Below, piece after piece: positions 1-64,000 of a stretch of DNA of 64,000 bases (position 1 is its first letter; each line of letters opens with the position of its first letter). The translations under genes and the position numbers were made by a program. This stretch comes from Nostoc sp. PCC 7107. GTDB lineage: Bacteria > Cyanobacteriota > Cyanobacteriia > Cyanobacteriales > Nostocaceae. The notes under the pieces were generated by a model. It saw only the letters and a program-made list of their open reading frames with translations, was not told where the DNA came from and did not search any database. The DNA is taken from contig NC_019676.1 in NCBI RefSeq assembly GCF_000316625.1, positions 3,800,501-3,864,500 of the forward strand. Direction: 5' to 3'.

Positions 1-708
1 TTTGCTGAATTTGGGGTTGAAACTTCTGCACATCCGCAGAGGTTATATCTTCGGGACGTTTACCCGAAACGCTGACGTATTGCGCTACCAATGTTTGCAA
101 CCCAGAATTAGAACGCGTCGGCGCAGAATGTACATAATGAACTGTTAACGGTGGTGACGCTGGGTCAATATCACGGTGAGTTTTTGCTGTCACCAACACC
201 TTATAAGGGTCAGCAACTTTTCGCAATCCAGCCGCGACATCAGCTTGCGCCATAAATACCATTGGCGTGTTAGCGATGAGTGGAGATTCTGTAATGTCTG
301 GAATGTAATTTTTCCCCGGCGAAATTTGGTTCATCCGGTAAATTAACTGACTTTGATATATATCTCCATCCAGAGAAATAATTGTGGGAAAATCTGCTGC
401 ATCAGCTTTTACTGTTCCTTTTTGCAATTGATCTGCTAAAGCCACTACCTCAGTTACAACATCGCCACTACCCAGTGCTTCGCATTTCACCTGAAAAGCT
501 GCACCACTATCTAGCTTTGGTTGTGTAGCATTAAAGTTTTTTGCCGCTTGGTTACAGAAGTCTCCCAACGCGCTACCAACCAATAGTTTGACTTTTAACC
601 CTGTAAAATTATCGTCAGAAGTCGAGTTAGTGTTACACCCCGTCATGAACACTACAGCAGAGATTATTACAAGCTGCGTCAGAAACCGAGACCTTTGAAA
701 AATCATGC
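1..708 (-). CDS. substrate-binding lipoprotein, 3' end outside window
   Basis: Reading the minus strand from an ATG at 708 gives 236 open codons that run off the left edge, so the C-terminus is missing. The N-terminus is a lipoprotein signal: a charged start, a hydrophobic stretch and the lipobox VFMTGC. What follows resembles a periplasmic substrate-binding domain of the kind that cyanobacteria often fuse to a C-terminal VWA domain; the VWA part, if present, lies outside. GGAG stands 8 bases before the ATG and supports the start. Likely anchored at the outer face of the inner membrane; ligand unknown. Confidence 0.7.
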
Positions 709-998
709 ACTTCTCCGAGAACGATTAGTGATTTAATAATCTCTGCAATAAGTTATATTCCGATTCTATTGTGTGATATAAAAGTTAATTTTCAGTTAAC
801 TTTATTGAGTGCAAAAAACAAACATTATATCTGTATAATAATCAAGCCTCATCTAGTTATACTGCTCCTATCCCTGTCTCTACGCTGAGAAATTAAAAAT
901 TTTGTAAAAAACAGCTACAAGTCGATAGGGAAACCGATGTTTTATGGGATGATGGCAAAGTAGACTACATCTGCCTCTTTATCTACAGGGAATCTCTC

Positions 999-1637
999 AT
1001 GACTCTCCATCTTGGTGATACAGTACCCAACTTTACACAAGCCTCTACACATGGCGACATAAATTTTTACGAATGGGCAGGTGACAGCTGGGTAGTGCTG
1101 TTTTCTCACCCTGCTGACTTTACACCTGTTTGCACTACTGAACTCGGTACAGTTGCCAAACTAAAACCCGAATTTGACAAGCGCAATGTGAAAGCGATCG
1201 CCCTCAGCGTTGATGATGTAGAATCTCATAACGGCTGGGTAGGCGACATCGAAGAAACCCAAAGCACCACACTCAACTATCCAATTTTGGCCGACGCAGA
1301 TCGTAAAGTTTCTGACCTTTACGACATGATTCACCCCAACGCTAACGCTGCTGTCACAGTGCGTTCTGTCTTCATCATTGACCCCAACAAAAAACTGCGT
1401 CTTTCTTTCACCTATCCCCCCAGCACCGGACGCAACTTTGACGAAATTTTGCGCGTGATTGATTCACTACAACTAACTGATAACTACAGCGTGGCTACCC
1501 CAGCCGACTGGAAAGATGGCGATAAAGTTGTCATCGTCCCTTCCCTCAAAGACCCCGAAGTCTTAAAAGAAAAATTCCCCAAAGGTTACGAAGTCGTCAA
1601 ACCCTATCTGCGGTTAACTCCTCAACCTAACAAGTAA
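999..1637 (+). CDS. 1-Cys peroxiredoxin (Prx6 type)
   Basis: A 212-residue thiol peroxidase that reduces hydrogen peroxide and alkyl hydroperoxides. The active-site motif PVCTTELG places the peroxidatic cysteine at Cys45, with Thr42 and Pro38 of the PxxxT/SxxC motif in front. No other cysteine occurs in the protein, so it is the 1-Cys type and needs an external reductant. Length and the long C-terminal dimer arm fit the Prx6 family. AGGGA lies upstream of the ATG. Transcribed alone; divergent from the lipoprotein gene across about 290 bases in which I see no other gene. Confidence 0.93.
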   Translation: MTLHLGDTVPNFTQASTHGDINFYEWAGDSWVVLFSHPADFTPVCTTELGTVAKLKPEFDKRNVKAIALSVDDVESHNGWVGDIEETQSTTLNYPILADADRKVSDLYDMIHPNANAAVTVRSVFIIDPNKKLRLSFTYPPSTGRNFDEILRVIDSLQLTDNYSVATPADWKDGDKVVIVPSLKDPEVLKEKFPKGYEVVKPYLRLTPQPNK

Positions 1638-1664
1638 ATCTGAAAATTGGTTTCATTTATCAGG

Positions 1665-1708
1665 CGCAAGGACGCAAAGTTTTATCTTGGCGACTTTGCG
1701 CCTTTGCG
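1665..1708. repeat. imperfect inverted repeat of the GCGCAAAG type
   Basis: Two 16-base arms (1665-1680 and 1693-1708) match in 14 of 16 positions and can fold into a hairpin with a 12-base loop. This kind of GCGCAAAGGCGCAAAG palindrome is widespread in cyanobacterial intergenic DNA. It lies in the open frame upstream of the Uma2 start, which is why I reject the longer version of that gene. Confidence 0.6.
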
Positions 1709-1742
1709 TGAGAATAAAGATAAAGCCAGTTACCTAAGCATT

Positions 1743-2327
1743 ATGCTGTCATCTCCCTTGCTAATACAAATACCCCCATCAATGCAAATGACAGATGAAC
1801 AATTCTTTGATTTCTGTCAAGTAAATCGAGATTTACGCATTGAGTGTAATCAATTTGGAGAAATTTCAATTATGCCGCCTACGGGTTCAGAAACAGGAAA
1901 TCGTAACTTTAATGTAGCTTTACAGCTAGGAGTTTGGTCAGAAAAAGATGGTACAGGTATTTGTTTTGACTCCAGTACAGGTTTTACACTATCCACGGGT
2001 GCAAAACGCTCTCCTGATGCTTCTTGGATGAAACTAGAACGGTGGAATACTTTATCATCAGAACAACAACAGGTATTCGCACCGATTTGTCCTGATTTTG
2101 TCATTGAATTGCGATCGCTTAGCGATAATCTCCAACCCCTCAAAGATAAAATGGCAGAATATATGCAAGAGCCAGGGGTACAGTTAGGTTGGTTGATTGA
2201 CCGCAAACATCACCGAGTTTATATTTATCGTCCTAGTCAATCAGAAGAATGTTTAGAAAATCCTGATACAGTTAGCGGTGAACCTGTATTACCCGGATTT
2301 GTCCTAAATATGTCTAAAATTTGGTAG
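1743..2327 (+). CDS. Uma2 family putative endonuclease
   Basis: A 194-residue PD-(D/E)XK-fold protein of the Uma2 (DUF820) family, greatly expanded in cyanobacteria. Family marks: SPDASWM in the middle, PDFVIELRSLSD carrying the acidic residue of the active site, and a C-terminal GWLIDRKHHRVYIYRP strand. Function of the family is not settled; a restriction-like nuclease role is assumed from the fold. The frame is open upstream to 1647, but that part is a palindromic repeat, so I place the start at the ATG at 1743. Probably a stand-alone gene. Confidence 0.85.
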   Translation: MLSSPLLIQIPPSMQMTDEQFFDFCQVNRDLRIECNQFGEISIMPPTGSETGNRNFNVALQLGVWSEKDGTGICFDSSTGFTLSTGAKRSPDASWMKLERWNTLSSEQQQVFAPICPDFVIELRSLSDNLQPLKDKMAEYMQEPGVQLGWLIDRKHHRVYIYRPSQSEECLENPDTVSGEPVLPGFVLNMSKIW

Positions 2328-2335
2328 CTATATTA

Positions 2336-3814
2336 TTATCCTAATCGGTTAATAATTGTTGTGAGATTACAAGCAATATAACCAATTGCTAAAGGGGATT
2401 TATCATTTAAAAGTAATAGAATTTGCTGGAGATTTTGTACGAGATTTGCCCCATAAATCTGCAAGAGTTTTTCTTGTAGTTGATGCAAAATGCGATCGCC
2501 TACAATATCATCACTACCCGGACGTAATAACCAATGGGTTCGCAAAATTTTAAAATTACAAATATCACCACTTTGCACAACTTGAATAATCTCTTGAGTC
2601 GTACGTTCTACTAATTCATCAGTAACAATTTTCATCACCAGTGGTTGTAAGGTAAAAGCAGGTTCACCACTACAAATCCATTTTTCTAAAAGCGATCGCT
2701 TTTCTAAACTGACAATAGCATCTAAAATTGTAGCTGGATCAAGAGAAATGAGTAAATGAGTCTGCAATCGGCTAAAAGAGATTGGTTGTTGCCAAATCGC
2801 TAACCAATAGAGAATATGTTGTTCTAAATCGCTCAGTTGCTCAAACTGTTTTTTGAGAATAGCACGTAAGCGATCGCCAATTACTATGGTATTTTGACTC
2901 AGAAAAGCCGCAATATTCCCACCAAACACCGACTGAATCAATGGCGTAACTAGTTTGAGTGCCAAAGGATTGCCGCGATAAAGTTGAATCAGGGGTGATA
3001 GTCCGAGTTCCTTACCTGTGAATCCTCTGGCTTGCAATAGTTCCACAGCCCCAGCTTTTGGTAATCCTGTTAACGTGAGGCTGCGAACAGTTTTTGTATT
3101 TGACTCAATGATGTTTGGTTGTTCTCGACTGGTAAGAATAATGCAACTTTGATGATGAGCGCGGCTTAATTGCTGGATAAATTGATGATAGTGCTTCTCT
3201 GACTCATCCAATCCATCCAGAATCAACAAACACCGACGCTGTTGTAGGTGGTGAAGAAGTTTTGCTGTGTTTTGGGGAATATCATCAACAGCAGCTTCCT
3301 CAAAAATGTTGAGAAGTCCATCTAGCAGGGAAACTAAGGATGGTGTAGAGTGACGGGTTTTCCAGATTAAACCATCAAATTTTAACTGAAGGCGGTCAGC
3401 TAAAGCCAGAGCCAGAGCAGTTTTACCAATGCCAGCAATCCCTGTGATGATGATTAGTTTACAGCGATCGCCTACAATCCATTTTTCTAACTGAGTTAAT
3501 TCTTGATTACGTCCATAAAAACTTTCAACATCAGGTGCTTCATCCCAGTCGAGGTATTGAGTAGAGGTTTCCTCGAAGTCTGCGTTAGGGATTTCTGCAA
3601 TACTTTGCCAATCGTTAATGCCAACAGCCTGACAGATAGCGATGAAAATTTCTTGCTGAATGCGATCGCCTTGCCAAAATCGCCGTAAAGTAGCTCTAGA
3701 AGTGTGAGCATCTTGCCACCAACGCGCGGTACTAGTTTTCGTCCAGCCAAGACGTTTTCGCGCCTTGTCTACAATTGTCAGTCCAGTCGTTGATGCTTTG
3801 AGCGAGTTTGACAT
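2336..3814 (-). CDS. NB-ARC/STAND-type NTPase with N-terminal effector-like segment
   Basis: 492 residues. The first ~70 residues are a helical segment (LTIVDKARKRLGWTKTSTA...) typical of small cyanobacterial NB-ARC proteins. An NB-ARC ATPase follows: P-loop GIAGIGKTA, Walker B CLLILDGLDE, sensor LTSRE, GLPKAGAVELL and GNPLALKL. The C-terminal half is a winged-helix-like region (QFEQLSDLEQHILYWLAI) without recognisable WD40 or TPR repeats. STAND proteins act as ligand-triggered switches, often in defence or signalling. It converges on the Uma2 gene 8 bases away and is divergent from the UPF0175/DUF3368 pair. Confidence 0.85.
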   Translation of the reverse strand: MSNSLKASTTGLTIVDKARKRLGWTKTSTARWWQDAHTSRATLRRFWQGDRIQQEIFIAICQAVGINDWQSIAEIPNADFEETSTQYLDWDEAPDVESFYGRNQELTQLEKWIVGDRCKLIIITGIAGIGKTALALALADRLQLKFDGLIWKTRHSTPSLVSLLDGLLNIFEEAAVDDIPQNTAKLLHHLQQRRCLLILDGLDESEKHYHQFIQQLSRAHHQSCIILTSREQPNIIESNTKTVRSLTLTGLPKAGAVELLQARGFTGKELGLSPLIQLYRGNPLALKLVTPLIQSVFGGNIAAFLSQNTIVIGDRLRAILKKQFEQLSDLEQHILYWLAIWQQPISFSRLQTHLLISLDPATILDAIVSLEKRSLLEKWICSGEPAFTLQPLVMKIVTDELVERTTQEIIQVVQSGDICNFKILRTHWLLRPGSDDIVGDRILHQLQEKLLQIYGANLVQNLQQILLLLNDKSPLAIGYIACNLTTIINRLG

Positions 3815-3911
3815 ATATTCAGTTAACTGAGCAGATCGTCTCTATTTTGGCTTAACAGAAATTTCTACTCATACAAATCAATAAAATAGTTATGTAGAGA
3901 TAAATCCAGCC

Positions 3912-4157
3912 ATGAGCATTGTTATTCCTGATGAAATTTTAGCCGCAACTCGTATGACTGATGCTGAACTGAAACAAGAAATTGCAGTTATGCTGTTTCA
4001 GAAAGATAAACTCACCCTTGCTCAAGCCAGTCGTTTGGCAGGGATGAACCGGATTGCATTTCAGCATTTGCTTGCCAGCCGTCAAATTCCGGTTCACTAT
4101 GGGGTGGATGATTTTGAACAAGACATCAAAAACTTGCAGGATATGGGCAGGTTATGA
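3912..4157 (+). CDS. UPF0175 family antitoxin-like protein
   Basis: 81 residues, matching the UPF0175 family: a conserved core of two helices (LKQEIAVMLFQKDKLTLAQASRLAGMN) followed by an HTH-like AFQHLLASRQIPVHY. It overlaps the following DUF3368 gene by 4 bases (ATGA at 4154), the usual arrangement of a two-gene toxin-antitoxin unit. By family knowledge this would be the DNA-binding antitoxin and the operon would be autorepressed; that is inference. Confidence 0.85.
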   Translation: MSIVIPDEILAATRMTDAELKQEIAVMLFQKDKLTLAQASRLAGMNRIAFQHLLASRQIPVHYGVDDFEQDIKNLQDMGRL

Positions 4158-4642
4158 TTATTGTCAGCGATACCTCACCGATCAACAATCTTGCAGCTAT
4201 CAATCACCTGAATCTACTGCAACAACTATATGATACTGTGATTATTCCGGAAGCAGTTTACCAAGAACTAACTGATCCCGAATTTCCCGTAGCAGGTGCA
4301 ACTGAAGTAAAAACTTTTGACTGGATTCAAACTCGTCAAGTAAGCGATCACAATGTTGTAGAAGCATTGGCAAATGACTTAGATAAGGGTGAAGCTGAAG
4401 CAATCGCTTTGGCACTAGAAATCAAAGCGGATCAACTTTTGATTGATGAGCGTCGTGGTCGTTTGATTGCTGATAGACTGCAACTTCGATATGTAGGGAT
4501 TTTAGGCATTTTAGTTGAAGCGAAAAGTCGAGGACTGATTTCGACAGTCAAACCCTTAATGGATGCTTTGCGTAATCAAGCAGGGTTTTGGATTGATGCA
4601 GCTTTATACAATCGAGTTTTACAGCTTGTTGGTGAGGATTAA
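4154..4642 (+). CDS. DUF3368 PIN-like toxin
   Basis: 162 residues with a PIN-domain layout: N-terminal IIVSDTSPINNL (first acidic residue Asp6), a middle LDKGEAEAIALALEIKADQLLIDERRGRLIA (acidic residues of the active site) and YVGILGILVEAK. DUF3368 proteins are PIN-like nucleases paired with UPF0175, and would cleave RNA when free. The start ATG overlaps the stop of the upstream gene, so translation is probably coupled. All expected acidic positions are present, so it could be active. Confidence 0.85.
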   Translation: MIIVSDTSPINNLAAINHLNLLQQLYDTVIIPEAVYQELTDPEFPVAGATEVKTFDWIQTRQVSDHNVVEALANDLDKGEAEAIALALEIKADQLLIDERRGRLIADRLQLRYVGILGILVEAKSRGLISTVKPLMDALRNQAGFWIDAALYNRVLQLVGED

Positions 4643-4702
4643 TAGCCTGCTTTCCAACACCAATATTATGAGTATTGCTTACCAATTATAAATTTTATTC
4701 AG

Positions 4703-5848
4703 CTATTCCCTATCAAGAATGATGTCATATGCAGAGCTACCATAAAACTCCTCCACTTCATATGCTGTACAAATTCCATTAATAATGGTAACTATAATTT
4801 TCTCAATATTAACCATGTCTTCTATCGGGTTTCTCTTGAGGGAAGTTACGGTATTAACAGTATGTGAAAGAGGATTACGAACGTTATCCCACAAATCTTT
4901 TATTATTTTTTGCGCTTCATTTTTGTTCTTCCATCCCATTTCTTTATATCTTTTGTTGATTAAGCGATATTGTCTTGCCTGTAAGCCAGGAGGACTTAAA
5001 ACACTGGAATTATAGCTTTTATAAATTTCCCATCCATGTGAAGCAATTTTTGCTATTCTCTCCCTCAGTTCATTTCCCCTTAAACGTTCTGTTTCTTCTT
5101 TTTTTGCTAATGACTCTGCTATTACAGCCAAATGTCGAAATCTTGCTTCCCAATTGGGAATATCTCGACTTTCTCGAAATGCACGTAAGGCATTAAATAT
5201 ACGATTGATTAAGCTTGTGTTTACATCATTAAATGCAGAACAGCAAAGATTTCTGAATGTAATGTCAGCATATATGGTACCAAAATCAGAAAGCAGTACA
5301 TCAAAAGGTTGTTGAACTAATTGATAACGTGATATCCTTCGAGCAATAAATTTGGGGAAAATATCATTTTGACCTACCCAAAAACATTGAATACCATTGC
5401 CAACTGATCCAAAACTGCCAATCGTGAAATCTTCTCCAGGCTTAAATAAGCATAATCTCCAAACATCTAGAAGCTGTTCACCTTTATTCAGAATGTATTG
5501 AAATAGAGAGTTGTTAGTAGCCTCATCATTTAGGTAGAGATAATCTTCTCTATCTAAATTTATTTCAAATGCAATACAAGTAAAATTTATTAACTTGCGA
5601 TCCGGTATTTTTTCTAAGTGACGTAAAGTTTGATTATCAATCTTCCCCTCATGACTAAGTTCTGTATACTGTTTGAATGTCAAACTTCTTAAGTATTCAT
5701 AAGGTTGGCGAAATTCTGAGCAACCGTCTGGATTAGGAACATAGTTAGGTGGACAACCATAAACTTCCGCAGAGTACATCCTGTAATCAAAGTCTAAGTG
5801 AAGCCCATCAATCGGAGCAATGACATAGTAAGTAGATGTATTCAGCAT
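4703..5848 (-). CDS. HEPN-like protein, possible abortive-infection RNase
   Basis: About 381 residues from the ATG at 5848; a GTG at 5941 would add 31 residues. I do not recognise the N-terminal ~250 residues, which are soluble and mixed alpha/beta. The C-terminal part is helical and has WDNVRNPLSHTV, an R-x4-H motif as in HEPN ribonucleases (Arg324 and His329 counted from the ATG at 5848). The two-part layout resembles ApeA-like and other single-gene HEPN defence proteins. It sits between a toxin-antitoxin pair and a VIT-VWA gene. The family call rests on the motif and the layout only. Confidence 0.5.
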   Translation of the reverse strand: MLNTSTYYVIAPIDGLHLDFDYRMYSAEVYGCPPNYVPNPDGCSEFRQPYEYLRSLTFKQYTELSHEGKIDNQTLRHLEKIPDRKLINFTCIAFEINLDREDYLYLNDEATNNSLFQYILNKGEQLLDVWRLCLFKPGEDFTIGSFGSVGNGIQCFWVGQNDIFPKFIARRISRYQLVQQPFDVLLSDFGTIYADITFRNLCCSAFNDVNTSLINRIFNALRAFRESRDIPNWEARFRHLAVIAESLAKKEETERLRGNELRERIAKIASHGWEIYKSYNSSVLSPPGLQARQYRLINKRYKEMGWKNKNEAQKIIKDLWDNVRNPLSHTVNTVTSLKRNPIEDMVNIEKIIVTIINGICTAYEVEEFYGSSAYDIILDRE

Positions 5849-6034
5849 GATTAAGTGAGTAATCGTTGATTCACGACTTTTCTCTAAGTTAAAAATTACA
5901 GTATATCTTTTGGTAAAAAGCAGTATTTGGAACTCAGTCACTTACTGAGCATCGACTGAACACAAAACTGAGCATATCTGCCGAGTAAACGCGCCTACGC
6001 TAGAGACATAACAAAACAGCGTGAGGTAACAGAT

Positions 6035-8500
6035 ATGACTCAAACTATAGAACGCCAGGCTGGTGGTTTATACGTTCAAAATGCTGAACAACAGCAAATT
6101 GCTTTTCCCCTGAAGCACACGGAAGTGCAAGCCAAAATTGCCGGGAATATCTCACGGGTGGAAGTTACCCAAAGCTTTGAAAATCCTTTCACAACTACCT
6201 TAGAAGCTGTCTATATTTTCCCGTTACCGGATGAGGCGGCTGTTGATGATATGCTGATTCGGATTGGTGACAAGATTATCAAAAGTAGTATCAAAAAACG
6301 CCAAGAAGCACAGCAAATCTACGAGCAAGCGAAGCAGCAAGGACGCACAGCCGGACTGTTGGAACAAGAACGGGACAATATTTTTACTCAATCTCTCGCC
6401 AACATTCAACCAGGTGAGCAAATAGATGTGATTATTCGCTACTCTGAAAGTTTGAAATTTACTGCGGGTAATTATGAGTTTGTTTTCCCGATGGTGGTTG
6501 CTCCGCGTTACGTTCCAGGGATACCAATTGAGGGAAATACAGGCGGTGTAGGTTCGGCTACTGCACCGATGATGCAAAATCAAGATACAGATATAGTTCC
6601 CGATGGTTCACAGTTGAATGCACCTATCTTACCATCGGGTATGCGATCGCCCCATGATATTAATGTCACCATAGAAATTGATGCGGGAGTTGAAATTCAG
6701 GATGTCCAGTCTCCTTCTCACCAACTCCAGATAGCATATCAAGGGAAGCGGGTATTAGTGAAATTGGCGGGTGGGGACAAGATTCCTAACAAAGATTTGA
6801 TTTTACGCTATCAAGTAGCTGGCGACTCTACCCAAGCTACCGTACTCACTCAAGCTGATGAACGAGGGGGACACTTTGCACTATATCTAATTCCTGCGCT
6901 CCAATATCGTCAGGATCAGGTTGTTCCTAAAGATGTGGTGTTTCTCATTGATACTTCTGGTTCACAAATGGGTGCGCCATTGATGCAATGTCAGGAATTA
7001 ATGCGCCGCTTTATTAATGGACTTAATCTTGATGACACTTTTAGTATTATTGATTTCTCTGATACAACTCGCCAACTATCGCCTGTTCCCCTCGCCAATA
7101 ATTCCCAAAATCGCACTAGAGCCATCAATTATATTAATCAATTGAGTGCTAATGGCGGCACGGAGATGTTACGCGGGATTCGGGCTGTCTTAAATTTCCC
7201 CGTCACAGATCCCGGACGTTTGCGGAGTATTGTACTGCTGACTGATGGTTATATCGGCAATGAAAACCAAATCCTTTCCGAAGTGCAACAACATCTCCAG
7301 CCTGGAAACCGCCTTTATAGCTTTGGCGCGGGTAGTTCTGTGAATCGTTTTTTACTCAACCGCATTGCAGAATTAGGACGGGGTGTGTCTCGCATCATTC
7401 GCCATGATGAACCAACAGATGAGGTAGTCGATAAATTCTACCGTCAAATTAACAATCCTGTTCTCGCTAACATTAATTTGCAATGGGAAGGTGATGGTGA
7501 TTCCCCAATTATTTATCCTTGCACTCCACCAGATTTGTTTGCCGAACAGCCGTTAGTTTTATTTGGTAAAAAGCCAGATGGACGTGGGGGAAAACTGCAC
7601 ATTACGGGAATTGTTGCGGGTGGTACACGTTATCAGCATACCTTTAACATGAACTTTGAGGAAACTGGTAATTCAGGAATCGCTCAACTTTGGGGACGTT
7701 CTCGCATCAAGGAATTAATGAATCTTATGGTGAGTGGTGACACTAAGTTGGGTGTGGAAGCGGTGACAGATACGGCTTTGACTTATCAACTGTTGTCGCA
7801 GTACACAGCGTTTGTGGCGGTAAGTGATGATGTGCGAGTTAATCCGCTTCAAGAGACGGTTTCAGTGCAAGTACCTGTAGAAATGGCTGAAGGTATAAGT
7901 TATCAAGGTATTTTCGGGAGTGCTGTTAGTGCTGTGGCTCCTTCCATCATGGCAAATATGGTGTCTCCTGCGCCTGTTGTCCAACGTAAACGAAGCCTAC
8001 AATCTCCAGGCGCACCAGAAGCGGAGAGTTTGATGTTTGAAGCACCTCCAGTAATGGCACCAGGTGAAGAACTGGAAATCAAATTATCATACAGTTCTTT
8101 GGATGGCATTCTTGAAGAAGCACCACCGCCAAAAATGTCACGCTATGAAGAACAGTATCGTGCTTTCGATGAAAGTCTTGAGGATGAAGAACCCTTTTTA
8201 GCGGAAATTGCTCCTGTCGAGTATCTAGAGGTTGTGAGTGTGACAGGATTGGATCAGGAGATGATTGCACTGCTAAGTCAGTATTTAGAATCTATCCCAT
8301 TACATAAAGGTTTCAGTGGCGATTTAGTGTTTGAGTTGCAGATAAGTAAAGGACGAGTCAGACAGGTGTTATTCGATGAGCAAGTTTCTACTTGTAAGGA
8401 ACAATCTGTAATTGATCTTATCAGGCGATCGCTTGTTTCTTGGCGCATTCCTCAAATGCTCACAACTACAGTGTCTCTAACACTGCGATCTCAAGCATAA
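6035..8500 (+). CDS. VIT and VWA domain protein
   Basis: 821 residues. An N-terminal vault/inter-alpha-trypsin (VIT) domain covers roughly residues 10-140 (VEVTQSFENPFTTTLEAVYIFPLPDEAAV). A von Willebrand A domain at roughly 300-480 has the metal-site motif DTSGS and the later TDG. The C-terminus ends in a short beta-rich domain after a proline-rich, acidic linker. No signal peptide is visible, so it is probably cytoplasmic or a scaffold; ligand unknown. GAGG lies well placed upstream of the ATG. It converges on the dynamin-J gene with a terminator between. Confidence 0.88.
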   Translation: MTQTIERQAGGLYVQNAEQQQIAFPLKHTEVQAKIAGNISRVEVTQSFENPFTTTLEAVYIFPLPDEAAVDDMLIRIGDKIIKSSIKKRQEAQQIYEQAKQQGRTAGLLEQERDNIFTQSLANIQPGEQIDVIIRYSESLKFTAGNYEFVFPMVVAPRYVPGIPIEGNTGGVGSATAPMMQNQDTDIVPDGSQLNAPILPSGMRSPHDINVTIEIDAGVEIQDVQSPSHQLQIAYQGKRVLVKLAGGDKIPNKDLILRYQVAGDSTQATVLTQADERGGHFALYLIPALQYRQDQVVPKDVVFLIDTSGSQMGAPLMQCQELMRRFINGLNLDDTFSIIDFSDTTRQLSPVPLANNSQNRTRAINYINQLSANGGTEMLRGIRAVLNFPVTDPGRLRSIVLLTDGYIGNENQILSEVQQHLQPGNRLYSFGAGSSVNRFLLNRIAELGRGVSRIIRHDEPTDEVVDKFYRQINNPVLANINLQWEGDGDSPIIYPCTPPDLFAEQPLVLFGKKPDGRGGKLHITGIVAGGTRYQHTFNMNFEETGNSGIAQLWGRSRIKELMNLMVSGDTKLGVEAVTDTALTYQLLSQYTAFVAVSDDVRVNPLQETVSVQVPVEMAEGISYQGIFGSAVSAVAPSIMANMVSPAPVVQRKRSLQSPGAPEAESLMFEAPPVMAPGEELEIKLSYSSLDGILEEAPPPKMSRYEEQYRAFDESLEDEEPFLAEIAPVEYLEVVSVTGLDQEMIALLSQYLESIPLHKGFSGDLVFELQISKGRVRQVLFDEQVSTCKEQSVIDLIRRSLVSWRIPQMLTTTVSLTLRSQA

Positions 8501-8511
8501 TCCAAAATTAT

Positions 8512-8534
8512 ACCGGGGTTATCCCGGTTTTTTT
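8512..8534 (+). terminator. Rho-independent terminator after the VIT-VWA gene
   Basis: Stem ACCGGG/CCCGGT with a 5-base loop, followed directly by a run of T. It begins 11 bases after the stop of the VIT-VWA gene and lies between two convergent genes. Confidence 0.85.
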
Positions 8535-8548
8535 CTTCCCTTACACCC

Positions 8549-10759
8549 CTAATTCTTATTAGATAAGACTGTATAAGCTTCATTAAACAAACGCATTTTT
8601 TCTTGCGCTTGTTTTTGCATCTGGGGTTGGTTAACAAATAAGTCTGGATGCCATTTTTTAACTAAAGTTTTATAAGCTTGTTTAACATCAGCAAAAGCAG
8701 CATCTTGTTGTACGCCTAAAATTTTATAGGCGCGAGTAATTTTATCTTTTTCAGTTTGGCTTTGGGGTGGTTTAGTTGCTTGAGTATTTTGATTTGTCTG
8801 CTGCTTGTTATTTTGAAAACTAGGAGAACGCATTTGAGCTTTCATTCGCGCAATTTCTTCATCCATTTCCCAGTTACGAAACTTCGCCTCTACCTCTGCG
8901 GGATTTGGTGAAGGTGCAGTTTTTGGCGGTGGTGAATAAACTTGCTGTTTGGGAGGTTCAACTTTTTTCTCAGTAGTTTTGGCTTTATTTTCCGGTTGTG
9001 GGGGACGTGTATAAACTCGTTCTTGTTGTCGATGAGATTGTTGTTGAGGTTGAATAACTTTTGGTGTTTCTTGATAAGGTTGGTAGTTAGTAGTAATTTT
9101 AACCTTTTCTAACTCACTCAATAATTGATTAAATCCCTGTTGTAGTTGTCGTAATTCTGCACGTTTTTTAGTTATTTCTGGAGATTCTTCAGGTACTTGG
9201 AAGTAAATTACTTTTTCAACTTGGCACTCAAAATCAGATAATATTGATAAAGCTTGGCTACTAAATTGAGATAAATAATCTTCAGTTGCATTTATGCAAA
9301 GTTTCGCAACTTGTTGATGATATGATTCATTAGTTGATTTTTCTTCTTGCTTTTGAATATTTTTATTTAATATATATGAAATACTCCCAACCACAGCAGC
9401 ACCAACAGGGCCACCTAACAACCAACCAATTCCACCACCTACAGCCATTGCACTAGGTTCACTTAAAATTTCAGTATTATCTGATTTCGGGGGTAAAGTA
9501 ATTTGTGGTTCTAGAGGGAAAGGAATTAATAAATCTTCGGGACGTTCTTCTTTGAAAAAATCATAAGCTTGATATAGCCATTTCATTACAGCTAACTGTA
9601 ACTCTGTCAAGTCTTTTTTAAGTTTACTGGTTTGCCAAAATTTAAAATTATTTTCTGCCAATGCAACAGCTGCATCAGCTTGATATTTAGCAAGTAATTT
9701 TGGTAAAGATAGCCAATCACGTAATTCAGACAGACTCTGATTAAATCCTTGTGTAATCAGATTTTTAGCTTTTTGTTTGATTTCTATTTTGGCAGTGTGT
9801 TTGTCATTGAAATCTTTAAATTCGTGAGCAATAGGGTCAATTTTATTTTTTAATGATAATTGGATTTGAGATGCGATCGCTTGCACTCTCGGTAACTTTA
9901 CCCCACCCCGATTTTGTTGTAAGATACCGACAATATTTTGCAAGGCTGTCTCAAAAGCCACTAAACCGCTACTACTCGCCGCACTCACATCACCTTTTAA
10001 TCTGGCGCGTAAAGCAGGTAAAGCATCAACCCGATATAAATTGCTAAAACCTGGTGGTAATTCCGCACGGAAACTTTCTGCAACAAACCGCAGACGACTT
10101 TGCACTTGTTGTTGTTCTTCTGGTTCTAGTAAGTTCAAAAAATTCGCAACAAAAATAACTGTTTTAATATCTCTATCTAATAACCAGTCGCGTAAATTTT
10201 CTCGTTCACCTAAAGTCATCAACTTACGTGCATCTAGTAATTGCACAACTAAATCTGCACCAAGTAATTGTTCTCTAACTAAATTATCTTGTTCATCTCT
10301 ATCATTCGTTCCTGGTAAATCAAGAAACTCTACACCAGTTTCTAAAAAAGTATGGGGACAAAAAATTTCTACCGATGCGACATCTTTTCGCATCTGTCTA
10401 TTGCTATCAAGAATCGCAAATTGTTGTAAAACTTCTGTGCCATTGCGATATACTTCTGTACCATCCGTCAACATGATGCGAGTGCGGACATTACTACCAT
10501 ATTTAACATTAATCGCTGCGCCGGTTGTGGGAATCAAATCAATTGGTAAAGTGCGTGTTCCTAAGATGGCATTTAGCAAAGTAGACTTGCCATGATTAAA
10601 AGGGCCAAATACCGCAATTCTAAAGTTAGGGTTAGTTAGATAATTACAGATAGAATTTATATCTTGATAAAGATGTGATGTGCGTTCTAAGTTGAGTAAT
10701 TCAGATGCAGATTTAAGAGATGTTGCTAAATTTTTGTAAGTTTCATCTTGATTTGGCAT
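8549..10759 (-). CDS. dynamin-like GTPase with C-terminal J domain
   Basis: 736 residues. The GTPase domain has the P-loop GPFNHGKS (residues 52-59), G3 DLPGTND and a downstream TVIFVANFLNLL region. Helical stalk segments follow, then a glycine-rich hydrophobic hairpin (GGGIGWLLGGPVGAAVVGSI) suited to membrane insertion. A long Pro/Gln-rich linker leads to a full J domain at the end (YKILGVQQDAAFADVKQAYK) that keeps the HPD tripeptide, so it should recruit an Hsp70. The combination suggests a membrane-remodelling GTPase coupled to DnaK. It lies next to the remnant of a second dynamin gene on the same strand. Confidence 0.88.
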   Translation of the reverse strand: MPNQDETYKNLATSLKSASELLNLERTSHLYQDINSICNYLTNPNFRIAVFGPFNHGKSTLLNAILGTRTLPIDLIPTTGAAINVKYGSNVRTRIMLTDGTEVYRNGTEVLQQFAILDSNRQMRKDVASVEIFCPHTFLETGVEFLDLPGTNDRDEQDNLVREQLLGADLVVQLLDARKLMTLGERENLRDWLLDRDIKTVIFVANFLNLLEPEEQQQVQSRLRFVAESFRAELPPGFSNLYRVDALPALRARLKGDVSAASSSGLVAFETALQNIVGILQQNRGGVKLPRVQAIASQIQLSLKNKIDPIAHEFKDFNDKHTAKIEIKQKAKNLITQGFNQSLSELRDWLSLPKLLAKYQADAAVALAENNFKFWQTSKLKKDLTELQLAVMKWLYQAYDFFKEERPEDLLIPFPLEPQITLPPKSDNTEILSEPSAMAVGGGIGWLLGGPVGAAVVGSISYILNKNIQKQEEKSTNESYHQQVAKLCINATEDYLSQFSSQALSILSDFECQVEKVIYFQVPEESPEITKKRAELRQLQQGFNQLLSELEKVKITTNYQPYQETPKVIQPQQQSHRQQERVYTRPPQPENKAKTTEKKVEPPKQQVYSPPPKTAPSPNPAEVEAKFRNWEMDEEIARMKAQMRSPSFQNNKQQTNQNTQATKPPQSQTEKDKITRAYKILGVQQDAAFADVKQAYKTLVKKWHPDLFVNQPQMQKQAQEKMRLFNEAYTVLSNKN

Positions 10760-10881
10760 ATTTCCCTAATTATTGTCTGCATCTAGATTTAGTGTAGCTT
10801 CGTTTTAACGCCAAGGTGCGCGGAGGTCTTTTAAGAATTTAGGCGCATAATTAAACCACAGATTTGTCCGTTGTTTAATTT

Positions 10882-10972
10882 AGGACTTACGCACTCGTGA
10901 CGAAAAATCAGCCTTTGCGATTACTTCGCTTTGCTCGTAATGACGTAAAATCGTGGTCTGTGCGTAAGTCCT
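10882..10972. repeat. 91-bp MITE-like inverted-repeat element, copy 1
   Basis: Perfect 13-bp terminal inverted repeats AGGACTTACGCAC (10882-10894) and its complement (10960-10972) bound a 65-base core with no open frame. A second element of exactly the same length and almost the same ends, but a different core, lies at 25309-25399. It sits between the two dynamin genes. Confidence 0.7.
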
Positions 10973-10985
10973 GTAATTATCTAAC

Positions 10986-12543
10986 TTAACTATAGTAAGT
11001 GAGTAAATTACTATAGGAAGCCTCTATTTTTTGCAATTGAGATATTACATCTTCTTGCAAGGTTTTTAAACGCTTTAACTCACTTTCTCGATTAATTTCT
11101 CGTGTTTGTTTCTGCTTAACTAAATTATCTAATTCAGACTTACGAGAAGTAATATCATCGTTAATGCGTTGACTCACCTCTTTTTCGTAAGAATCAAAAC
11201 ACTCTTTAACTGCATTGTATACAGTTTGTGATTGTTCATGAGCGACTTGTGGTAAGTATCTAACCAACTCTTTTTTAGCAGTTTTGACTAATTCTTTGCG
11301 TGCTTGATCAGCTTGTAAAAAACCTACTCCTAAACCCAGTAAAGGAATATAAATTGGCCCTAAAATTGGGCTAATAATTGTGCCGATAAATGCACCCACG
11401 CCAAGGACAGTGAAGTAATTCAATAAGATATTTTTCCAATCAAATCCCACACCAGCCATTGCAAAACCGGCAATGTTACCACTTGTGAGAGACAATAAGC
11501 CCATAGCCCATTTTGCCCAGGTTGGAGAGTTATCATCCTCTGTGCTACCACTAGCAGCATTGACTTTAACTTGTTTATCGGTGAGCTTTTCGGTAATTCT
11601 TTCTGTGACTTGATGATAAGATGCACCATACTGCGACGCACTTCGAGACAACTCTTTAAAAGCTGCATTAATATCTTTTTCAGCAGTTAAAGTCCAAGCT
11701 GCACATTTATCAGTCATGTATTGTTCAAAAGCTTTCTGCAATGCAGCATTAAAAGCTTCTCGCTTACCGTTATTCAAAAAATCCCACAGATTTAATTCTG
11801 GTTGATAGCGCAGAAAATCACTTTCAAAGGTATTACCTAAATTCATTACATAACTACAAAATGATTCAGAGATTTTTCTGGCTTGTTTGTCTCTAGTATT
11901 GAAAATTTCTCTCTGGAATTGATCCCGAATATCGGTGAGTTTTTTAAACTCTGGTTCTACAGAATCAATGCGGGATTTTAATTCTGCTACGTTTTGCTCT
12001 AATAAGGGAATTCTGCGTTCTACGGCTTCGCGGGTATGGTTCACTACTTGTCTGGCTAGGGTTCGGACTTGTCTGAGTTCCGCGATCGCCCTTTCTCTGG
12101 TAAGAAAAGTATTAATAGCACCCATAAACTCTGGAAAGCCAGTCCCACTCAAATCAGCCTGGGGATTTTTTAATCGTCGTCTGAGTGCTTGAATTGACGA
12201 AAGCTCAAACACTCGCTCATCATAAATATCTTGACCGTCTACATAACAATAATCAGATAAATTGGCTTTAAATACTTGTCTGAGCCTATCTTCTGCTGCT
12301 TTTAGTTCTGCTGTATCATCGGGATCAATCAATGATTCTTTTACCTGATCCCAAGCATTAATTAAGAAAAAAACAGATAAACCCCGACCTTTAATGTAAT
12401 TTTCTAAATAGCGTCGTTCCCCTAAAGTACAAGGCTGCGAAGCTCTCATGACAAATAAAATTGCATGACAGTTATTCACATAACCTAAAGATAATTCATT
12501 GCGTGCTTCGGTATCATTCAATCCGGGACTATCAACAAGGACA
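10986..12543 (-). pseudogene. dynamin family GTPase, 5' part lost
   Basis: The open frame keeps the GTPase domain only from the G3 motif on (VCVLVDSPGLNDTEARNE), then the G4-like LINAWDQVKE, coiled-coil stalk and a hydrophobic segment near residue 350. The P-loop and switch I are absent because the frame runs straight into cysteine synthase DNA on the opposite strand at about 12,544. The first in-frame ATG (12521) lies after G3, so any product could not bind GTP. It was probably the tandem partner of the dynamin-J gene next door. Confidence 0.85.
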
Positions 12544-13020
12544 CAGACAGATGGTAGAATAGACGGATGGGTAGCGGCAACTGGTACGGGTGGAACCTTT
12601 GCTGGTGTGGCGTTGTACCTAAAATCAAAAAATCCGGCGATTAAATGTGTTGTTGCCGATCCTTTAGGTAGTGGACTTTATAGCTATATCAAAACTGGTA
12701 AAATCCATCTAGAAGGTAATTCTATTACTGAAGGCATTGGCAACAGTCGAATTACAGCAAATATGGAAGGCGCACCTGCTGATGATGCCATTCAAATAGA
12801 TGACACAGAAGCTTTGCGCGTCGTTTACCAATTGCTACGAAAAGATGGCCTCTTTATGGGTGGCTCGACAGGTATTAATGTGGCTGCGGCGGTTGCTTTG
12901 GCAAAACAATTAGGCCATGGACATACGATTGTTACTATCCTCTGTGATAGTGGTTCTCGCTATCAATCACGGATATTTAACCGTGATTGGCTTGCTTCTA
13001 AAGGGTTATCAGTAAATTAG
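12544..13020 (+). pseudogene. cysteine synthase (CysK type), C-terminal half only
   Basis: About 158 codons match the C-terminal half of O-acetylserine sulfhydrylase: QTDGRIDGWVAATGTGGTF (the glycine-rich phosphate loop), NMEGAPADDAIQIDD, FMGGSTGINVAAAVALAK. The N-terminal half with the PLP lysine is missing; in its place is minus-strand dynamin sequence. The reading frame happens to stay open to an ATG at 12499, but those codons are antisense dynamin, not CysK. A truncation rather than a frameshift, so no activity is expected. Confidence 0.88.
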
Positions 13021-13026
13021 TCAATG

Positions 13027-13077
13027 GTCAATAGTTAATGGTCGCTTAACATTTCCATTTGACCATTAACTATTGAC
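13027..13077. repeat. 17-bp perfect inverted repeat
   Basis: Arms 13027-13043 and 13061-13077 (GTCAATAGTTAATGGTC and its complement) with a 17-base loop, lying between the cysK remnant and the ferredoxin gene. Of the short-repeat class common in Nostocales; it could also end transcription. Confidence 0.65.
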
Positions 13078-13093
13078 AAAGGACAAATGACAA

Positions 13094-13426
13094 ATGACAA
13101 ATATCACCCAAGCATCTAACTCCGCAGCCAATAGCCAAGCATCTGCTCACAGGTGTGTGCAGGTGTGCCAAAATCGCACTTGTAAAAAGCAAGGCGCGGC
13201 TCAGGTTTTAGCAGCTTTGACAAATTTACCAGTCCCCGATGTGACTGTAACGTCCAGTAGTTGTTTAGGGCAATGCGGTAACGGGCCGATGGTGTTGGTT
13301 CTACCTGATATGGTTTGGTATAGCAGTGTTCAACCTCGTGAAATACCTCTATTGGTAGAACAACATTTACGATGTGGTAAAAGAGTCAAACAGATGCTTT
13401 ATTATCGATTTCATCCCCAAGGATAA
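13094..13426 (+). CDS. (2Fe-2S) thioredoxin-like ferredoxin
   Basis: 110 residues. Four cysteines in the pattern of the thioredoxin-fold [2Fe-2S] ferredoxins: CVQVCQNRTC near the N-terminus and SSCLGQCGNGP later, with a C-terminal helix. Related domains occur in NuoE/HoxE-type subunits and as free proteins; the electron partner is unknown. It follows the cysK remnant after a palindromic spacer and may once have been in its operon. Confidence 0.82.
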   Translation: MTNITQASNSAANSQASAHRCVQVCQNRTCKKQGAAQVLAALTNLPVPDVTVTSSSCLGQCGNGPMVLVLPDMVWYSSVQPREIPLLVEQHLRCGKRVKQMLYYRFHPQG

Positions 13427-13480
13427 ATCTAATTACAAACAACCAGGTCTGCACTATTTTTGACTCAAGAGAGGCATAAG

Positions 13481-14278
13481 ATGAATATTCAGCAGCTACG
13501 TCAATCATTGAAAATGAAGTGGCTGGGCTACTATCAACAAAATCATCCCTGGCTGGTGAAAATGCAAGTTTGGGGAAGTTATGATGGTTTGCGACGACCA
13601 TCATCTGGTTTTATTTTGGCGACTTTATCGGTTTTAGAGCCAGAGTTTGAGCAGATGCTGAGTTTTATGATGGATCTGAATAATAATCCCGATGCCATAG
13701 TCACAGCTTTGGGGCTGAACTTCAATCCCGATGAAGAGTTACGTTTGACAAACTTAGATGATGCTGTGGCTATAAACCAGTGTCAGAGCGAGTTTACTGA
13801 GTCAAAATCTCTTGAAGAAAAACCTGTGCGATCGCTCGCCACAGCTAACGATATAATTGCTCAATCTCCAGCTACAATCCAACATCCTGAAAACATCACT
13901 TCAGATTTACCACAAGCACACAAACCTTTACCAGCCTTTGGATTTGCTACTAAAGTAACTCGGCAATCTTCTAGTAAATCACACCAAAACCAACCCATAT
14001 CATCTTTAGCTTTGGCTACAACAGTTCCCCGCAATGGTAAAACTATAGCCTTAGCGGTGGAACTTCCTAATCATCGTAAATTAATGCCCACAAGTATTGT
14101 AGTTTCTCGCCAAACATCCGTAGTAATTCCAGAGAAAACTGTACCATCATGGACTGAGACTACTGAAGTATCTCCCAATGGCAAATCACCGCAAAATTTA
14201 AAAACTCAACCTTTGACTCGCACCAATGCCCGTAGTATAGCTTCTTGGGTAGATGAATTTTGTCAGGGTCGAGGGTGA
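13481..14278 (+). CDS. DUF5331-like cyanobacterial protein
   Basis: 265 residues. The first ~90 residues (MNIQQLRQSLKMKWLGYYQQNHPWLVKM... YDGLRRPSSGFILATLSVLEP) are the conserved block that I know as DUF5331, limited to cyanobacteria. The rest is Ser/Thr/Pro-rich and looks disordered, ending in a short conserved-looking SIASWVDEFCQG. No signal peptide or membrane segment. The frame extends to 13460, but AAGAGAGG precedes the ATG at 13481, which I prefer. Function unknown. Confidence 0.75.
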   Translation: MNIQQLRQSLKMKWLGYYQQNHPWLVKMQVWGSYDGLRRPSSGFILATLSVLEPEFEQMLSFMMDLNNNPDAIVTALGLNFNPDEELRLTNLDDAVAINQCQSEFTESKSLEEKPVRSLATANDIIAQSPATIQHPENITSDLPQAHKPLPAFGFATKVTRQSSSKSHQNQPISSLALATTVPRNGKTIALAVELPNHRKLMPTSIVVSRQTSVVIPEKTVPSWTETTEVSPNGKSPQNLKTQPLTRTNARSIASWVDEFCQGRG

Positions 14279-14552
14279 AAAGTTGCCAATTATTGTTTGT
14301 AAATTGGGGATGGGATTTTAGCGATCGCATCTAAACCCACAATACTTGTGCGATCGCTCTGATTCATACCCATAAACGCTGAATGGGATAGCTATCAAGC
14401 GTTTGATCACGACTTACTAAAACACAAAAACATTATCTGTATTTTCAAGTATATCTACTATTTCGGCTAACCAAATAAAAACATGAGTATCATCAATAAA
14501 TACACGAATAACTGAATAATTATACATTTTTCAATCATTCGTGAATAACAAA
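14279..14552. other. intergenic, no gene seen
   Basis: Between two convergent genes. It holds GCGATCGC-type HIP1 sites and AT-rich sequence; I see no open frame with a ribosome site and no RNA gene. Confidence 0.5.
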
Positions 14553-14581
14553 ATCCCCGACTTCTCAAAGAAGTCGGGGAT
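14553..14581. terminator. hairpin terminator after purU
   Basis: A 12-bp perfect stem (ATCCCCGACTTC and its complement) with loop TCAAA, 14 bases past the purU stop. There is no long T run, so it may be a bidirectional end for both convergent genes. A related CCCC-ACTT hairpin follows the porin gene at 20751. Confidence 0.65.
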
Positions 14582-14594
14582 CTGAGCCTTTCAA

Positions 14595-15449
14595 TTACTC
14601 AAACACAACGGTGCGATTACCATAAACCAACACACGATTTTGTAAGTGTAAACGTACTGCCCTTGCTAATACTACTCGCTCTAAATCTTTACCTTTTCTG
14701 ACTAAATCTTCCACTTCATCTCGGTGGCTAACTCTCACTACATCTTGTTCAATAATTGGCCCTGCATCTAAATCTGTAGTCACATAATGAGAGGTAGCAC
14801 CAATGATTTTTACGCCTCGTTCAAAAGCCCTATGATATGGATTTGCACCAACAAAGGCTGGTAAAAATGAATGATGAATATTAATAATATGGGGAAATTG
14901 ACCAATAAAATCAGCGCTGACAATTTGCATATATTTTGCCAATACAACTAAATCAATTTTGTATTGACATAATAATTCTAGTTGTTTCGATTCTTGTTCT
15001 GGTTTGTTTTCTTTGGTGATAGGAATGTGATGAAAATCAATACCAAACTGTTCTGCTACTACCTTTAAATGAGGATGATTGCTAATAATTAATGAAATTT
15101 CGGCGTTGAATTCTTTAGCACGATGCCGCCAAATTAAATCATAGAGACAATGATCTTGGCGACTTACCCAAATTGCTATCCGTGGTACAGAGTCAGAAAA
15201 ATGTAGTTCCCATTTAGCGCCTAAAGGTTGGGCGATCGCATTAAACGCTGGGCCAATTAAATCTTTAGGTAAATTAAATCCTTTTAACTGCCATTCTATA
15301 CGAGTGAGAAATAACCCCGCTGAAAAATCTGTGTGCTGATCTGCATGAATAATATTGCCACCATTGGCATAAATAAAGTTAGCAATTTTGGCAACAAGTC
15401 CTCTTTGATCAGGGCAAGAAATGAGCAGGGTTGCAGTTGTCGTGGACAT
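14595..15449 (-). CDS. purU: formyltetrahydrofolate deformylase
   Basis: 284 residues. Hydrolyses 10-formyl-THF to formate and THF, linking one-carbon and purine metabolism. An N-terminal ACT domain (residues 5-85, LISCPDQRGLVAKIANFIYANGG) precedes the formyltransferase fold with NIHHSFLPAFVGANPYHRAFERGVKIIGATSHYV and LDAGPIIEQD. The catalytic Asn, His and Asp (N in INIHHS, H of HHS, D of LDAGPI) are present. Length is normal. Cytoplasmic; monocistronic. Confidence 0.95.
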   Translation of the reverse strand: MSTTTATLLISCPDQRGLVAKIANFIYANGGNIIHADQHTDFSAGLFLTRIEWQLKGFNLPKDLIGPAFNAIAQPLGAKWELHFSDSVPRIAIWVSRQDHCLYDLIWRHRAKEFNAEISLIISNHPHLKVVAEQFGIDFHHIPITKENKPEQESKQLELLCQYKIDLVVLAKYMQIVSADFIGQFPHIINIHHSFLPAFVGANPYHRAFERGVKIIGATSHYVTTDLDAGPIIEQDVVRVSHRDEVEDLVRKGKDLERVVLARAVRLHLQNRVLVYGNRTVVFE

Positions 15450-15455
15450 AAAATT

Positions 15456-15486
15456 CAGTTATCAGTTATCAGTTATCAGTTATCAG
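15456..15486. repeat. short tandem repeat, 7-bp unit CAGTTAT x4
   Basis: Four perfect head-to-tail copies of CAGTTAT at 15456-15483, followed by CAG. A heptanucleotide STRR of the kind typical of heterocystous cyanobacteria, just upstream of purU. Confidence 0.85.
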
Positions 15487-15605
15487 AAATGTGGTGGGAG
15501 ATTTAGATTTTCAGCATTTGGTGTCGTGCTTTATCAGAGATTTTATTGGTCACGGTTAACTGTTAAAGAAATTTTATTTCAGTTTATTCAGACTTCAGAC
15601 TTCTT

Positions 15606-16220
15606 CTAAGGTGTTGGCAGAGGAAGATTAGTTGGTAAAGGTGTTGATTTACTGTTATCAATAGTTTGTCGCCATTCTGATAACTCCCGATTGACGGCAT
15701 TTACAAAATCTGTAGATACTAATAATACATTGATATTGCCATTTGGTTGTGTAGCTGAGTCAGTTTGAGCATACACAAAGCGATTATTGAAATTAGATTT
15801 ACCTAGAATCAACTGATGGGTTTGCTGATTTTTCAGCTTAATATCAATAGTGGCGTTAGGTTGAGCTAAACCAAATTCTGTGAGTTGGTTAGCGGGGGTT
15901 GATACAATGTTATTACTCTTACCTTTAACTAACAAATCCATTAAATAAGAAACAATTGCATCATTAGCTGAATCTGATACTGGATATTTCAGCAACCATT
16001 TAGGATTACTACCCTGAGAATTGCGTTCTAACATCAGAGTGTAAGCTTTGGTTTTGACTGTCAAAGACTGCACATCATCTTCTGCAAAAGCGAAAATTTG
16101 CTGCTGTTTCGCCTTGACTTCTTCTTGCTGAGTTTCACCTCTCATTTCATGGAAATACACGAGACCACCCAAACCCAGCGCCAACAATACCAAAATTAAA
16201 GTTGTCTTTGGAATAGTCAT
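15606..16220 (-). CDS. DUF4340 protein of Gld-type exporter operon
   Basis: 204 residues: one N-terminal membrane helix (residues 5-24, TTLILVLLALGLGGLVYFHE) and an exported domain with the DUF4340 pattern (VQSLTVKTKAYTLMLER, WLLKYPVSDSANDAIVSYLMDLL, FGLAQPNATIDIKL). Last gene of the ABC operon that starts at 19898; DUF4340 is regularly found behind GldG-like genes and is thought to be part of the same envelope complex. Substrate unknown. Confidence 0.85.
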   Translation of the reverse strand: MTIPKTTLILVLLALGLGGLVYFHEMRGETQQEEVKAKQQQIFAFAEDDVQSLTVKTKAYTLMLERNSQGSNPKWLLKYPVSDSANDAIVSYLMDLLVKGKSNNIVSTPANQLTEFGLAQPNATIDIKLKNQQTHQLILGKSNFNNRFVYAQTDSATQPNGNINVLLVSTDFVNAVNRELSEWRQTIDNSKSTPLPTNLPLPTP

Positions 16221-16279
16221 TGGTTAATAGTTAAAAGGTTGAAATTTCATACTTCACACTTCATACTTCATACTTCTTT

Positions 16280-18025
16280 CTACCTTCTTCGCCACCAGAT
16301 GAAAGCCGCTGTTAAAAAGCCAAGTAGAGGTAATACCAACAGAGACGATAATGTTAAAACATTGGCTTGTGATGTTGATAAAGTAATTCGGCGGTTTTTC
16401 GGTTCTTTGGGACGAATGGAAAGAGGTTGCTGATCTTGCTGACTCAGCCAAGTTACAGAGTTAAGAAATACATCACCATTTAGTTGCTGTTGAAATACTC
16501 CATCAGTAGCAAAATCAGAATTTCCGAAGACAACTAACCTTGATTCTTTCGGAGTTTGTTCAGATTTCTCGCCTGTTGAGGGAGTTGTTGTTGGTGAGGG
16601 TAAGGAAGTAGTTGTGGCTGTAGGAGTAGGAGTTGCTTGAGGTTTTGTCGTGGGTGAAGGTAAGGAAGTATTTATGGCTGTAGGAGTGGGAGTTGCTTGA
16701 GGTTGCGTTGTCGGTGTGGGTAAAGGAGTTGTCGTAGTAGTAGGAGTGGGAACAGGGTTAGATACTGCTACTACTTTTCTTGTCAACGCTACACCTAAAG
16801 TCAGCGGCCCTTTGAGGTCTTTATCAGGATTGAATTCTAATTTTTCGCTTTGCAGGTCGCTTTCCGCCCAACTATTAGGATAGGGCTTGGTTCGGATGAG
16901 GGGCGTAGACTCAACACCAGGAACGGAGGTAATTTCTATCGGTCTAGCCAAGCGATAAAAAGAAATACCTTGGCCAAAATCTTTGGTAATTGGGTGTTGT
17001 CCGTAGTCTGTGATGATGGGTGCTGCGGGGCCAAGTCCTACACCCGCACCAGAAACATCGACGGCTAAACGATTATCGAGGCGAATACCCCACGCTTGTA
17101 ATAAAGGGCTGAGTTTGGGGTCAGTATCAGGATCAATCATCAGCAGCAAGTTACCGCCACGATTGAGATAATCTTGTAAGGCTTTTACCTCTGCGTCAAA
17201 CAGTCCGCGTTTAGCACCTGCGACTACTACAGTCGCTGCATCGTTAGGAACTTGCAGTTTATCAGCTAAATTTAGAGGTTCAACGGTGTAACCTTTCTCG
17301 GTTAATCCTTGCACTGCTTGGGAAATTCCACTTTCGCCACCAGTTAAAGGATGTTCACCGTGACCTTGAATGAAGTAAGCTTTAACAATGGTGGAATTAG
17401 TAAGTTGCTGTAATCGATTCGTTAATTTAATTTCTGATAGGCGTTCATTGACATTCAACGATTGTACTAATTGGCGTTTGTTTCCCGATTCTAAATAAAC
17501 TTCTCCATATTCTTTTACCCCAAACTTTTCGGCGATTCCGGGTCGGCTTTGGGGGTCAACATATTCAAATTGAAACTTAGAACTTTGCCGTTGATAGTTT
17601 TCGAGTAATTCTCGGTCTTGGGGATTTTGATTAGTGTCAAATACCCAAATTTTGACTGGTTGTGGTAGACGACGGACTAATTCTTGTGATTGGGGTGCAA
17701 GGGTAAATAACTGAGTTTCGGTTAAATCTTGGCGTAGTTGATAGCGAACACCCAAAAAGTTAATTAACCCTAAAATTACCAACACAGCTAATGTGGCAAT
17801 TAAGGCATTAGTTCCCGCTTGGGTAGAACGACTCGCCCACCAACGGCTTTGCTGGCTTTGCCAAAATACCCAAAATATAATAACGGCAATTCCGGGAATC
17901 ATAAATGCTAGGGGTAATAATCCCCAGCTACCAGATACTAACCCCGCTGTGAGGCCGACCATGAATAGAAACGGCCCAAGCAAAAATAAATATTTCCAAG
18001 GTTGCTTTTTTGTGATTTTTTTCAT
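16280..18025 (-). CDS. GldG-like ABC-associated membrane protein
   Basis: 581 residues. Membrane helices near residues 13-55 and 70-95, an exported middle domain of the GldG/IFT52-like (ABC_transp_aux) type (VKIWVFDTNQNPQDRELLENYQRQSSKF, GGNLLLMIDPDTDPKLSPLL), and a last membrane helix near the C-terminus before RRR. Between them lies a Pro/Thr-rich low-complexity stretch built from repeats such as PTPTATTTSLPSPTT, about residues 415-485. Partner of the permease and ATPase upstream. Role in Nostocales unknown; in Bacteroidetes the homologues serve gliding. Confidence 0.87.
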   Translation of the reverse strand: MKKITKKQPWKYLFLLGPFLFMVGLTAGLVSGSWGLLPLAFMIPGIAVIIFWVFWQSQQSRWWASRSTQAGTNALIATLAVLVILGLINFLGVRYQLRQDLTETQLFTLAPQSQELVRRLPQPVKIWVFDTNQNPQDRELLENYQRQSSKFQFEYVDPQSRPGIAEKFGVKEYGEVYLESGNKRQLVQSLNVNERLSEIKLTNRLQQLTNSTIVKAYFIQGHGEHPLTGGESGISQAVQGLTEKGYTVEPLNLADKLQVPNDAATVVVAGAKRGLFDAEVKALQDYLNRGGNLLLMIDPDTDPKLSPLLQAWGIRLDNRLAVDVSGAGVGLGPAAPIITDYGQHPITKDFGQGISFYRLARPIEITSVPGVESTPLIRTKPYPNSWAESDLQSEKLEFNPDKDLKGPLTLGVALTRKVVAVSNPVPTPTTTTTPLPTPTTQPQATPTPTAINTSLPSPTTKPQATPTPTATTTSLPSPTTTPSTGEKSEQTPKESRLVVFGNSDFATDGVFQQQLNGDVFLNSVTWLSQQDQQPLSIRPKEPKNRRITLSTSQANVLTLSSLLVLPLLGFLTAAFIWWRRR

Positions 18026-18086
18026 ATTTTGTCCTTGTCATTTGTCTTTTGTCTTTATTAATGACTAATGACCAATGACGAATAAA

Positions 18087-18896
18087 CTATTGCCGTTGAA
18101 AACGTAGGGCATCAATTGATTGCGCTGTAAGAAAGATACCTAAAAAAATGTAACTAGCAAATAACATTAAGGCGCTGGTGTCGAAAATTCCTTGGATGAA
18201 AGTGTTGTAATGTTTGAGTAATGACAAATGACCCAAGGCTTCACCAACAGGGCCACCAATACTTTTAGCGATTAAATCAACAAATAACAGTAACAGAACC
18301 AAGCCAAAGGTGAGAACAGCGGAGAGGATGGTGCTATCTGTTAAGGAGGAAATAAACATTCCCAATGATAAAATTGCAGATGCCAGCAAGATTAAGCCTA
18401 AATGACCGAGTAGGGGAATAGCTGGCGACATAGGTGGATTGGAACCACTAAGAGCGATCGCTTCAAATATCAACAGTGGTGCAACCATTGTAATTAAGAA
18501 TGTCACTACACCCAATAATTTGCCGACGGCTACTGCCCAATTCGTTAAGGGTGAGGTGGCTAAAAGTTCTAATGTGCCGCGTTTGCGTTCTTCGGCGTAC
18601 AGTCCCATCGACAAAATTGGCAAAATAAACAGCAATAACCAACCCATCCGGTCTAAAAATGCCCGAATAAATTCATAAGGGACATCAATTAACGGTACTG
18701 GTACGCCTTGTTGACCTTGTAAGTCGATGGCTGCAACGGCTGGCAAAATTCCATCGGGGCCAAACAAAATTGTCACGAAAAATAACCCGGAGATAAACCA
18801 AAATACGCCAGCGATCGCATAAGCTAAGGGCGAGATAAAGTAACTCTGTAATTCTCGGCGATAAATGGCAATAATATTCGCCAGCACTATACCCAT
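18087..18896 (-). CDS. ABC transporter permease (GldF-like)
   Basis: 269 residues with six hydrophobic segments and the ABC-2 marks of the GldF/NosY group: AIYRRELQSYFISPLAYAIAGVFWFISG at the start and EERKRGTLELLATSPLTNWAVAVGKLLG after the second helix. Starts one base after the stop of the ATPase gene, so the two are translationally coupled. Inner membrane; forms the channel of the exporter with the ATPase at 18897-19898. Confidence 0.9.
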   Translation of the reverse strand: MGIVLANIIAIYRRELQSYFISPLAYAIAGVFWFISGLFFVTILFGPDGILPAVAAIDLQGQQGVPVPLIDVPYEFIRAFLDRMGWLLLFILPILSMGLYAEERKRGTLELLATSPLTNWAVAVGKLLGVVTFLITMVAPLLIFEAIALSGSNPPMSPAIPLLGHLGLILLASAILSLGMFISSLTDSTILSAVLTFGLVLLLLFVDLIAKSIGGPVGEALGHLSLLKHYNTFIQGIFDTSALMLFASYIFLGIFLTAQSIDALRFQRQ

Positions 18897-19898
18897 TTAC
18901 GCTGCTTCTCCTTCGTTGGCTATTGAGTTTATTTCTGGTTCAAAATGCTTTTCTTCGGTTGTCAGTTGCAAGAATACATCTTCTAAGGTGGCGCTGACTC
19001 GGCGCATTTCTTGTAAACCAAATCCAGCCCGGATTAAGGTGGCGGCGATTTCTCGTCCCGGTTCTGTTCCCGGTTGAGCAATCACTCGCAAATAAGCCCG
19101 ACCGTCTGTAGCATGGATCAGATGATGACCAGGAATTGATTCTACCAGACTCACGCCCGCGACGTTTTGCAATACTTGTTTTGCTAGGTTTGCCTCGCCT
19201 TCAATTTCTAATTCATATCCTGAGCCACCTGTCAACTGTGTCATCAGGCTTTCTGGGGTATTGGTGGCGACAACTTTACCGCGATTAATAATAGCGACAC
19301 GGCTACAGGTCATGCTCACTTCCGGCAAAATGTGGGTAGACAAAATAATCGTGTGTGTCCCCGCGAGACTTTTAATCAAATTTCGCACTTCGATGATTTG
19401 TCGCGGGTCAAGTCCAACGGTGGGTTCATCAAGGATAATGGCTGGCGGGTCGTGAACGATCGCCTGAGCAATGCCCACTCTTTGGCGATATCCTTTAGAA
19501 AGTTTGCGAATAATGACTCGCTGCTTATCTTGTAAGTTACATCGCGCGATCGCTGCTTTGACTTTCGCAGTGAGATCGCCTGCTGCTACTCCTTTGATTC
19601 TGGCGACGAAATGCAAAAACCCCTCTACCGTCATTTCTGGATATAACGGCGGTGTTTCTGGTAAATAACCAATGCGTTGACGCACAGCCAAAGAATTATC
19701 ATGGACATCAAACCCAGAAATCTTAGCTGTACCGCTAGTTGCAGGTAAATAACCTGCTAAAATTCGCATCGTTGTGGTTTTACCAGCGCCATTCGGCCCT
19801 AAAAACCCTAAAATTTCCCCTGGTTCAACCCGAAAAGTTACATCTGTAATCGCTGGGGTAGAACCGTAAGTTTTACTGAGATGGTCAACTTCAATCAT
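18897..19898 (-). CDS. ABC transporter ATP-binding protein (GldA-like)
   Basis: 333 residues from the ATG at 19898; a TTG at 19919 would add 7. Walker A GPNGAGKTT, Q-loop GYLPETPPLYPEMT, signature LSKGYRQRVGIAQA, Walker B AIILDEPTVGLDP, H-loop STHILPE: a complete nucleotide-binding domain. The C-terminal extension (from ~residue 225) is the usual DUF4162-like regulatory tail. First gene of the exporter operon ATPase-permease-GldG-DUF4340. Confidence 0.92.
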   Translation of the reverse strand: MIEVDHLSKTYGSTPAITDVTFRVEPGEILGFLGPNGAGKTTTMRILAGYLPATSGTAKISGFDVHDNSLAVRQRIGYLPETPPLYPEMTVEGFLHFVARIKGVAAGDLTAKVKAAIARCNLQDKQRVIIRKLSKGYRQRVGIAQAIVHDPPAIILDEPTVGLDPRQIIEVRNLIKSLAGTHTIILSTHILPEVSMTCSRVAIINRGKVVATNTPESLMTQLTGGSGYELEIEGEANLAKQVLQNVAGVSLVESIPGHHLIHATDGRAYLRVIAQPGTEPGREIAATLIRAGFGLQEMRRVSATLEDVFLQLTTEEKHFEPEINSIANEGEAA

Positions 19899-20296
19899 CG
19901 GTCTAGAGGCGATCGTCAACTAGAGAATACCCAACAATCTTAGATCATGATGGAATAGTTGTTGGTTTTGTGCCTCTAAAACACGCAAAAATATTAGTAA
20001 TTTTTACTACTTACTCTCATTTAAATAACTTTCACCCCAGAGACATTAATAAATGACACAAATAACCAATATGGGTTACTAAATAAGACTGATAAAGAGA
20101 TTCAAAATGCTATTTTTATCTTGAATATTTTGGCATTTTGGCATCTAATAAAGATTTTATTGTGCTAAATTGATCAACACTACAAGAATGACTTTGGTTA
20201 AAACACTAAGTAGAGGATGAATACTGTTCTTATTGCTTAAATCATGAGTATTCTTGACAATCTACTAAGTTTAATTTGTATGATTCTTTTATAATC
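19899..20296. other. intergenic, no protein gene seen
   Basis: AT-rich DNA upstream of the exporter operon. No open frame longer than 60 codons. It leads into two terminator-like hairpins with no upstream protein gene (next entries). Confidence 0.5.
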
Positions 20297-20348
20297 CAAG
20301 GTGCATCGCCACTTTCAAGCTATTGCGACGGGTGAAAGCCCGTCTTTT
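20297..20348 (+). ncRNA. candidate small RNA ending in a terminator
   Basis: A TATAAT box at 20290-20295 is followed about 30 bases later by the stem GACGGG/CCCGTC (20327-20332 and 20339-20344) with a 6-base loop and TTTT. No protein gene on the plus strand precedes it, so the terminator would end a short transcript of roughly 45-50 bases. No good -35 box at the right spacing is visible. I do not recognise it as a known cyanobacterial RNA. Confidence 0.35.
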
Positions 20349-20561
20349 ATTTTGGTGATATTTGCCAATCAAGCCATAAAAACATCTAAATATGTCAGAA
20401 ATCTATAAACTATATCAGCAGTTTTTAATTTTGAAATAATTCCTGGCAATGATTTTATTTTAATGTAATTAAGAATACATTCTTAGCTTAGTATCAGTTT
20501 TTATAAGTTTTGGATACATCCCAGAGGAAGATGCTTTGAAGCAAAAATCATGAGTAAATAA

Positions 20562-20609
20562 ATGCGGGATGTTGTTATGCACTGGATTTATAGTCAGGTT
20601 TGGTGGTGA
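20562..20609 (+). CDS. possible 15-codon Trp-rich leader peptide overlapping a terminator
   Basis: A short frame MRDVVMHWIYSQVWW whose last codons are inside the left arm and loop of a terminator hairpin (20596-20618). Three of fifteen residues are Trp. This is how attenuator leaders look, but no biosynthesis gene follows on the plus strand (next is at 22686), there is no clear ribosome site, and no alternative antiterminator was found. Kept only as a candidate. Confidence 0.2.
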   Translation: MRDVVMHWIYSQVWW

Positions 20610-20629
20610 GCCAAACCTTTTTTCTTTTT
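20596..20629 (+). terminator. orphan Rho-independent terminator
   Basis: Stem AGGTTTGG/CCAAACCT (8 bp, loop 7) followed by a T-rich tract to 20629. No plus-strand protein gene lies upstream within 6 kb, so it ends either a small RNA or the short leader frame at 20562. Confidence 0.75.
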
Positions 20630-20750
20630 AATAAAAAACTTAAGTAACATAAGATTTTGAATTATGTCGCGTGCTATGGATAAGCAAAAATAAAATCATG
20701 TTAATGAATTGCCGATAAAATGTAAAATTATGAATCATTTGTCAACAATA

Positions 20751-20783
20751 AGACCCCCAACTTACCGAAGAAGTCAGGGGTCT
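20751..20783 (-). terminator. terminator hairpin after the porin gene
   Basis: AGACCCC and ACTT pair with AAGT and GGGGTCT around a short loop with a 2x2 mismatch. It starts 14 bases after the porin stop. Same sequence family as the hairpin after purU. Confidence 0.6.
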
Positions 20784-20796
20784 AAAACTCTCAATA

Positions 20797-22500
20797 CTAA
20801 AACAAAAAGGTACTCCGAAGAATACCAATCGTAATTGGGTCGCTGTCTGGTGTATGTCCAGGTTCCAAGATATGAATGATCCCTGGCGTAATGTAGATGT
20901 TATCTGTCATTCTAAAACGATAAAAAGCTTCGATTTGAGTGGTGGTTCCTGGTTGTCCACCGGCGCGTCCTAAACCTGTATTCTCAAAATCAGGGACATT
21001 ATTACCCACAGGTAAATTACTACTCGTAATTTTTGGTGGTTGTCCCACATAAATACCGCCTAAATTACCTGGAGCAAATAAATCGGGGAAGTTTAAAAAT
21101 ACCATGTAATTCGTCGTTTCTACACTACCCGATCGCCCAGGAATAGACGAAGTAGTATAACCACCCCATGCACCCAAAGTCACGCGAGGTGAAATTTGCC
21201 AACTGAGTGTCCCACCATAGGCGTTGGTTTGTAAGGGCGCGCTAGATGCTGTTAAACAATCATCACCCACAAAGGTGAGCAAACAACCATTAGAAGCATA
21301 ATTATTAACGTAATACAAACTCAAATCAACAGTATCAATTGGTGTTAATAACAATTGCACCGCTGTAGTTGTAGTGCCATCAAACAAACCACTACGTTCA
21401 CCAGGTTTCCCAGGAGTATAACTAGTATACAAAGCTTGTATACTGGCACGTTTAGCAAATTGCCAATCTACAGCAACTCCGCCGTGACCAAAGCCGGTGT
21501 TTAAAATCGGGTTTCTTTGGGCAAACAGAGATAAGGGGCCTGTGGCTGCACTCTCGACTCGTACCGGGCCGCGGAAAGCGTTGCTCATATTTACGCCTTC
21601 TGTTCCCACCATCACAGCTAATTTATCTGTGACTAACCAACGATAATTCAAATCACTAATAATTAATTTCTTATCTGTAGGAAATTCGTAGCTGAGGATA
21701 ACATCATTGCTGAATCTCGGTGAAGTCACACCATCGGTAGCTAATAACCCTGTAAATAAAACACTACGAGGAGTTAGCTGAGTAGTTAAACTCAGATAAG
21801 AAAAAGTCAAGACGTTAATGTTTGTACCATTATCATTTGAATCTTTTATGCCATCTCTAGGATTAACGTCACCACGGTTAGAACTCCGCCCTTGAACACC
21901 AGCAATTAACAGTCCGTTAAGTTTTGTTGTAGTAGAAAATTGGTTAGCTTGAATTTCGGCGCTACGTGCTTCTAAGCTATCTACTCGTCCCTGCAAGGTG
22001 GCTAATTCGCTACTAAATTCTGTTTGTAGGCGTTTAATTGTCTCTAAATCTGCGCGAGTTACGAGTTCGGCGCTGGGTGCTGCTACTGCGATAATTTGGT
22101 TAATTTTATCTAGACAAGCATTCATCCCCGCAGCAAATTCATACCTAGTGACAGCGCGATCACCACGAAATGAATTATTCGGATAGCCAGCAATGCAGTT
22201 ATAGCGCTCTACTAAAGATTGTAAAGCCGTAAAAGCCCAATCGCTGGGTTGGACATCATTCAATTGCGACACCGATGTGACTTGTGCCATCGGTTCCTTA
22301 TCTTCTTTTACACCCTGATCTGTTGCAGCGGTAGGAAATATCGAGGAATTTTGGTTGTCTAAACTTAGACTTGCTTCTGTCTGTGTATTTGTATAATCCT
22401 GGGCGGATGCTGTTTGTGATCCGCTGTTTAATCCTGCTATCAAGAAAGATGCGATTATCCAAAATTTCAGATAATTATAGCGAATCACGTTAAGTTTCAA
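20797..22500 (-). CDS. SLH-domain OprB-type iron uptake porin
   Basis: 567 residues: signal peptide (cleaved near ASA-QD, residue 34), one SLH domain (VSQLNDVQPSDWAFTALQSLVERYNCIAGYPNNSFRGDRAVTRYEFAAGMN, ~75-130), a short coiled coil with DLETIKRLQTEFSSELATLQGRVDSLE, and a carbohydrate-porin OprB-like beta barrel to the C-terminal Phe. Outer membrane; the SLH domain anchors it to peptidoglycan-linked polymer. Homologues are called iron uptake or solute porins. Start codon is TTG at 22500; no ATG fits. Confidence 0.9.
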   Translation of the reverse strand: MKLNVIRYNYLKFWIIASFLIAGLNSGSQTASAQDYTNTQTEASLSLDNQNSSIFPTAATDQGVKEDKEPMAQVTSVSQLNDVQPSDWAFTALQSLVERYNCIAGYPNNSFRGDRAVTRYEFAAGMNACLDKINQIIAVAAPSAELVTRADLETIKRLQTEFSSELATLQGRVDSLEARSAEIQANQFSTTTKLNGLLIAGVQGRSSNRGDVNPRDGIKDSNDNGTNINVLTFSYLSLTTQLTPRSVLFTGLLATDGVTSPRFSNDVILSYEFPTDKKLIISDLNYRWLVTDKLAVMVGTEGVNMSNAFRGPVRVESAATGPLSLFAQRNPILNTGFGHGGVAVDWQFAKRASIQALYTSYTPGKPGERSGLFDGTTTTAVQLLLTPIDTVDLSLYYVNNYASNGCLLTFVGDDCLTASSAPLQTNAYGGTLSWQISPRVTLGAWGGYTTSSIPGRSGSVETTNYMVFLNFPDLFAPGNLGGIYVGQPPKITSSNLPVGNNVPDFENTGLGRAGGQPGTTTQIEAFYRFRMTDNIYITPGIIHILEPGHTPDSDPITIGILRSTFLF

Positions 22501-22685
22501 TTTCTTAAACTCTACCTACAATACTGAAGTTCGAGTGTAAGCAAAAATATCAGATCCGGCATGAGAATTTTTACCGACTTTGTACTAAATGAGACAAAAC
22601 TTATTCTGGGCAACAGAAGAAAACGCGAGTATAAAAGTAAAAATAACCAGCCTTACACCACCACCTAAATTGACCGAGAAGCAAT

Positions 22686-24098
22686 ATGGCACATCCCTCG
22701 CGCAGACTATCACTCAAATTTTTTAGACGCAATCAAACTTCCACAGACATTGTAGAAAAACCGCCAGAGCAGGGAAATTTGCTGACATCAACAATAGCAA
22801 TCACTGTTTTGTTTAGTAGTGCTGGGTTAATTATGGTGTTTGCTTGGATTAGTTGGCTGTTTATTTTCAATCCTGAAAAGATAGTTTGGCTGAACAAGTT
22901 TTTACCAGAATGGGCGCAAATTCCCTTCGGTTACAGCGAACACCCGCACACCTTACCAGAAATTCAAGCCAGCTTACAAGCACAAAAACAAACATCCGGG
23001 GCGACTCTGGCTTTAGATAAAAACGAAAACGCATTTTTATTGCCAATTTTTCAGCAACGCACCAATTGTCAGTCTAATTGTCAAGAACTAGCAGCACTGC
23101 GGGTTTATCAACTAGCAACAGACTCAGAATTTAAATCAAAAAGAGAAAAATACTATCGTCTAGCGACGCAACTATCTGTAACTGGAATCGAAAAATCTTT
23201 GATTGAAGGGACAGCAGAAACTGATGATACTAATACTCTGCTACCTTTGAACACGATTAAAGGTTTTGATGACGAAACACCAGCATCAGGAGCGTGGTTT
23301 AATTTACAAGGACAATATAAAAAAGGCACAACTGCGATCGCCTATGGTCAAATTTTGTACTACAATCCAGAACGCTCTAACTTAATCCAACTTCTGTCTT
23401 GGAAAAATTCTAACGGCCAATTACCAAAATGGCAGCAAGTTACTGGTAGCGACGCTAAAGAATTAATCCTAGATCAAACAGTCGGTTTAGAACCCCAATT
23501 ACGCGTTTACCAAGTTAAACCTACCAAGCTTTACCTTAATCCAATTCAGCTAGATAAAATTTCTCTGAAACCACCAGCTATTAAAGATACTGCTTACCAA
23601 AATGCCATATCAATTGCGCGGAGTGGTTTGTGGACACCAGCCTTAGAATCTTTAAAATCTCTTCAAAAACAAGGTAAAATTGCCTTACCTGCTACAGCAA
23701 AAGCGCAAATCGATTTAATTCGTCTACATGCTCAATTTACCAAAGCCCAAGCAGAAAAAACTTGGGCTAGTCCTAGTGAACAAGTCTTGGCGGATTTAAT
23801 TGATGGACGTTGGTCTCAAGCTTTAAAAGTATTTAAATCATCACCTCAAAATGCACAAGAAATTTCCATCCTCTTAAAAGCAGAAAAAGGCAACTTGTGG
23901 AATCGTGTAGCAACAACATTAGAAGTTAATCCACAACAGCCAGAGGTATTAGCTTGGGGGGCGTTAATTTTAGCCGTTCAACAAGGAAATGAAAGTGCTA
24001 ATTCTTGGCTAGAAAAACAGCCAAAAATTACCAAAGATACCATTGCAGAGATTCAATATTTGCTCAAACGATTAAATCATGAGTCAGCCAAGTCTTAA
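22686..24098 (+). CDS. conserved cyanobacterial membrane protein of unknown function
   Basis: 470 residues. A basic N-terminus precedes one long membrane helix (residues 33-60, TSTIAITVLFSSAGLIMVFAWISWLF), then a periplasmic or lumenal region with two halves: a beta-rich middle (~90-290) and a helical, TPR-like C-terminus (~300-460, SGLWTPALESLKSLQKQGK). I do not recognise a named domain. Divergent from the porin gene across 185 bases. Confidence 0.6.
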   Translation: MAHPSRRLSLKFFRRNQTSTDIVEKPPEQGNLLTSTIAITVLFSSAGLIMVFAWISWLFIFNPEKIVWLNKFLPEWAQIPFGYSEHPHTLPEIQASLQAQKQTSGATLALDKNENAFLLPIFQQRTNCQSNCQELAALRVYQLATDSEFKSKREKYYRLATQLSVTGIEKSLIEGTAETDDTNTLLPLNTIKGFDDETPASGAWFNLQGQYKKGTTAIAYGQILYYNPERSNLIQLLSWKNSNGQLPKWQQVTGSDAKELILDQTVGLEPQLRVYQVKPTKLYLNPIQLDKISLKPPAIKDTAYQNAISIARSGLWTPALESLKSLQKQGKIALPATAKAQIDLIRLHAQFTKAQAEKTWASPSEQVLADLIDGRWSQALKVFKSSPQNAQEISILLKAEKGNLWNRVATTLEVNPQQPEVLAWGALILAVQQGNESANSWLEKQPKITKDTIAEIQYLLKRLNHESAKS

Positions 24099-24310
24099 AC
24101 CTCGACAAATCACTACAACTACCTTTTCTCAGAGCAATAATGGGTAAGACTTGGGCGAGTCCCTCACCGCCCAACGCTAAAGCTGAATCGGTGCTACCAG
24201 TCGATAGATACAGTCTGCATTTGTGAGCCAGTAAATAGCAGCAAACGCCCGATGGTCAATAATCTATAGTCTCGAAATCTCAGAGCCGCAAAGGATCATG
24301 TTGTCCAGGC

Positions 24311-24790
24311 TCATGATTCTGGGGGGTGGATTTCTGTTTGATCGAAGACATTTTTTAAGAAGGTTAACCCTTGTTCTATCTGGGCAAATTCTTCAGCTGA
24401 CAAACTATTGAGAATGTCAGCAATTTGAGCGCGAGTGTGATTGAGGGATTGCTGAAGATGGTACTTTCCCTCGTCAGTTAAATTGAGAACTATCCGCCGT
24501 CGCTCTTGGGGATGGTGTTCGCGCTGCACTAAGTTGCGCTGTACTAGCCGTTCTATAGTTGCTGAAGCTGTAGCCGAGGTGACACCGAGATGTTCTGCTA
24601 AACCAGAGAGTGAACCACCAGGATTACGATTGATAAATGCCAGCGATCGCAACTGGGGAATTGACAAAAACCCGGCGTTATGCTCTCGCATCTCCTTTCT
24701 AATAAACCGCATCACTAATGGAATAGTATCCATTACTTTGGCAGCACATTCTTCAGAAGTCGCACCATGTGAGGGTTTATCGAGCTTCAT
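24311..24790 (-). CDS. MarR family transcriptional regulator
   Basis: 159 residues with the winged helix of MarR proteins: QLRSLAFINRNPGGSLSGLAEHLGVTSATASATIERLVQRNLVQREHHPQERRRIVLNLTDEGK. Dimerising helices flank it. Ribosome site GGAG before the ATG. It lies 19 bases downstream of an ABC-2 permease relic on the same strand, so it probably once controlled that exporter and is now left alone. Confidence 0.9.
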   Translation of the reverse strand: MKLDKPSHGATSEECAAKVMDTIPLVMRFIRKEMREHNAGFLSIPQLRSLAFINRNPGGSLSGLAEHLGVTSATASATIERLVQRNLVQREHHPQERRRIVLNLTDEGKYHLQQSLNHTRAQIADILNSLSAEEFAQIEQGLTFLKNVFDQTEIHPPES

Positions 24791-24809
24791 GGGCTAGTCA
24801 TTCTCCTAC

Positions 24810-25150
24810 TTACATCGCCACCCGTGGATAAGGTTTGCCACAGATGAGGGTTAATATTATTAATGTTAGTGGCAGAACTGTACAATCTAACCCAAACCCA
24901 TAGAGACTTGTACTGTTAAGTAGCATTGTGCCGCGTAAAGCATCAACCTCATAAGTTAGGGGTTGATATGGGAAATAAATTTTAGCCAGTTCGGCATTAA
25001 GGAAATAGGATAAATCGCATTACTGGCAAAAAATAACAGCATAATGCTGGCTGAACGGCTCTGACAGCTAAATCTGTGGGATTATGACGTAGTTTGCGAA
25101 TTTCTAATTCGGCGATCGCTGGTATGCTGTAATGCAGAATTGGTATTACT
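24810..25150 (-). pseudogene. ABC-2 type permease with large internal deletion
   Basis: Reading the minus strand, about 25140-25065 encodes AELEIRKLRHNPTDLAVRAVQPA, the N-terminus of a DrrB-like permease. It then jumps, out of frame, to LLFFASNAIYPISLMPNWLKFISHINPLTYEVDALRG and on to YPRVAM and a stop at 24810-24812. The ~200 central residues of the family are missing. A coding-like relic (NRNQILQQALTVAEFCQRHE) on the plus strand at about 25190-25285 shows further decay upstream. Confidence 0.8.
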
Positions 25151-25308
25151 CAGCCTGATAGTTTTTGCTAGGGCAATTGTCAAACACCACAAGTAGAAAA
25201 CCGCAACCAAATTTTGCAGCAAGCCTTGACAGTAGCAGAATTCTGTCAGCGACATGAAAACCAATGGGGAGGATCAAAGCTATATGAGCAGTGATGAAAT
25301 ATACAAAT

Positions 25309-25399
25309 AGGACTTACGCAAAAAACCTCTCAAACTCTCATTCCTCTGTGTCCTCTGCGTCTCTGTGGTTCGTTATTCCGTAACTTGTGCGTAAGTCCT
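25309..25399. repeat. 91-bp MITE-like inverted-repeat element, copy 2
   Basis: Terminal inverted repeats AGGACTTACGCA (25309-25320) and complement (25388-25399), total length 91 bp, the same as the element at 10882-10972. The cores differ: here a CTCTGTGTCCTCTGCGTCTC-type filler. Confidence 0.7.
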
Positions 25400-25411
25400 A
25401 ACAAAAAACAA

Positions 25412-25436
25412 ATAGGGGTAAAAGTTTTACCCCTAT
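25412..25436 (-). terminator. terminator hairpin after the ferredoxin gene
   Basis: A near-perfect palindrome, ATAGGGGTAAAA and its complement around one base, 35 bases past the stop of the minus-strand ferredoxin gene. The inner A/T pairs would open to form the loop. Confidence 0.6.
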
Positions 25437-25470
25437 ACAGTAATATATACATTTGCAAAGAAGCTGGAAT

Positions 25471-26010
25471 TTAGGTTAAGTGATTTTCTAGCAAAGATGC
25501 GATCGCTTCTGGGTGAAGTTTTTTATACTTCTTTTTACCAAGCTGCAAAACGCAGTTAGGGGCGCTGCTGCAACGCTTTTGACAGTCTGTGTGTTCAATT
25601 TTTACTTTGTCTAACAAACCGCGATCGCACAAAGTTTTTTCTAGTTCTGATAATAAGCCTTTACCACCTCGTTTCACACAACCAGATTTTTGACAAACCA
25701 TAATTTTAGCTTGTGGTGGCGGTGAGAATTCTTGATTTGAGCAAATATCAAGTTGTGTTACTTGATGTGCTTTAATTTTCATCTTGCCAGTGTGGGTATT
25801 GACTTTAGTCACACCACAAATGTGAATTTGTTCACCAACAGTTAAACTACATTGCAAAATACCACGCAATTTTTTGGGTAATTTAATATGCAAATTACCA
25901 GAAGAAATTGCTAATTGCAGATATTTAGCTTTTCCTGATTTCATGCCAGAAAAACCTAGGAACTGCCCTTCTAGGTTCAATTCTGATAACTTGAGATATT
26001 TGTCACCCAT
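25471..26010 (-). CDS. (2Fe-2S) ferredoxin with N-terminal OB-like domain
   Basis: 179 residues. The first ~95 residues are beta-rich (FLGFSGMKSGKAKYLQLAISSGNLHIKLPKKLRG...VGEQIHICGVTKV) and resemble an OB-type domain. The C-terminal part is a thioredoxin-like [2Fe-2S] ferredoxin with CQKSGC and DCQKRCSSAPNC. It follows the nifVZT operon on the same strand after the four-helix-bundle gene; a role as electron carrier near nif is possible but not shown. Starts at the ATG at 26010. Confidence 0.8.
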   Translation of the reverse strand: MGDKYLKLSELNLEGQFLGFSGMKSGKAKYLQLAISSGNLHIKLPKKLRGILQCSLTVGEQIHICGVTKVNTHTGKMKIKAHQVTQLDICSNQEFSPPPQAKIMVCQKSGCVKRGGKGLLSELEKTLCDRGLLDKVKIEHTDCQKRCSSAPNCVLQLGKKKYKKLHPEAIASLLENHLT

Positions 26011-26044
26011 GTTAACTACTCAAAATTTAACTAAAGTTTTGAAA

Positions 26045-26493
26045 GGCAGGAGGCAGAAGGCAGGAGGCAGAATTTTATGTAATGATGGAATTCTCCAAAC
26101 TTCTGCCTTCAAACTTATGAGCTACCGTGAACAATTTATTTGGAAAAACAGAATCGCGCTGGCAATTCAGTGTTATCAATTAACTGAACATTTTCCTAAA
26201 TCTGAACTTTATGGCTTAACAAGTCAGATTAGAAGTTCTTGTGTTTCTGTACCGTCAAATATTGCGGAAGGCTATGGCAGAAAAACAAAAACTGAATATA
26301 TTCAGTTTCTTCATATTGCGTTAGGTTCTTTGCGAGAACTTGATACGCAGTTAATTATTGCGAAAGAAGTTAAATTGGCAAATCAAGAATTATTTATTCC
26401 TGTTATGGGAGAGGTTGATAGGCTGCAAGGAATTCTAGTATCTACTTTGCAAAAGATGAAAACTTGATTTCCTCCTGCCTTCTGCCTCCTGCC
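26045..26493. repeat. 23-bp inverted repeats flanking the four-helix-bundle gene
   Basis: A G/A-rich block built on GGCAGGAGGCAGAA (26045-26070) is repeated in inverted orientation at 26471-26493; 23 bases match perfectly. The two arms bracket the four-helix-bundle gene almost exactly. Confidence 0.75.
26117..26467 (+). CDS. four helix bundle protein (23S rRNA intervening-sequence family)
   Basis: 116 residues. SSCVSVPSNIAEGYGRKTKTEYIQFLHIALGSLRELDTQLIIAKE is the signature of the S23/four-helix-bundle family, small soluble proteins of unknown function that form pentamers and are related to the Avd accessory protein of diversity-generating retroelements. The frame is open back to 25874 but that part is antisense ferredoxin plus repeat; I start at the ATG at 26117. 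Plus strand, opposite to the nif genes, between inverted repeats. Confidence 0.85.
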   Translation: MSYREQFIWKNRIALAIQCYQLTEHFPKSELYGLTSQIRSSCVSVPSNIAEGYGRKTKTEYIQFLHIALGSLRELDTQLIIAKEVKLANQELFIPVMGEVDRLQGILVSTLQKMKT

Positions 26494-26504
26494 TTCTTGT
26501 ATTT

Positions 26505-26708
26505 CTAAGCCAAGCGTTTAGCTTCTACCGTTTTAGGTAAATTAGCTGCATCAGGTATTTCGGGGAATTCTAATTCCCAACCATTGGCTAAGGTAAGAAT
26601 TTTTCCAGCTTCACCGTCTGTTTGTTTAACCACTACTTCTTCTAAATCTTTTTTAGCGACGTAGACTGTTAAATTACCAGCATCATTCATCCGTAGCATT
26701 ACCTTCAT
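26505..26708 (-). CDS. nifT: nitrogen fixation protein NifT
   Basis: 67 residues, the normal size. [27 protein letters not shown] and LANGWELEFPEIP are the NifT/FixU pattern. Last gene of the minus-strand nifP-...-nifV-nifZ-nifT operon; its start overlaps the end of nifZ by 26 bases. Precise role is unknown; it is dispensable in several diazotrophs. Confidence 0.93.
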   Translation of the reverse strand: MKVMLRMNDAGNLTVYVAKKDLEEVVVKQTDGEAGKILTLANGWELEFPEIPDAANLPKTVEAKRLA

Positions 26709-26970
26709 GATTTTCCTCGGCAGATTCTAGTTCTTTTTTACGACAACCAACAACGATTCCTTTATCTAAGAAATGCACAGCATAAATATAGGAACGTTGT
26801 AGAAAAGTACCTATACTTGAGATGTAACCAATATCTCCTTTTTTTGCTAATATCTCTCCAATTTCTCTACCGGGAAATGTACCATCGTTTTTAATTTGTT
26901 TGCGGAGTCTGACTTTTTCACCAATTTCAAAATCGGGTTCTGACTCTAATTCATATTCATCGGGTTGCAT
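26683..26970 (-). CDS. nifZ: nitrogen fixation protein NifZ
   Basis: 95 residues. Family pattern: [22 protein letters not shown], then [39 protein letters not shown]. NifZ assists maturation of the second P-cluster of the MoFe protein. The gene overlaps nifV by 14 bases upstream and nifT downstream, so all three are translated from one message. Confidence 0.95.
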
Positions 26971-28087
26971 GAGAATACCTCTGTTCTTTTACCAAGTTCA
27001 AAAGTTCTTCTGTTGTGAGGCTACGTTTTTTCTTAACTGATTGCTGGCGAACTGCATCTAAAACAGACTGGGTTTCTTCAGGATTGAGAAAGATACCATG
27101 CTGCTGAAGCAAGTTAGATACCAAATGCTTACCAGAATGTTTACCAACGACTAAACGTCGTTCCCAACCTACTTCTTCCGGCGCAAAGGGTTCGTAGGTG
27201 TTGGGGTTTTGGAGTACGCCATGAGCATGAATTCCAGATTCGTGAGCAAAGGTATTTTCGCCAACAATTGCTTTCCAAGGTGGTACGCCAGCACCAGCAG
27301 CAGCGGCTACGAGTTGGGATAATTCCAACAAACGGGGTGTGTTGATACCCATATCTAAGCCATAGATGCGTTTGATGGCCATGACAACTTCTTCTAAAGC
27401 AGCGTTACCTGCTCTTTCACCTAACCCATTAACAGTGGTGTTAACAGATATAGCTCCACCTTTAATTCCGGCTAGTGCGTTAGCTGTCGCCAAACCGAAA
27501 TCGTTGTGGGTGTGGATTTCGACAGGAATTGATAGCCAGGAAACAAGCCGTTTAACTTTTTTGTAGGTGGTGAAAGGATCGAGAACTCCTACGGTGTCGC
27601 AGAAGCGAAAGCGAGATGCACCCCATTCTTGAGCATACAGAGCGACATCTAACAAGAAGTTTTCATCGGCTCTGGAAGAATCTTCGCCACCGACGGCTAC
27701 CCAAAGACCGCGATCGCGTGCATAACTGATACAATCTTTGAGTCTTTGCAGACTTACTCGCCACTGTCCATGAAATTTCGCAGCGATTTGGATACCAGAA
27801 ACGGGTATCGCAATATGGACTCGCTGCATTCCACAGGCGATGGAAGCTTTAATATCAGAAATAACAGCGCGATTCCAAGCCAAAAGGTTGGCTTTTAATC
27901 CCAAGTCAGCAATGATTGAGATGGCACGCATTTCTTCTTCTCCCATTGCTGGGATACCAACTTCTAATTCATGTACGCCGATAGCATCAAGAAATTTGGC
28001 GATCGCAACTTTTTCTTTTAAGGTAAAAGCAACACCTGCTGCTTGTTCGCCATCGCGTAATGTAGTGTCATTAATGATGATTTCACT
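26957..28087 (-). CDS. nifV: homocitrate synthase NifV
   Basis: 376 residues. Condenses acetyl-CoA and 2-oxoglutarate to homocitrate, the organic ligand of FeMo-co. TIM barrel with [17 protein letters not shown], the HxH metal motif in [19 protein letters not shown], and [14 protein letters not shown]. The frame is open up to 28153, but GAGG precedes the ATG at 28087 and homologues begin [16 protein letters not shown], so I use that start. A 389-base spacer upstream contains a small membrane-protein gene. Confidence 0.95.
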
Positions 28088-28273
28088 CATTTCAAACAGC
28101 CTCATAGGTATTTTTCTTAATATTCTTTCTGGAGCGTTAACTGTTTTCCGCAACGCTAAGTAAAGGTAAATGCTATAAATTAATACAATTAATATTTTGT
28201 CTTCATCATTCTTTAATATTACCCAGATTAAGATATTGCATCTGTATGACAGAAAACAAAACGACAGTATAAT

Positions 28274-28393
28274 TTAACCGCCATTTTTACTATTGTCAGA
28301 CAAAGTTTTTTCGAGTAGGAGATATCCTAGATAAGTATTAACTAGACTCGAAGTTAATAAGAAAGCAAAGCCACAAATTAAGCTGGGAATCAT
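28274..28393 (-). CDS. 39-residue single-helix membrane protein inside the nif operon
   Basis: Starts at the ATG at 28393 with a strong ribosome site GGGAGA 7 bases before it, and ends at the TAA at 28274. The product begins MIPSLICGFAFLLTSSLVNT and continues YLGYLLLEKTLSDNSKNGG: one hydrophobic helix (residues 3-27) and a short polar tail. It lies between the DUF2949-like gene and nifV on the same strand. I do not recognise it. Too short for ordinary gene callers. Confidence 0.55.
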   Translation of the reverse strand: MIPSLICGFAFLLTSSLVNTYLGYLLLEKTLSDNSKNGG

Positions 28394-28476
28394 AGTGCTA
28401 TCTCCCAATAATTGCAAGTCATTTCCGCCAAAAAGTTAAGATGGCGATCGCTATCGCCTGGAAGCTAGAAAGTCTT

Positions 28477-28674
28477 TCATGGCTGCTCATCCAGCCAATC
28501 TAAAATCTGTTCTAGCTGTTGTAAGTTAACCAATCCATATTGCCAAAGCAGCATCGGTAATGGTGCATCATCGAATTTTTTGTGTCGCAGGGCTACAGCA
28601 ATATCTGCATTGGTCAGTTCGATTTCTGTATGTAAAAAATTGATGAATTTTGATTCTTTTGTGCGGGTGGACAT
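28477..28674 (-). CDS. DUF2949-like small protein
   Basis: 65 residues: FINFLHTEIELTNADIAVALRHKKFDDAPLPMLLWQYGLVNLQQLEQILDWLDEQ, the pattern I associate with the cyanobacterial DUF2949 family. Soluble, helical, no cysteines. In the nif operon between the Mo-nitro_C small protein and nifV; function unknown. Confidence 0.7.
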   Translation of the reverse strand: MSTRTKESKFINFLHTEIELTNADIAVALRHKKFDDAPLPMLLWQYGLVNLQQLEQILDWLDEQP

Positions 28675-28798
28675 AATTAGGGCGGAAACAGATAAGTATA
28701 GAGAAGAATTAAAGTTTGTGAATGCAATTTAAGCGACGGAAAAAATCAGAACAATCGATATTACAGAGGCTGATTTTTTGCTGTAAGTAAACGCAGGT

Positions 28799-29032
28799 TT
28801 ATAAATACCAGCAATGTTCTAACCAATTAACTAATTCTTGACGGGGAGCTAAACATTGCATAACGGTACTGCGGACTAAAATTGCGGCGAGTAAACTGTT
28901 TACTTGTACCCGTAAAGAACCATCGGGGGGGCAAGCACAAGGAATCATCAACTCTTGTAAACGATAGTAGATTCGCCAGCGATCGCTCAACGGAATCTGT
29001 AAAACTTGCTCACCTAAACCTTGATCTGCCAT
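28799..29032 (-). CDS. Mo-dependent nitrogenase C-terminal domain small protein
   Basis: 77 residues with ISDRWRIYYRLQELMIPCACPPDGSLRVQVNSLLAAILVRSTVMQ-like sequence (here PLSDRWRIYYRLQEL... CACPPDGSLRVQVNS), the Mo-nitro_C pattern (PF06967) found in diazotrophic cyanobacteria. The two close cysteines in PCACPP could bind metal. Directly downstream of nifP/cysE on the same strand. Biochemical role unknown. Confidence 0.78.
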   Translation of the reverse strand: MADQGLGEQVLQIPLSDRWRIYYRLQELMIPCACPPDGSLRVQVNSLLAAILVRSTVMQCLAPRQELVNWLEHCWYL

Positions 29033-29077
29033 TAGTCATTCGTCCTTTGTCCTTAGCGTAAAATTAGTTACTACGTT

Positions 29078-29842
29078 TTATTCTTTTGCTTTTTGACTTT
29101 TAACTTTTGACTGACTGATTGACTCGTAACTTTTAAGTTTTTGTTCAAGTTGCTCAATGCGAGAAAGTAAGGAACGAATCACAGTGGCTTCTACGTCTGG
29201 GAGTTTGTTGTGTTCCAAGGGAGAGTGATGATTGTCTTTGCGAGAGATAATCCTTCCGGGAACGCCGACAACGGTAGAATCAGCAGGAACATCACGCAAC
29301 ACAACCGAACCTGCACCCACACGAACGCGATCGCCAATTTGAATATTCCCTAAAACCTTTGCACCTGAACCAATCACAACGTTTTTACCCACAGTTGGGT
29401 GACGTTTCCCGCTTTCCTTCCCAGTTCCGCCGAGAGTCACTCCTTGGTAAATCAGCGTGTAGTCTCCCACAATCGCCGTTTCCCCAATCACAACCCCCAT
29501 CCCGTGGTCGATAAATACACCTTTTCCAATCTCTGCACCTGGGTGAATTTCAATTCCCGTGAAGAATCGACCAATATGAGAAATTAAGCGCGGAAAGAAA
29601 CTTACTTTTCGACAATGCAACCAGTGGGCGAGACGATGTAAACACAGCGCGTGCAATCCAGGGTAGCAAAACACCACCTCTAACCAATTACGTGCAGCAG
29701 GGTCACGTTCAAAAATAATCCGAAAATCACTCAACACCGGCTCAAAATCAAAGCCAGCAGAAAGTAAACTTTTCAGCAGGGATGTTTTTACAGAATCTGG
29801 CGCTACTGTCGTTTTTTGATTACTGTCTAATGACTGTTGCAT
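29078..29842 (-). CDS. cysE: serine O-acetyltransferase (NifP/CysE)
   Basis: 254 residues. Makes O-acetylserine from serine and acetyl-CoA, the cysteine precursor; nif-linked copies (nifP) support the high Fe-S demand of nitrogenase. N-terminal helical domain ([33 protein letters not shown]) and a left-handed beta helix ([28 protein letters not shown] ... [20 protein letters not shown]) carrying the catalytic Asp and His of [12 protein letters not shown]. First gene of the nif operon; preceded by boxes that are shared with the nifB upstream region. Confidence 0.92.
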
Positions 29843-29928
29843 TGTTACTGTCTGGGTAAAAAAGCCTTGTGCTATTTTTATGCTTATAGCAGGCGACTCC
29901 CAACAGGACAGTACACTCTATGTCGGTT

Positions 29929-30152
29929 GGATTTATTGTATTTATTAAGGTTGTACTCAACGACTGCAAAGCTTGATTTTCAATTAACTTCAATATTCTC
30001 TTGGGGTAGGGGTACTAGTTTTTCAAGGTAGGGGTACTAGCATTTCTTGGGTGGGGGTATCAGAATTGCGGTACTCACTATCAAACGCTTTGGCTATCAG
30101 CGATTGCTACGATTTAGCCAAGTTATTTTACGATATATTAAGCTGTACTCAA
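29929..30152 (-). promoter_or_regulatory. nifP upstream region with boxes shared with nifB
   Basis: On the minus strand this holds TTGAGTACAA (29951-29960), two further GAGTAC boxes (30071-30077 and 30145-30152), and two copies of CTAGTACCCCTACC (30004-30019, 30027-30040). The 32-base block 29929-29960 matches 39336-39367 upstream of nifB at 27 of 32 positions without gaps. Established knowledge: CnfR activates nifB and nifP promoters in cyanobacteria through a shared cis element. That these boxes are the CnfR sites is inference. Confidence 0.6.
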
Positions 30153-30377
30153 TTGCCCGGAAATAGCCTGTAGAGACGACTACAACTTAATTTCTGTATC
30201 CCTAGTTACGATTGTAATTTTACGGTTTTGCCACACAAAAAACCGATTTCTTCACTTTGTTTTAGCCTTTATTTTTTGTAAATATCTATACTTTTATTAT
30301 GATTAAATTGTCTCAAATTTATGCAATTAATAAAGCTTGCTACGCCACTACTGATATTTGCTGAACAAAGCAGTTCC

Positions 30378-30590
30378 GCGAGTCATTAATGAAGCTCCAA
30401 CACTCATTAATGGAGTTCCAAACTTGATTAATGAAGCTCAGAGGCTCATTAGTGGAGTTATAAGCCTCATTAATGGAGTTCCAAACTTGATTAATGAAGC
30501 TCCAAAACTCATTAATAGAGTAGCAACACTCATTAAATAAGTTCCAAACTTCATTAATGAACTTCTAACACTCATTAATGAGGATTAATT
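30378..30590. repeat. 21-bp imperfect tandem repeat, about 10 units
   Basis: The unit is built around CATTAATGRAGTTCCAAACT; CATTAATG-like cores recur every 21 bases from about 30384 to 30583. Units alternate between GGAGTTCCAAACTTG and GAAGCTCCAAAACTC, so a 42-base superunit is likely. Because 21 is a multiple of three it stays open in frame as a 7-residue repeat (LINEAPK/LINGVPN), which I treat as a by-product. Confidence 0.8.
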
Positions 30591-30800
30591 GCTCACGAAC
30601 CAGACGCAGCTTTAGATGGTCTACCTTTGATAGCTTTGAAGCGTTCACCTAATTGTTCAGCCAGAGTTTTTAAGCCTGGAGTTTTCTTTGATGCTGTCTT
30701 GACATAATTATATACAGTTAAACTGCTGCTCATAGCTTCACTACCGACTGCCAGTAGAGTATCATCTACTTGTTCAGTGAGTTGACGCATAGAAATTATA

Positions 30801-31942
30801 CCAATTTGAAAAAAGAATGCGACAAATGGTAAAAATAGACAGAAGTAGCATTCAGGGTATGTGATGGTAGGGGTAACACAAATCGAGATAGAAGAAAGTG
30901 TCGAGGAACTAGAGAAGTTGCTCAAACATCAAAAACAGTCTCGGAGCAAAGAACGTATACAAGCCCTATATCTGATTAAAGGGCAAGAAATGAGTGTAAG
31001 TGAGATTGCTAAAATCTTGGGAAAACATCGAGCTACAGTACATCGATGGTTGGCAGATTATCGAGAAGGAGGAATTGAGGCGGTTGTTGAATTTGGAACG
31101 AGTTCAGGTCGAAAAAGAGCAATACCAGATTGGGCTGTATCGAGTTTGAAAAAACAACTCGAACAACCAGAAGGTGGGTTTCAACGGTACACACAAATAC
31201 AACATTGGTTAGAAAAAACCTTGGGTGTGCAAGCTGAGTACGCAACTGTACATCATCTGGCACGTTACAGGCTCAAAGCCAAGCTGAAAGTCCCACGTCC
31301 GCGTAACCGAAAACAGGACGAAGAAAAACTAGAGTCTTTTAAAAAAAACTCGGTGATGACTTGCAATTAATTGCTCAATACAGTGCCATTATCTTGCCTC
31401 AGTACGAAAATATTCGTTATTTTGTACAAGATGAGAGTCGATTTGGACTCAAAACCATTGAAGGACGTAAAATTACTCTTCCCGGAGTTAAGCCTATTGG
31501 TGATTGGCAGTGGCAATTTAAAGCGTTCTGGCTATATGGAGCAGTTGAACCACTTACTGGGGAAAGTTTATTTTGGCAGTTTTCTCATGTTGATACCGAA
31601 TGCTACCAACAATTTTTGAACGAGTTCGCTGCCTGTTATCCCAAATCACTTAACATTCTCCAAGTTGATAACGGCTTATTTCATCAAGCTAAACGTTTAC
31701 AAATTCCAGAGAATATTGTTCTTTTGTTCCAGCCTGCTCATTCTCCTGAACTCAATCCCATAGAGCGCGTTTGGGAATATCTCAAGCAAGACTTGAAATG
31801 GGAGCTATTTGATAACAGGCGAGCATCTGCAAACCAAGGTTGCTCAACTCCTAGCTCTCCTCACTCCTCAAATTGCTGCTTCTTTGACTGGTTATGACTT
31901 CATCCTCAATGCCTTATCTGTCGCAAACATTTTTTGAATTGG
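30801..31942 (+). mobile_element. IS630-family insertion sequence
   Basis: About 1,142 bp with terminal inverted repeats that begin CCAATT and share TGCGACA (21 of 27 positions match), flanked by the TA duplication at 30799-30800 and 31943-31944 that is typical of IS630/Tc1 elements. It interrupts a small minus-strand gene. It carries a two-frame transposase. Confidence 0.9.
30861..31897 (+). CDS. IS630 transposase in two frames
   Basis: The first frame (30861-31370) holds the HTH part (GQEMSVSEIAKILGKHRATVHRWLADYREGG). The second (31361-31897) holds the DDE domain (RYFVQDESRFGLKT, LNILQVDNGLFHQAK, SPELNPIERVWEYLKQ), with the DDE residues present. The frames meet at a run of eight A (31341-31348), where a -1 slip gives FKKKLGDDLQLIAQY; programmed frameshifting there is likely. 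Near 31815 there is a second frame break: the C-terminus LALLTPQIAASLTGYDF is out of frame, so this copy may be defective. Confidence 0.85.
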
Positions 31943-32308
31943 TATTAACACTTCACTAAGTGCGATCGCTAACTGATAATCTTTTACCAACTCCTCAACA
32001 TCAAAAGTAGCTGGCAGAATATTACGGTTAGACTGAGCAGCCGCCGCACTATTATTGACAAAAGCCAGACTTTTATCACCCATCTTGACCATCTTCCGCC
32101 ATTCTTCCGCGCTGAGAGTTACCAAAAAGGGAAGTTTTGATTGCACTGTCTGGAGCGCAGCTTTAATTTCTTGGATATCTGCTGGCGAAAGGGATGCGGT
32201 AATATTTTGATAAGACATAGTAGATTCACCAATGCAATGAGGGAGTTAAGTAGCAATATTTGCTAAGTATATAATTCCCATTGGTGAGGGTAAAAGCACA
32301 CAATTACT

Positions 32309-32752
32309 CTACTTATTTATCCGTTTTAAAGCCGACTTAGATGGATACTGACCAGATAAAATCAACGCTTGCCTTTCAATCACTCGCTCATCACAATTAA
32401 AATCGAAAATGCGGGCTGTTACTTCTCCAATATCTGTTAGTGGTTGAATCACACCCTCACCTAAGCGAAAATGCTCGCCCCAAAAGTCTCGACGCGGGTT
32501 AAAAAATCGCACAAGTTCACCAGTCTGCCAATTAATTGAACCTAAATCCGTCCCCTTTTGCAAGTTGCAGAAAATACAGGCATAGCAAAGATTATCTGCT
32601 GTAGTTGCACCGCCATGTTTCACGCTAATTATATGGTCAACTTGACAACCCGATGACCTATCTGATTCAGAAACAAGACAATATTCGCAAATATAATCAG
32701 CGCGACGAGCAACTAAACGCCGCAGTTCTGCATTAATGTAAAGACTAGACAC
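32309..32752 (-). CDS. HNH endonuclease
   Basis: 147 residues. Two CxxC zinc pairs (CEYC, CIFC) surround the HNH core CQVDHIISVKHGGATTADNLCYACIFCNLQKGTD, followed by a DUF-type tail FFNPRRDFWGEHFRL common in cyanobacterial stand-alone HNH proteins. Starts with GTG at 32752, 9 bases after the small gene upstream. A nuclease of unknown target; likely a pair with the 84-residue protein. Confidence 0.85.
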   Translation of the reverse strand: MSSLYINAELRRLVARRADYICEYCLVSESDRSSGCQVDHIISVKHGGATTADNLCYACIFCNLQKGTDLGSINWQTGELVRFFNPRRDFWGEHFRLGEGVIQPLTDIGEVTARIFDFNCDERVIERQALILSGQYPSKSALKRINK

Positions 32753-32761
32753 AGGAAAAAC

Positions 32762-33016
32762 TTACTCCGCCTTGAGGTATTGATGGGCTTTTGCTTTTGC
32801 TAAGGTCATAATATGTTCTAAGGTGAGGAAATGATCTAATTCCTTCTTTTCCTCTGGTGTGAGTTCTCCCATTTTGTGTTGATAAACCAGATATTCTAAA
32901 CGCTCTTTTGTACTATCCGAGAGTTGAAACTTCACCACACTTTCGGGAGTAGTCCCAGCTGCAATAAACTCAACAATTTCGTCGTAGACTTTGGCTGTAT
33001 TTATAGATGTAGTCAT
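32762..33016 (-). CDS. small protein paired with HNH nuclease
   Basis: 84 residues, helical and acidic: TTPESVVKFQLSDSTKERLEYLVYQHKMGELTPEEKKELDHFLTLEHIM. This pattern often precedes HNH genes in cyanobacteria. The 9-base gap points to a common message. Function unknown; an accessory or antitoxin-like role would be speculation. Confidence 0.65.
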   Translation of the reverse strand: MTTSINTAKVYDEIVEFIAAGTTPESVVKFQLSDSTKERLEYLVYQHKMGELTPEEKKELDHFLTLEHIMTLAKAKAHQYLKAE

Positions 33017-33059
33017 AAGAGGTTGTTTGAAAAGTGGCTGATTGTGATTATTAGCACTT

Positions 33060-33142
33060 CTTGATCCCCCCTAACCCCCCTTAAAAAGGGGGGAAATGCT
33101 TCAAAGTCCCCCTTTTTAAGGGGGATTTAGGGGGATCGAGAT
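33060..33142. repeat. long palindrome of the GATCCCCC/AAAAAGGGGG type
   Basis: Two nested inverted pairs: GATCCCCCCTAA... with ...TTAGGGGGATC, and CCCCCCTTAAAAAGGGGGG next to CCCCCTTTTTAAGGGGG. It can fold into one long cruciform or hairpin. A repeat class that is abundant between cyanobacterial genes. Confidence 0.8.
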
Positions 33143-33185
33143 ATGTGCAACTTCACATTGAATTGGTATTACCCATTTAATTTTA

Positions 33186-33410
33186 TTATGCTACCTTTAA
33201 AGACTTGTCCAAAGTTTGCGGCTCTGGTAAAGTTTCGCCATCTTCTAAAGCTGATTCAATTAGCATTTCTAAAACTTCCTGAGCATTTTTTAAAGCTTCT
33301 TCGTAAGAATCCCCGTGTGTACAAGGCTGCATTACATTAGTAAATTCAGGCAGCGAAACCACATAACATTTATCTTCATCTGACCATTGAATAATAATTG
33401 TGTATTTCAT
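33186..33410 (-). CDS. hicB: HicB-type antitoxin
   Basis: 74 residues: MKYTIIIQWSDEDKCYVVSLPEFTNVMQPCTHGDSYEEALKNAQEVLEMLIE is the degraded RNase-H-like HicB fold. No C-terminal DNA-binding domain is obvious, so this is the short form. Overlaps hicA by 4 bases. Confidence 0.9.
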   Translation of the reverse strand: MKYTIIIQWSDEDKCYVVSLPEFTNVMQPCTHGDSYEEALKNAQEVLEMLIESALEDGETLPEPQTLDKSLKVA

Positions 33411-33631
33411 TCTTCAGCATCCTCCGCTTTTTCTATTTTCTCTAATTCTGCAAGTGCTTCATTAACTTGCTTTTCTAAATAAACTTTGGCATCACTACCA
33501 TCTTTACCAGCGATGATGATAGCTTGAGGCAATAGCGGATGTATCCATTTACTATGACTACCCTTTGCAGGCTTATAAGTAAACCCAGCTTGCAGCAATA
33601 ACCTTTTTAGTTCTCTAATTTTCTTGGGCAT
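33407..33631 (-). CDS. hicA: HicA-type mRNA interferase toxin
   Basis: 74 residues: a double-stranded-RNA-binding-like fold with KRLLLQAGFTYKPAKGSHSKWIHP, where the His of GSHSKW is the catalytic residue. The C-terminal helix is longer than usual and acidic. Cleaves mRNA when HicB is degraded (family knowledge). Toxin first, antitoxin second, as is normal for hicAB; directly downstream of the NACHT gene. Confidence 0.9.
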   Translation of the reverse strand: MPKKIRELKRLLLQAGFTYKPAKGSHSKWIHPLLPQAIIIAGKDGSDAKVYLEKQVNEALAELEKIEKAEDAEE

Positions 33632-33646
33632 AACCTCAGTTTATGT

Positions 33647-36600
33647 TCACCCTTGCCACCGTTTCAACTGTTTCTCTGCATACTCCCGCACTTCCTCATC
33701 TGGGTCATTTTCGGCTCTGTCGCGCAACAGTGGTAAAGTCTGGGAATGCTGGGGATATTGTTTGACAATTATCTCCAGTGCAACGCGTCGGGGATTTGGG
33801 ATAATATCATCATGGCTACCCTTAAAGGGGTCATTAATAGAAAAGTTGTGGTAGAAATCGAACAGTTCAGACTGAGATTTGTAAGCTAGGGCTAATTCTT
33901 GCATTGCTGTCCGTCGCACACTCCAATCATCGTCAGCAGTTGCCCTTTCTTGCAGAAAAGTTTTGGTATCGGAGTCATCCCTGTAAGCGTAAGCTAATTG
34001 TTCCACTGCTGTCTGTCTTACATATGAATCTGCATCCGCAATTGCCCGTTCTCGCAGAAAAATTTTGGTACCTGAGTCATCTTTGTAAGCATGAGCTACT
34101 ATTTCCACGAGTGGCCCTCGCACATCTGAATTATTATCAACAGTTGCCCGTTCTCGGAGAAAAGTTTTGGTGTCGGGATCATCTTTATAATTTTGAGCTA
34201 ATTCTTCTACTGCTATCCATCGCACATCTGAATTATTATCAGCAGTTGCCCGTTCTCGGAGAAAAGTTTTGGTGTCGAGATCATCTTTATAATTTTGAGC
34301 TAATTGTTCCACTGCTTTCTCCCGTACACGAGGACTATTATCCACAGTCGCCCTTTCTAAGAGAAGCGTTTTAGTGTCAGAGTCCTCTTGATAAGCATGA
34401 GCTAATTGTTCCACTGCTGTACGTCGTACTACCGAACTATTATCAGCAGTCGCCCGTTCTTGCAGAAAAATTTTGGTCTCAGAGTCATCTTTATAAGCGT
34501 GGGCTAATTGGAACACTGCTGTTCGCCGTACTACTGAACTTTCATCAGCAGTCGCCCGTTCTCGCAGAAAAATCTTGATGTCGGAGTTCTGCTTGTAAGC
34601 CTGAGCTAATTGTTGCACTGCTATCTCTCGCATACTCCAATCATCATTCATAGTAGCAATTTCCATGAGAAGAGTTTTGGTATTGGAGTCATCTTTGTAA
34701 GTTCGAGCTAATTGTTCCACTGCTGTCTGTCGCATAAATAAATTTTTATCCGTAGTCGCTCGTTCTTGGAGAAAAGTTTTAGTGTTGTGGTCATCTTTGT
34801 AAGCCTGAACTAACTGTTGCATTGCTGTGCATCGCACATCCGAATCTTTATCAAAAATTGCAAGTTCTCGTAGAAAGGTTTTGATGTCGGAGTCATCTTT
34901 ATAAGCCTGAACTAACTGTTCTACTGCTGTCTGTCTCACATTTGAATTTACATCCACAGTTGCCCGTTCTTTAAGAAAAAGTTTGGTGTTAGCATTATCT
35001 TTATAAATTTGAGCTAATTTTTCTATTGCTATCCATCGCACATACGGATGCTCATCCACAGTTGCAATTTTTTGTAGAAAAGTTTTGGTGTCAACTGAAT
35101 CTTGCCAAGTTGTGGCAATTGTTGCAACTGCTTGAGTGCGAATTTCTTCAACTAGCTGAATTTCTTTGTCATCCTGCGATAAGCCGTCATCACAGGGTTC
35201 ATATCGAGTTAAATTCTGCAAGAGAGTTAGTAACTCATCAGCTTTTGGCATAATTACTGAGCGATTTCTTACTTCTGCAAGACACTTAGCTGCTAAAAAC
35301 AAATTAATAAACTTTTCCTCTTCACCATTCAGCGATATTAAATAATCAATAATCTCACCAACAAATTTTGGCTCAATCATCCCAGCAATTAACAGCAAGA
35401 CTTCGTGCCATGTTTCATCCTGCCAGTGTTTACCAAAAACATCTTGCTTTAATACCTCAATACTGAGCGTCTGCGTTTCTTTAAACTGCCAAACAAACTC
35501 CCAGGCACAGAAATATTCTAAAAAAGTCCGATGCACAAAGGCATAATAATCAGCCCCCAGGAAACACAACATAAAGTTACGAGTCCGCAGTTGGTTAATC
35601 ATTACCCTTGCGGCTTGTCTGGGTTGATTAATTTCTAAAGTTCTTAAATATGCAGCCAAAATATTTTCTAATTGACTGTCACGAATCAAATTACCCGCTA
35701 AACCTTTATCACTGGTTTGCATACTATAGGCAACTTGACGCAACATTGCTTGTTTATCTTTATAATCAATAGTTTTATGGTCTAGCCGTTCATCTTCTAC
35801 TAAAGCACGTTCCACATCCCACTGATGCAGCAGTACCCGCGATGCTTGATTATAAAGTTCGGCTCTATCTCTAGGCAATTCCTGATTACGATTTAAAATT
35901 GCCATCATCGTCAACAGCAGAGGATTTCCTGCTAATTCAGTAATAGCTTTAGAAGCTTCAATTCCTCTATGTAATCTTTCCCGTTTTCTGACTTTATCCG
36001 CTTCATCACTAAAAGTTAACTCATGCCAACGGTGAATAAAATCTTGAATTTGTTCTGAGTCTAAATCTTGCAGCATAAAGTGACGAAACTCAGCATCACG
36101 TAATCTTTGCGGTTTATAACCAATCACGCGAGAAGTCACAATCACCTGGACATTAGGATAGTCATTAGTAAAGCGATGAATATCAGTAATCACATCCTCC
36201 CGTTTACCAGGATCAAATACTTCATCTAAACCATCAAACATCACTAAAGCGTTTCCAGCTTTTAGTTGTTCATGCAGTTGATGTTGATTTAAGTGAGTCA
36301 TTACCCCGCTACATTTATGAAAAAATTCGAGAAAGTTATGACATTCTTTATCATCACGCCGCCGCATATAAGTGCGTAACTCAATCAGCAACGGAATTGG
36401 TAACGAAATAACATTATCTAGTGGTGAATTTGCCCAATTCAACGCTAAATACTGCAACAACGTAGACTTACCCGAACCAGGATCACCCAAAACCACAATA
36501 TATTTATAAGTCTGTTTATCATTAACAACATCTAATACAGAACGTATTGGTTGCTCTAAATAAACCCGCTTGTGATTTTCTAATTCTTCTGCTGCGATTT

Positions 36601-37369
36601 CTGTTTCTACTTGGTCACTTTCCCGCAGTCGTTTTAAATGTTCTTTCGGCAGTTCATGTACTTGCGGTAAAACTTGATGCACTTCCCGCACATTTTGAGC
36701 AATAAACATGCGCCATAACTTCAGTTCGTTATAGGCGTAACCTGTTGTATCCAAACTATCTAACTTCAAATTACCGTAGCATTCGCGGATGGCTTCTTGA
36801 TATTTAACCAAGTTGAAATCTGCAACAATCCCAGCAATCTCTTTAGTATTCGTTTCAATATTAGATAATTTTTGTAATTCTAAAATAGAATGCAATTCTT
36901 TCGATTTCTCAAGCAATTCTTGGACTTGTATAAAATACTGTTCAGTTAATAATTCCCAGTTAAATTTAGCTGGTAAAGCTTTGAGTTGTACCTTTTGCCA
37001 ACTATCTTCTAAAATTCGAGAGTTTAAATCTTCGCAGCTAATATCAAAAGCTTTACCAAGAGTTTCTTTGACAGATTTATCACTAATAAATTTCTTAATA
37101 TCCCCGGTATATTCTTTAATTTCACCTTCCGGCAGTTTACACCGCACCTTTAACTGCTGCTGCATCAGTTGTAAAAACTCTTTCAACGCCTTACCCGCAG
37201 CAATATCAATATCGTCCTTCTTCAGTTTCTCAAAAACCTTACCAGGAATGCCTTTTAATATATCCTTCGCCCAATCTTTTGCCGCGTCTTTAGCTAAATC
37301 TTCTAAAATTGGTTTAAAAATCAACCCCGCACCTTGAGCAACTCCCCAGATAACCAACCAATCAAGCAT
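33647..37369 (-). CDS. NACHT STAND NTPase with C-terminal 34-residue HEAT-like repeats
   Basis: About 1,240 residues from the ATG at 37369 (an ATG at 37411 would add 14). N-terminal ~270 residues: helical, with KPILEDLAKDAAKDWAKDILKGIPGKVFEKL, of a kind that precedes NACHT domains in cyanobacteria. NACHT domain: P-loop GDPGSGKSTLLQYL, Walker B ALVMFDGLDEVFD, VIVTSR sensor, PLLLTMMAILNR. C-terminal third: twelve tandem units of 34 residues with consensus ATxDxxxxVRxxAVxQLAxxYKDD, a HEAT/ARM-like sensor. The layout is that of bacterial NLR-like immune sensors. Directly upstream of hicAB. Confidence 0.85.
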   Translation of the reverse strand: MLDWLVIWGVAQGAGLIFKPILEDLAKDAAKDWAKDILKGIPGKVFEKLKKDDIDIAAGKALKEFLQLMQQQLKVRCKLPEGEIKEYTGDIKKFISDKSVKETLGKAFDISCEDLNSRILEDSWQKVQLKALPAKFNWELLTEQYFIQVQELLEKSKELHSILELQKLSNIETNTKEIAGIVADFNLVKYQEAIRECYGNLKLDSLDTTGYAYNELKLWRMFIAQNVREVHQVLPQVHELPKEHLKRLRESDQVETEIAAEELENHKRVYLEQPIRSVLDVVNDKQTYKYIVVLGDPGSGKSTLLQYLALNWANSPLDNVISLPIPLLIELRTYMRRRDDKECHNFLEFFHKCSGVMTHLNQHQLHEQLKAGNALVMFDGLDEVFDPGKREDVITDIHRFTNDYPNVQVIVTSRVIGYKPQRLRDAEFRHFMLQDLDSEQIQDFIHRWHELTFSDEADKVRKRERLHRGIEASKAITELAGNPLLLTMMAILNRNQELPRDRAELYNQASRVLLHQWDVERALVEDERLDHKTIDYKDKQAMLRQVAYSMQTSDKGLAGNLIRDSQLENILAAYLRTLEINQPRQAARVMINQLRTRNFMLCFLGADYYAFVHRTFLEYFCAWEFVWQFKETQTLSIEVLKQDVFGKHWQDETWHEVLLLIAGMIEPKFVGEIIDYLISLNGEEEKFINLFLAAKCLAEVRNRSVIMPKADELLTLLQNLTRYEPCDDGLSQDDKEIQLVEEIRTQAVATIATTWQDSVDTKTFLQKIATVDEHPYVRWIAIEKLAQIYKDNANTKLFLKERATVDVNSNVRQTAVEQLVQAYKDDSDIKTFLRELAIFDKDSDVRCTAMQQLVQAYKDDHNTKTFLQERATTDKNLFMRQTAVEQLARTYKDDSNTKTLLMEIATMNDDWSMREIAVQQLAQAYKQNSDIKIFLRERATADESSVVRRTAVFQLAHAYKDDSETKIFLQERATADNSSVVRRTAVEQLAHAYQEDSDTKTLLLERATVDNSPRVREKAVEQLAQNYKDDLDTKTFLRERATADNNSDVRWIAVEELAQNYKDDPDTKTFLRERATVDNNSDVRGPLVEIVAHAYKDDSGTKIFLRERAIADADSYVRQTAVEQLAYAYRDDSDTKTFLQERATADDDWSVRRTAMQELALAYKSQSELFDFYHNFSINDPFKGSHDDIIPNPRRVALEIIVKQYPQHSQTLPLLRDRAENDPDEEVREYAEKQLKRWQG

Positions 37370-37554
37370 AATACCCGCATCCGCAGAGATTTTAATTACG
37401 AGTATATACACCAGCCTCAGCCAGCATTTCCAAGTTTAGGTTAATTTAACCTCGGTGATGAAAAAGAAAAAGCGATCGCATCAGTATAATTAATTCTTGT
37501 AGAGACATTGCACACAACATCTCTACAAAATTTACAGAGTGCAGCTTCTCAAAA

Positions 37555-38520
37555 TTACAAATAATCTTTTTGCTTCTCTTCTATCATCATTCGCACTACA
37601 TCTTTCATTATGTATTGTGCTTGCCATCCTAACTTTTCTTTTGCTTTCGTTGGGTTGCCTCTACCAACTGCAATATCAGTAGGTCGTAATAAACTACTAT
37701 CAGTAGTTACATATTCTTGCCAGTCTAGTCCTACACAAGCAAAAGCCTGCGCCACAAAGTCCTCTAATTTTGATGTCTCACCCGTAGCTATGACATAATC
37801 ATCTGGCTGTTCTTGCTGCAACATTAAATACATCGCATTCACATACTCCGCAGCCCAACCCCAGTCCCGCCGCACCGAAAGATTTCCTAAATAAAGATGA
37901 TTATCAGTTCCTTGAGCAATACGACAAGCCGCAGAAATAATTTTCTGTGTCACAAACCGTTCTGGTCTTAACGGCGACTCATGGTTATATAAGATACCAG
38001 AACAAGCAAACAAGCCGTAAGCCTCTCTGTAATTAGCCACTTCCCAAAAAGCCGTCGCTTTAGCCACACCATAAGGACTGCGCGGACGAAATGGTGTATC
38101 TTCATCTGCTGGCTGTTCACCCGTATTCCCAAAGCACTCACTAGAACCAGCATTATAAAGTTTAATCGGCGCACCGATAAAACGAATGGCTTCTAATAAA
38201 TTCAAAGTCCCAGTAGCGATACTCTCTAAAGTTTCTACTGGTTGTTCAAAAGACAAACCCACAGAACTTTGTCCGGCTAGGTTGTATACTTCATCAGGCT
38301 GAATCTTTGTCAAAACCTGCAAGACACTACGAAAATCCGTCAACGCCACAGATGCTAGTTTAATTTGGTCACGGATGCCCAAGCGCACTAAATTATGAAA
38401 CGAAGACATCTGCGCGTCTCGTGAAGTTCCACAGACAATATATCCCTTATTTAATAGCAACTCTGCTAAATAAGCCCCATCTTGCCCTGACACTCCACAA
38501 ATAAGTGCTTTTTTTTGCAT
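37555..38520 (-). CDS. GDP-mannose 4,6-dehydratase-like epimerase/dehydratase
   Basis: 321 residues of the extended SDR family. NAD(P) motif CGVSGQDGAYLAELLL, SSECFGN in place of the serine motif, and the catalytic YxxxK in SPYGVAKATAFWEVANYREAYG; NHESPLRPERFVTQKI is the Gmd pattern. Makes GDP-4-keto-6-deoxymannose on the way to fucose or rhamnose-type sugars of surface polysaccharides. Stands alone between the NACHT gene and the nifB upstream region. Confidence 0.88.
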   Translation of the reverse strand: MQKKALICGVSGQDGAYLAELLLNKGYIVCGTSRDAQMSSFHNLVRLGIRDQIKLASVALTDFRSVLQVLTKIQPDEVYNLAGQSSVGLSFEQPVETLESIATGTLNLLEAIRFIGAPIKLYNAGSSECFGNTGEQPADEDTPFRPRSPYGVAKATAFWEVANYREAYGLFACSGILYNHESPLRPERFVTQKIISAACRIAQGTDNHLYLGNLSVRRDWGWAAEYVNAMYLMLQQEQPDDYVIATGETSKLEDFVAQAFACVGLDWQEYVTTDSSLLRPTDIAVGRGNPTKAKEKLGWQAQYIMKDVVRMMIEEKQKDYL

Positions 38521-39054
38521 ATTTTTATTCCAGCAATTTTACGTAGATAGATGTATTGTCTTAAACCCAAGGAAAAATAAAACAACCATACTATCATTAT
38601 TTTTTGGGAATGCCTTCTTAACATTCCTCTTGTAAATTTGTTGGGGAATAGAGGCTAAGAGTTAGAGAAGAGATATATTTCGATTTATAAAATCAATCTT
38701 TAAGTAGGGTGTGTGATGGCTTCAGCCTAACGCCACTACGAGAATTTTTCTTTTTACTTGATAAATGACCTCTGAGCGATCGCCCTTCATTTGTGACGTA
38801 ATTAACTTTTTGTGCTATCTGTTAGATATGTTGCAATTTCAATATCAGAATATTTTACTTTTTATATAAAAAAGTTAATTTTTGCAAATTATATTCATTA
38901 ATTTGGCTGGTTCATAAAACGGCGGAACCCAACAATATCATACTTTTTAGTGCGATTTAATTTCATTAAACTGACAAAACTTAAGAAAATGTGAATTACA
39001 TTTTTCCCTAAAAAAAAATGATATGTTGTATACAGAATTGAATTTCGCACGTAT
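38521..39054. other. long AT-rich intergenic region
   Basis: Between the epimerase gene and the nifB upstream boxes. It contains a HIP1 site and AT-rich runs. I see no protein gene. It ends in an orphan terminator (next entry). Confidence 0.5.
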
Positions 39055-39088
39055 CTGGAGTAGTACCAACGAATCTACTCCAGTTTTT
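39055..39088 (+). terminator. orphan terminator upstream of nifB
   Basis: A 9-bp perfect stem CTGGAGTAG/CTACTCCAG, loop of 11, followed by TTTTT and CCCCC. No plus-strand gene precedes it, so a short RNA starting near TATACA (about 39030) is possible. Confidence 0.7.
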
Positions 39089-39138
39089 CCCCCTTAAATC
39101 CTTAAGCCGTCGCTATTTTTGGCAAGATTTGTGAGGGG

Positions 39139-39367
39139 TTGAGTACAATTTTTTGTATCCCGAAATCAGCAGCAAACACGCTCAAAGGTTTGCTGATATT
39201 GGGTTATAGCTGAGTACAAAGAAATCCTAAACCCCACTCTAAAAATACAAGAACCCTGACCTAAAAATACTAGAACCCCTACCCAAAAATAAAATTTATA
39301 AACTTTTTTATAGCTCAATATCAAGGTTTCCAGATTTGAGTACAAATCTAATAAATCCAATAAATTC
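39139..39367 (+). promoter_or_regulatory. nifB upstream region with boxes shared with nifP
   Basis: Three TGAGTACAA boxes (39139-39148, 39211-39220, 39336-39345) and ACTAGAACCCCTACCC at 39269-39284, with weaker echoes before it. Block 39336-39367 matches the nifP upstream block at 27 of 32 positions. In both regions the CCCCTACCC box lies upstream of a TTGAGTACAA box at a similar distance (51 and 43 bases). The nifB ATG is ~380 bases further on, so the message has a long leader or a second start. Likely sites of the nif activator CnfR (inference). Confidence 0.6.
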
Positions 39368-39745
39368 TATCCAAAAGTAACTCCAGTCGAGCAAAAAAAA
39401 CGACTGCTATAAATCATATATCGCCAATCACTTAAAGCTCAAAGCAAAACAGAGAGCCAAAAGTGAGTGGAGGGATGAGATAGCACCATGCCTCGGTGAA
39501 TTGAAGTCGCGGCTGTACACACCAACTCTACCCAAACCCTCAAAGTTGACACACACCAGCCGAAACACAAGGATTCATAGCCTGCCATCATCTGCGAAGT
39601 TGCCCACCAAGTGGCTTTGCTACAACCAAAGGATGCACTCCTGCGGGCAGTGTGATGGCCGTGACTTCCATTCTACTAGGGCAAATAAAATAGCAACTGC
39701 ATCTCCCACAGTGGCAGCTTAGTCCACCGACATTTGCGAAATTCA
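39368..39745 (+). other. long nifB leader
   Basis: About 380 bases between the shared boxes and the nifB ATG, without a convincing gene; a 73-codon frame at 39501-39722 has no ribosome site and I do not accept it. Such long nifB leaders are known from Anabaena. Confidence 0.45.
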
Positions 39746-41194
39746 ATGACACCACAGGTTACAGACTCCTCCGTTACTGAATCGACACCTACCCAAGCAA
39801 AATCTGGTGGTTGCGGATGCGACAGCAAAAGCAGCGCCACCGTGGAAATGGACGAAAAGCTCCAAGAACGTATTGCTAAACATCCCTGCTACAGCGAAGA
39901 AGCTCACCACCATTACGCGAGAATGCACGTTGCAGTTGCACCTGCTTGCAACATTCAATGCAACTATTGCAATCGCAAATATGACTGTGCCAACGAAAGC
40001 CGCCCTGGTGTAGTGAGCGAGTTACTCACACCCGAAGAAGCAGCACACAAAGCATTGGTTATCGCCGGCAAGATTCCTCAAATGACAGTTTTGGGAATTG
40101 CAGGCCCAGGCGACCCTCTAGCCAACCCAGATAAAACATTCCGCACCTTTGAGTTGATTGCAGACAAAGCACCAGATATCAAGCTTTGCTTATCAACCAA
40201 CGGTTTGATGCTAACTGAATACATCGATCGCATTAAACAACTAAATATAGATCACGTTACTATCACCCTAAATACCATCGACCCAGAAATCGGCGCGCAG
40301 ATTTACTCATGGGTTCACTATAAGCGCAAGCGTTACAGAGGTGTTGAAGGAGCTAGAATCCTGCTCGAAAAGCAGTTAGAAGGCTTACAAGCTTTGAGAG
40401 AAGCCGACATTCTCTGCAAGGTTAACTCCGTGATGATTCCCGGAATCAATGACCAACACCTAGTGGAAGTCAACAAAGCAATTCGTGAGCGTGGTGCATT
40501 CTTGCACAACATCATGCCTTTGATTTCTGCACCAGAACATGGTACACACTTCGGCTTAACAGGTCAGCGCGGCCCTTCACAAAAAGAACTCAAATCAGTT
40601 CAAGACCAGTGCGCCGGCAACATGAAAATGATGCGCCACTGTCGTCAATGCCGTGCAGATGCTATTGGCTTGTTGGGTGAAGACCGCAGCCAAGAATTCA
40701 CCAAAGAAAATTTCTTGGAAATGGCTCCAGAGTACGACTTTAGCAAGCGCCAAGAAGTTCACGAAGGTATTGAGAAATTTAGAGAAGAAATCAAAGCAGC
40801 CAAAGAAAAGGCCAAAGCAGGCAAACAGCAAAGTGCTAACAATCCCAAAATCTTAGTTGCAGTCGCAACCAAAGGCGGCGGATTAGTTAACCAACACTTC
40901 GGCCATGTCAAAGAATTCCAAGTTTACGAAGTTGATGGTAGCGAAGTTCGTTTCGTTAGTCACCGCAAGATAGATCAATATTGTCAAGGTGGATACGGTG
41001 AAGCAGCCACCGCAGAGAATATCATGAAGACAATTGCAGATTGTAAAGCCGTATTGGTTTCCAAAATTGGCAACTGTCCCAAAGAAAAATTGCAGGAAGC
41101 TGGCATACAGACCGTTGAAGCTTACGATGTAATCGAGAAAGTTGCTTTAGAGTTTTACGAGCAATATATCCAAGAACTAGGGAACAAGAAGTAA
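39746..41194 (+). CDS. nifB: nitrogenase cofactor biosynthesis protein NifB
   Basis: 482 residues. Radical SAM enzyme that makes NifB-co, the [8Fe-9S-C] core of FeMo-co. The SAM cluster motif [14 protein letters not shown] is present, then [22 protein letters not shown], and a C-terminal NifX-like domain ([28 protein letters not shown]). The N-terminus has GGCGCDS as in Nostoc. The frame opens with a TTG at 39734, but the ATG at 39746 matches homologues. First gene of nifB-fdxN. Confidence 0.97.
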
Positions 41195-41272
41195 AAAGTA
41201 AAAAGTAAAAAGGTAAAAGACTATATTGATTTTGCCTTTTACCTTTTACCTTTTGCCTTTGCCTTTTGACTT
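41188..41272. repeat. AAGTAAAA/CTTTTACC heptad-type repeats between nifB and fdxN
   Basis: Three to four copies of AAAAAGT lead into the fdxN spacer, followed by the inverted counterpart CCTTTTACCTTTTACCTTTTG. The arms can pair into a hairpin. Tandem heptamers between nifB and fdxN are known from Anabaena. Confidence 0.7.
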
Positions 41273-41303
41273 CACACTTCTCTCATTCGCAAGGAGAATA
41301 ATC

Positions 41304-41600
41304 ATGGCTTATAAAATTACCAGCCAGTGTATTTCTTGCAATCTCTGTGAGTCTGTATGCCCCACTGGCGCAATTAAAGTAGAAGGCACCCGCCACTGGA
41401 TTGACAGCGAACTTTGCACAAATTGTGTCGGTAGTATTCATACTGTGCCTCAATGTAAAGCTGGTTGCCCAACCTGTGATAGTTGCATTAAAGAGACAAA
41501 CGATTATTGGGAAAGCTGGTTTGCTAAATATAACCGCGTTATAGGTAAATTAACAAAAAAACAAGATTATTGGGAACGTTGGTTTGATTGTTATTCATAG
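41304..41600 (+). CDS. fdxN: FdxN ferredoxin, 3' end interrupted
   Basis: 98 codons from the ATG at 41304, which has AAGGAG 7 bases upstream; the open frame to 41226 is repeat DNA. Two [4Fe-4S] motifs: CISCNLCESVCP and CTNCVGSIHTVPQCKAGCPTC. The protein ends ...DYWERWFDCYS and stops. As I recall, FdxN of Nostoc PCC 7120 continues for roughly 18 more residues after CYS. The break coincides with TATTC (41592-41596), the core of fdxN-element excision, so the true tail is probably restored in heterocysts. Confidence 0.93.
   Translation: MAYKITSQCISCNLCESVCPTGAIKVEGTRHWIDSELCTNCVGSIHTVPQCKAGCPTCDSCIKETNDYWESWFAKYNRVIGKLTKKQDYWERWFDCYS
41592..41596 (+). other. probable fdxN-element recombination core TATTC
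   Basis: TATTC falls on the last Tyr and Ser codons of fdxN, exactly where the frame diverges from the family. In Nostoc PCC 7120 the fdxN element is flanked by TATTC direct repeats and removed by the serine recombinase XisF. The second copy, the fdxN tail, xisF and nifS are not in the window. A 5-base match alone is weak; its position is the evidence. Confidence 0.7.
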
Positions 41601-41734
41601 AAGATTATGCTATCAAACATTCAAAAATACTTATTCCGTAAGCTTTAATGACTATCTGCGTCATACCAATTTAATATGAAACTCCATATAATAAAGGAGT
41701 TGCAAACAGCATAAGCTGAAGTACTCGTAGATCC

Positions 41735-42190
41735 CGCCCATTCAAGATTGAGATCACACAGAGCAAAGAAGAATTGAAAAAACGGCTACAGACAGCATCT
41801 TTGCGGAACTAAAAAGAAAAGCTTCAAATGTTGTCTGTGGTGGCTCAAAAGTGGTCAAGTAAAGGAGCAGCAGGAAATAGGGTTGCGCTTAGGTAGAGAC
41901 GGTTCCATAGTGACAAGATAGAGATGGTTGCAGAAGTATAGGTTGGTGGACTGTCTGGCTTACTGGAAATCAAGAAAGCCACAGAAGCAAAACGAAAAAT
42001 CTCCTCGGAAGCGATCGCCACACTCAAACGGTAATCGGAAACAGGACAAGGATTTAGTAGTTACGGTGCCATAGTTGAATAGTTAAAAAAAGAACAAGGA
42101 TTGGATATTAAGTATGGAACAGTTTCTGTATGGGTTCGATATCGATTGGGTGCGAAACTCAAAGTACCTTTGGCGATTATCAAGAAGTAA
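41735..42190 (+). pseudogene. IS630-like transposase relic
   Basis: Plus-strand fragments match the HTH half of an IS630 transposase: KEELKKRLQTASFAELKRKLQML, VGGLSGLLEIKKATEAKRKISSEAIATLKR, GFSSYGAIVE, and YGTVSVWVRYRLGAKLKVP. Stops and frame changes interrupt it and no DDE half follows. A TACCAATTT at 41664-41672 resembles the left terminal repeat of the IS at 30801. It lies just inside the presumed fdxN element. Confidence 0.75.
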
Positions 42191-42261
42191 AACAGCATTT
42201 TGCAGTGTTCGATTATTTAAACAACAAACGTAAAAACTATTTTTTGGTGTAGATATATTAA

Positions 42262-43491
42262 ATGTCATTAACAAAAATTCTAGATTCTGAATATTCTTGG
42301 TCTCCAGAAATTGAATTTTTACTGTGCTGTCTTCATAATTGTATTGATACGAAGGTAAATTATCCTTTAGAAAAATTATTAGATCAGACATTTGATTGGG
42401 ATTATCTATTCAAATTAGCTGGACAACATAAAGTTTTTCTTCTTTTATACCAAAATATTGTCCATCATCATTTCCAAAAAATACCTAAAAATATTCAGCC
42501 TCAACTGCAAGCCTATAGCGAAATCAAAATTGCTCGAAATCTTTTATTAGCTAAAAAATTTTGTGAAATACTTAATAATTTCAAACTTGCTAATATTAAT
42601 ATAATTCCCTTCAAGGGTTCTGTTCTGGCTGTATTTGCTTATAAAAACTTAGCTTCAAGAGAATTTAGTGATTTAGACTTTATTATAGATGAACAAGACT
42701 ATTCCCAAATCAAACAATTACTAACTATCGAGGATTATCAGCCACGCAGTGAGCTAACGTGGTGGGGTCAAGACTTTGCGAGTAAAGATGATAAAATTCA
42801 TTTAGATTTTCATTGGCAACTCACTCCAGCTTGCTTTCCTTATCGAGTAGATTTTCCAAATCTCTTACAGCGGAGCCAAAAAATATCTCTGCTTAATCAA
42901 TCTATAATTCATCTTTCTCCAGAAGACTTACTACTGATTCTCTGCGTACAAATTGTGAAAGATGCTCATTATCGTCAAGAAAGACTAATACAAATTTGCG
43001 ACATAGCAGCAGTTATTCATAACTCATCCCTTGATTGGGAATATGTTAAACAACAAACTGAAATTTATAATTGCAAAAAGCTACTGTTTTTCGGATTGGG
43101 TTTAACTATTAAGCTATTAGATATAACAATTCCATTAGAAATAAATCAAAAAATTGCTGACGATCGGGTAGTTAATTCATATATTAATCATATATGTAAG
43201 AATTTATTCACTATCAGCGATGAGCAAAAAAGAATATTTGGGATTTTTGACAAAGGACTTTGGGCAGGAATATATGGATTTATTATTAGAGCTTTAATAC
43301 TATCTGATAGTTCCAATCTCTTCGGAAAACATAATCGTACATTAGTGAAACATCTACTGAGCTACATATTAACTCCCAACTCTAGGGATTTAGAATATGT
43401 ATCTCTTCCTCAACAGTTATACTTTGTGTACTATTTTGTCAGACCAATGCGTTTAGCCCTAAAATTCTGGAGTCCTGCTGGCAAGTTATGA
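42262..43491 (+). CDS. PF14907-type nucleotidyltransferase
   Basis: 409 residues. FKGSVLAVFAYKNLASREFSDLDFIID carries the nucleotidyltransferase pattern: GS at 119-120 and the DxD at 137-139, with a second acidic strand HLDFHW. Helical C-terminal half. PF14907 (NTP_transf_5) proteins are tailoring or accessory genes of lasso and related RiPP clusters, often beside HprK-like kinases; one such kinase lies 14 kb further on. The gene is AT-rich, and no strong ribosome site is seen. Substrate unknown. Confidence 0.8.
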   Translation: MSLTKILDSEYSWSPEIEFLLCCLHNCIDTKVNYPLEKLLDQTFDWDYLFKLAGQHKVFLLLYQNIVHHHFQKIPKNIQPQLQAYSEIKIARNLLLAKKFCEILNNFKLANINIIPFKGSVLAVFAYKNLASREFSDLDFIIDEQDYSQIKQLLTIEDYQPRSELTWWGQDFASKDDKIHLDFHWQLTPACFPYRVDFPNLLQRSQKISLLNQSIIHLSPEDLLLILCVQIVKDAHYRQERLIQICDIAAVIHNSSLDWEYVKQQTEIYNCKKLLFFGLGLTIKLLDITIPLEINQKIADDRVVNSYINHICKNLFTISDEQKRIFGIFDKGLWAGIYGFIIRALILSDSSNLFGKHNRTLVKHLLSYILTPNSRDLEYVSLPQQLYFVYYFVRPMRLALKFWSPAGKL

Positions 43492-43517
43492 GTATCTAAA
43501 TTGTTGCCCATATTATT

Positions 43518-43871
43518 TTACCAAGACCGATTTTCTTGATCAGTTTGCACTCTTTTAATTTGCTGATTAAGGTTATTTAAAAATGTTTTAGAATTGGTTA
43601 GTAATTCATTTAAATTTACACAGTTTGTTCCACTAGGTTGACTCTGACAACGTTGATAAATATCGGCTAACTCTATGGCTAATTTTTTTGCCTCTCCTCG
43701 CGTTTCTTCATTAAGTTCATTACCTGTAAATAGACTAGGTAAGGGATTAGTAAAAATATTGGTTCCTGTAATATCGGACTGATTATCTTGAGCTTGTACG
43801 GGTGAAATAAATAATACTAAAGCTAGACAAGATATCCCTGCCAATAAATCCAAGCATTTATTTTTCTGCAT
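43518..43871 (-). CDS. small exported protein
   Basis: 117 residues with a clear signal peptide (CLDLLAGISCLALVLFISPVQAQD, cleavage after AQA or QAQ). The mature part has two cysteines about 10 apart (QRCQSQPSGTNC) that could form a disulfide. No family recognised. It lies downstream of the outer-membrane-like gene on the same strand. Confidence 0.6.
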   Translation of the reverse strand: MQKNKCLDLLAGISCLALVLFISPVQAQDNQSDITGTNIFTNPLPSLFTGNELNEETRGEAKKLAIELADIYQRCQSQPSGTNCVNLNELLTNSKTFLNNLNQQIKRVQTDQENRSW

Positions 43872-43969
43872 ATAAATTTCCCTCCAACGAAATATCTTTT
43901 TTGCTTTACTTATGAAAATTTCTCAATGGTAGAGAGGCAATTACTAACCATACTACTTTACATTTTTAG

Positions 43970-45352
43970 CTAAAATTGGAATGAAAAAGCAGTACCTAAC
44001 ACGAAACGCGTTCCATCTCCTGCACCTGTTATATCACGTAAAGCAGGAGTAATTACAAAAGGGATATTATGGAAGGGAATTACAGATACTCCAATACCTA
44101 AATCTTGCCCACTCCATTCGACAATAAAACTTGCTGGTTTAGCTACACGAACAGCAATATTACCAAATATATTGATATTATCATCGCCATTAGCAACTGC
44201 ATCTTCAGTGCGGAACTGCCCACTGCCAACTCCAACTGTTAGAGCTACTCTACTAAAAGGTGAATTGAGATTATCTTGTGTCCGAAAAATTTTGGTAGCA
44301 ACTCCATAAACGGATTGTTCAAAGCTATTAGCATCACCAACGTTTATAAAGCCATTCCAACCTACAGCCAAACTCCAATCTCCTGGAAATTGGCGATGTA
44401 CCTTTGCGTTAAAGCCGCCACTACCAAAGTCTCTGTTACGTCCAAAACTAGCAAAGGTGTAAGATAATTCTACACCAACTGATTTCCACGCATCGCCTAA
44501 ACCAACGCCTATACCTGCTCCTAAGTCATCATCATTAGAAAACCGTCCTCTTGGTTGATAGCTAACACTAGCAAAAACTGTATTTTTATCGCTACCGAAA
44601 CCAGTGGGAACATAAATACTCAAACTAGGAGAATAAAAAAGTGGCTGAATTTTAGTCTTTTCTATGGAACGTAGTTCATCTAACACTTTTTCTACTTCTT
44701 CATTAGATGTTATCTGTTCTTCTGGTGAAGCACCAATAATTTTGTGGATTCGATAATTTTTTTGATCTACCTTGGGGATTTGTGGTGTAGTACTATGCAA
44801 AGGTGTTTGTAGAAGTGCAGATGCTTCGCGTAAGGGTATACCACAGTCCGAAGTCGAACCCAATACTGGAATAGAGGAACAACTGTTAGGTTTTTGTTCA
44901 TCTAGTTTTAGAATCTCAGGTTCTTCAATAGGTAGACTTGTTTGGTTTTCTTTATCGAGAAGATGTAAGTTTTGTTGAGCAACTACCTGGGATTTTAAAT
45001 TTAAAGTCTGTCTGTAGTAGCTATTTTCTGTAGTTGCAATATCACTGATGACAAGTTTGTATGGCTGTTTTAGAGAGAGCAAGTCATCTGGCTGACTGAG
45101 CGTAGAAAATAATGGTTGCGCTTGCTGGCTGTTTTCAAAATCAAAAGATATGCCTTCTTCCGCTACCTCTATTTTTGAGTTAGGAAGTGCAGAGGAATAT
45201 ATTTCTCTTTCAGCAGCTTCTACAGGGTTTGTTTGATTTATAACACTAAATACAAGTGCTATAGCTAATGGGATTTTATAACTTAAGGATAAATACGTAA
45301 ATAATATTTTTTTATAATTTTCAGCAGTTTTACTTAAAAAAAATAAGTTCAT
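43970..45352 (-). CDS. exported beta-barrel-like protein
   Basis: About 460 residues from the ATG at 45352 (TTG at 45364 possible). Signal peptide (IPLAIALVFSVINQTNPVEAAE), an acidic variable region to ~residue 230, then a C-terminal domain of amphipathic strands (SLSIYVPTGFGSDKNTVFASVSYQ, VGVELSYTFASFGRNRDFGSGGFNAKVHRQF) ending in AFSFQF, an outer-membrane barrel signature. Likely outer membrane; function unknown. Upstream DNA is very AT-rich. Confidence 0.65.
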   Translation of the reverse strand: MNLFFLSKTAENYKKILFTYLSLSYKIPLAIALVFSVINQTNPVEAAEREIYSSALPNSKIEVAEEGISFDFENSQQAQPLFSTLSQPDDLLSLKQPYKLVISDIATTENSYYRQTLNLKSQVVAQQNLHLLDKENQTSLPIEEPEILKLDEQKPNSCSSIPVLGSTSDCGIPLREASALLQTPLHSTTPQIPKVDQKNYRIHKIIGASPEEQITSNEEVEKVLDELRSIEKTKIQPLFYSPSLSIYVPTGFGSDKNTVFASVSYQPRGRFSNDDDLGAGIGVGLGDAWKSVGVELSYTFASFGRNRDFGSGGFNAKVHRQFPGDWSLAVGWNGFINVGDANSFEQSVYGVATKIFRTQDNLNSPFSRVALTVGVGSGQFRTEDAVANGDDNINIFGNIAVRVAKPASFIVEWSGQDLGIGVSVIPFHNIPFVITPALRDITGAGDGTRFVLGTAFSFQF

Positions 45353-45596
45353 ATTTATATACAACTGAGTTAAATAACGGAGTAAAGGCTATTAAGCTCT
45401 TTTATTGAGAACATCAGCTACTGTAGCTCAGTAAAAATAAAAATTCGGAACTAGTAATAATTATACATATTTCTAAAAATGTTCATAGTTAATACATAAT
45501 ATAAATATATAATTTTATACAAATAAAATACATATATTTACGTAAACTATGTATAACTGCATAGTTAAGTTATCGACTGAGACTACAATAGTTCAA

Positions 45597-46763
45597 TTAT
45601 GGAGTTAGATATAATTTCTTTGTTGACGTGGCTTGTTGGATAGCTTGCTTCAATCCTTGCGCCATCTTTTCTGGAGTGTAATTAGAAATAATTTGGTGCG
45701 ATCGCACTCCCATCTTTTTTCTCAAAGCTTCGTCTGCAATCAAACACTGCAAGGCTTGGGATAATCTAGCAGCATCTTTGACTGGGACGATAAATCCATT
45801 AGCTTGATCTTCTACTAAGTCTTCAACCGCACCGGCTGTGGCAGAACAAATAATCGGCAAACTTGCAGTCATCGCTTCGTTAAGTACTAGTCCCCAAGTG
45901 TCGCTGCGAGTGGGAAAGACAAAAATATCTGCGATCGCATAATACTGGACTAAAGTGCTTTGCGGTTGAAAACCTGTAAAAACAACATTACTCAATCTAT
46001 TTTCTTGACAATATAGATAATACTGTTGTGCTTGTGGCCCATCACCAGCAATCACTAAGTTCACGGGCTTGTCTTGTGATAGTTGGGCAAATGCCTCTAA
46101 TAATTCTGGGATGCCTTTTTCATCAATTAATCTACTTACACAAAGAATCACCAGACCTTGCATACCAAGCTTGTGTTTCAATAGTTCTTGGTTTTGGCGG
46201 TAACGTTCTGTTTCCGATACAAAGAAATTGTGATCAACAGCGTTAGGAGCAATCCAAATCGAGTTTTTGTTTGCTCCTAGATGTTGCAAGTAATCTCTTT
46301 GTGCCTTACCTGGTACGATATAACCATCAGTTTTGCTTACAATCCAACGTTTCAAAGCCTCTTTATATCTGCTGTCAGAGCGTTCATCTTTTAGCGTACT
46401 CTCCGACCAAATCAAGAAACGGGTTCGGGTTAGTTGAGCATACACCAGAGCTAACCAGTAAGTGTAATGATGCCATCCTCCACAAATAATTACATCTGGT
46501 TTTTGCTGCCGCAGCTGATAAATTACTCCTGGGTTTAAAAAAGTAGGCGCACTTTGGTAAGCTTTGCCTACTTGTAAACCCCACAGCACTCGGTAAGTAA
46601 ACTGAATTTCTTGTTTGGATACCTGCCAACTTCTGCGGCTCTCTGTTTCCGCTAGAAAAAATACTTCTAATTCAATATCTGCGTCTTGAGCCAGACAATT
46701 AAACGGAGGGATACGGTAAGGTGAAATAATCTCTGTTAGGATAATTACTTTCAGCTTTTTCAT
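45597..46763 (-). CDS. family 4 glycosyltransferase
   Basis: 388 residues, GT-B fold. C-terminal nucleotide-sugar site: VILCVSRLIDEKGIPELLEAF, LVIAGDGPQ, FVFPTRSDTWGLVLNEAMTASLPIICSATAGAVEDLVED with the E-x7-E pattern. Last gene of the polysaccharide operon; overlaps the preceding GT gene by 4 bases, so they are coupled. Cytoplasmic side of the membrane; sugar unknown. Confidence 0.9.
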   Translation of the reverse strand: MKKLKVIILTEIISPYRIPPFNCLAQDADIELEVFFLAETESRRSWQVSKQEIQFTYRVLWGLQVGKAYQSAPTFLNPGVIYQLRQQKPDVIICGGWHHYTYWLALVYAQLTRTRFLIWSESTLKDERSDSRYKEALKRWIVSKTDGYIVPGKAQRDYLQHLGANKNSIWIAPNAVDHNFFVSETERYRQNQELLKHKLGMQGLVILCVSRLIDEKGIPELLEAFAQLSQDKPVNLVIAGDGPQAQQYYLYCQENRLSNVVFTGFQPQSTLVQYYAIADIFVFPTRSDTWGLVLNEAMTASLPIICSATAGAVEDLVEDQANGFIVPVKDAARLSQALQCLIADEALRKKMGVRSHQIISNYTPEKMAQGLKQAIQQATSTKKLYLTP

Positions 46764-47890
46764 ATCATTTCATATATGCGAAAGATTTCTTGCTGCATCT
46801 TCTCTAAAGAAAACTTTGATTGCACTAGTTCTAATCCTTTGCATCCCATTGTGCAAGCAGATTCAGGATTTTGTATTAAGCTATCAATAGCCTCTGACAA
46901 AAGTTGAACATTGCCTACAGGTACTAATAAGCCTGTTTCTTGATGACTAACAATTTCTTGAACTCCTCCTACATTTGTAGCAACGACAGGTTTACCTGCT
47001 GCCATAGCTTCTAAAATAACTAAAGGTAAACCCTCTGCATCCGAAGGTAAAACAAGTAAATCCGCAGCTGCTAAAAGTTGCGGAATATCAAAACGCTGAC
47101 CTAAAAACCAGACGAAATCATTAATTTTTAAATCAAACGCCATATCTTCTAAATATTGACGATATGCTCCATTTTGTTCTAAATCTTCACCTATAATTAG
47201 GTAAATTATTTTTTGAGTGCGATCGCGCAAACTCCCAGCAGCTTGAAGTAAAATATGTTGACCTTTGCTCTTACAAAGTCTACCGACATGAACAACTACT
47301 GGGACATGGCAGGGAATATTTAAATTCTGACGAGCAATTTCTGGTGTAATTTTTAATTCAGTATGTAAAGGCGTACCGTTATAAACTACGTGAAATTTAC
47401 GCTCATCAAAGCCTTCAGCAATTAATTCTTGCTTGACTTGTTCAGAAACAGCAATAATAGCAGCGCAGCAAAAACGACTAGTCAACCAGTTAAGAGCTTT
47501 TTGGTAACTTCTGACAAAACCATTGTTACTAAGAGGATCTCGCAAGTGTGCGTGGATAATTACTGGTATACCAGCTAACTTACCAGCAATACAAGCCAAA
47601 ATAGAGCCAGCAAAGGGAGCATGAACGTGAATTAAATCAACTTCCTGCTTTCTAGCTAACTTAGCCATATTTATAGCTGCATCCCAATGAAAAGAGCGAC
47701 TAGTATTTAGATGATAAATACTGACACCTCTTTGCCGCAGCATCTCACAAAAAGACCCCTCAGTTGGTGAGTTAACTAACACATCCCAACCTCGACGTAG
47801 AGCTTCATCTATAATATTAAGACAAACAATATTACCACCTGTTACCTGACCATTAATAATGGGGTAAAGAATTTTAGGTTTAGTATTCAT
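46760..47890 (-). CDS. family 4 glycosyltransferase
   Basis: 376 residues. N-terminal GGNIVCLNIIDEALRRGWDVLV, middle HVHAPFAGSILACIAGKLAG, and C-terminal VVVHVGRLCKSKGQHILLQAAG, LLVLPSDAEGLPLVILEAMAAGKPVVATNVGGVQEIV, the GT4 pattern. Overlaps the methyltransferase gene by 11 bases. Third glycosyl transfer step candidate of the operon. Confidence 0.9.
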   Translation of the reverse strand: MNTKPKILYPIINGQVTGGNIVCLNIIDEALRRGWDVLVNSPTEGSFCEMLRQRGVSIYHLNTSRSFHWDAAINMAKLARKQEVDLIHVHAPFAGSILACIAGKLAGIPVIIHAHLRDPLSNNGFVRSYQKALNWLTSRFCCAAIIAVSEQVKQELIAEGFDERKFHVVYNGTPLHTELKITPEIARQNLNIPCHVPVVVHVGRLCKSKGQHILLQAAGSLRDRTQKIIYLIIGEDLEQNGAYRQYLEDMAFDLKINDFVWFLGQRFDIPQLLAAADLLVLPSDAEGLPLVILEAMAAGKPVVATNVGGVQEIVSHQETGLLVPVGNVQLLSEAIDSLIQNPESACTMGCKGLELVQSKFSLEKMQQEIFRIYEMI

Positions 47891-48683
47891 CAGTCTTTTT
47901 TGTACCTAGCAGAACCAAGTCTGCTCCACAAAAGTTATCTAAGAAACTTGCACGCTCTATAATTTGTGACTTAGCAACAGATGAACCGAAAAGTTTTTGA
48001 GCAAAATTAGTTGATCTGTAGATTTGGATATATCTTTGGAAGTCGCTTAAAAATGCTGAACCAATAACTTTTAAATTACTTAACTTAAGAGAGTTAGCCA
48101 GTTGGAACAATTCATGACGAGAAAAAGCCCCTTCATAACCCAAATACCACTTTTTTTGGTGCTGAAGATAAGCTTTTAAAATTTCATGCGGTAAAAATGC
48201 TATATTTGGAACGCTAATGGCGATAATCCCGCCTTCTCGCACTAGATTAATATGAGATTCTATCATTTTTAAGCGTTCGGGATACAGAAAATGTTCTACT
48301 GTACCAAAAGACATAGCAACATTGTACTGACCATGTATATTAGGGTTTAAATTCAGCGCATCTTGAAGCAAAAATTTTGCTTTTAAATTATTAGATCGAA
48401 AGCATTGTTGTGCTAAATCAAGTGCTTGTTCACTGTAATCTAATAAAGTTACATCTGCACCTAAAGTGGCAAAAATAAAACTATAAATGCCTAATCCTGA
48501 ACCTACTTCAATAGTTTTGAGTTTGTCAATATCTCCTATACAAGTATGGATATAATTTTGAATTTTCTTTCCTCTAATACTATTTGATTCACGTTTTACC
48601 CACTGCCAAAATTCAGTCATATTTTTTTCGGTTGACTGACTCCACACTTGATTCCACAAATAAGGATTACTGGTTATTTGCAT
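47880..48683 (-). CDS. class I SAM-dependent methyltransferase
   Basis: About 267 residues from the ATG at 48683 with AGGA upstream; a GTG at 48704 would add 7. SAM-binding motif VGSGLGIYSFIFATLGADVTLLDYSEQALDLA, then LNLNPNIHGQYNVAMSFGTVEHF, a UbiG/Mtase_11-like profile. Probably methylates a sugar or a lipid-linked intermediate of the polysaccharide. Confidence 0.87.
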   Translation of the reverse strand: MQITSNPYLWNQVWSQSTEKNMTEFWQWVKRESNSIRGKKIQNYIHTCIGDIDKLKTIEVGSGLGIYSFIFATLGADVTLLDYSEQALDLAQQCFRSNNLKAKFLLQDALNLNPNIHGQYNVAMSFGTVEHFLYPERLKMIESHINLVREGGIIAISVPNIAFLPHEILKAYLQHQKKWYLGYEGAFSRHELFQLANSLKLSNLKVIGSAFLSDFQRYIQIYRSTNFAQKLFGSSVAKSQIIERASFLDNFCGADLVLLGTKKTDEY

Positions 48684-48700
48684 TTTAAATTTCCTGCTTT

Positions 48701-49318
48701 TCACATAGTTAGGTAAGATTGTTCGCGTTCGTCACTATTACTTAAATTGCGAATCTTTTTAGCTGGAATACCTGCCCATAATTCATTTGCTGGAACTGCT
48801 TTTGTGACAACACTCCCTGCACCAATGACTGAGTTATTTCCAATGAAGCAACCAGGAAGGACAATAGTACCTGCACCTATCCAAACATTCTCGCCAATAA
48901 TAATTCCCGTTTTGGTTTCGTCCCAAGATAAATTACCAGATGTTTGCTTGGTGGAGATTACATGATTAGATGCTATGAGCGATACTTGTTGAGCAATTTT
49001 GGTATCGCGCCCAATTAGAATTTCGCCCCCCGCAGCCCGAATATTAGCATGAGAACCAATAAACACCCGTTCTTGAATTATCAATTGACCTCTAGTTTTA
49101 CTGTCAGCAGACTTAGCTAACACTACAATTTCAGAAAAAGCACCAATGCAAACATCAGGTGCAATGAGTACCGCATTGATATCGTCAAATTGAAATACTG
49201 ATGGAAAAGAAATGTATACTCCTGGATTGTGATACATTACTTCCTGTTGCGCCCACCATTCTTTAATTAAATATTTAGGCGCTCTTAGTACAGATTTAAT
49301 TCTATGCCATAATTTCAT
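48701..49318 (-). CDS. hexapeptide-repeat acyltransferase
   Basis: 205 residues of the left-handed beta-helix type: QIIQERVFIGSHANIRAAGGEILIGRDTKIAQQVSLIASNH, GIIIGENVWIGAGTIVLPGCFIGNNSVIGAGSVVTKAVPANELWAGIPAKKIR. Presumably O-acetylates a sugar of the surface polymer. Its 3' end meets the methyltransferase start. Confidence 0.88.
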   Translation of the reverse strand: MKLWHRIKSVLRAPKYLIKEWWAQQEVMYHNPGVYISFPSVFQFDDINAVLIAPDVCIGAFSEIVVLAKSADSKTRGQLIIQERVFIGSHANIRAAGGEILIGRDTKIAQQVSLIASNHVISTKQTSGNLSWDETKTGIIIGENVWIGAGTIVLPGCFIGNNSVIGAGSVVTKAVPANELWAGIPAKKIRNLSNSDEREQSYLTM

Positions 49319-49331
49319 TTAGTTAATAAAA

Positions 49332-50492
49332 TTATTGATATTTAGGTATAGTTTTTAACACTTGCTCCATTACAGCCCAAGTTTCACTTGCACATTTGTC
49401 CCAAGAAAACTTAGCTGCTTGTTGCTGTGCTAACCAGGAACGGTAGTGTGCTTGGCTAGAGTTTGTCAACAGTGTAACTAATTTATCAGCCAGCGTCGCA
49501 GTATCATTGAGAGGAACTAAATAGCCTCCATCATTAACAACCTCTGGTAAAGAAGCTACATTAGAAGCTATCGCCACCGTTCCCGTCGCCATTGCTTCGC
49601 AAACTTGCAATCCGAAGCCTTCGTAAAGGGACATCTCTAGATAGATGTCTGCGTCACGATACAGAATAGGTACATCGTCATTGGGGACAAACCCAGTAAA
49701 GTAAAGTCTGTCTAAACAACCTAGTTCAGTAGCTATTTGCATTAAATTAGATTTTTGCCAGTCTGGACAACGCCCAGCAATAACTAAAGTGTGAGGAACT
49801 AGATCAGTAATTCTACCAAAAGCCTGCACTACTTGTTCGGGAACTTCACGGCGATCGCCTGTGGCATAAATCAAAATATATGGTTGTGGTATAGATTTAC
49901 ACCAATTTGATGAAGATTGTGTGGCTGCTTGGAAGAATCTATGATCTGCGGCTGCGTAAGTAACACTGACTTTTTCAGGACTAACTTGAAACTCTTTGAT
50001 TAAAGCAGTTGCTGTACTTTGAGAAACTGCGAGTAAATGAACTGCCCGACGGCAAGTATTTGGTAATACTATTTCAGTCAAACATTGACTTAAAAACTCA
50101 TACCAAGATTGATTGCAAAAATTTTTAGTCTGCTGACGATAAAGATGAGGTAATTCATGAATGGCCAGAATATATTGCACAGGTAAATAAGGGAGTGCAG
50201 TTTCTCCTAATATATGTAATAAATCTGGTTTAAGTTCTTTTAATAAGTTAGGTAGAGTGAAAAAATGCCAGAGATGCACTGAGTTTAACTGTAATGTATA
50301 TATTCTCCAGTTAAGACTGGTAATTTTAAGCAAGCTAACAGCTTCTTGACGTATTAATATAGTAAAACGAGCGATAGGGTTTAACTTTTGTAATGCTTGT
50401 AATAAAGATATAGCATAAACTGTTGCACCTTTACCATTTAAAACAATACAAGTAGCATCTATACATATATGAGAGTAATTGTTTAGCAGCAT
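49332..50492 (-). CDS. family 4 glycosyltransferase
   Basis: 386 residues. N-terminal KGATVYAISLLQALQKL, middle HELPHLYRQQ, C-terminal LVIAGRCPDWQ, DRLYFTGFVPNDDVPILYRDADIYLEMSLYEGFGLQVCEAMATGTVAIASNVASLPEVV. GT4 fold complete. Thirteen bases upstream of the acyltransferase gene. Confidence 0.9.
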   Translation of the reverse strand: MLLNNYSHICIDATCIVLNGKGATVYAISLLQALQKLNPIARFTILIRQEAVSLLKITSLNWRIYTLQLNSVHLWHFFTLPNLLKELKPDLLHILGETALPYLPVQYILAIHELPHLYRQQTKNFCNQSWYEFLSQCLTEIVLPNTCRRAVHLLAVSQSTATALIKEFQVSPEKVSVTYAAADHRFFQAATQSSSNWCKSIPQPYILIYATGDRREVPEQVVQAFGRITDLVPHTLVIAGRCPDWQKSNLMQIATELGCLDRLYFTGFVPNDDVPILYRDADIYLEMSLYEGFGLQVCEAMATGTVAIASNVASLPEVVNDGGYLVPLNDTATLADKLVTLLTNSSQAHYRSWLAQQQAAKFSWDKCASETWAVMEQVLKTIPKYQ

Positions 50493-50517
50493 GAATGGAT
50501 AATTTAATTTTGTACTT

Positions 50518-52050
50518 CTATATTTTCAATTTTCTATTTTGGCTACTTATCAACATACTTTTTATTTGATATTTATACCATAGAAATAATAAACCATAGT
50601 TTATTACCGTTACTATGCCTATACTAATTATCTGTATTTCAGGAAAATAAGATTGTAATTGAAAATTTATAAAACTAACTGTAAAACAGATGATCATAGG
50701 GATGAGTGTGTCTTGAAATAGCCAACGCAAATATTCATTAGGTAAAATATAAAAATGGGTAATTCGAGAAAATAAAAGATAGTATACGGTATTTAAGATA
50801 GCCCAAATTATGGCTGCACCTATTAACTCGAAACGCGGCAAAAGTAAAAAAAACATTGGCGTTGCAAATAATACACTAAAAGTACCAAATAAAGCATAGA
50901 TTTGTGGTTTACCAATTGCTAGTTGTAAGAGATATTGGACTTGAATCATACTACCCATCAGTATTCCAAATGATAATAATCGCAACGGCTCAGATGCTTG
51001 TGTTATAACTTCTGGTGAATGAGTCCAAATTTCTAGAACAGTGGGAGCAAAGAATATAAATACCGTTGCTATGGGTGTAATTAAAATAGTTATAAACAAG
51101 CTGCTTTTATGAAAAGCATATTTAAGTTTATCTATTTTACCTTGAGCTATAAGGATAGTTAAATGTGGTGAAATCGCCACCATGAATGGTTGAAAAATCG
51201 TAATTATACTGCTGGCTAAAGTGTAGGCGATCGCATAATAGCCAAATTTCTCTAAACTTACAAATTTTGACAATAATATTTTATCTAACTGAGTCAATAG
51301 TAACGAAACTAAGGTTGTCCAATTGACTGTCATCGCAAATTGCCAAATTTGCTGGATAATCTTTATCTCGAAACGAGCTTGAATATTTTTTATAGGTAAG
51401 TTCTGCCAAGCTAAAATTACAAATAGAAAAACTTCAATAACTGCTATTAGCCCTTGCCAAAAGAGAAAAAATACAATTGTACGTGATACCCATAATAAAA
51501 TTGCTATTCCTCCTAAATCTCGCAAAGTTATAATTAAACATTCAAAAATATTTAAACTCACCTGTTTTTCTAGACCAATCAAAGTGCTTTTATAAGGAGT
51601 AATAGCCCAACGAATAGCTATTGTGAATCCTAAAATGACAACAGCCCAATGTATAGTTTCAGAATTAAGTTTATCTGCTTTTAACCATTGAGTAGAAATT
51701 ATTGGAGTTAGTAGCACCAGGAGTATAATTAAAGCCACACTCATGCACCAATAAATAATTTCTGCGGTTTTTAATAAATTAGGAATAGTAGTTTTTGACT
51801 CTATAGTGGAGTTGCGTAAAGCTACTTCTCGATTGAGGGTTGTACCTAAACCTAAATCAAGTAAATTGATAAAAGAAGTTATGGTGTAAAATGCTCCGAT
51901 TAAACCGTAAGCTTCTATCCCTAAATAATATAAGTAAATTGGGACTAATAAAAAGCTGAGAAGATTAGTCCAGAGTTTGCTGATGTAGTTGGTAATTATA
52001 TTTAGCTTTAATTGTGATAAGGAAACATAATTTTTTATTAGTTTATTCAT
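50518..52050 (-). CDS. Wzx-type oligosaccharide flippase
   Basis: About 510 residues from the ATG at 52050, with 12-14 hydrophobic helices and the MATE/Wzx pattern (YISKLWTNLLSFLLVPIYLYYLGIEAYGLIGAFYTITSFINLLDLGLGTTLNREVA). Flips lipid-linked oligosaccharide across the inner membrane. First gene of the six-gene operon Wzx-GT-acyltransferase-methyltransferase-GT-GT; no Wzy polymerase or chain-length regulator is seen. Confidence 0.9.
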   Translation of the reverse strand: MNKLIKNYVSLSQLKLNIITNYISKLWTNLLSFLLVPIYLYYLGIEAYGLIGAFYTITSFINLLDLGLGTTLNREVALRNSTIESKTTIPNLLKTAEIIYWCMSVALIILLVLLTPIISTQWLKADKLNSETIHWAVVILGFTIAIRWAITPYKSTLIGLEKQVSLNIFECLIITLRDLGGIAILLWVSRTIVFFLFWQGLIAVIEVFLFVILAWQNLPIKNIQARFEIKIIQQIWQFAMTVNWTTLVSLLLTQLDKILLSKFVSLEKFGYYAIAYTLASSIITIFQPFMVAISPHLTILIAQGKIDKLKYAFHKSSLFITILITPIATVFIFFAPTVLEIWTHSPEVITQASEPLRLLSFGILMGSMIQVQYLLQLAIGKPQIYALFGTFSVLFATPMFFLLLPRFELIGAAIIWAILNTVYYLLFSRITHFYILPNEYLRWLFQDTLIPMIICFTVSFINFQLQSYFPEIQIISIGIVTVINYGLLFLWYKYQIKSMLISSQNRKLKI

Positions 52051-52242
52051 TTTGATATAATTTGTTACAAACAATTACACAAAAGTTGAGCTTGTGAGAA
52101 GGCATTACTCACAGGCGAATATTACGGCTATTGTATAAAGATTTATTGAAAATTCAACTAGATGTTTTGCGTAAATTCCCTGAAAATTTACGTAATATCA
52201 CTGAGGCAACAATTATTGATCTAAGGTGATGATAGCTGTCGT

Positions 52243-52281
52243 TTGCTTTGCCAATTTTTGGCGAAAGAATTGGCAAAGCAA
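52243..52281. repeat. 14-bp stem hairpin
   Basis: TTGCTTTGCCAATT (52243-52256) and its perfect complement (52268-52281) with an 11-base loop, upstream of the flippase operon and of the sigma gene, in a region without genes. Could end leftward or rightward transcription; no T run. Confidence 0.6.
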
Positions 52282-52344
52282 TTTGTCGTACTTGACTACT
52301 ACTCTTACAATGTCAACAAGCCACCAAATACAAACCTTTCAACC

Positions 52345-52500
52345 CTATGATATGAAGTCCGCTTAATCACTTACGATATGTCATTGCGAGTGGAACGAAG
52401 CAATCGCCTAGATTCTGCGATTACTTCACTTCGCTATCGCTACGTACCCTGCGGGAAGCAAGCTACGTAATGACAAGTAATTTACCGGACATGATATGAC
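52345..52500. repeat. imperfect inverted-repeat element
   Basis: Ends with TATGAAGTCCG on the left and CGGACATGATATGA on the right, with inner TCATTGCGAGTGGAACGAAG and GTAATGACAAGT. A MITE-like block of a common cyanobacterial type (CATTGCGAG...GCAATCGC), no coding capacity. Confidence 0.55.
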
Positions 52501-52560
52501 ATCCTCTAAAATTACGTAAATATTTCTGTATTTTCACTTGTTTCCGTAAAAATACGGTTT

Positions 52561-52576
52561 CATCAAGCAAGTTGAT
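52561..52576 (+). promoter_or_regulatory. shared 16-bp box, copy 1 (before the sigma gene)
   Basis: CATCAAGCAAGTTGAT, an inverted repeat ATCAA-gcaag-TTGAT. An identical 16-mer occurs at 58410-58425 before the FAD oxidase gene. It lies 161 bases upstream of the sigma-factor ATG. Candidate operator or promoter element of the locus. Confidence 0.5.
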
Positions 52577-52737
52577 GTATGTAGTCTAAATACATAAGCT
52601 CAATGATGAGCTAGATAACACTTAAAAAGTCATTAAGATAGGGTGATAATAACGATTTTTGTTCTCTCAGTCGCAATCTGCACAGGCAAGCTTAACTACA
52701 TAGATTGACACGTATAGTTCATCTCCCTGAATAAGTT

Positions 52738-53469
52738 ATGATGAGTAATCAAATAATTGCAAACTCAGAATTGCATGTTTGCGCTAGTTTTTGGTGGCTA
52801 TGGCAGAAGTATCGACATTATCTTCATTCTTGCTGTCTCAAGTGGATGGGTGGAAACCCAACTGATGCTGAAGACGCGCTCAGTCGGGCAATGCTCAAGG
52901 CTTGGGAAAAGGAGCAAAAGTATGCCGGGAAAATTTCTAATTTTAAGGCTTGGCTGACAAAACTGACTCATAATCTCTGTATTGATATTCATCGAGAACG
53001 TAGTCGGGGTGAAAATCAAGTTGAAGATATAGAAGTATATACCTCTGGTGAGGAGCTAGGACTGATTTTTTGTGAGGATACACCAGAAAGTGCAATGGAT
53101 AGTAGTGAAGAAAGGACTGTAATTCTTCGTGCCGTTCATAATTTACCGCATCGGCTACGTGAGACGTTTATTCTCCACTTTTATGGAGAACTATCTTATC
53201 CAGAGATAGCCCAACAGCAAGATATTTCTTACGATAACGTCTGCAAGCGCATCTCCCAAGGACGGAAGATTTTGCGTGAGGAATTGAAAGGGTATTTTTT
53301 AGGCGAGGATGAAAATAATACAAATTTATCAGTTGCATCAACTTTGCCTGATAATACAGTGCATTCAGGAGTTAGAAAAAAAAGTCGCTCAAAAAATTCA
53401 GGAATTGGCGATGGTAATCGTCTTAAAAGTAGAAAGGCGAAAAAGAAAAAGAAATCTAATCTCGTCTAA
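52738..53469 (+). CDS. sigma-70 family (ECF-like) RNA polymerase sigma factor
   Basis: 243 residues. Region 2: NPTDAEDALSRAMLKAWEKEQKYAGKISNFKAWLTKLTHNLCIDIHRERSR. Region 4: NLPHRLRETFILHFYGELSYPEIAQQQDISYDNVCKRISQGRKILREEL. Region 3 is absent, as in ECF factors. An unusual basic tail follows (RKKSRSKNSG ... KAKKKKKSN). No anti-sigma gene is adjacent. First gene of the plus-strand peptide locus, so it may control it. Confidence 0.88.
   Translation: MMSNQIIANSELHVCASFWWLWQKYRHYLHSCCLKWMGGNPTDAEDALSRAMLKAWEKEQKYAGKISNFKAWLTKLTHNLCIDIHRERSRGENQVEDIEVYTSGEELGLIFCEDTPESAMDSSEERTVILRAVHNLPHRLRETFILHFYGELSYPEIAQQQDISYDNVCKRISQGRKILREELKGYFLGEDENNTNLSVASTLPDNTVHSGVRKKSRSKNSGIGDGNRLKSRKAKKKKKSNLV
53387..53432 (+). 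repeat. ~46-bp repeat, copy A (end of sigma gene)
   Basis: Sequence of the type CTCAAAAAATTCAGGAATTGGCGATGG...AATCGTCTTAAAAG inside the sigma gene's 3' coding end. Copies B, C and D at 54056-54103, 54749-54800 and 55054-55102 are non-coding and each precedes another small gene. Confidence 0.7.
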
Positions 53470-53512
53470 CCACTAAATTACAACTTGACGCAAGAATAGT
53501 TGGGGAAAACTT

Positions 53513-53758
53513 ATGTTTGTTCAGAAAGATATAGAAATGGGACAGTTCGATGTAAGTGTACAGATCGACATGAATCAAAATTTTCAACTTGTTCCAGAAA
53601 ATCCAGAGACATTCAATGTAAATATGCCATTTCTTTTATTTCGCACTCCCAATCGACCAAATATTCAGGTTGATAACCCGCAACAAAATATACTATATCG
53701 TGTAGAAAATAATAATGGAAATCTAGTTGTTGAGGAGTATCCGATAGAGAACAATTAA
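53513..53758 (+). CDS. small protein of unknown function
   Basis: 81 residues, no cysteines, beta-rich and Asn/Pro-rich (NMPFLLFRTPNRPNIQVDNPQQNILYRVENNNGNL). GGGGAAAA precedes the ATG. The last codons (EEYPIENN) and the bases after the stop align with the EENQSENEDNR leader region of the precursor at 54823, so the gene appears fused to or overwriting the start of a damaged precursor copy. No family recognised. Confidence 0.5.
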   Translation: MFVQKDIEMGQFDVSVQIDMNQNFQLVPENPETFNVNMPFLLFRTPNRPNIQVDNPQQNILYRVENNNGNLVVEEYPIENN

Positions 53759-54025
53759 GAGGATAATCGACTTCCTTATGAAGCGCCCTTGTTAGGCAAG
53801 CATGGCAAAGTAAATGATAAGTAAGTAGGCACAATTAAACCGAACTGTGTAAACTTATGTAAAGCGGCAGAAAGGCTTTAAATATAAGCTTTTAAGCGAT
53901 TTACATTTCTTAATCTAGTGGTATTTTTTAGCGCCCACCTACTTACTACTACCACTGTGCCGTTCAACGCAATTTTTGATAATCCCTTCGCACCAGTAAG
54001 TGATTTTAGTTTTGCTTTGCTATAG
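53759..54025 (+). pseudogene. RiPP-precursor-like gene, copy 1, broken by a MITE
   Basis: After the stop of the previous gene the frame reads EDNRLPYEAPLLGKHGKVND, then a 128-bp insertion, then TTTVPFNAIFDNPFAPVSDFSFALL and a stop at 54025. This is the leader-core order of the intact gene at 54823-55023, lacking its start and split in the middle. From the core on, DNA is close to identical to the second copy. Confidence 0.8.
53820..53947. mobile_element. 128-bp MITE inside precursor copy 1
   Basis: Ends AGTAAGTAGG and CCTACTTACT are perfect inverted repeats. The uninterrupted copy at 54823 reads GATACTACT at the same point, which locates the insertion between GATA and CTAC; a TA target duplication is likely. 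No coding capacity. Confidence 0.75.
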
Positions 54026-54055
54026 CGTGCATCAGGTAGTTAGGAAATAAGGTTC

Positions 54056-54103
54056 TAACTCGAAAAATTCAGAAATTGACGACTGAAATCGTCTTAAAGG
54101 TGG
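54056..54103 (+). repeat. ~46-bp repeat, copy B
   Basis: CTAACTCGAAAAATTCAGAA... then GACGA-ctgaaa-TCGTC, a small hairpin, and TTAAAGG. It is 78 bases identical with copy D at an offset of 998 bases, the sign of a tandem duplication. Precedes the small exported protein gene. Confidence 0.75.
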
Positions 54104-54223
54104 AGATACGAAAGGGAAAAATCAATCCGATTTCGTCTTGCCACAAAATTGCAAATTGACAAAAGAGGCGGTTTTAGTAGTAACTGTCAAAAACTAGAAG
54201 GAATAAAAAGGAGACTGAGGATC

Positions 54224-54541
54224 ATGTTAAAAAAACTTATGCTCAAGCTAATCACATTAATCATAACTATGGTGTTTATGGTATCCTACACCACTTCAGC
54301 ACTGGCAGTACCAATTACTATTAACGCACATGCCGAGGTTGGAATTAATCCAAATATAAACTTAACATGTGCAGCAAGTGAAGAGAAAGAAACTACAAGC
54401 CTTTGGTTTGTGGTAAGAGTTCAGGGGAAACCAGACCAGGTAATACAACAAATTAATGTGGGAGAATATCCGAAAAAAGTGGATACGGGTGCGTCCACAG
54501 TGATTTATAACAACGGTAATAATGCAGCGAAGTGTTGGTAG
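54224..54541 (+). CDS. small exported protein
   Basis: 105 residues from the ATG at 54224, with AAGGAG upstream; the frame opens earlier at 54149 without a site. Signal peptide LITLIITMVFMVSYTTSALA, cleaved near ALA-VP. Mature part ~75 residues with two cysteines (NLTCAASEE and the penultimate AAKCW), which could pair. No family recognised. Confidence 0.6.
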   Translation: MLKKLMLKLITLIITMVFMVSYTTSALAVPITINAHAEVGINPNINLTCAASEEKETTSLWFVVRVQGKPDQVIQQINVGEYPKKVDTGASTVIYNNGNNAAKCW

Positions 54542-54748
54542 AAACAGAGAAAGAGAAGAGGGAGTGAAGAATTGTTTAGTTTGAGAAATAAATGCGATCG
54601 CTTTCTCCTTAAGCTTAAGACGAAGAAGCGGGATCGCCCTTAGTTCAATTTGACTATGATAGTGCGATTAGCTTTGGTAACAGTGCTACTACGCTAATCG
54701 CCCTTTCTTATTAATTCAACTGGTGCATTTATTTGAAAAAAAGCACCT

Positions 54749-54800
54749 AACTCAAAAAATTCAGAAATTACACTTTGGAATCGTCTTTAAAGTGTATAAG
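54749..54800 (+). repeat. ~46-bp repeat, copy C
   Basis: CTAACTCAAAAAATTCAGAA, then a diverged centre and AATCGTCTTTAAAGTGTATAAG. About 25 bases before the ATG of the intact precursor, so it lies in its leader. Confidence 0.65.
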
Positions 54801-54822
54801 CTCAAAAACGGAGGAATTAATT

Positions 54823-55023
54823 ATGGCAGAAGAAACCAAAGATAATAGTGAATCTCAAGAAGAGAATCAATCTGAAAATGAAGATAATCGACTTCCTTAC
54901 GAAGCGCCAAAATTACGCAAGCATGGCAAAGTAAATGATACTACTACTCTCACTGTGCCGTTCAACGGAGTTTTTGATAATCCCTTCATAGCACAAAGTG
55001 ATTTAAGTTTTGCTTTGCTATAG
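54823..55023 (+). CDS. RiPP-like precursor peptide, copy 2, lasso-type leader
   Basis: 66 residues from the ATG at 54823 with GGAGG 8 bases before it. An acidic N-terminal extension (EETKDNSESQEENQSENED) precedes the leader motif YEAPKLRKHGKVNDTT, which fits the YxxPxLxxxG...T pattern read by the RRE (B1) of lasso clusters. The C-terminal ~27 residues (TVPFNGVFDNPF then IAQSDLSFALL) would be the core. It shares TVPxxxxFDxPF-like residues with copy 3. No lasso cyclase is visible, so the modification is unknown. Confidence 0.65.
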   Translation: MAEETKDNSESQEENQSENEDNRLPYEAPKLRKHGKVNDTTTLTVPFNGVFDNPFIAQSDLSFALL

Positions 55024-55053
55024 CGTGCATCAGGTAGTTAGGAAATAAGGTTC

Positions 55054-55102
55054 TAACTCGAAAAATTCAGAAATTGACGACTGAAATCGTCTTAAAAGTG
55101 TA
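55054..55102 (+). repeat. ~46-bp repeat, copy D
   Basis: CTAACTCGAAAAATTCAGAA followed by the GACGA/TCGTC hairpin and TTAAAAGTG. Thirty bases before the ATG of the 222-residue gene. Confidence 0.75.
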
Positions 55103-55134
55103 GACAACAAATAAAATCTCAAAAGGAGAAAATT

Positions 55135-55803
55135 ATGTCACTTACCACAACCCAATCCTACATGGAAAGTACTTTAACTTTACAAACAGCCTTAACAGCA
55201 TCAAAAAAAACAGTAGACATTCAAATTGCTCCAGATGATCTCAATACTCTAAAAGGCTCGGATTATAAACTTTGCTTTGCCAAGAAAGTTGGGGATAATG
55301 ATTACAATGTTGTCTGGCAGTCTTTTACGGCATATCTTAGCAACAATAGTTTTTTATGGACTCCCCAGTACCAACTTTTCGGTAGCAATATCTTCCAAAG
55401 TAATATCGAAGTAAAAGTATCAACCAACACCATAAAAATTGGTCTCGGAGAGCAAAGTATTCTGAGTAAAGCAGGATTGCTCCAACCACCATCAACCGGG
55501 GGAGAACCCACAGGATTCACTTTAAAAAACGAGTTTGGAAATATCCATCCAGGGGTTAATCAAATGTCGTTTAACACTATTACTGGGAAAGAAGTAAGCA
55601 CACCAATCTATGTAGCTCAAAACCCAGTAGTTATTGGAGATACACTCCTGACACCCGTTGAGAAAGTACTAGTATGGTTCGAGCAGAATATTGAAACCAG
55701 TACTATGTTTAGCAACTCGAGATCTAAATCAGTAGAAATCGATTTAACTCAAGATAATTCCGCTACTCGATTGTATAAAAATGGGTCTTGGATCACCCCA
55801 TAA
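55135..55803 (+). CDS. soluble beta-rich protein of unknown function
   Basis: 222 residues with an excellent ribosome site (AAAAGGAG). No signal peptide or membrane helix; one cysteine. Conserved-looking strands: YKLCFAKKVGDNDYNVVWQSF, FLWTPQYQLFGSN, IKIGLGEQSIL, PVEKVLVWFEQNIETSTMF. I do not recognise the family; the sequence reads like a secreted-type beta-sandwich lectin or toxin without an export signal. Follows the intact precursor gene by 111 bases on the same strand. Confidence 0.6.
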   Translation: MSLTTTQSYMESTLTLQTALTASKKTVDIQIAPDDLNTLKGSDYKLCFAKKVGDNDYNVVWQSFTAYLSNNSFLWTPQYQLFGSNIFQSNIEVKVSTNTIKIGLGEQSILSKAGLLQPPSTGGEPTGFTLKNEFGNIHPGVNQMSFNTITGKEVSTPIYVAQNPVVIGDTLLTPVEKVLVWFEQNIETSTMFSNSRSKSVEIDLTQDNSATRLYKNGSWITP

Positions 55804-56228
55804 TCGGGACAATAGGATTACCTTAGTTTAATTTTTCAGGGTGTGTTACTTCGGTAGCTCATCCTTTCCTAATTTTAATCTCTAGTGCGATTTCAATAGT
55901 ATAATTAACTGCTCAAACAATTGTCTAAAGTGCGATCGCGCTTGTGGGATTAGGAGTTTCCATGTATCACGCTCGTTTTAAATTAGGTAGTGGTGCGATC
56001 GCGCTTATGGGATTAGCAGTGGTTCCCGTCCTCGCTGTCTTGATTATCAAGCGATCGCGGTAATGGGGTAATATTAATTGCGATGCCCTTGACAATCACT
56101 TCGTGCGATAGCGAAGCGCTGACTTGTCAGTTCGCATTTGTGGGGTTAGCAGTTTGCATACATCGCTGATTTTTTACTAGATAGCAAATAGTGCGATGCG
56201 CTTCCACTCAACCTACGCAAAATATAAA
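55804..56228. other. HIP1-rich intergenic region
   Basis: Between convergent genes. Several GCGATCGC/GCGATCGCG sites and partial repeats of TGGGATTAG; no gene, no clear terminator. Confidence 0.5.
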
Positions 56229-57107
56229 CTAGATATTTTCCCGATTTAACCAAACTTGTAAATCAGCCATACTGGTAAAATCAAGCAATGCTTCACTAAG
56301 ATTTTCTAACTGTTCCAAAGATAAAATTTCAACCTGTTGACGAATATCCTGTGGTAATTCCCCCACCCGTCGATTTAGTTGACGGAGAATGAGCGAGAAA
56401 GCCTCAACTTCTCGTCCCTGTTCTCGTCCTCGTTCTTCTCCTTCCTTTATTCCCTCTTCCTTAATTTCCCGATAAACCCTTGTTTCCTTAAGTGTAATTC
56501 CTAACATTTCCTCGACCTCCCGTTGACTTTTATCATCAAACTTGTACACCATTATCGTTGTGATTAACTCTATTATGGCGCGATTTCCGACTTGAGTTTC
56601 TTGTTTGCGATTCCTCGCCAACAAATACCTTGCTTCCTGTGTTGCTTGCTCATCCTCAAGGGTAGTTAATACCATCAGTGCTACCCACACAGGTAACTCA
56701 CGAATATCACCCAATTCATCCAAATATATGCGATTTACCTGTGGGCTGTTAAGTTGACTCAGATAAGGACGAATATCACTTTGTTCAAGATTACGGGATG
56801 GGTAAATTATTACTACCTGCAAATCACTAAATCTGTCTCGGTTACGATAGAAATATAACCAAGATTCTGCAAATACCCTTTCATAGAGTCTTTCATCCTT
56901 TTGAAACTGTACCTCACAGAAATAAACAACCCCAGGATTTTCGCTTTCTGGTGGTAAAAATACCCCATCAATCTCAAATTTTGGTTCTTTAACAGCTACC
57001 GAATCAAACCTGTATTTATCTGCATTTTCTGGTGGATTTGTCAATAGCTCAAACAGTAAAGTTGGGGATTGTTGAAATAGTTTATAAAAAATTGAATCTC
57101 GACGCAT
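56229..57107 (-). CDS. Rpn family nuclease (DUF2887)
   Basis: About 292 residues from the ATG at 57107. RRDSIFYKLFQQSPTLLFELL, FDSVAVKEPKFEIDGVFLPP and VVYFCEVQFQKDERLYERVFAESWLYFYRNR form the PD-(D/E)XK core of the Rpn/PDDEXK_2 family, with Asp of EIDGVF and E-x-Q of CEVQF. Acidic, charged C-terminus (EEGIKEGEERGREQGREVEAF). Homologues promote recombination and are very common in cyanobacterial accessory DNA. Confidence 0.88.
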   Translation of the reverse strand: MRRDSIFYKLFQQSPTLLFELLTNPPENADKYRFDSVAVKEPKFEIDGVFLPPESENPGVVYFCEVQFQKDERLYERVFAESWLYFYRNRDRFSDLQVVIIYPSRNLEQSDIRPYLSQLNSPQVNRIYLDELGDIRELPVWVALMVLTTLEDEQATQEARYLLARNRKQETQVGNRAIIELITTIMVYKFDDKSQREVEEMLGITLKETRVYREIKEEGIKEGEERGREQGREVEAFSLILRQLNRRVGELPQDIRQQVEILSLEQLENLSEALLDFTSMADLQVWLNRENI

Positions 57108-57197
57108 GAAAATTTTTACTTGAAAATTGCACCTGCTCAATTTTAAGCTTTAAGTGCTTCCAGCCAAGCCTAAAAATTAGCCATATCCTAGAATCAA

Positions 57198-58184
57198 TCA
57201 TCTCTGCAATCCCACTACATCCGACAAAATCACATCACACACGTTAGATAACCCAGGTAAACTATCCTCTCGATAAAGTTGTCGTATTGGTACTATATTT
57301 GCCAAACGTGCTAATAAAGCAAATTCACGCGATCGCATATCTCGCTCTAACTGCAATGATTGAGGATATCTGTGAGTAATTAGGTGCATTAAACCAATTT
57401 GAGGAATAATTGCTTCTATGCTGGGTGCAGTTAACGACTGCTGACGCTCTCCCAAAACATAAATCGCAGCTAGAGGTAAGGGTTGAGGATGGAAACGCCA
57501 CGCTGATAGATGATTTTGATTTAACTCCACAAAATGCTTATCAGTTTGGCTAAATACCCGCGATAACTCTGCTTCTGAACCGTAAAGTTCATTTACCGCT
57601 GATTTCCACAACCGCAGACGAGGATAACCAGGTTGAACCAGGAAACTATTGTCACAGTCAGCAAGAACGGCAATGTCATCAGCTAAAATCGGATAGCCTT
57701 GTTTTGCTAAGGCTGCGGCGGTAGTTGACTTACCTGCTCCTTTTGCACCTATAATTGCGATCGCGCAATCATCTACTTTAATAACGCTGCTGTGGAGACA
57801 GATTTTTCCTTGTAACCGTAAAGCAGTCCCAATAATGCAACCAATGAGAATCGCGGTTACTTCAGCCAGGGGTAAATTTACCCAGTTAATCCAGATTTGT
57901 TTACCATTGGGAGCAATTTCTACATCTAATTTTTCCTCAATACCACAAAGAGATAGACAATAGTAAATACCATCGGCTTTTTGTTGTGTGTACCAATCAG
58001 AGCGATGCTGTTTTTGTTCTATTTTTTCTTCATGAGAATGTGGGGATAATTCACCTTCTACTAAATTAATCTCTACATCTATCGTTGTAGTGGTTGAGGT
58101 GGGAATTAAGATTGGTAGCGGTCGGTTTGCGCGTAAGGTTAGACCATAGACCTGGTAGTATACTGCCTCAGTACATAGGTACAT
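57198..58184 (-). CDS. HprK-like serine kinase
   Basis: 328 residues. P-loop GAKGAGKS (146-153), LADDIAVL (167-174) where HPr kinases carry acidic metal ligands, and YPRLRLWKSAVNELYG. The N-terminal ~110 residues form a beta-rich domain (VYGLTLRANRPLPIL). This domain set is that of PqqD/HprK-type kinases found in lasso and other RiPP clusters, where they phosphorylate a core serine in paeninodin-type systems. On the opposite strand to the peptide genes. Confidence 0.85.
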   Translation of the reverse strand: MYLCTEAVYYQVYGLTLRANRPLPILIPTSTTTTIDVEINLVEGELSPHSHEEKIEQKQHRSDWYTQQKADGIYYCLSLCGIEEKLDVEIAPNGKQIWINWVNLPLAEVTAILIGCIIGTALRLQGKICLHSSVIKVDDCAIAIIGAKGAGKSTTAAALAKQGYPILADDIAVLADCDNSFLVQPGYPRLRLWKSAVNELYGSEAELSRVFSQTDKHFVELNQNHLSAWRFHPQPLPLAAIYVLGERQQSLTAPSIEAIIPQIGLMHLITHRYPQSLQLERDMRSREFALLARLANIVPIRQLYREDSLPGLSNVCDVILSDVVGLQR

Positions 58185-58724
58185 GTATATATTTCCTGAG
58201 TTTAATTCGGATGTACTAAATTTAGCGATTTAGCTTTGTTGTTTCTAACATCAAGTGCTTTTTGCGATCTTAAATGTAACTGATTGTATACAATTATCTT
58301 CTGTTTGGTAAATTTTGACTTATTGATTCATTTCAATTTTTAACAAATAAGCAAATATACTCTTACATAATCAATATATATTTACTTAGGTTCAGTAGAT
58401 ATACTGAAGCATCAAGCAAGTTGATAGCTTAAGCTAATCAATTGGAGGGGAATAAGTTTATTCCTTTTTTGACACTTACCCCAATCGCCAAAATCAATTT
58501 AGACAAATGCAACTGATTACGCTTAAAATCACCAAGATTTTAAGTGTAGAAAAATTTTTAAAGAATCAAAATTAATAACTTGGGTGATTGAAATAGAGGT
58601 TGAAATTTACTATCTTCGTTGATTTTTCTATACAAATCCCAAAATAGCGCTCTCGAAGATATCAGTAGGCGAGGAGGATGCTCGCCTCAGTGGCTGTATA
58701 AATCAAGGATAAAGGAGTATAAAT
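58185..58724. other. long divergent promoter region before the FAD oxidase
   Basis: About 540 bases with no gene. Holds the shared box at 58410-58425 and, just before the ribosome site, a hairpin AGGCGAG/CTCGCCT (58667-58687, loop 7) that sits in the presumed leader. Confidence 0.55.
58410..58425 (+). promoter_or_regulatory. shared 16-bp box, copy 2 (before the FAD oxidase gene)
   Basis: CATCAAGCAAGTTGAT, identical to 52561-52576. It lies about 300 bases before the FAD oxidase ATG and ~225 bases before the HprK start on the other strand. Confidence 0.5.
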
Positions 58725-60323
58725 ATGACAGACAACAACATTCTAGATGTGGCAGTTGTAGGAGGCGGAATATCAGGAGTATATTCTGCTTGGAGGCTGC
58801 TAACCGATGGGGGCAAAAAATCGGTTACGCTTTATGAAGCTGATAAGCATATTGGAGGTCGCCTTCTTTCTGTTAAGCCACCAGGTATCGATAATATGGT
58901 GGCTGAATTAGGAGGGATGCGTATTCTACCTGAATGTATTCAACCCTTAATTAACACACTCATCTCCAAATTAAATTTCCTAGCAAATAATTCAGACTCG
59001 GACATTACTCACATCGATTTGTACGATTTCCCGGTGAACGACTCACCTGCATCTGATAATATTGTTTTTACACGAGGAACGTCATTCCGTTGGTCAGATA
59101 TAAAAAACCCGCCTGATAACATTCCTTACAAATTGCCTGAAACAGAAAAGGGTAAATCACTCGGCGAAATTATCCTAGAGGCTATCAAGATAATTCTCAA
59201 CGACCCAGAAATTGATAAATGCTCTTCAGAGGAAGTTCGCACAAAGGTTCAAACCGCGACCTATGGTTCTCAAAATCTCCCTCTTCATCAGCAAGGATTT
59301 TGGGATATCTTAACGCAAGTTATAAGTTATGAAGCTTATAAATTTGAGCAGGATGCTGGCGGGTATTCCACAACTCTAAGTAATTGGAATGCTGCGGATG
59401 CTATTGCTTGGTTTCTGGCAGATTTCAGTCCTAAAGCAACTTACCGTGGTTTTGCCCAAGGTTATCGACAAGTTGTAGTGAACATGGCTAAGTTGTTTAC
59501 CAATGCTGGTGGTAACATTGTCTGCGACCAAAAATTAGCTAATTTCGACTGGGACGGTAATGTTTTTACGCTCAAATTTGCCAATGGCGATACTGTCAAA
59601 GCTAAAGCATTAATCCTTGCTATGCCCCGACGTTCGCTGGAACTTATCTCATGCGGAAATAAATATTTGAGCAAGGATGAAACTAGCAAGCTTATTAAGA
59701 GTGTAACACCGCAGCCAGCTTTCAAGATATTTTCTACTTATTCGACACCGTGGTGGCAAAAGTTAAATTTGAGCTTAGGACGGAGTGTTACCGATCTGCC
59801 CATTCGTCAAACTTATTATTGGGCTAATAGTCAGGGAAAACCAATTGAGGATGGACCTGCAATGCTTATGGCTAGTTATGACGATGGGAACAACCCTGAT
59901 TTCTGGAGTGGCTACCGCGATTGGGAAGGCGTAAATTTTAAATCGATGGGTTTAAGAACAAATGATTTGAAATGGAAGGACAAGACACCCGAATGGAGTG
60001 ATTACGAACCAAAGCAGGAACAAATGAAAGCTGAAATGACGCGGCAATTAGCTGAAATTCATGGAGTTTGTAAAGACAGCATTGAGCCAAACAGTGTTTG
60101 TTTTAAGAACTGGGCTGAAGATCCGTTTGGTGGTGGTTGGAACTTCTGGAATATTGGAGTTGAAAGTCAGAAGGTCATGAAGGAGATTATTAAGCCAGAT
60201 TTAAACGTACCACTTTATATTTGTGGAGATGCTTATTCCAATTGGCAAGGATGGGTGGAAGGTGCCTTAGAAACTGCAAATATGGTATTAGCGCTACCTG
60301 AGTTTAACGTGAAACCATTATAA
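58725..60323 (+). CDS. FAD-dependent amine oxidase
   Basis: 532 residues. N-terminal dinucleotide motif VAVVGGGISGVYSAWRLL, then LYEADKHIGGRLLSV and VAELGGMRI, and a C-terminal FAD motif YICGDAYSNWQGWVEGALETANMVL: the flavin amine oxidase / L-amino-acid oxidase fold. It would oxidise an amine or amino acid to imine and keto acid with H2O2. No signal peptide. AAAGGAG precedes the ATG. Followed after 54 bases by a ThDP enzyme, so a two-step path from amino acid to keto acid to decarboxylated or ligated product is plausible. Confidence 0.88.
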   Translation: MTDNNILDVAVVGGGISGVYSAWRLLTDGGKKSVTLYEADKHIGGRLLSVKPPGIDNMVAELGGMRILPECIQPLINTLISKLNFLANNSDSDITHIDLYDFPVNDSPASDNIVFTRGTSFRWSDIKNPPDNIPYKLPETEKGKSLGEIILEAIKIILNDPEIDKCSSEEVRTKVQTATYGSQNLPLHQQGFWDILTQVISYEAYKFEQDAGGYSTTLSNWNAADAIAWFLADFSPKATYRGFAQGYRQVVVNMAKLFTNAGGNIVCDQKLANFDWDGNVFTLKFANGDTVKAKALILAMPRRSLELISCGNKYLSKDETSKLIKSVTPQPAFKIFSTYSTPWWQKLNLSLGRSVTDLPIRQTYYWANSQGKPIEDGPAMLMASYDDGNNPDFWSGYRDWEGVNFKSMGLRTNDLKWKDKTPEWSDYEPKQEQMKAEMTRQLAEIHGVCKDSIEPNSVCFKNWAEDPFGGGWNFWNIGVESQKVMKEIIKPDLNVPLYICGDAYSNWQGWVEGALETANMVLALPEFNVKPL

Positions 60324-60377
60324 AAGATTTTCAATAACTGCATTTCTAGCTATTAAATACATAACACGACAAATAAG

Positions 60378-62291
60378 ATGACACAAAAGCAACAGCGTTG
60401 GACTCGCGACTACGTTTTTGATGTTCTACGCTCACTTGGCATTCACTATATCTTCGGTGTTCCAGGTACGAACGAGATTCCGATCATTGATGGTACATCC
60501 TATCCAGAAAATGAAGTCCAATACATTGAATGTTTACACGAGAACATTGCTATTGGTGCAGCAATGGGTTCTGCACGTATGACTGGCAAACCAGGGGTGT
60601 TGCTTGTTCATGTCACACCTGGTATTGCTCATAGTATCGGTAATCTCTTTAACGCATGGCGATCGCATGTCCCATTGGTCATCCTTTGTTGTCAGCAGCA
60701 AAATGAGCTAGTGACACAAGAGCCGCTCCTCGCTTCAAACCTTGTCGATTTGGCGCGGCAGTACACGAAATGGGCGCATGAGATACGGACACCGGAAGAA
60801 ATTCCCCTTGTTCTACAGCGTGCTTTTAAAGAGGCAATGGCACCACCAAATGGGCCAGTGTTTGTCGCTGTCCCTTGGGAGTTCATGATGCGTAGTATCA
60901 AAGCCGACGACCGTATCCAAGGTATCACGCAAATTTCGCCCCATTTCACTGGTGATCCATTGGCAATTGAGCAAGCGGCATCCATGCTTGCACAAGCGAA
61001 AAACCCAATTATCATCGCTGGTGATGCGGTTGGCTACTCAAATGCGTGGTCAGAACTGCAAGAACTTGCCGACCTGCTAGGCGCTCCAGTTCTGCTCCAA
61101 ACGTTCAGCAGCATGGCGAACTTCCCGAACGATGACTTCCACTGGCAAGGAGAACTCCCTGGTAGCCAAGCGGGGGTACAGGAAGTGTTTAAAGAGCATG
61201 ATGTCGCATTTCTCTGTGGTTTTGGAGTTCAAGCTCAAGTTACAGTTTTCAAACATTCTGATGGGCCTCTGATTCCTTCCACCGTTAAGCAGATTTATCT
61301 CACAAACAACACTTGGGATATTGGCAAAAACTATTATGGGGAGGCAGCAATTTTTGGTGATATCAAAGCAACACTCCCTCTCATCAACAACCTAGTTCGT
61401 CAAAATCGACCCGCCGAGGCAACAAGTAGGAACAAAAAACTGCTGTGCCTCGACACAGAGCGACGTAAACACTGGCAGCAATATCTGGAACAAGCATTGT
61501 TACAAGATGAAATCTGGGCTGTCGTCATTGCTCAGGCGCTTCGAGAGGCAATTCAGGAGCAAAAACTGGAGAAGAAATTTGTCTATGTGCATGAAGCTGT
61601 TTCCGATCCTGCGCCATTTCAGTATCTTCTCCCACTCGATACCCAAAGTTCGGCACCCATTAGCTATTACTGTGTAGCTGGCGGCTCACTGGGTTGGTCA
61701 ATGCCTGGTTCACTGGGAATTAAACTCGAAAGCCAAGGCTGGCAGGGTATTGAGACGCGCTTAGTTGTTAATGTTATCGGCGATGGCTCATCACTGTTTT
61801 ATCCCCAAACTTGGTGGACTGCGGCACATCGACAACTCGGCGTACTCTATATTATTACCAACAATCAAGAATATCATACACTCCAACTTGGGCTACAGCA
61901 GGTTATTGATGCGTATGGCTCGTCCGAGGGCTATGGCTGGAAGCCAAAGACTAACGACCCCGAATATCTGCGAATTGAGAAACCCCAACTCGACTTTGTT
62001 GCGCTTGCAAAAGCATTCGGTGGTCAAGAAGGTGAGATTGTGAAAAGTCCCCAAGATGTTGGAATTGCTGTGAGGCGCGGCATTGAGTATGTTTTATCGA
62101 CCCAACGGTCGTATATCCTCGATATGCGGACTGCTCAAGCCACGCCCACACCGCCATCCACCGATATAGAAACTTTCCAAGTCTCCGCTCGTTATCTGAC
62201 GCAACCGCCACTTAACTTTTTCCACTGCCACACAGCAAATGAAAAGACAGGTATTTTTGGCTCAGTAGCGAACGTTGCGATTATTCCTTAA
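60378..62291 (+). CDS. ThDP-dependent enzyme (benzoylformate decarboxylase/acetolactate synthase-like)
   Basis: 637 residues. N-terminal pyrimidine domain with IFGVPGTNEIP and the catalytic Glu55 in CLHENIAIGAA; central domain NPIIIAGDAVGYSNAW; C-terminal diphosphate site GDGSSLFYPQTWWTAAHRQLGVLYIITNN (~468-497). Closest in pattern to 2-keto-acid decarboxylases of the BFD group. Longer than usual by a C-terminal tail (FQVSARYLTQPPLNFFHCHTANEK). G+C is visibly higher than in its neighbours, a sign of separate origin. Confidence 0.88.
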   Translation: MTQKQQRWTRDYVFDVLRSLGIHYIFGVPGTNEIPIIDGTSYPENEVQYIECLHENIAIGAAMGSARMTGKPGVLLVHVTPGIAHSIGNLFNAWRSHVPLVILCCQQQNELVTQEPLLASNLVDLARQYTKWAHEIRTPEEIPLVLQRAFKEAMAPPNGPVFVAVPWEFMMRSIKADDRIQGITQISPHFTGDPLAIEQAASMLAQAKNPIIIAGDAVGYSNAWSELQELADLLGAPVLLQTFSSMANFPNDDFHWQGELPGSQAGVQEVFKEHDVAFLCGFGVQAQVTVFKHSDGPLIPSTVKQIYLTNNTWDIGKNYYGEAAIFGDIKATLPLINNLVRQNRPAEATSRNKKLLCLDTERRKHWQQYLEQALLQDEIWAVVIAQALREAIQEQKLEKKFVYVHEAVSDPAPFQYLLPLDTQSSAPISYYCVAGGSLGWSMPGSLGIKLESQGWQGIETRLVVNVIGDGSSLFYPQTWWTAAHRQLGVLYIITNNQEYHTLQLGLQQVIDAYGSSEGYGWKPKTNDPEYLRIEKPQLDFVALAKAFGGQEGEIVKSPQDVGIAVRRGIEYVLSTQRSYILDMRTAQATPTPPSTDIETFQVSARYLTQPPLNFFHCHTANEKTGIFGSVANVAIIP

Positions 62292-62404
62292 ACATTTTGA
62301 AGAAGTGGAGAGCGATGGCGTAAAAAGACGAATACGCCAATCGCACTTTACTTATCACGAAATCATTTACGACGGAATTATTTTATCAAATGGAGAAATT
62401 AACT

Positions 62405-62596
62405 ATGGCAGAATTACCAAAAAATATGAGTGAATCTCATGAAGAGAATCAACCTGAGAAGGAAGATAATCGTCTCCCTTATGAAAAGCCTAAATTACGC
62501 AAGCACGGCAAAGTCAATGATACTACTTTGTCAGTTCCTACACCAGGCACCAAGTTCGATACTCCTTTTGTTGGAATTCCTAGAGCTATATCTTAA
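62405..62596 (+). CDS. RiPP-like precursor peptide, copy 3, lasso-type leader
   Basis: 63 residues from the ATG at 62405, GGAG upstream. The extension MAELPKNMSESHEENQPEKED and the leader YEKPKLRKHGKVNDTT match copy 2 nearly residue for residue; the core is different (LSVPTPGTKFDTPFVGIPRAIS) but keeps VP and FDxPF. Leader conserved and core diverged is the expected pattern of RiPP precursors. Lies between the ThDP enzyme and the GH18 gene. Confidence 0.68.
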   Translation: MAELPKNMSESHEENQPEKEDNRLPYEKPKLRKHGKVNDTTLSVPTPGTKFDTPFVGIPRAIS

Positions 62597-62667
62597 CTAT
62601 AAGGTAGTAACTGGATTTTGTTTCGCTAAAAATTTGATTCAATCGTGAACTTAAAGAGGCTATCAAA

Positions 62668-63921
62668 ATGTACAAGACAATACAGACGGTTTTTGTCGGA
62701 GATGGGAATTATAACAACCTAATGAATAGCATAAAGGGTGGTCAACGACCATTTAAATATATGGACTACCTCTACGTCGCATTTGCAGATCTTAAACCTA
62801 ATTCTAACCCTCCACAAATCTACTTCAAATCTGAATACGAACAGAATGTTAGGGAGATTATTGCCGAAGCTAAAAAGCAAAATCCAAGCCTAATAGTGTT
62901 TGCACAAGTTAATTGGGCGAGTACTCTTGCCCCACTTGACACTGAAGCCAAAATTGAGGCATTCGCAAAGTCTATTCCGCCATTTTTGAAGCAGTATGGA
63001 CTTGTCGGCATAGATTTTGATTGGGAACAAGTACCCTTCGATATAAACCTAGCCTCTTATCTATTTACTCAAGTAAAAACACAGATTGGTAGTGAGGCAT
63101 ATCTTTCTATTTCAGCTGACAAGACAACATCTCTTAAGCCTTCTGTTGTAAACCAGTATGTAGACATAGTTAATGTGCAATCATACCAGCGATTATGGCT
63201 TGTTGATGAGTTCATTGACTTTGGAATTGACAAAAACAAAATCTACATTGGAATAGCAAGTGAAAATGATGACCCGAATGCCTTTTACCCTTCAGGAGGA
63301 GGTGTCTCAGATTATATTAATAAGTGCGTTGACACAGGCACAGCTGGTTTATATTTATGGCGTATAGATAATGATGATACGGATCATGCAATAAATGTAC
63401 CTCGGTATACAATAACTAAACAAATTTGGCAATTCACCAAAGGTACAATGGCAACCGAAATCGGTGGTGGCGTTTTTGAAGACACTAACATGAGACGTGA
63501 CGCTAAAGGTAATCCCCAGGCAGTACCACCAATCACGGAGATGATAGTTCGCTATGGAAATGTTGTAAACGCCATTCAGACTATTAACGGTGATTTGAAG
63601 TTGCCTCAGCATGGTGGTTATTCGGGTATTGCAGCACCTACCATCAAGCTGGACGAGGGCGACAACATTATCGAGGTTTCTGGCTATACAGGGACGTGGT
63701 TCGGATGGAATTGTGTGCTTCAACTGATGCTGACCACCAAGAATGGGAAGACCTATGGTCCTTACGGAAGCATGGCAGATGCGTCACAAAAAATACCTTT
63801 TAGCTTTAAGGCACTTACTGGGCAATCGATTGTGGCGTTCAAAGGTACTCTTATCAGTATACCACTGAAAGACGCTCCCGAAACCACTGTTATTGAGAGC
63901 CTGTCGGTATCTTTTGCTTAA
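62668..63921 (+). CDS. GH18 chitinase-like protein with jacalin-type lectin domain
   Basis: 417 residues. GH18 barrel (residues 1-265) with GLVGIDFDWEQ, the DxxDxDxE-type active site with the catalytic Glu, and YLWRIDND near the last strand. C-terminal domain (~285-417): MIVRYGNVVNAIQTING... HGGYSGIAAPTIKLDEGDNIIEVSGYTG... YGPYG, a jacalin-related lectin. No signal peptide is visible. Possibly acts on chitin or peptidoglycan-like glycans of other organisms; how it would leave the cell is not shown. AAGAGG before the ATG. Confidence 0.85.
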   Translation: MYKTIQTVFVGDGNYNNLMNSIKGGQRPFKYMDYLYVAFADLKPNSNPPQIYFKSEYEQNVREIIAEAKKQNPSLIVFAQVNWASTLAPLDTEAKIEAFAKSIPPFLKQYGLVGIDFDWEQVPFDINLASYLFTQVKTQIGSEAYLSISADKTTSLKPSVVNQYVDIVNVQSYQRLWLVDEFIDFGIDKNKIYIGIASENDDPNAFYPSGGGVSDYINKCVDTGTAGLYLWRIDNDDTDHAINVPRYTITKQIWQFTKGTMATEIGGGVFEDTNMRRDAKGNPQAVPPITEMIVRYGNVVNAIQTINGDLKLPQHGGYSGIAAPTIKLDEGDNIIEVSGYTGTWFGWNCVLQLMLTTKNGKTYGPYGSMADASQKIPFSFKALTGQSIVAFKGTLISIPLKDAPETTVIESLSVSFA

Positions 63922-64000
63922 GTTCTGATTCTTCAACAAACACAAAGGTCTCACTTTTTTTATTTTTGGGACTTCCAAATAAATAGATATCCAAAATCTT

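Follow-up and report, generated by a model that had tools for sequence, protein, structure and literature searches.

Characterized lasso peptides have rings of 7 to 9 residues, a size that the literature gives as a hallmark of the class (PMC9266682, PMC10368454), and a canonical rule places the leader cut, with YxxPxL spanning positions -17 to -12 and Thr occupying -2 (PMC10368454). For paeninodin (PadeK) and pseudomycoidin (PsmK/PsmN), PMC9266682 describes a kinase with a His-Lys-Asp-Asp motif, a C-terminal Ser and a nucleotidyltransferase-like partner. We analyzed 64,000 nucleotides of Nostoc sp. PCC 7107 (NC_019676.1, positions 3,800,501 to 3,864,500), called the window here, and all coordinates are given on its scale. 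From sequence comparisons, we read the locus, with a probability of roughly 0.8, as a partly dismantled lasso peptide cluster whose cyclase belongs to a separate cyanobacterial branch and which sits on a probable fdxN-type element.

The original prediction had proposed a RiPP-type locus without an AsnB-like cyclase or a PqqD-like B1 protein. The RiPP assignment held, as did the RRE-type leader, the kinase and the PF14907 partner on which it drew. The apparent lack of a cyclase and B1 is an artifact of where the window stops, 84 bp short of the cyclase gene, with B1 as the next gene after it, so neither was seen and the locus was not recognized as a lasso cluster. Extending the search to the right on the contig, as had been suggested, recovered both genes but no B2 protease on the element.

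64085 to 65941 (G000:C1:3864585-3866441), minus strand: cyclase C, AsnB-like (PF00733, 85.8 bits)
66005 to 66313 (G000:C1:3866505-3866813), minus strand: B1, PqqD-like (PF05402, 57.7 bits, cut-off 23.4)

Both proteins fall below the cut-offs of the lasso-specific families (cyclase against NF033535, 336.8 bits versus 525; B1 against NF033536, 53.4 bits versus 80). The SGGxDS motif is kept in all 32 cyclases of the clade to which C belongs.

The small precursor-like genes with a common leader and different cores, already noted in the original prediction, are real and of the lasso type.

54823 to 55023, plus strand: A1, lasso-type precursor, core LTVPFNGVFDNPF..., with Asp at core position 10 under the canonical cut
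62405 to 62596, plus strand: A2, lasso-type precursor, core SVPTPGTKFDTPFVGIPRAIS, with a C-terminal Ser
53759 to 54025, plus strand: A3, broken third precursor, with the leader part at 53759 to 53819 and the core part from about 53944

A1 and A2 are 73% identical over 57 residues and score 16.5 and 17.5 bits against the NCBIfam lasso_leader_L3 profile, slightly below its cut-off of 19. Asp10 is the sole acidic residue of the A2 core; in A1 the next acidic residue is at position 18, and there is no C-terminal Ser. The YxxPxL leader of A1 and A2 would be bound by B1 through its PqqD-like RRE, and the cyclase would close the ring onto Asp10. A3, which had been overlooked, is interrupted by an insert of about 124 bp with 10-bp inverted ends.

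The other lasso enzymes encoded here are a kinase and a nucleotidyltransferase-like protein. The gene list assigned to positions 52738 to 63921 agreed with the open reading frames at the coordinates given, except that the PF14907 gene lies outside that range.

57198 to 58184, minus strand: HprK-like kinase, lasso tailoring type (PF07475, 30.4 bits, below the cut-off of 33.3)
42262 to 43491, plus strand: PF14907 nucleotidyltransferase-like protein, intact open reading frame (PF14907, E = 2.8e-52)

Kinase residues H131, K152, D169 and D170 are invariant in the 14 kinases aligned and, by our own mapping, would correspond to the published His-Lys-Asp-Asp motif. The kinase would phosphorylate the C-terminal Ser of A2, a residue that A1 lacks, and the PF14907 protein, PsmN-like by analogy, would put a sugar or nucleotide onto the Ser phosphate, as in paeninodin and pseudomycoidin. 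That these two proteins are lasso partners was borne out by 16 related lasso neighborhoods, 5 to 37 kb long, from 15 genomes. By tblastn at 1e-5, they contained the kinase in 13 (the match in G054 being a 44-residue piece), B1 in 11, an ABC transporter in 11 (those in G174 and G190 being generic ATPase-domain matches of 28 to 29%), PF14907 in 10 and B2 in 8, with the B2 and B1 counted for G123a and G206 belonging to a second cluster nearby. Absences in G140, G153 and G054 mean little because their contigs are short.

The cluster looks as though it is carried on an fdxN-type excision element, as the original prediction had held for an excision element. Elements of this type are marked by an fdxN gene that the insert splits, an XisF-like recombinase close to one end and excision in heterocysts. 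By eye, we take positions 41226 to 41600 to be the 5' part of an fdxN-like gene and L009:13308-13361, before a nifS-like gene, to be its 17-codon tail, with what are presumably two serine-recombinase-like genes beside it. A search of the element ends for a direct repeat of at least 8 bp found none, and the cyclase query found no relative among viral contigs.

The absence of a transglutaminase-like B2 leader peptidase, the one missing lasso gene that had been called correctly, was confirmed on the element by PF13471 and tblastn searches, apart from a probable remnant.

42172 to 42249, plus strand: probable remnant of the B2 C terminus, 26 codons, in frame with the downstream PF14907 gene and closed off by stops

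This short stretch matched residues 137 to 184 of the B2-PF14907 fusion of the G077 cluster, weakly and in a permissive tblastn search (E = 8e-4; 0.07 with the G054 query), and it is probably what is left of B2. It lies where the fusion predicts, since in two relatives B2 and PF14907 share frames of 582 and 595 amino acids with PF14907 as the C-terminal part; the N-terminal half of such a fusion would have gone. By eye, a transposase-like remnant adjoins it. The PF13471 profile has a single match in the genome, inside a complete second lasso cluster at 5.25 Mb, 1.4 Mb away. With its own B2 lost, the pathway would depend on this distant B2 for the leader cut or would be silent.

A silent pathway raises the possibility that the locus is a relic whose lasso genes have made no product since B2 and the exporter were lost. 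B2 is cut down to its probable remnant in a genome with only one other copy, A3 is broken by the insert, and a search for an ABC transporter gene of the lasso kind on the element found none. Against this, C, B1, the kinase, PF14907, A1 and A2 are all open frames. The dN/dS values against the G077 cluster are 0.12 to 0.14 for C and 0.23 to 0.28 for the kinase, although such values are compatible with a recent loss of function. A remote B2 is also not peculiar to this genome: in G207, G174 and G190, the genome's B2 is likewise remote from C, and the 20 kb around it contain no cyclase. Counted by hand, 15 of 34 genomes have a B2 on the contig of the clade cyclase and no more than 17 kb from it, two of them (G123 and G206) in a second cluster; the other 19, our genome included, have none within that distance, but most of them are fragmented assemblies. 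Pseudomycoidin, moreover, reportedly forms without a leader and leader peptidase. We give the relic explanation somewhat less than even odds. It is compatible with the reading of a partly dismantled lasso cluster, which allows for silence.

The position of the ring acceptor sets this locus and its clade apart. The clade is separated from the comparison cyclases by a branch with SH-aLRT support of 100 in a quick, unrooted cyclase tree. By score, 37 matches belonged to it; the second loci of G163 and G179, together with G257 and G279, were not included, and the partial cyclase of L016 (G054) was left out of the tree. We counted 32 clade precursors from 29 of the 32 tree cyclases (none was found at L101, L112 or L117) and 25 comparison precursors, which came from 20 of the 28 cyclases on the other side of the branch, after dropping nine pattern hits that were short or misfitting or, at L086 and L094, cut by the locus end. 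Under the canonical cut, neither A1 nor A2 has Asp or Glu at core positions 7 to 9. An acidic residue at 10 or 11 with none at 7 to 9 occurred in 20 of the 32 clade precursors versus 3 of the 25 comparison precursors (L027, L092 and L095), a difference with a Fisher P value of 1.2e-4 that ignores relatedness and counts near-identical relatives separately. On the cyclase tree, a three-state acceptor label needs at least 12 changes, a figure without a shuffled control.

This pattern would follow from rings of 10 to 11 residues or from a shift of the leader cut. We advance only tentatively that this cyanobacterial clade of 32 tree members closes 10- and 11-residue macrolactam rings, with B2 often far from the cyclase. 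Rules for calling lasso precursors have the 7-to-9 ring built in, and our search of open-licence literature, limited to titles and the starts of abstracts, returned no report of a lasso ring of at least 10 residues. The other explanation is that the leader is removed 1 or 2 residues past the canonical place and rings remain at 7 to 9, which would bring an acidic residue into that range in 29 of 32 clade precursors at +1 and 32 of 32 at +2, versus 12 of 32 unshifted. The residues seen experimentally at position 1 (G, A, S, C and N) would begin the core about as often at +2 (21/32) as unshifted (23/32), with 14/32 at +1, and the comparison group also fits slightly better at +1 (24/25) than unshifted (22/25). 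However, the leader itself speaks for the canonical place: YxxPxL at -17 to -12 with Thr at -2 fits A1, A2 and all 32 clade precursors, in a search whose pattern was this same leader but allowed T, I or V at -2. G, A, S, T, N or C follows the canonical cut in 30 of 32, versus 17 one residue later and 23 two residues later. A +2 cut would also leave Pro at the N terminus in 5 of 32 and lower the comparison group to 18 of 25, and the single B2 of our genome would need to cut both precursor sets. A shifted cut seems possible to us but somewhat doubtful, and the data, which fit both explanations, do not decide between it and the larger rings. If the clade uses 10- and 11-residue rings, the limits on threading geometry and the scoring of genome-mining tools need to change; a shifted cut would instead make the whole clade an exception to the Thr(-2) rule.

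A1 lies in a group of genes that share a promoter-like box.

52738 to 53469, plus strand: ECF sigma factor (PF04542/PF08281, TIGR02937), its last codons overlapping box 1
53393 to 53424, plus strand: box 1, before orf81, exact match to AAAATTCAGRAATT-N9-AATCGTCTT
53513 to 53758, plus strand: orf81, no Pfam or NCBIfam match
54064 to 54095, plus strand: box 2, before orf107, exact match
54218 to 54541, plus strand: orf107, small protein with a signal-peptide-like N terminus (by eye), no family match
54756 to 54787, plus strand: box 3, 35 bp upstream of the A1 start codon, exact match
55062 to 55093, plus strand: box 4, before orf222, exact match
55135 to 55803, plus strand: orf222, with homologues in G105 and G153 (58 to 63% identity)

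These four are the only exact matches in the 6.33-Mb genome, which has two further copies elsewhere with three mismatches. Exact copies also stand upstream of the orf222 homologues in G105 and G153, and G333 and G322 hold a one-mismatch copy and weaker ones close to their homologues of the sigma gene. No box precedes the oxidase, A2, GH18, kinase or cyclase genes in the window and the next 5.5 kb, where the best other score was 12.7 versus 36 to 39 at the boxes. The scoring matrix came from five sites, among them three of the four locus sequences. The sole functional link of the lasso genes to the sigma module would be the place of A1 behind a putative sigma-regulon box, which the ECF factor may recognize.

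Three further genes, which we read as separate from the lasso module, lie around A2.

58725 to 60323, plus strand: L-amino-acid-oxidase-like FAD enzyme (PF01593; best solved relative 8jhe, E = 2.3e-141)
60378 to 62291, plus strand: ThDP enzyme, benzoylformate-decarboxylase-like by family profiles and solved relatives
62668 to 63921, plus strand: GH18-jacalin protein (PF00704, PF01419)

From the first two, the original prediction had expected an oxidized or decarboxylated peptide. Their genes do share the strand of the precursors and fall between A1 and A2, with A2 starting 113 bp past the ThDP gene. However, tblastn searches at 1e-5 found the oxidase, ThDP, GH18-jacalin and ECF sigma genes in none of the 16 related lasso neighborhoods and lasso genes in none of 14 related oxidase neighborhoods; the association with lasso genes elsewhere thus fails for the oxidase and ThDP genes and holds for the kinase. 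The oxidase query found one locus among genome contigs, in Calothrix sp. NIES-4105, where the closest oxidase (93%) stands beside ThDP and NRPS-like genes, and the best solved relatives of the two enzymes are named L-amino-acid oxidases and benzoylformate decarboxylases. Tailoring of the peptide by this pair, ruled out as a candidate on those 16 and 14 neighborhoods, seems highly improbable to us. On this neighborhood evidence, we conclude that the two enzymes, like the GH18-jacalin protein and the ECF sigma factor, are neighbors and do not tailor the peptide. The only GH18-jacalin match among the 14 oxidase neighborhoods covers just the jacalin-like domain.

Neighborhood-based mining would miss features of this kind: a B2 that is often remote, B2-PF14907 fusions, and a precursor behind an ECF-sigma box on a presumed heterocyst excision element.

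Compared with known systems, the locus shares with paeninodin and pseudomycoidin the kinase motif, the C-terminal Ser (on A2) and the nucleotidyltransferase-like partner. It differs from them in its acceptor position, in A1 without Ser, and in a B2 that is fused to PF14907 in two relatives and lost here. The nearest relative, the G077 cluster (L034/L035), has a cyclase 79% identical to ours, a kinase 71%, a PF14907 protein 57% and a B1 52%, and shares the leader LPYExPxLRKHGKVND; unlike our locus, it retains the ABC transporter and the B2-PF14907 fusion. Two precursors are present, and none of the sigma, oxidase, ThDP and GH18-jacalin genes has a match there. The adjacent oxidase (45 to 93%) and ThDP (61 to 78%) genes recur in Calothrix NIES-4105, G181 and G433, but there the ThDP gene comes before the oxidase and lasso genes are absent nearby. 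The second cluster of our own genome, of the NF033528/NF033535 type, likewise has a YxxPxL...T leader, an AsnB-like cyclase, a PqqD-like B1, an HprK-like kinase and several precursors. Its cyclase is only 27.5% identical to that of the element, across the fully supported branch, and its three precursors carry an acidic residue at core position 9, whereas the element has Asp10; it is complete, while the element cluster is without B2 and the ABC transporter.

The locus is a lasso-type cluster, since genes for an AsnB-like cyclase and a PqqD-like RRE protein (B1) stand just outside the window. In this 6.33-Mb genome, a single contig with the window at 3800501-3864500, the first gene to the right of the window lies on the minus strand and encodes an AsnB-like protein of 618 aa. 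Its top NCBIfam hit, the model for cyanobacterial lasso cyclases, scores 336.8 bits versus a cutoff of 525, and a 102-aa PqqD protein comes next. The original prediction had seen neither cyclase nor B1, which holds for the window itself but not for the chromosome. Searching rightward, as it had proposed, recovered both genes but no leader peptidase (B2) on the element by tblastn; an ABC transporter of the lasso-cluster kind was likewise not found there by tblastn. The genes it listed were confirmed, positions included, and the two small proteins, A1 (54823-55023) and A2 (62405-62596), do have an acidic extension and leader in common and different cores. A third precursor copy, A3 (53759-54025), duplicates a segment of A1 (170 bp at 91% and 61 bp at 89%) and is interrupted by an insert of some 124 bp bounded by 10-bp inverted ends.

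The cyclase is one of 32 (561 to 662 aa as cut out) that form a clade set off by a branch whose SH-aLRT is 100. Among the 28 cyclases across that branch, our comparison group, is that of a second, complete lasso cluster of the same genome, at 5.25 Mb.

L011:2087-9018: the second lasso cluster, complete, encoding a cyclase, B1, B2, a kinase, an ABC transporter and three precursors that have their acidic residue at core position 9

Clade cyclases have near-invariant residues of their own, among them Gly371 and Pro508-Trp509, where the comparison group has mostly Asp and Gln-Lys, respectively.

The locus sits on an apparent fdxN-type element. A ferredoxin-like frame (41226-41600), following a nifB-like gene, runs up to the start of the element, and on the stretch past the window (L009) lies a frame of 17 codons that we take to be the end of fdxN.

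L009:13308-13361, plus strand: 17-codon frame, some 41 kb further along, ahead of a nifS-like gene
L009:9045-10649, plus strand: serine-recombinase-like gene (by eye), nifS-like end of the element, beside the 17-codon frame
L009:11709-13253, minus strand: serine-recombinase-like gene (by eye), same end

The fdxN gene (named by eye) seems to be split between the window and L009. No direct repeat of at least 8 bp was found between the two element ends. XisF elements in fdxN are described in passages of PMC4874684, the main text of which has no occurrence of "lasso," "cargo," or "secondary metabolite." On the same element, glycosyltransferase-like, flippase-like, Wzc-like, and polymerase-like proteins (45597-52074 and L008:14924 to L009:5262) flank the lasso genes and together resemble an exopolysaccharide cluster (all by eye).

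The single PF13471 (B2) match of the genome is located in the second lasso cluster. In two relatives, G077 and G054, the B2 domain and the PF14907 protein form one open frame, of 582 aa and 595 aa.

L035:7359-9104, plus strand: B2-PF14907 open frame of G077
L036:6339-8123, minus strand: B2-PF14907 open frame of G054

The PF14907 protein in the window has its own ATG start. Just upstream, in the same frame and closed by stops, are 26 codons similar to the end of the fusion B2 domain; a permissive search matched them at an E of 8e-4, or 0.07 when G054 was the query. A transposase-like remnant (by eye) precedes them. B2 appears to have been lost, probably along with the ABC gene, which in G077 precedes the B2-PF14907 frame. 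A distant B2 is not unusual for this cyclase clade: B2 was present somewhere in all 34 genomes checked, our own included, and in 15 of them it lies no more than 17 kb from the clade cyclase. On the megabase contigs of G207, G174, and G190, contig coordinates put it at distances of 3.7, 2.4, and 1.5 Mb, solitary or accompanied by B1 only. Five fetched stretches (L118, L120, L122, L128, and L129) hold B2 genes with no cyclase match within the stretch and a clade cyclase elsewhere in the genome; B2 stands alone in each except L120, where B1 is present.

The oxidase and thiamine diphosphate (ThDP) enzyme had been proposed to tailor the peptide, which the neighborhoods argue against. The 16 stretches around related cyclases (15 genomes, 5 to 37 kb, tblastn at 1e-5) had the kinase in 13, B1 and the ABC gene in 11 each, PF14907 in 10, and B2 in 8, and none carried the oxidase, ThDP, GH18-jacalin, sigma, or orf222 gene. 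No lasso gene occurred in 14 related-oxidase neighborhoods, which had ThDP in 3 and sigma in 3. In Calothrix sp. NIES-4105, a 93% identical oxidase adjoins a ThDP gene; NRPS-like genes and another amine-oxidase-like protein, this one ending in a jacalin-like part, occur at the same locus (named by eye). Neighborhood and homology comparisons gave no supporting evidence for action of either enzyme on the peptide. The proteins nearest in sequence to the oxidase and the ThDP enzyme are L-amino-acid oxidases and benzoylformate decarboxylase, respectively, and together the two would convert an amino acid via a keto acid to an aldehyde or acyloin.

Four perfect copies of the box AAAATTCAGRAATT-N9-AATCGTCTT exist genome-wide, and all fall inside one 1.7-kb span of this locus, preceding orf81 (53513-53758), orf107 (54218-54541), A1, and orf222 (55135-55803); A2 does not stand behind it. 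Two of the four are copies made by the A1/A3 duplication and are therefore not independent. Elsewhere in the genome there are two matches with three mismatches, and no further box of comparable score turned up when the window plus 5.5 kb beyond it was scanned with a matrix. Exact copies lie upstream of orf222 homologues in G105 and G153, in G333 a copy with a single mismatch follows a sigma gene of 72% identity, and in G322 weaker copies lie near one of 60% identity; none was found in the G077 loci. Because of this recurrence and its form of conserved blocks with a variable spacer, we read the box as a putative promoter used by the locus's own sigma factor (52738-53469). In G105, tandem orf222 homologues with signal-peptide-like N termini (by eye) stand behind the same promoter-like box (L134:9050-10626). 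In G322, the sigma gene lies beside FAD amine-oxidase-like proteins and a LodA-like protein (by eye; L065:10975-18044), some of them with box-like sites upstream.

Beyond gene content, we infer the following steps. B1 would bind the precursor leader, and the kinase, which retains His131, Lys152, Asp169, and Asp170, would phosphorylate A2 at its C-terminal Ser. The PF14907 protein would then modify the phosphate, by analogy with PsmN. B2 of the second cluster would cut after the residue following Thr(-2), and the cyclase would activate Asp10 and close the ring. A1, without a C-terminal Ser, would not be phosphorylated. Of the clade precursors that lack this Ser, many have a Lys/Arg-Ser/Thr pair near the end, which may be their kinase site. 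The lasso locus may be a relic not yet decayed; the cyclase dN/dS against G077 (0.12 to 0.14) shows past use, not present use.

In reported lasso precursors, the leader carries YxxPxL at -17 to -12 and Thr at -2, with the acceptor at core positions 7 to 9 (passages of PMC10368454 and PMC9266682; PMC13352647, which gives characterized rings of 7, 8, and 9 aa). Thr is at -2 in 32/32 clade precursors. With the canonical cut, an acidic residue falls at 7 to 9 in only 12 of these, and the other 20 have one solely at 10 or 11; the corresponding counts among the 25 comparison precursors are 22 and 3. A1 and A2 both have Asp10, the sole acidic residue of the A2 core; among the 16 clade cores with a single acidic residue, it is at 10 or 11 in 11 and at 9 in 5. 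The clade may combine a fixed leader cut with a variable, longer ring of 10 to 11 residues, or, with about equal likelihood, the cut may be shifted by two residues with rings kept at 7 to 9. The shift would bring an acidic residue to 7 to 9 in 32/32 precursors, but it would leave an N-terminal Pro in five cores, and position-1 residues seen in experiments (passages of PMC12670498 name G, C, S, and A as examples, and metanodin extends these to N) would start 21/32 cores versus 23/32 unshifted. Cores of the f29 genomes, such as SVAIEGN-IDGAG and SFAVEGIAGDGSG, align N-terminally with a one-residue difference inside the ring (by eye), which speaks for the fixed cut and variable ring. The locus is of a known kind in an unusual state, and its oddity is the acceptor position across the cyclase clade.
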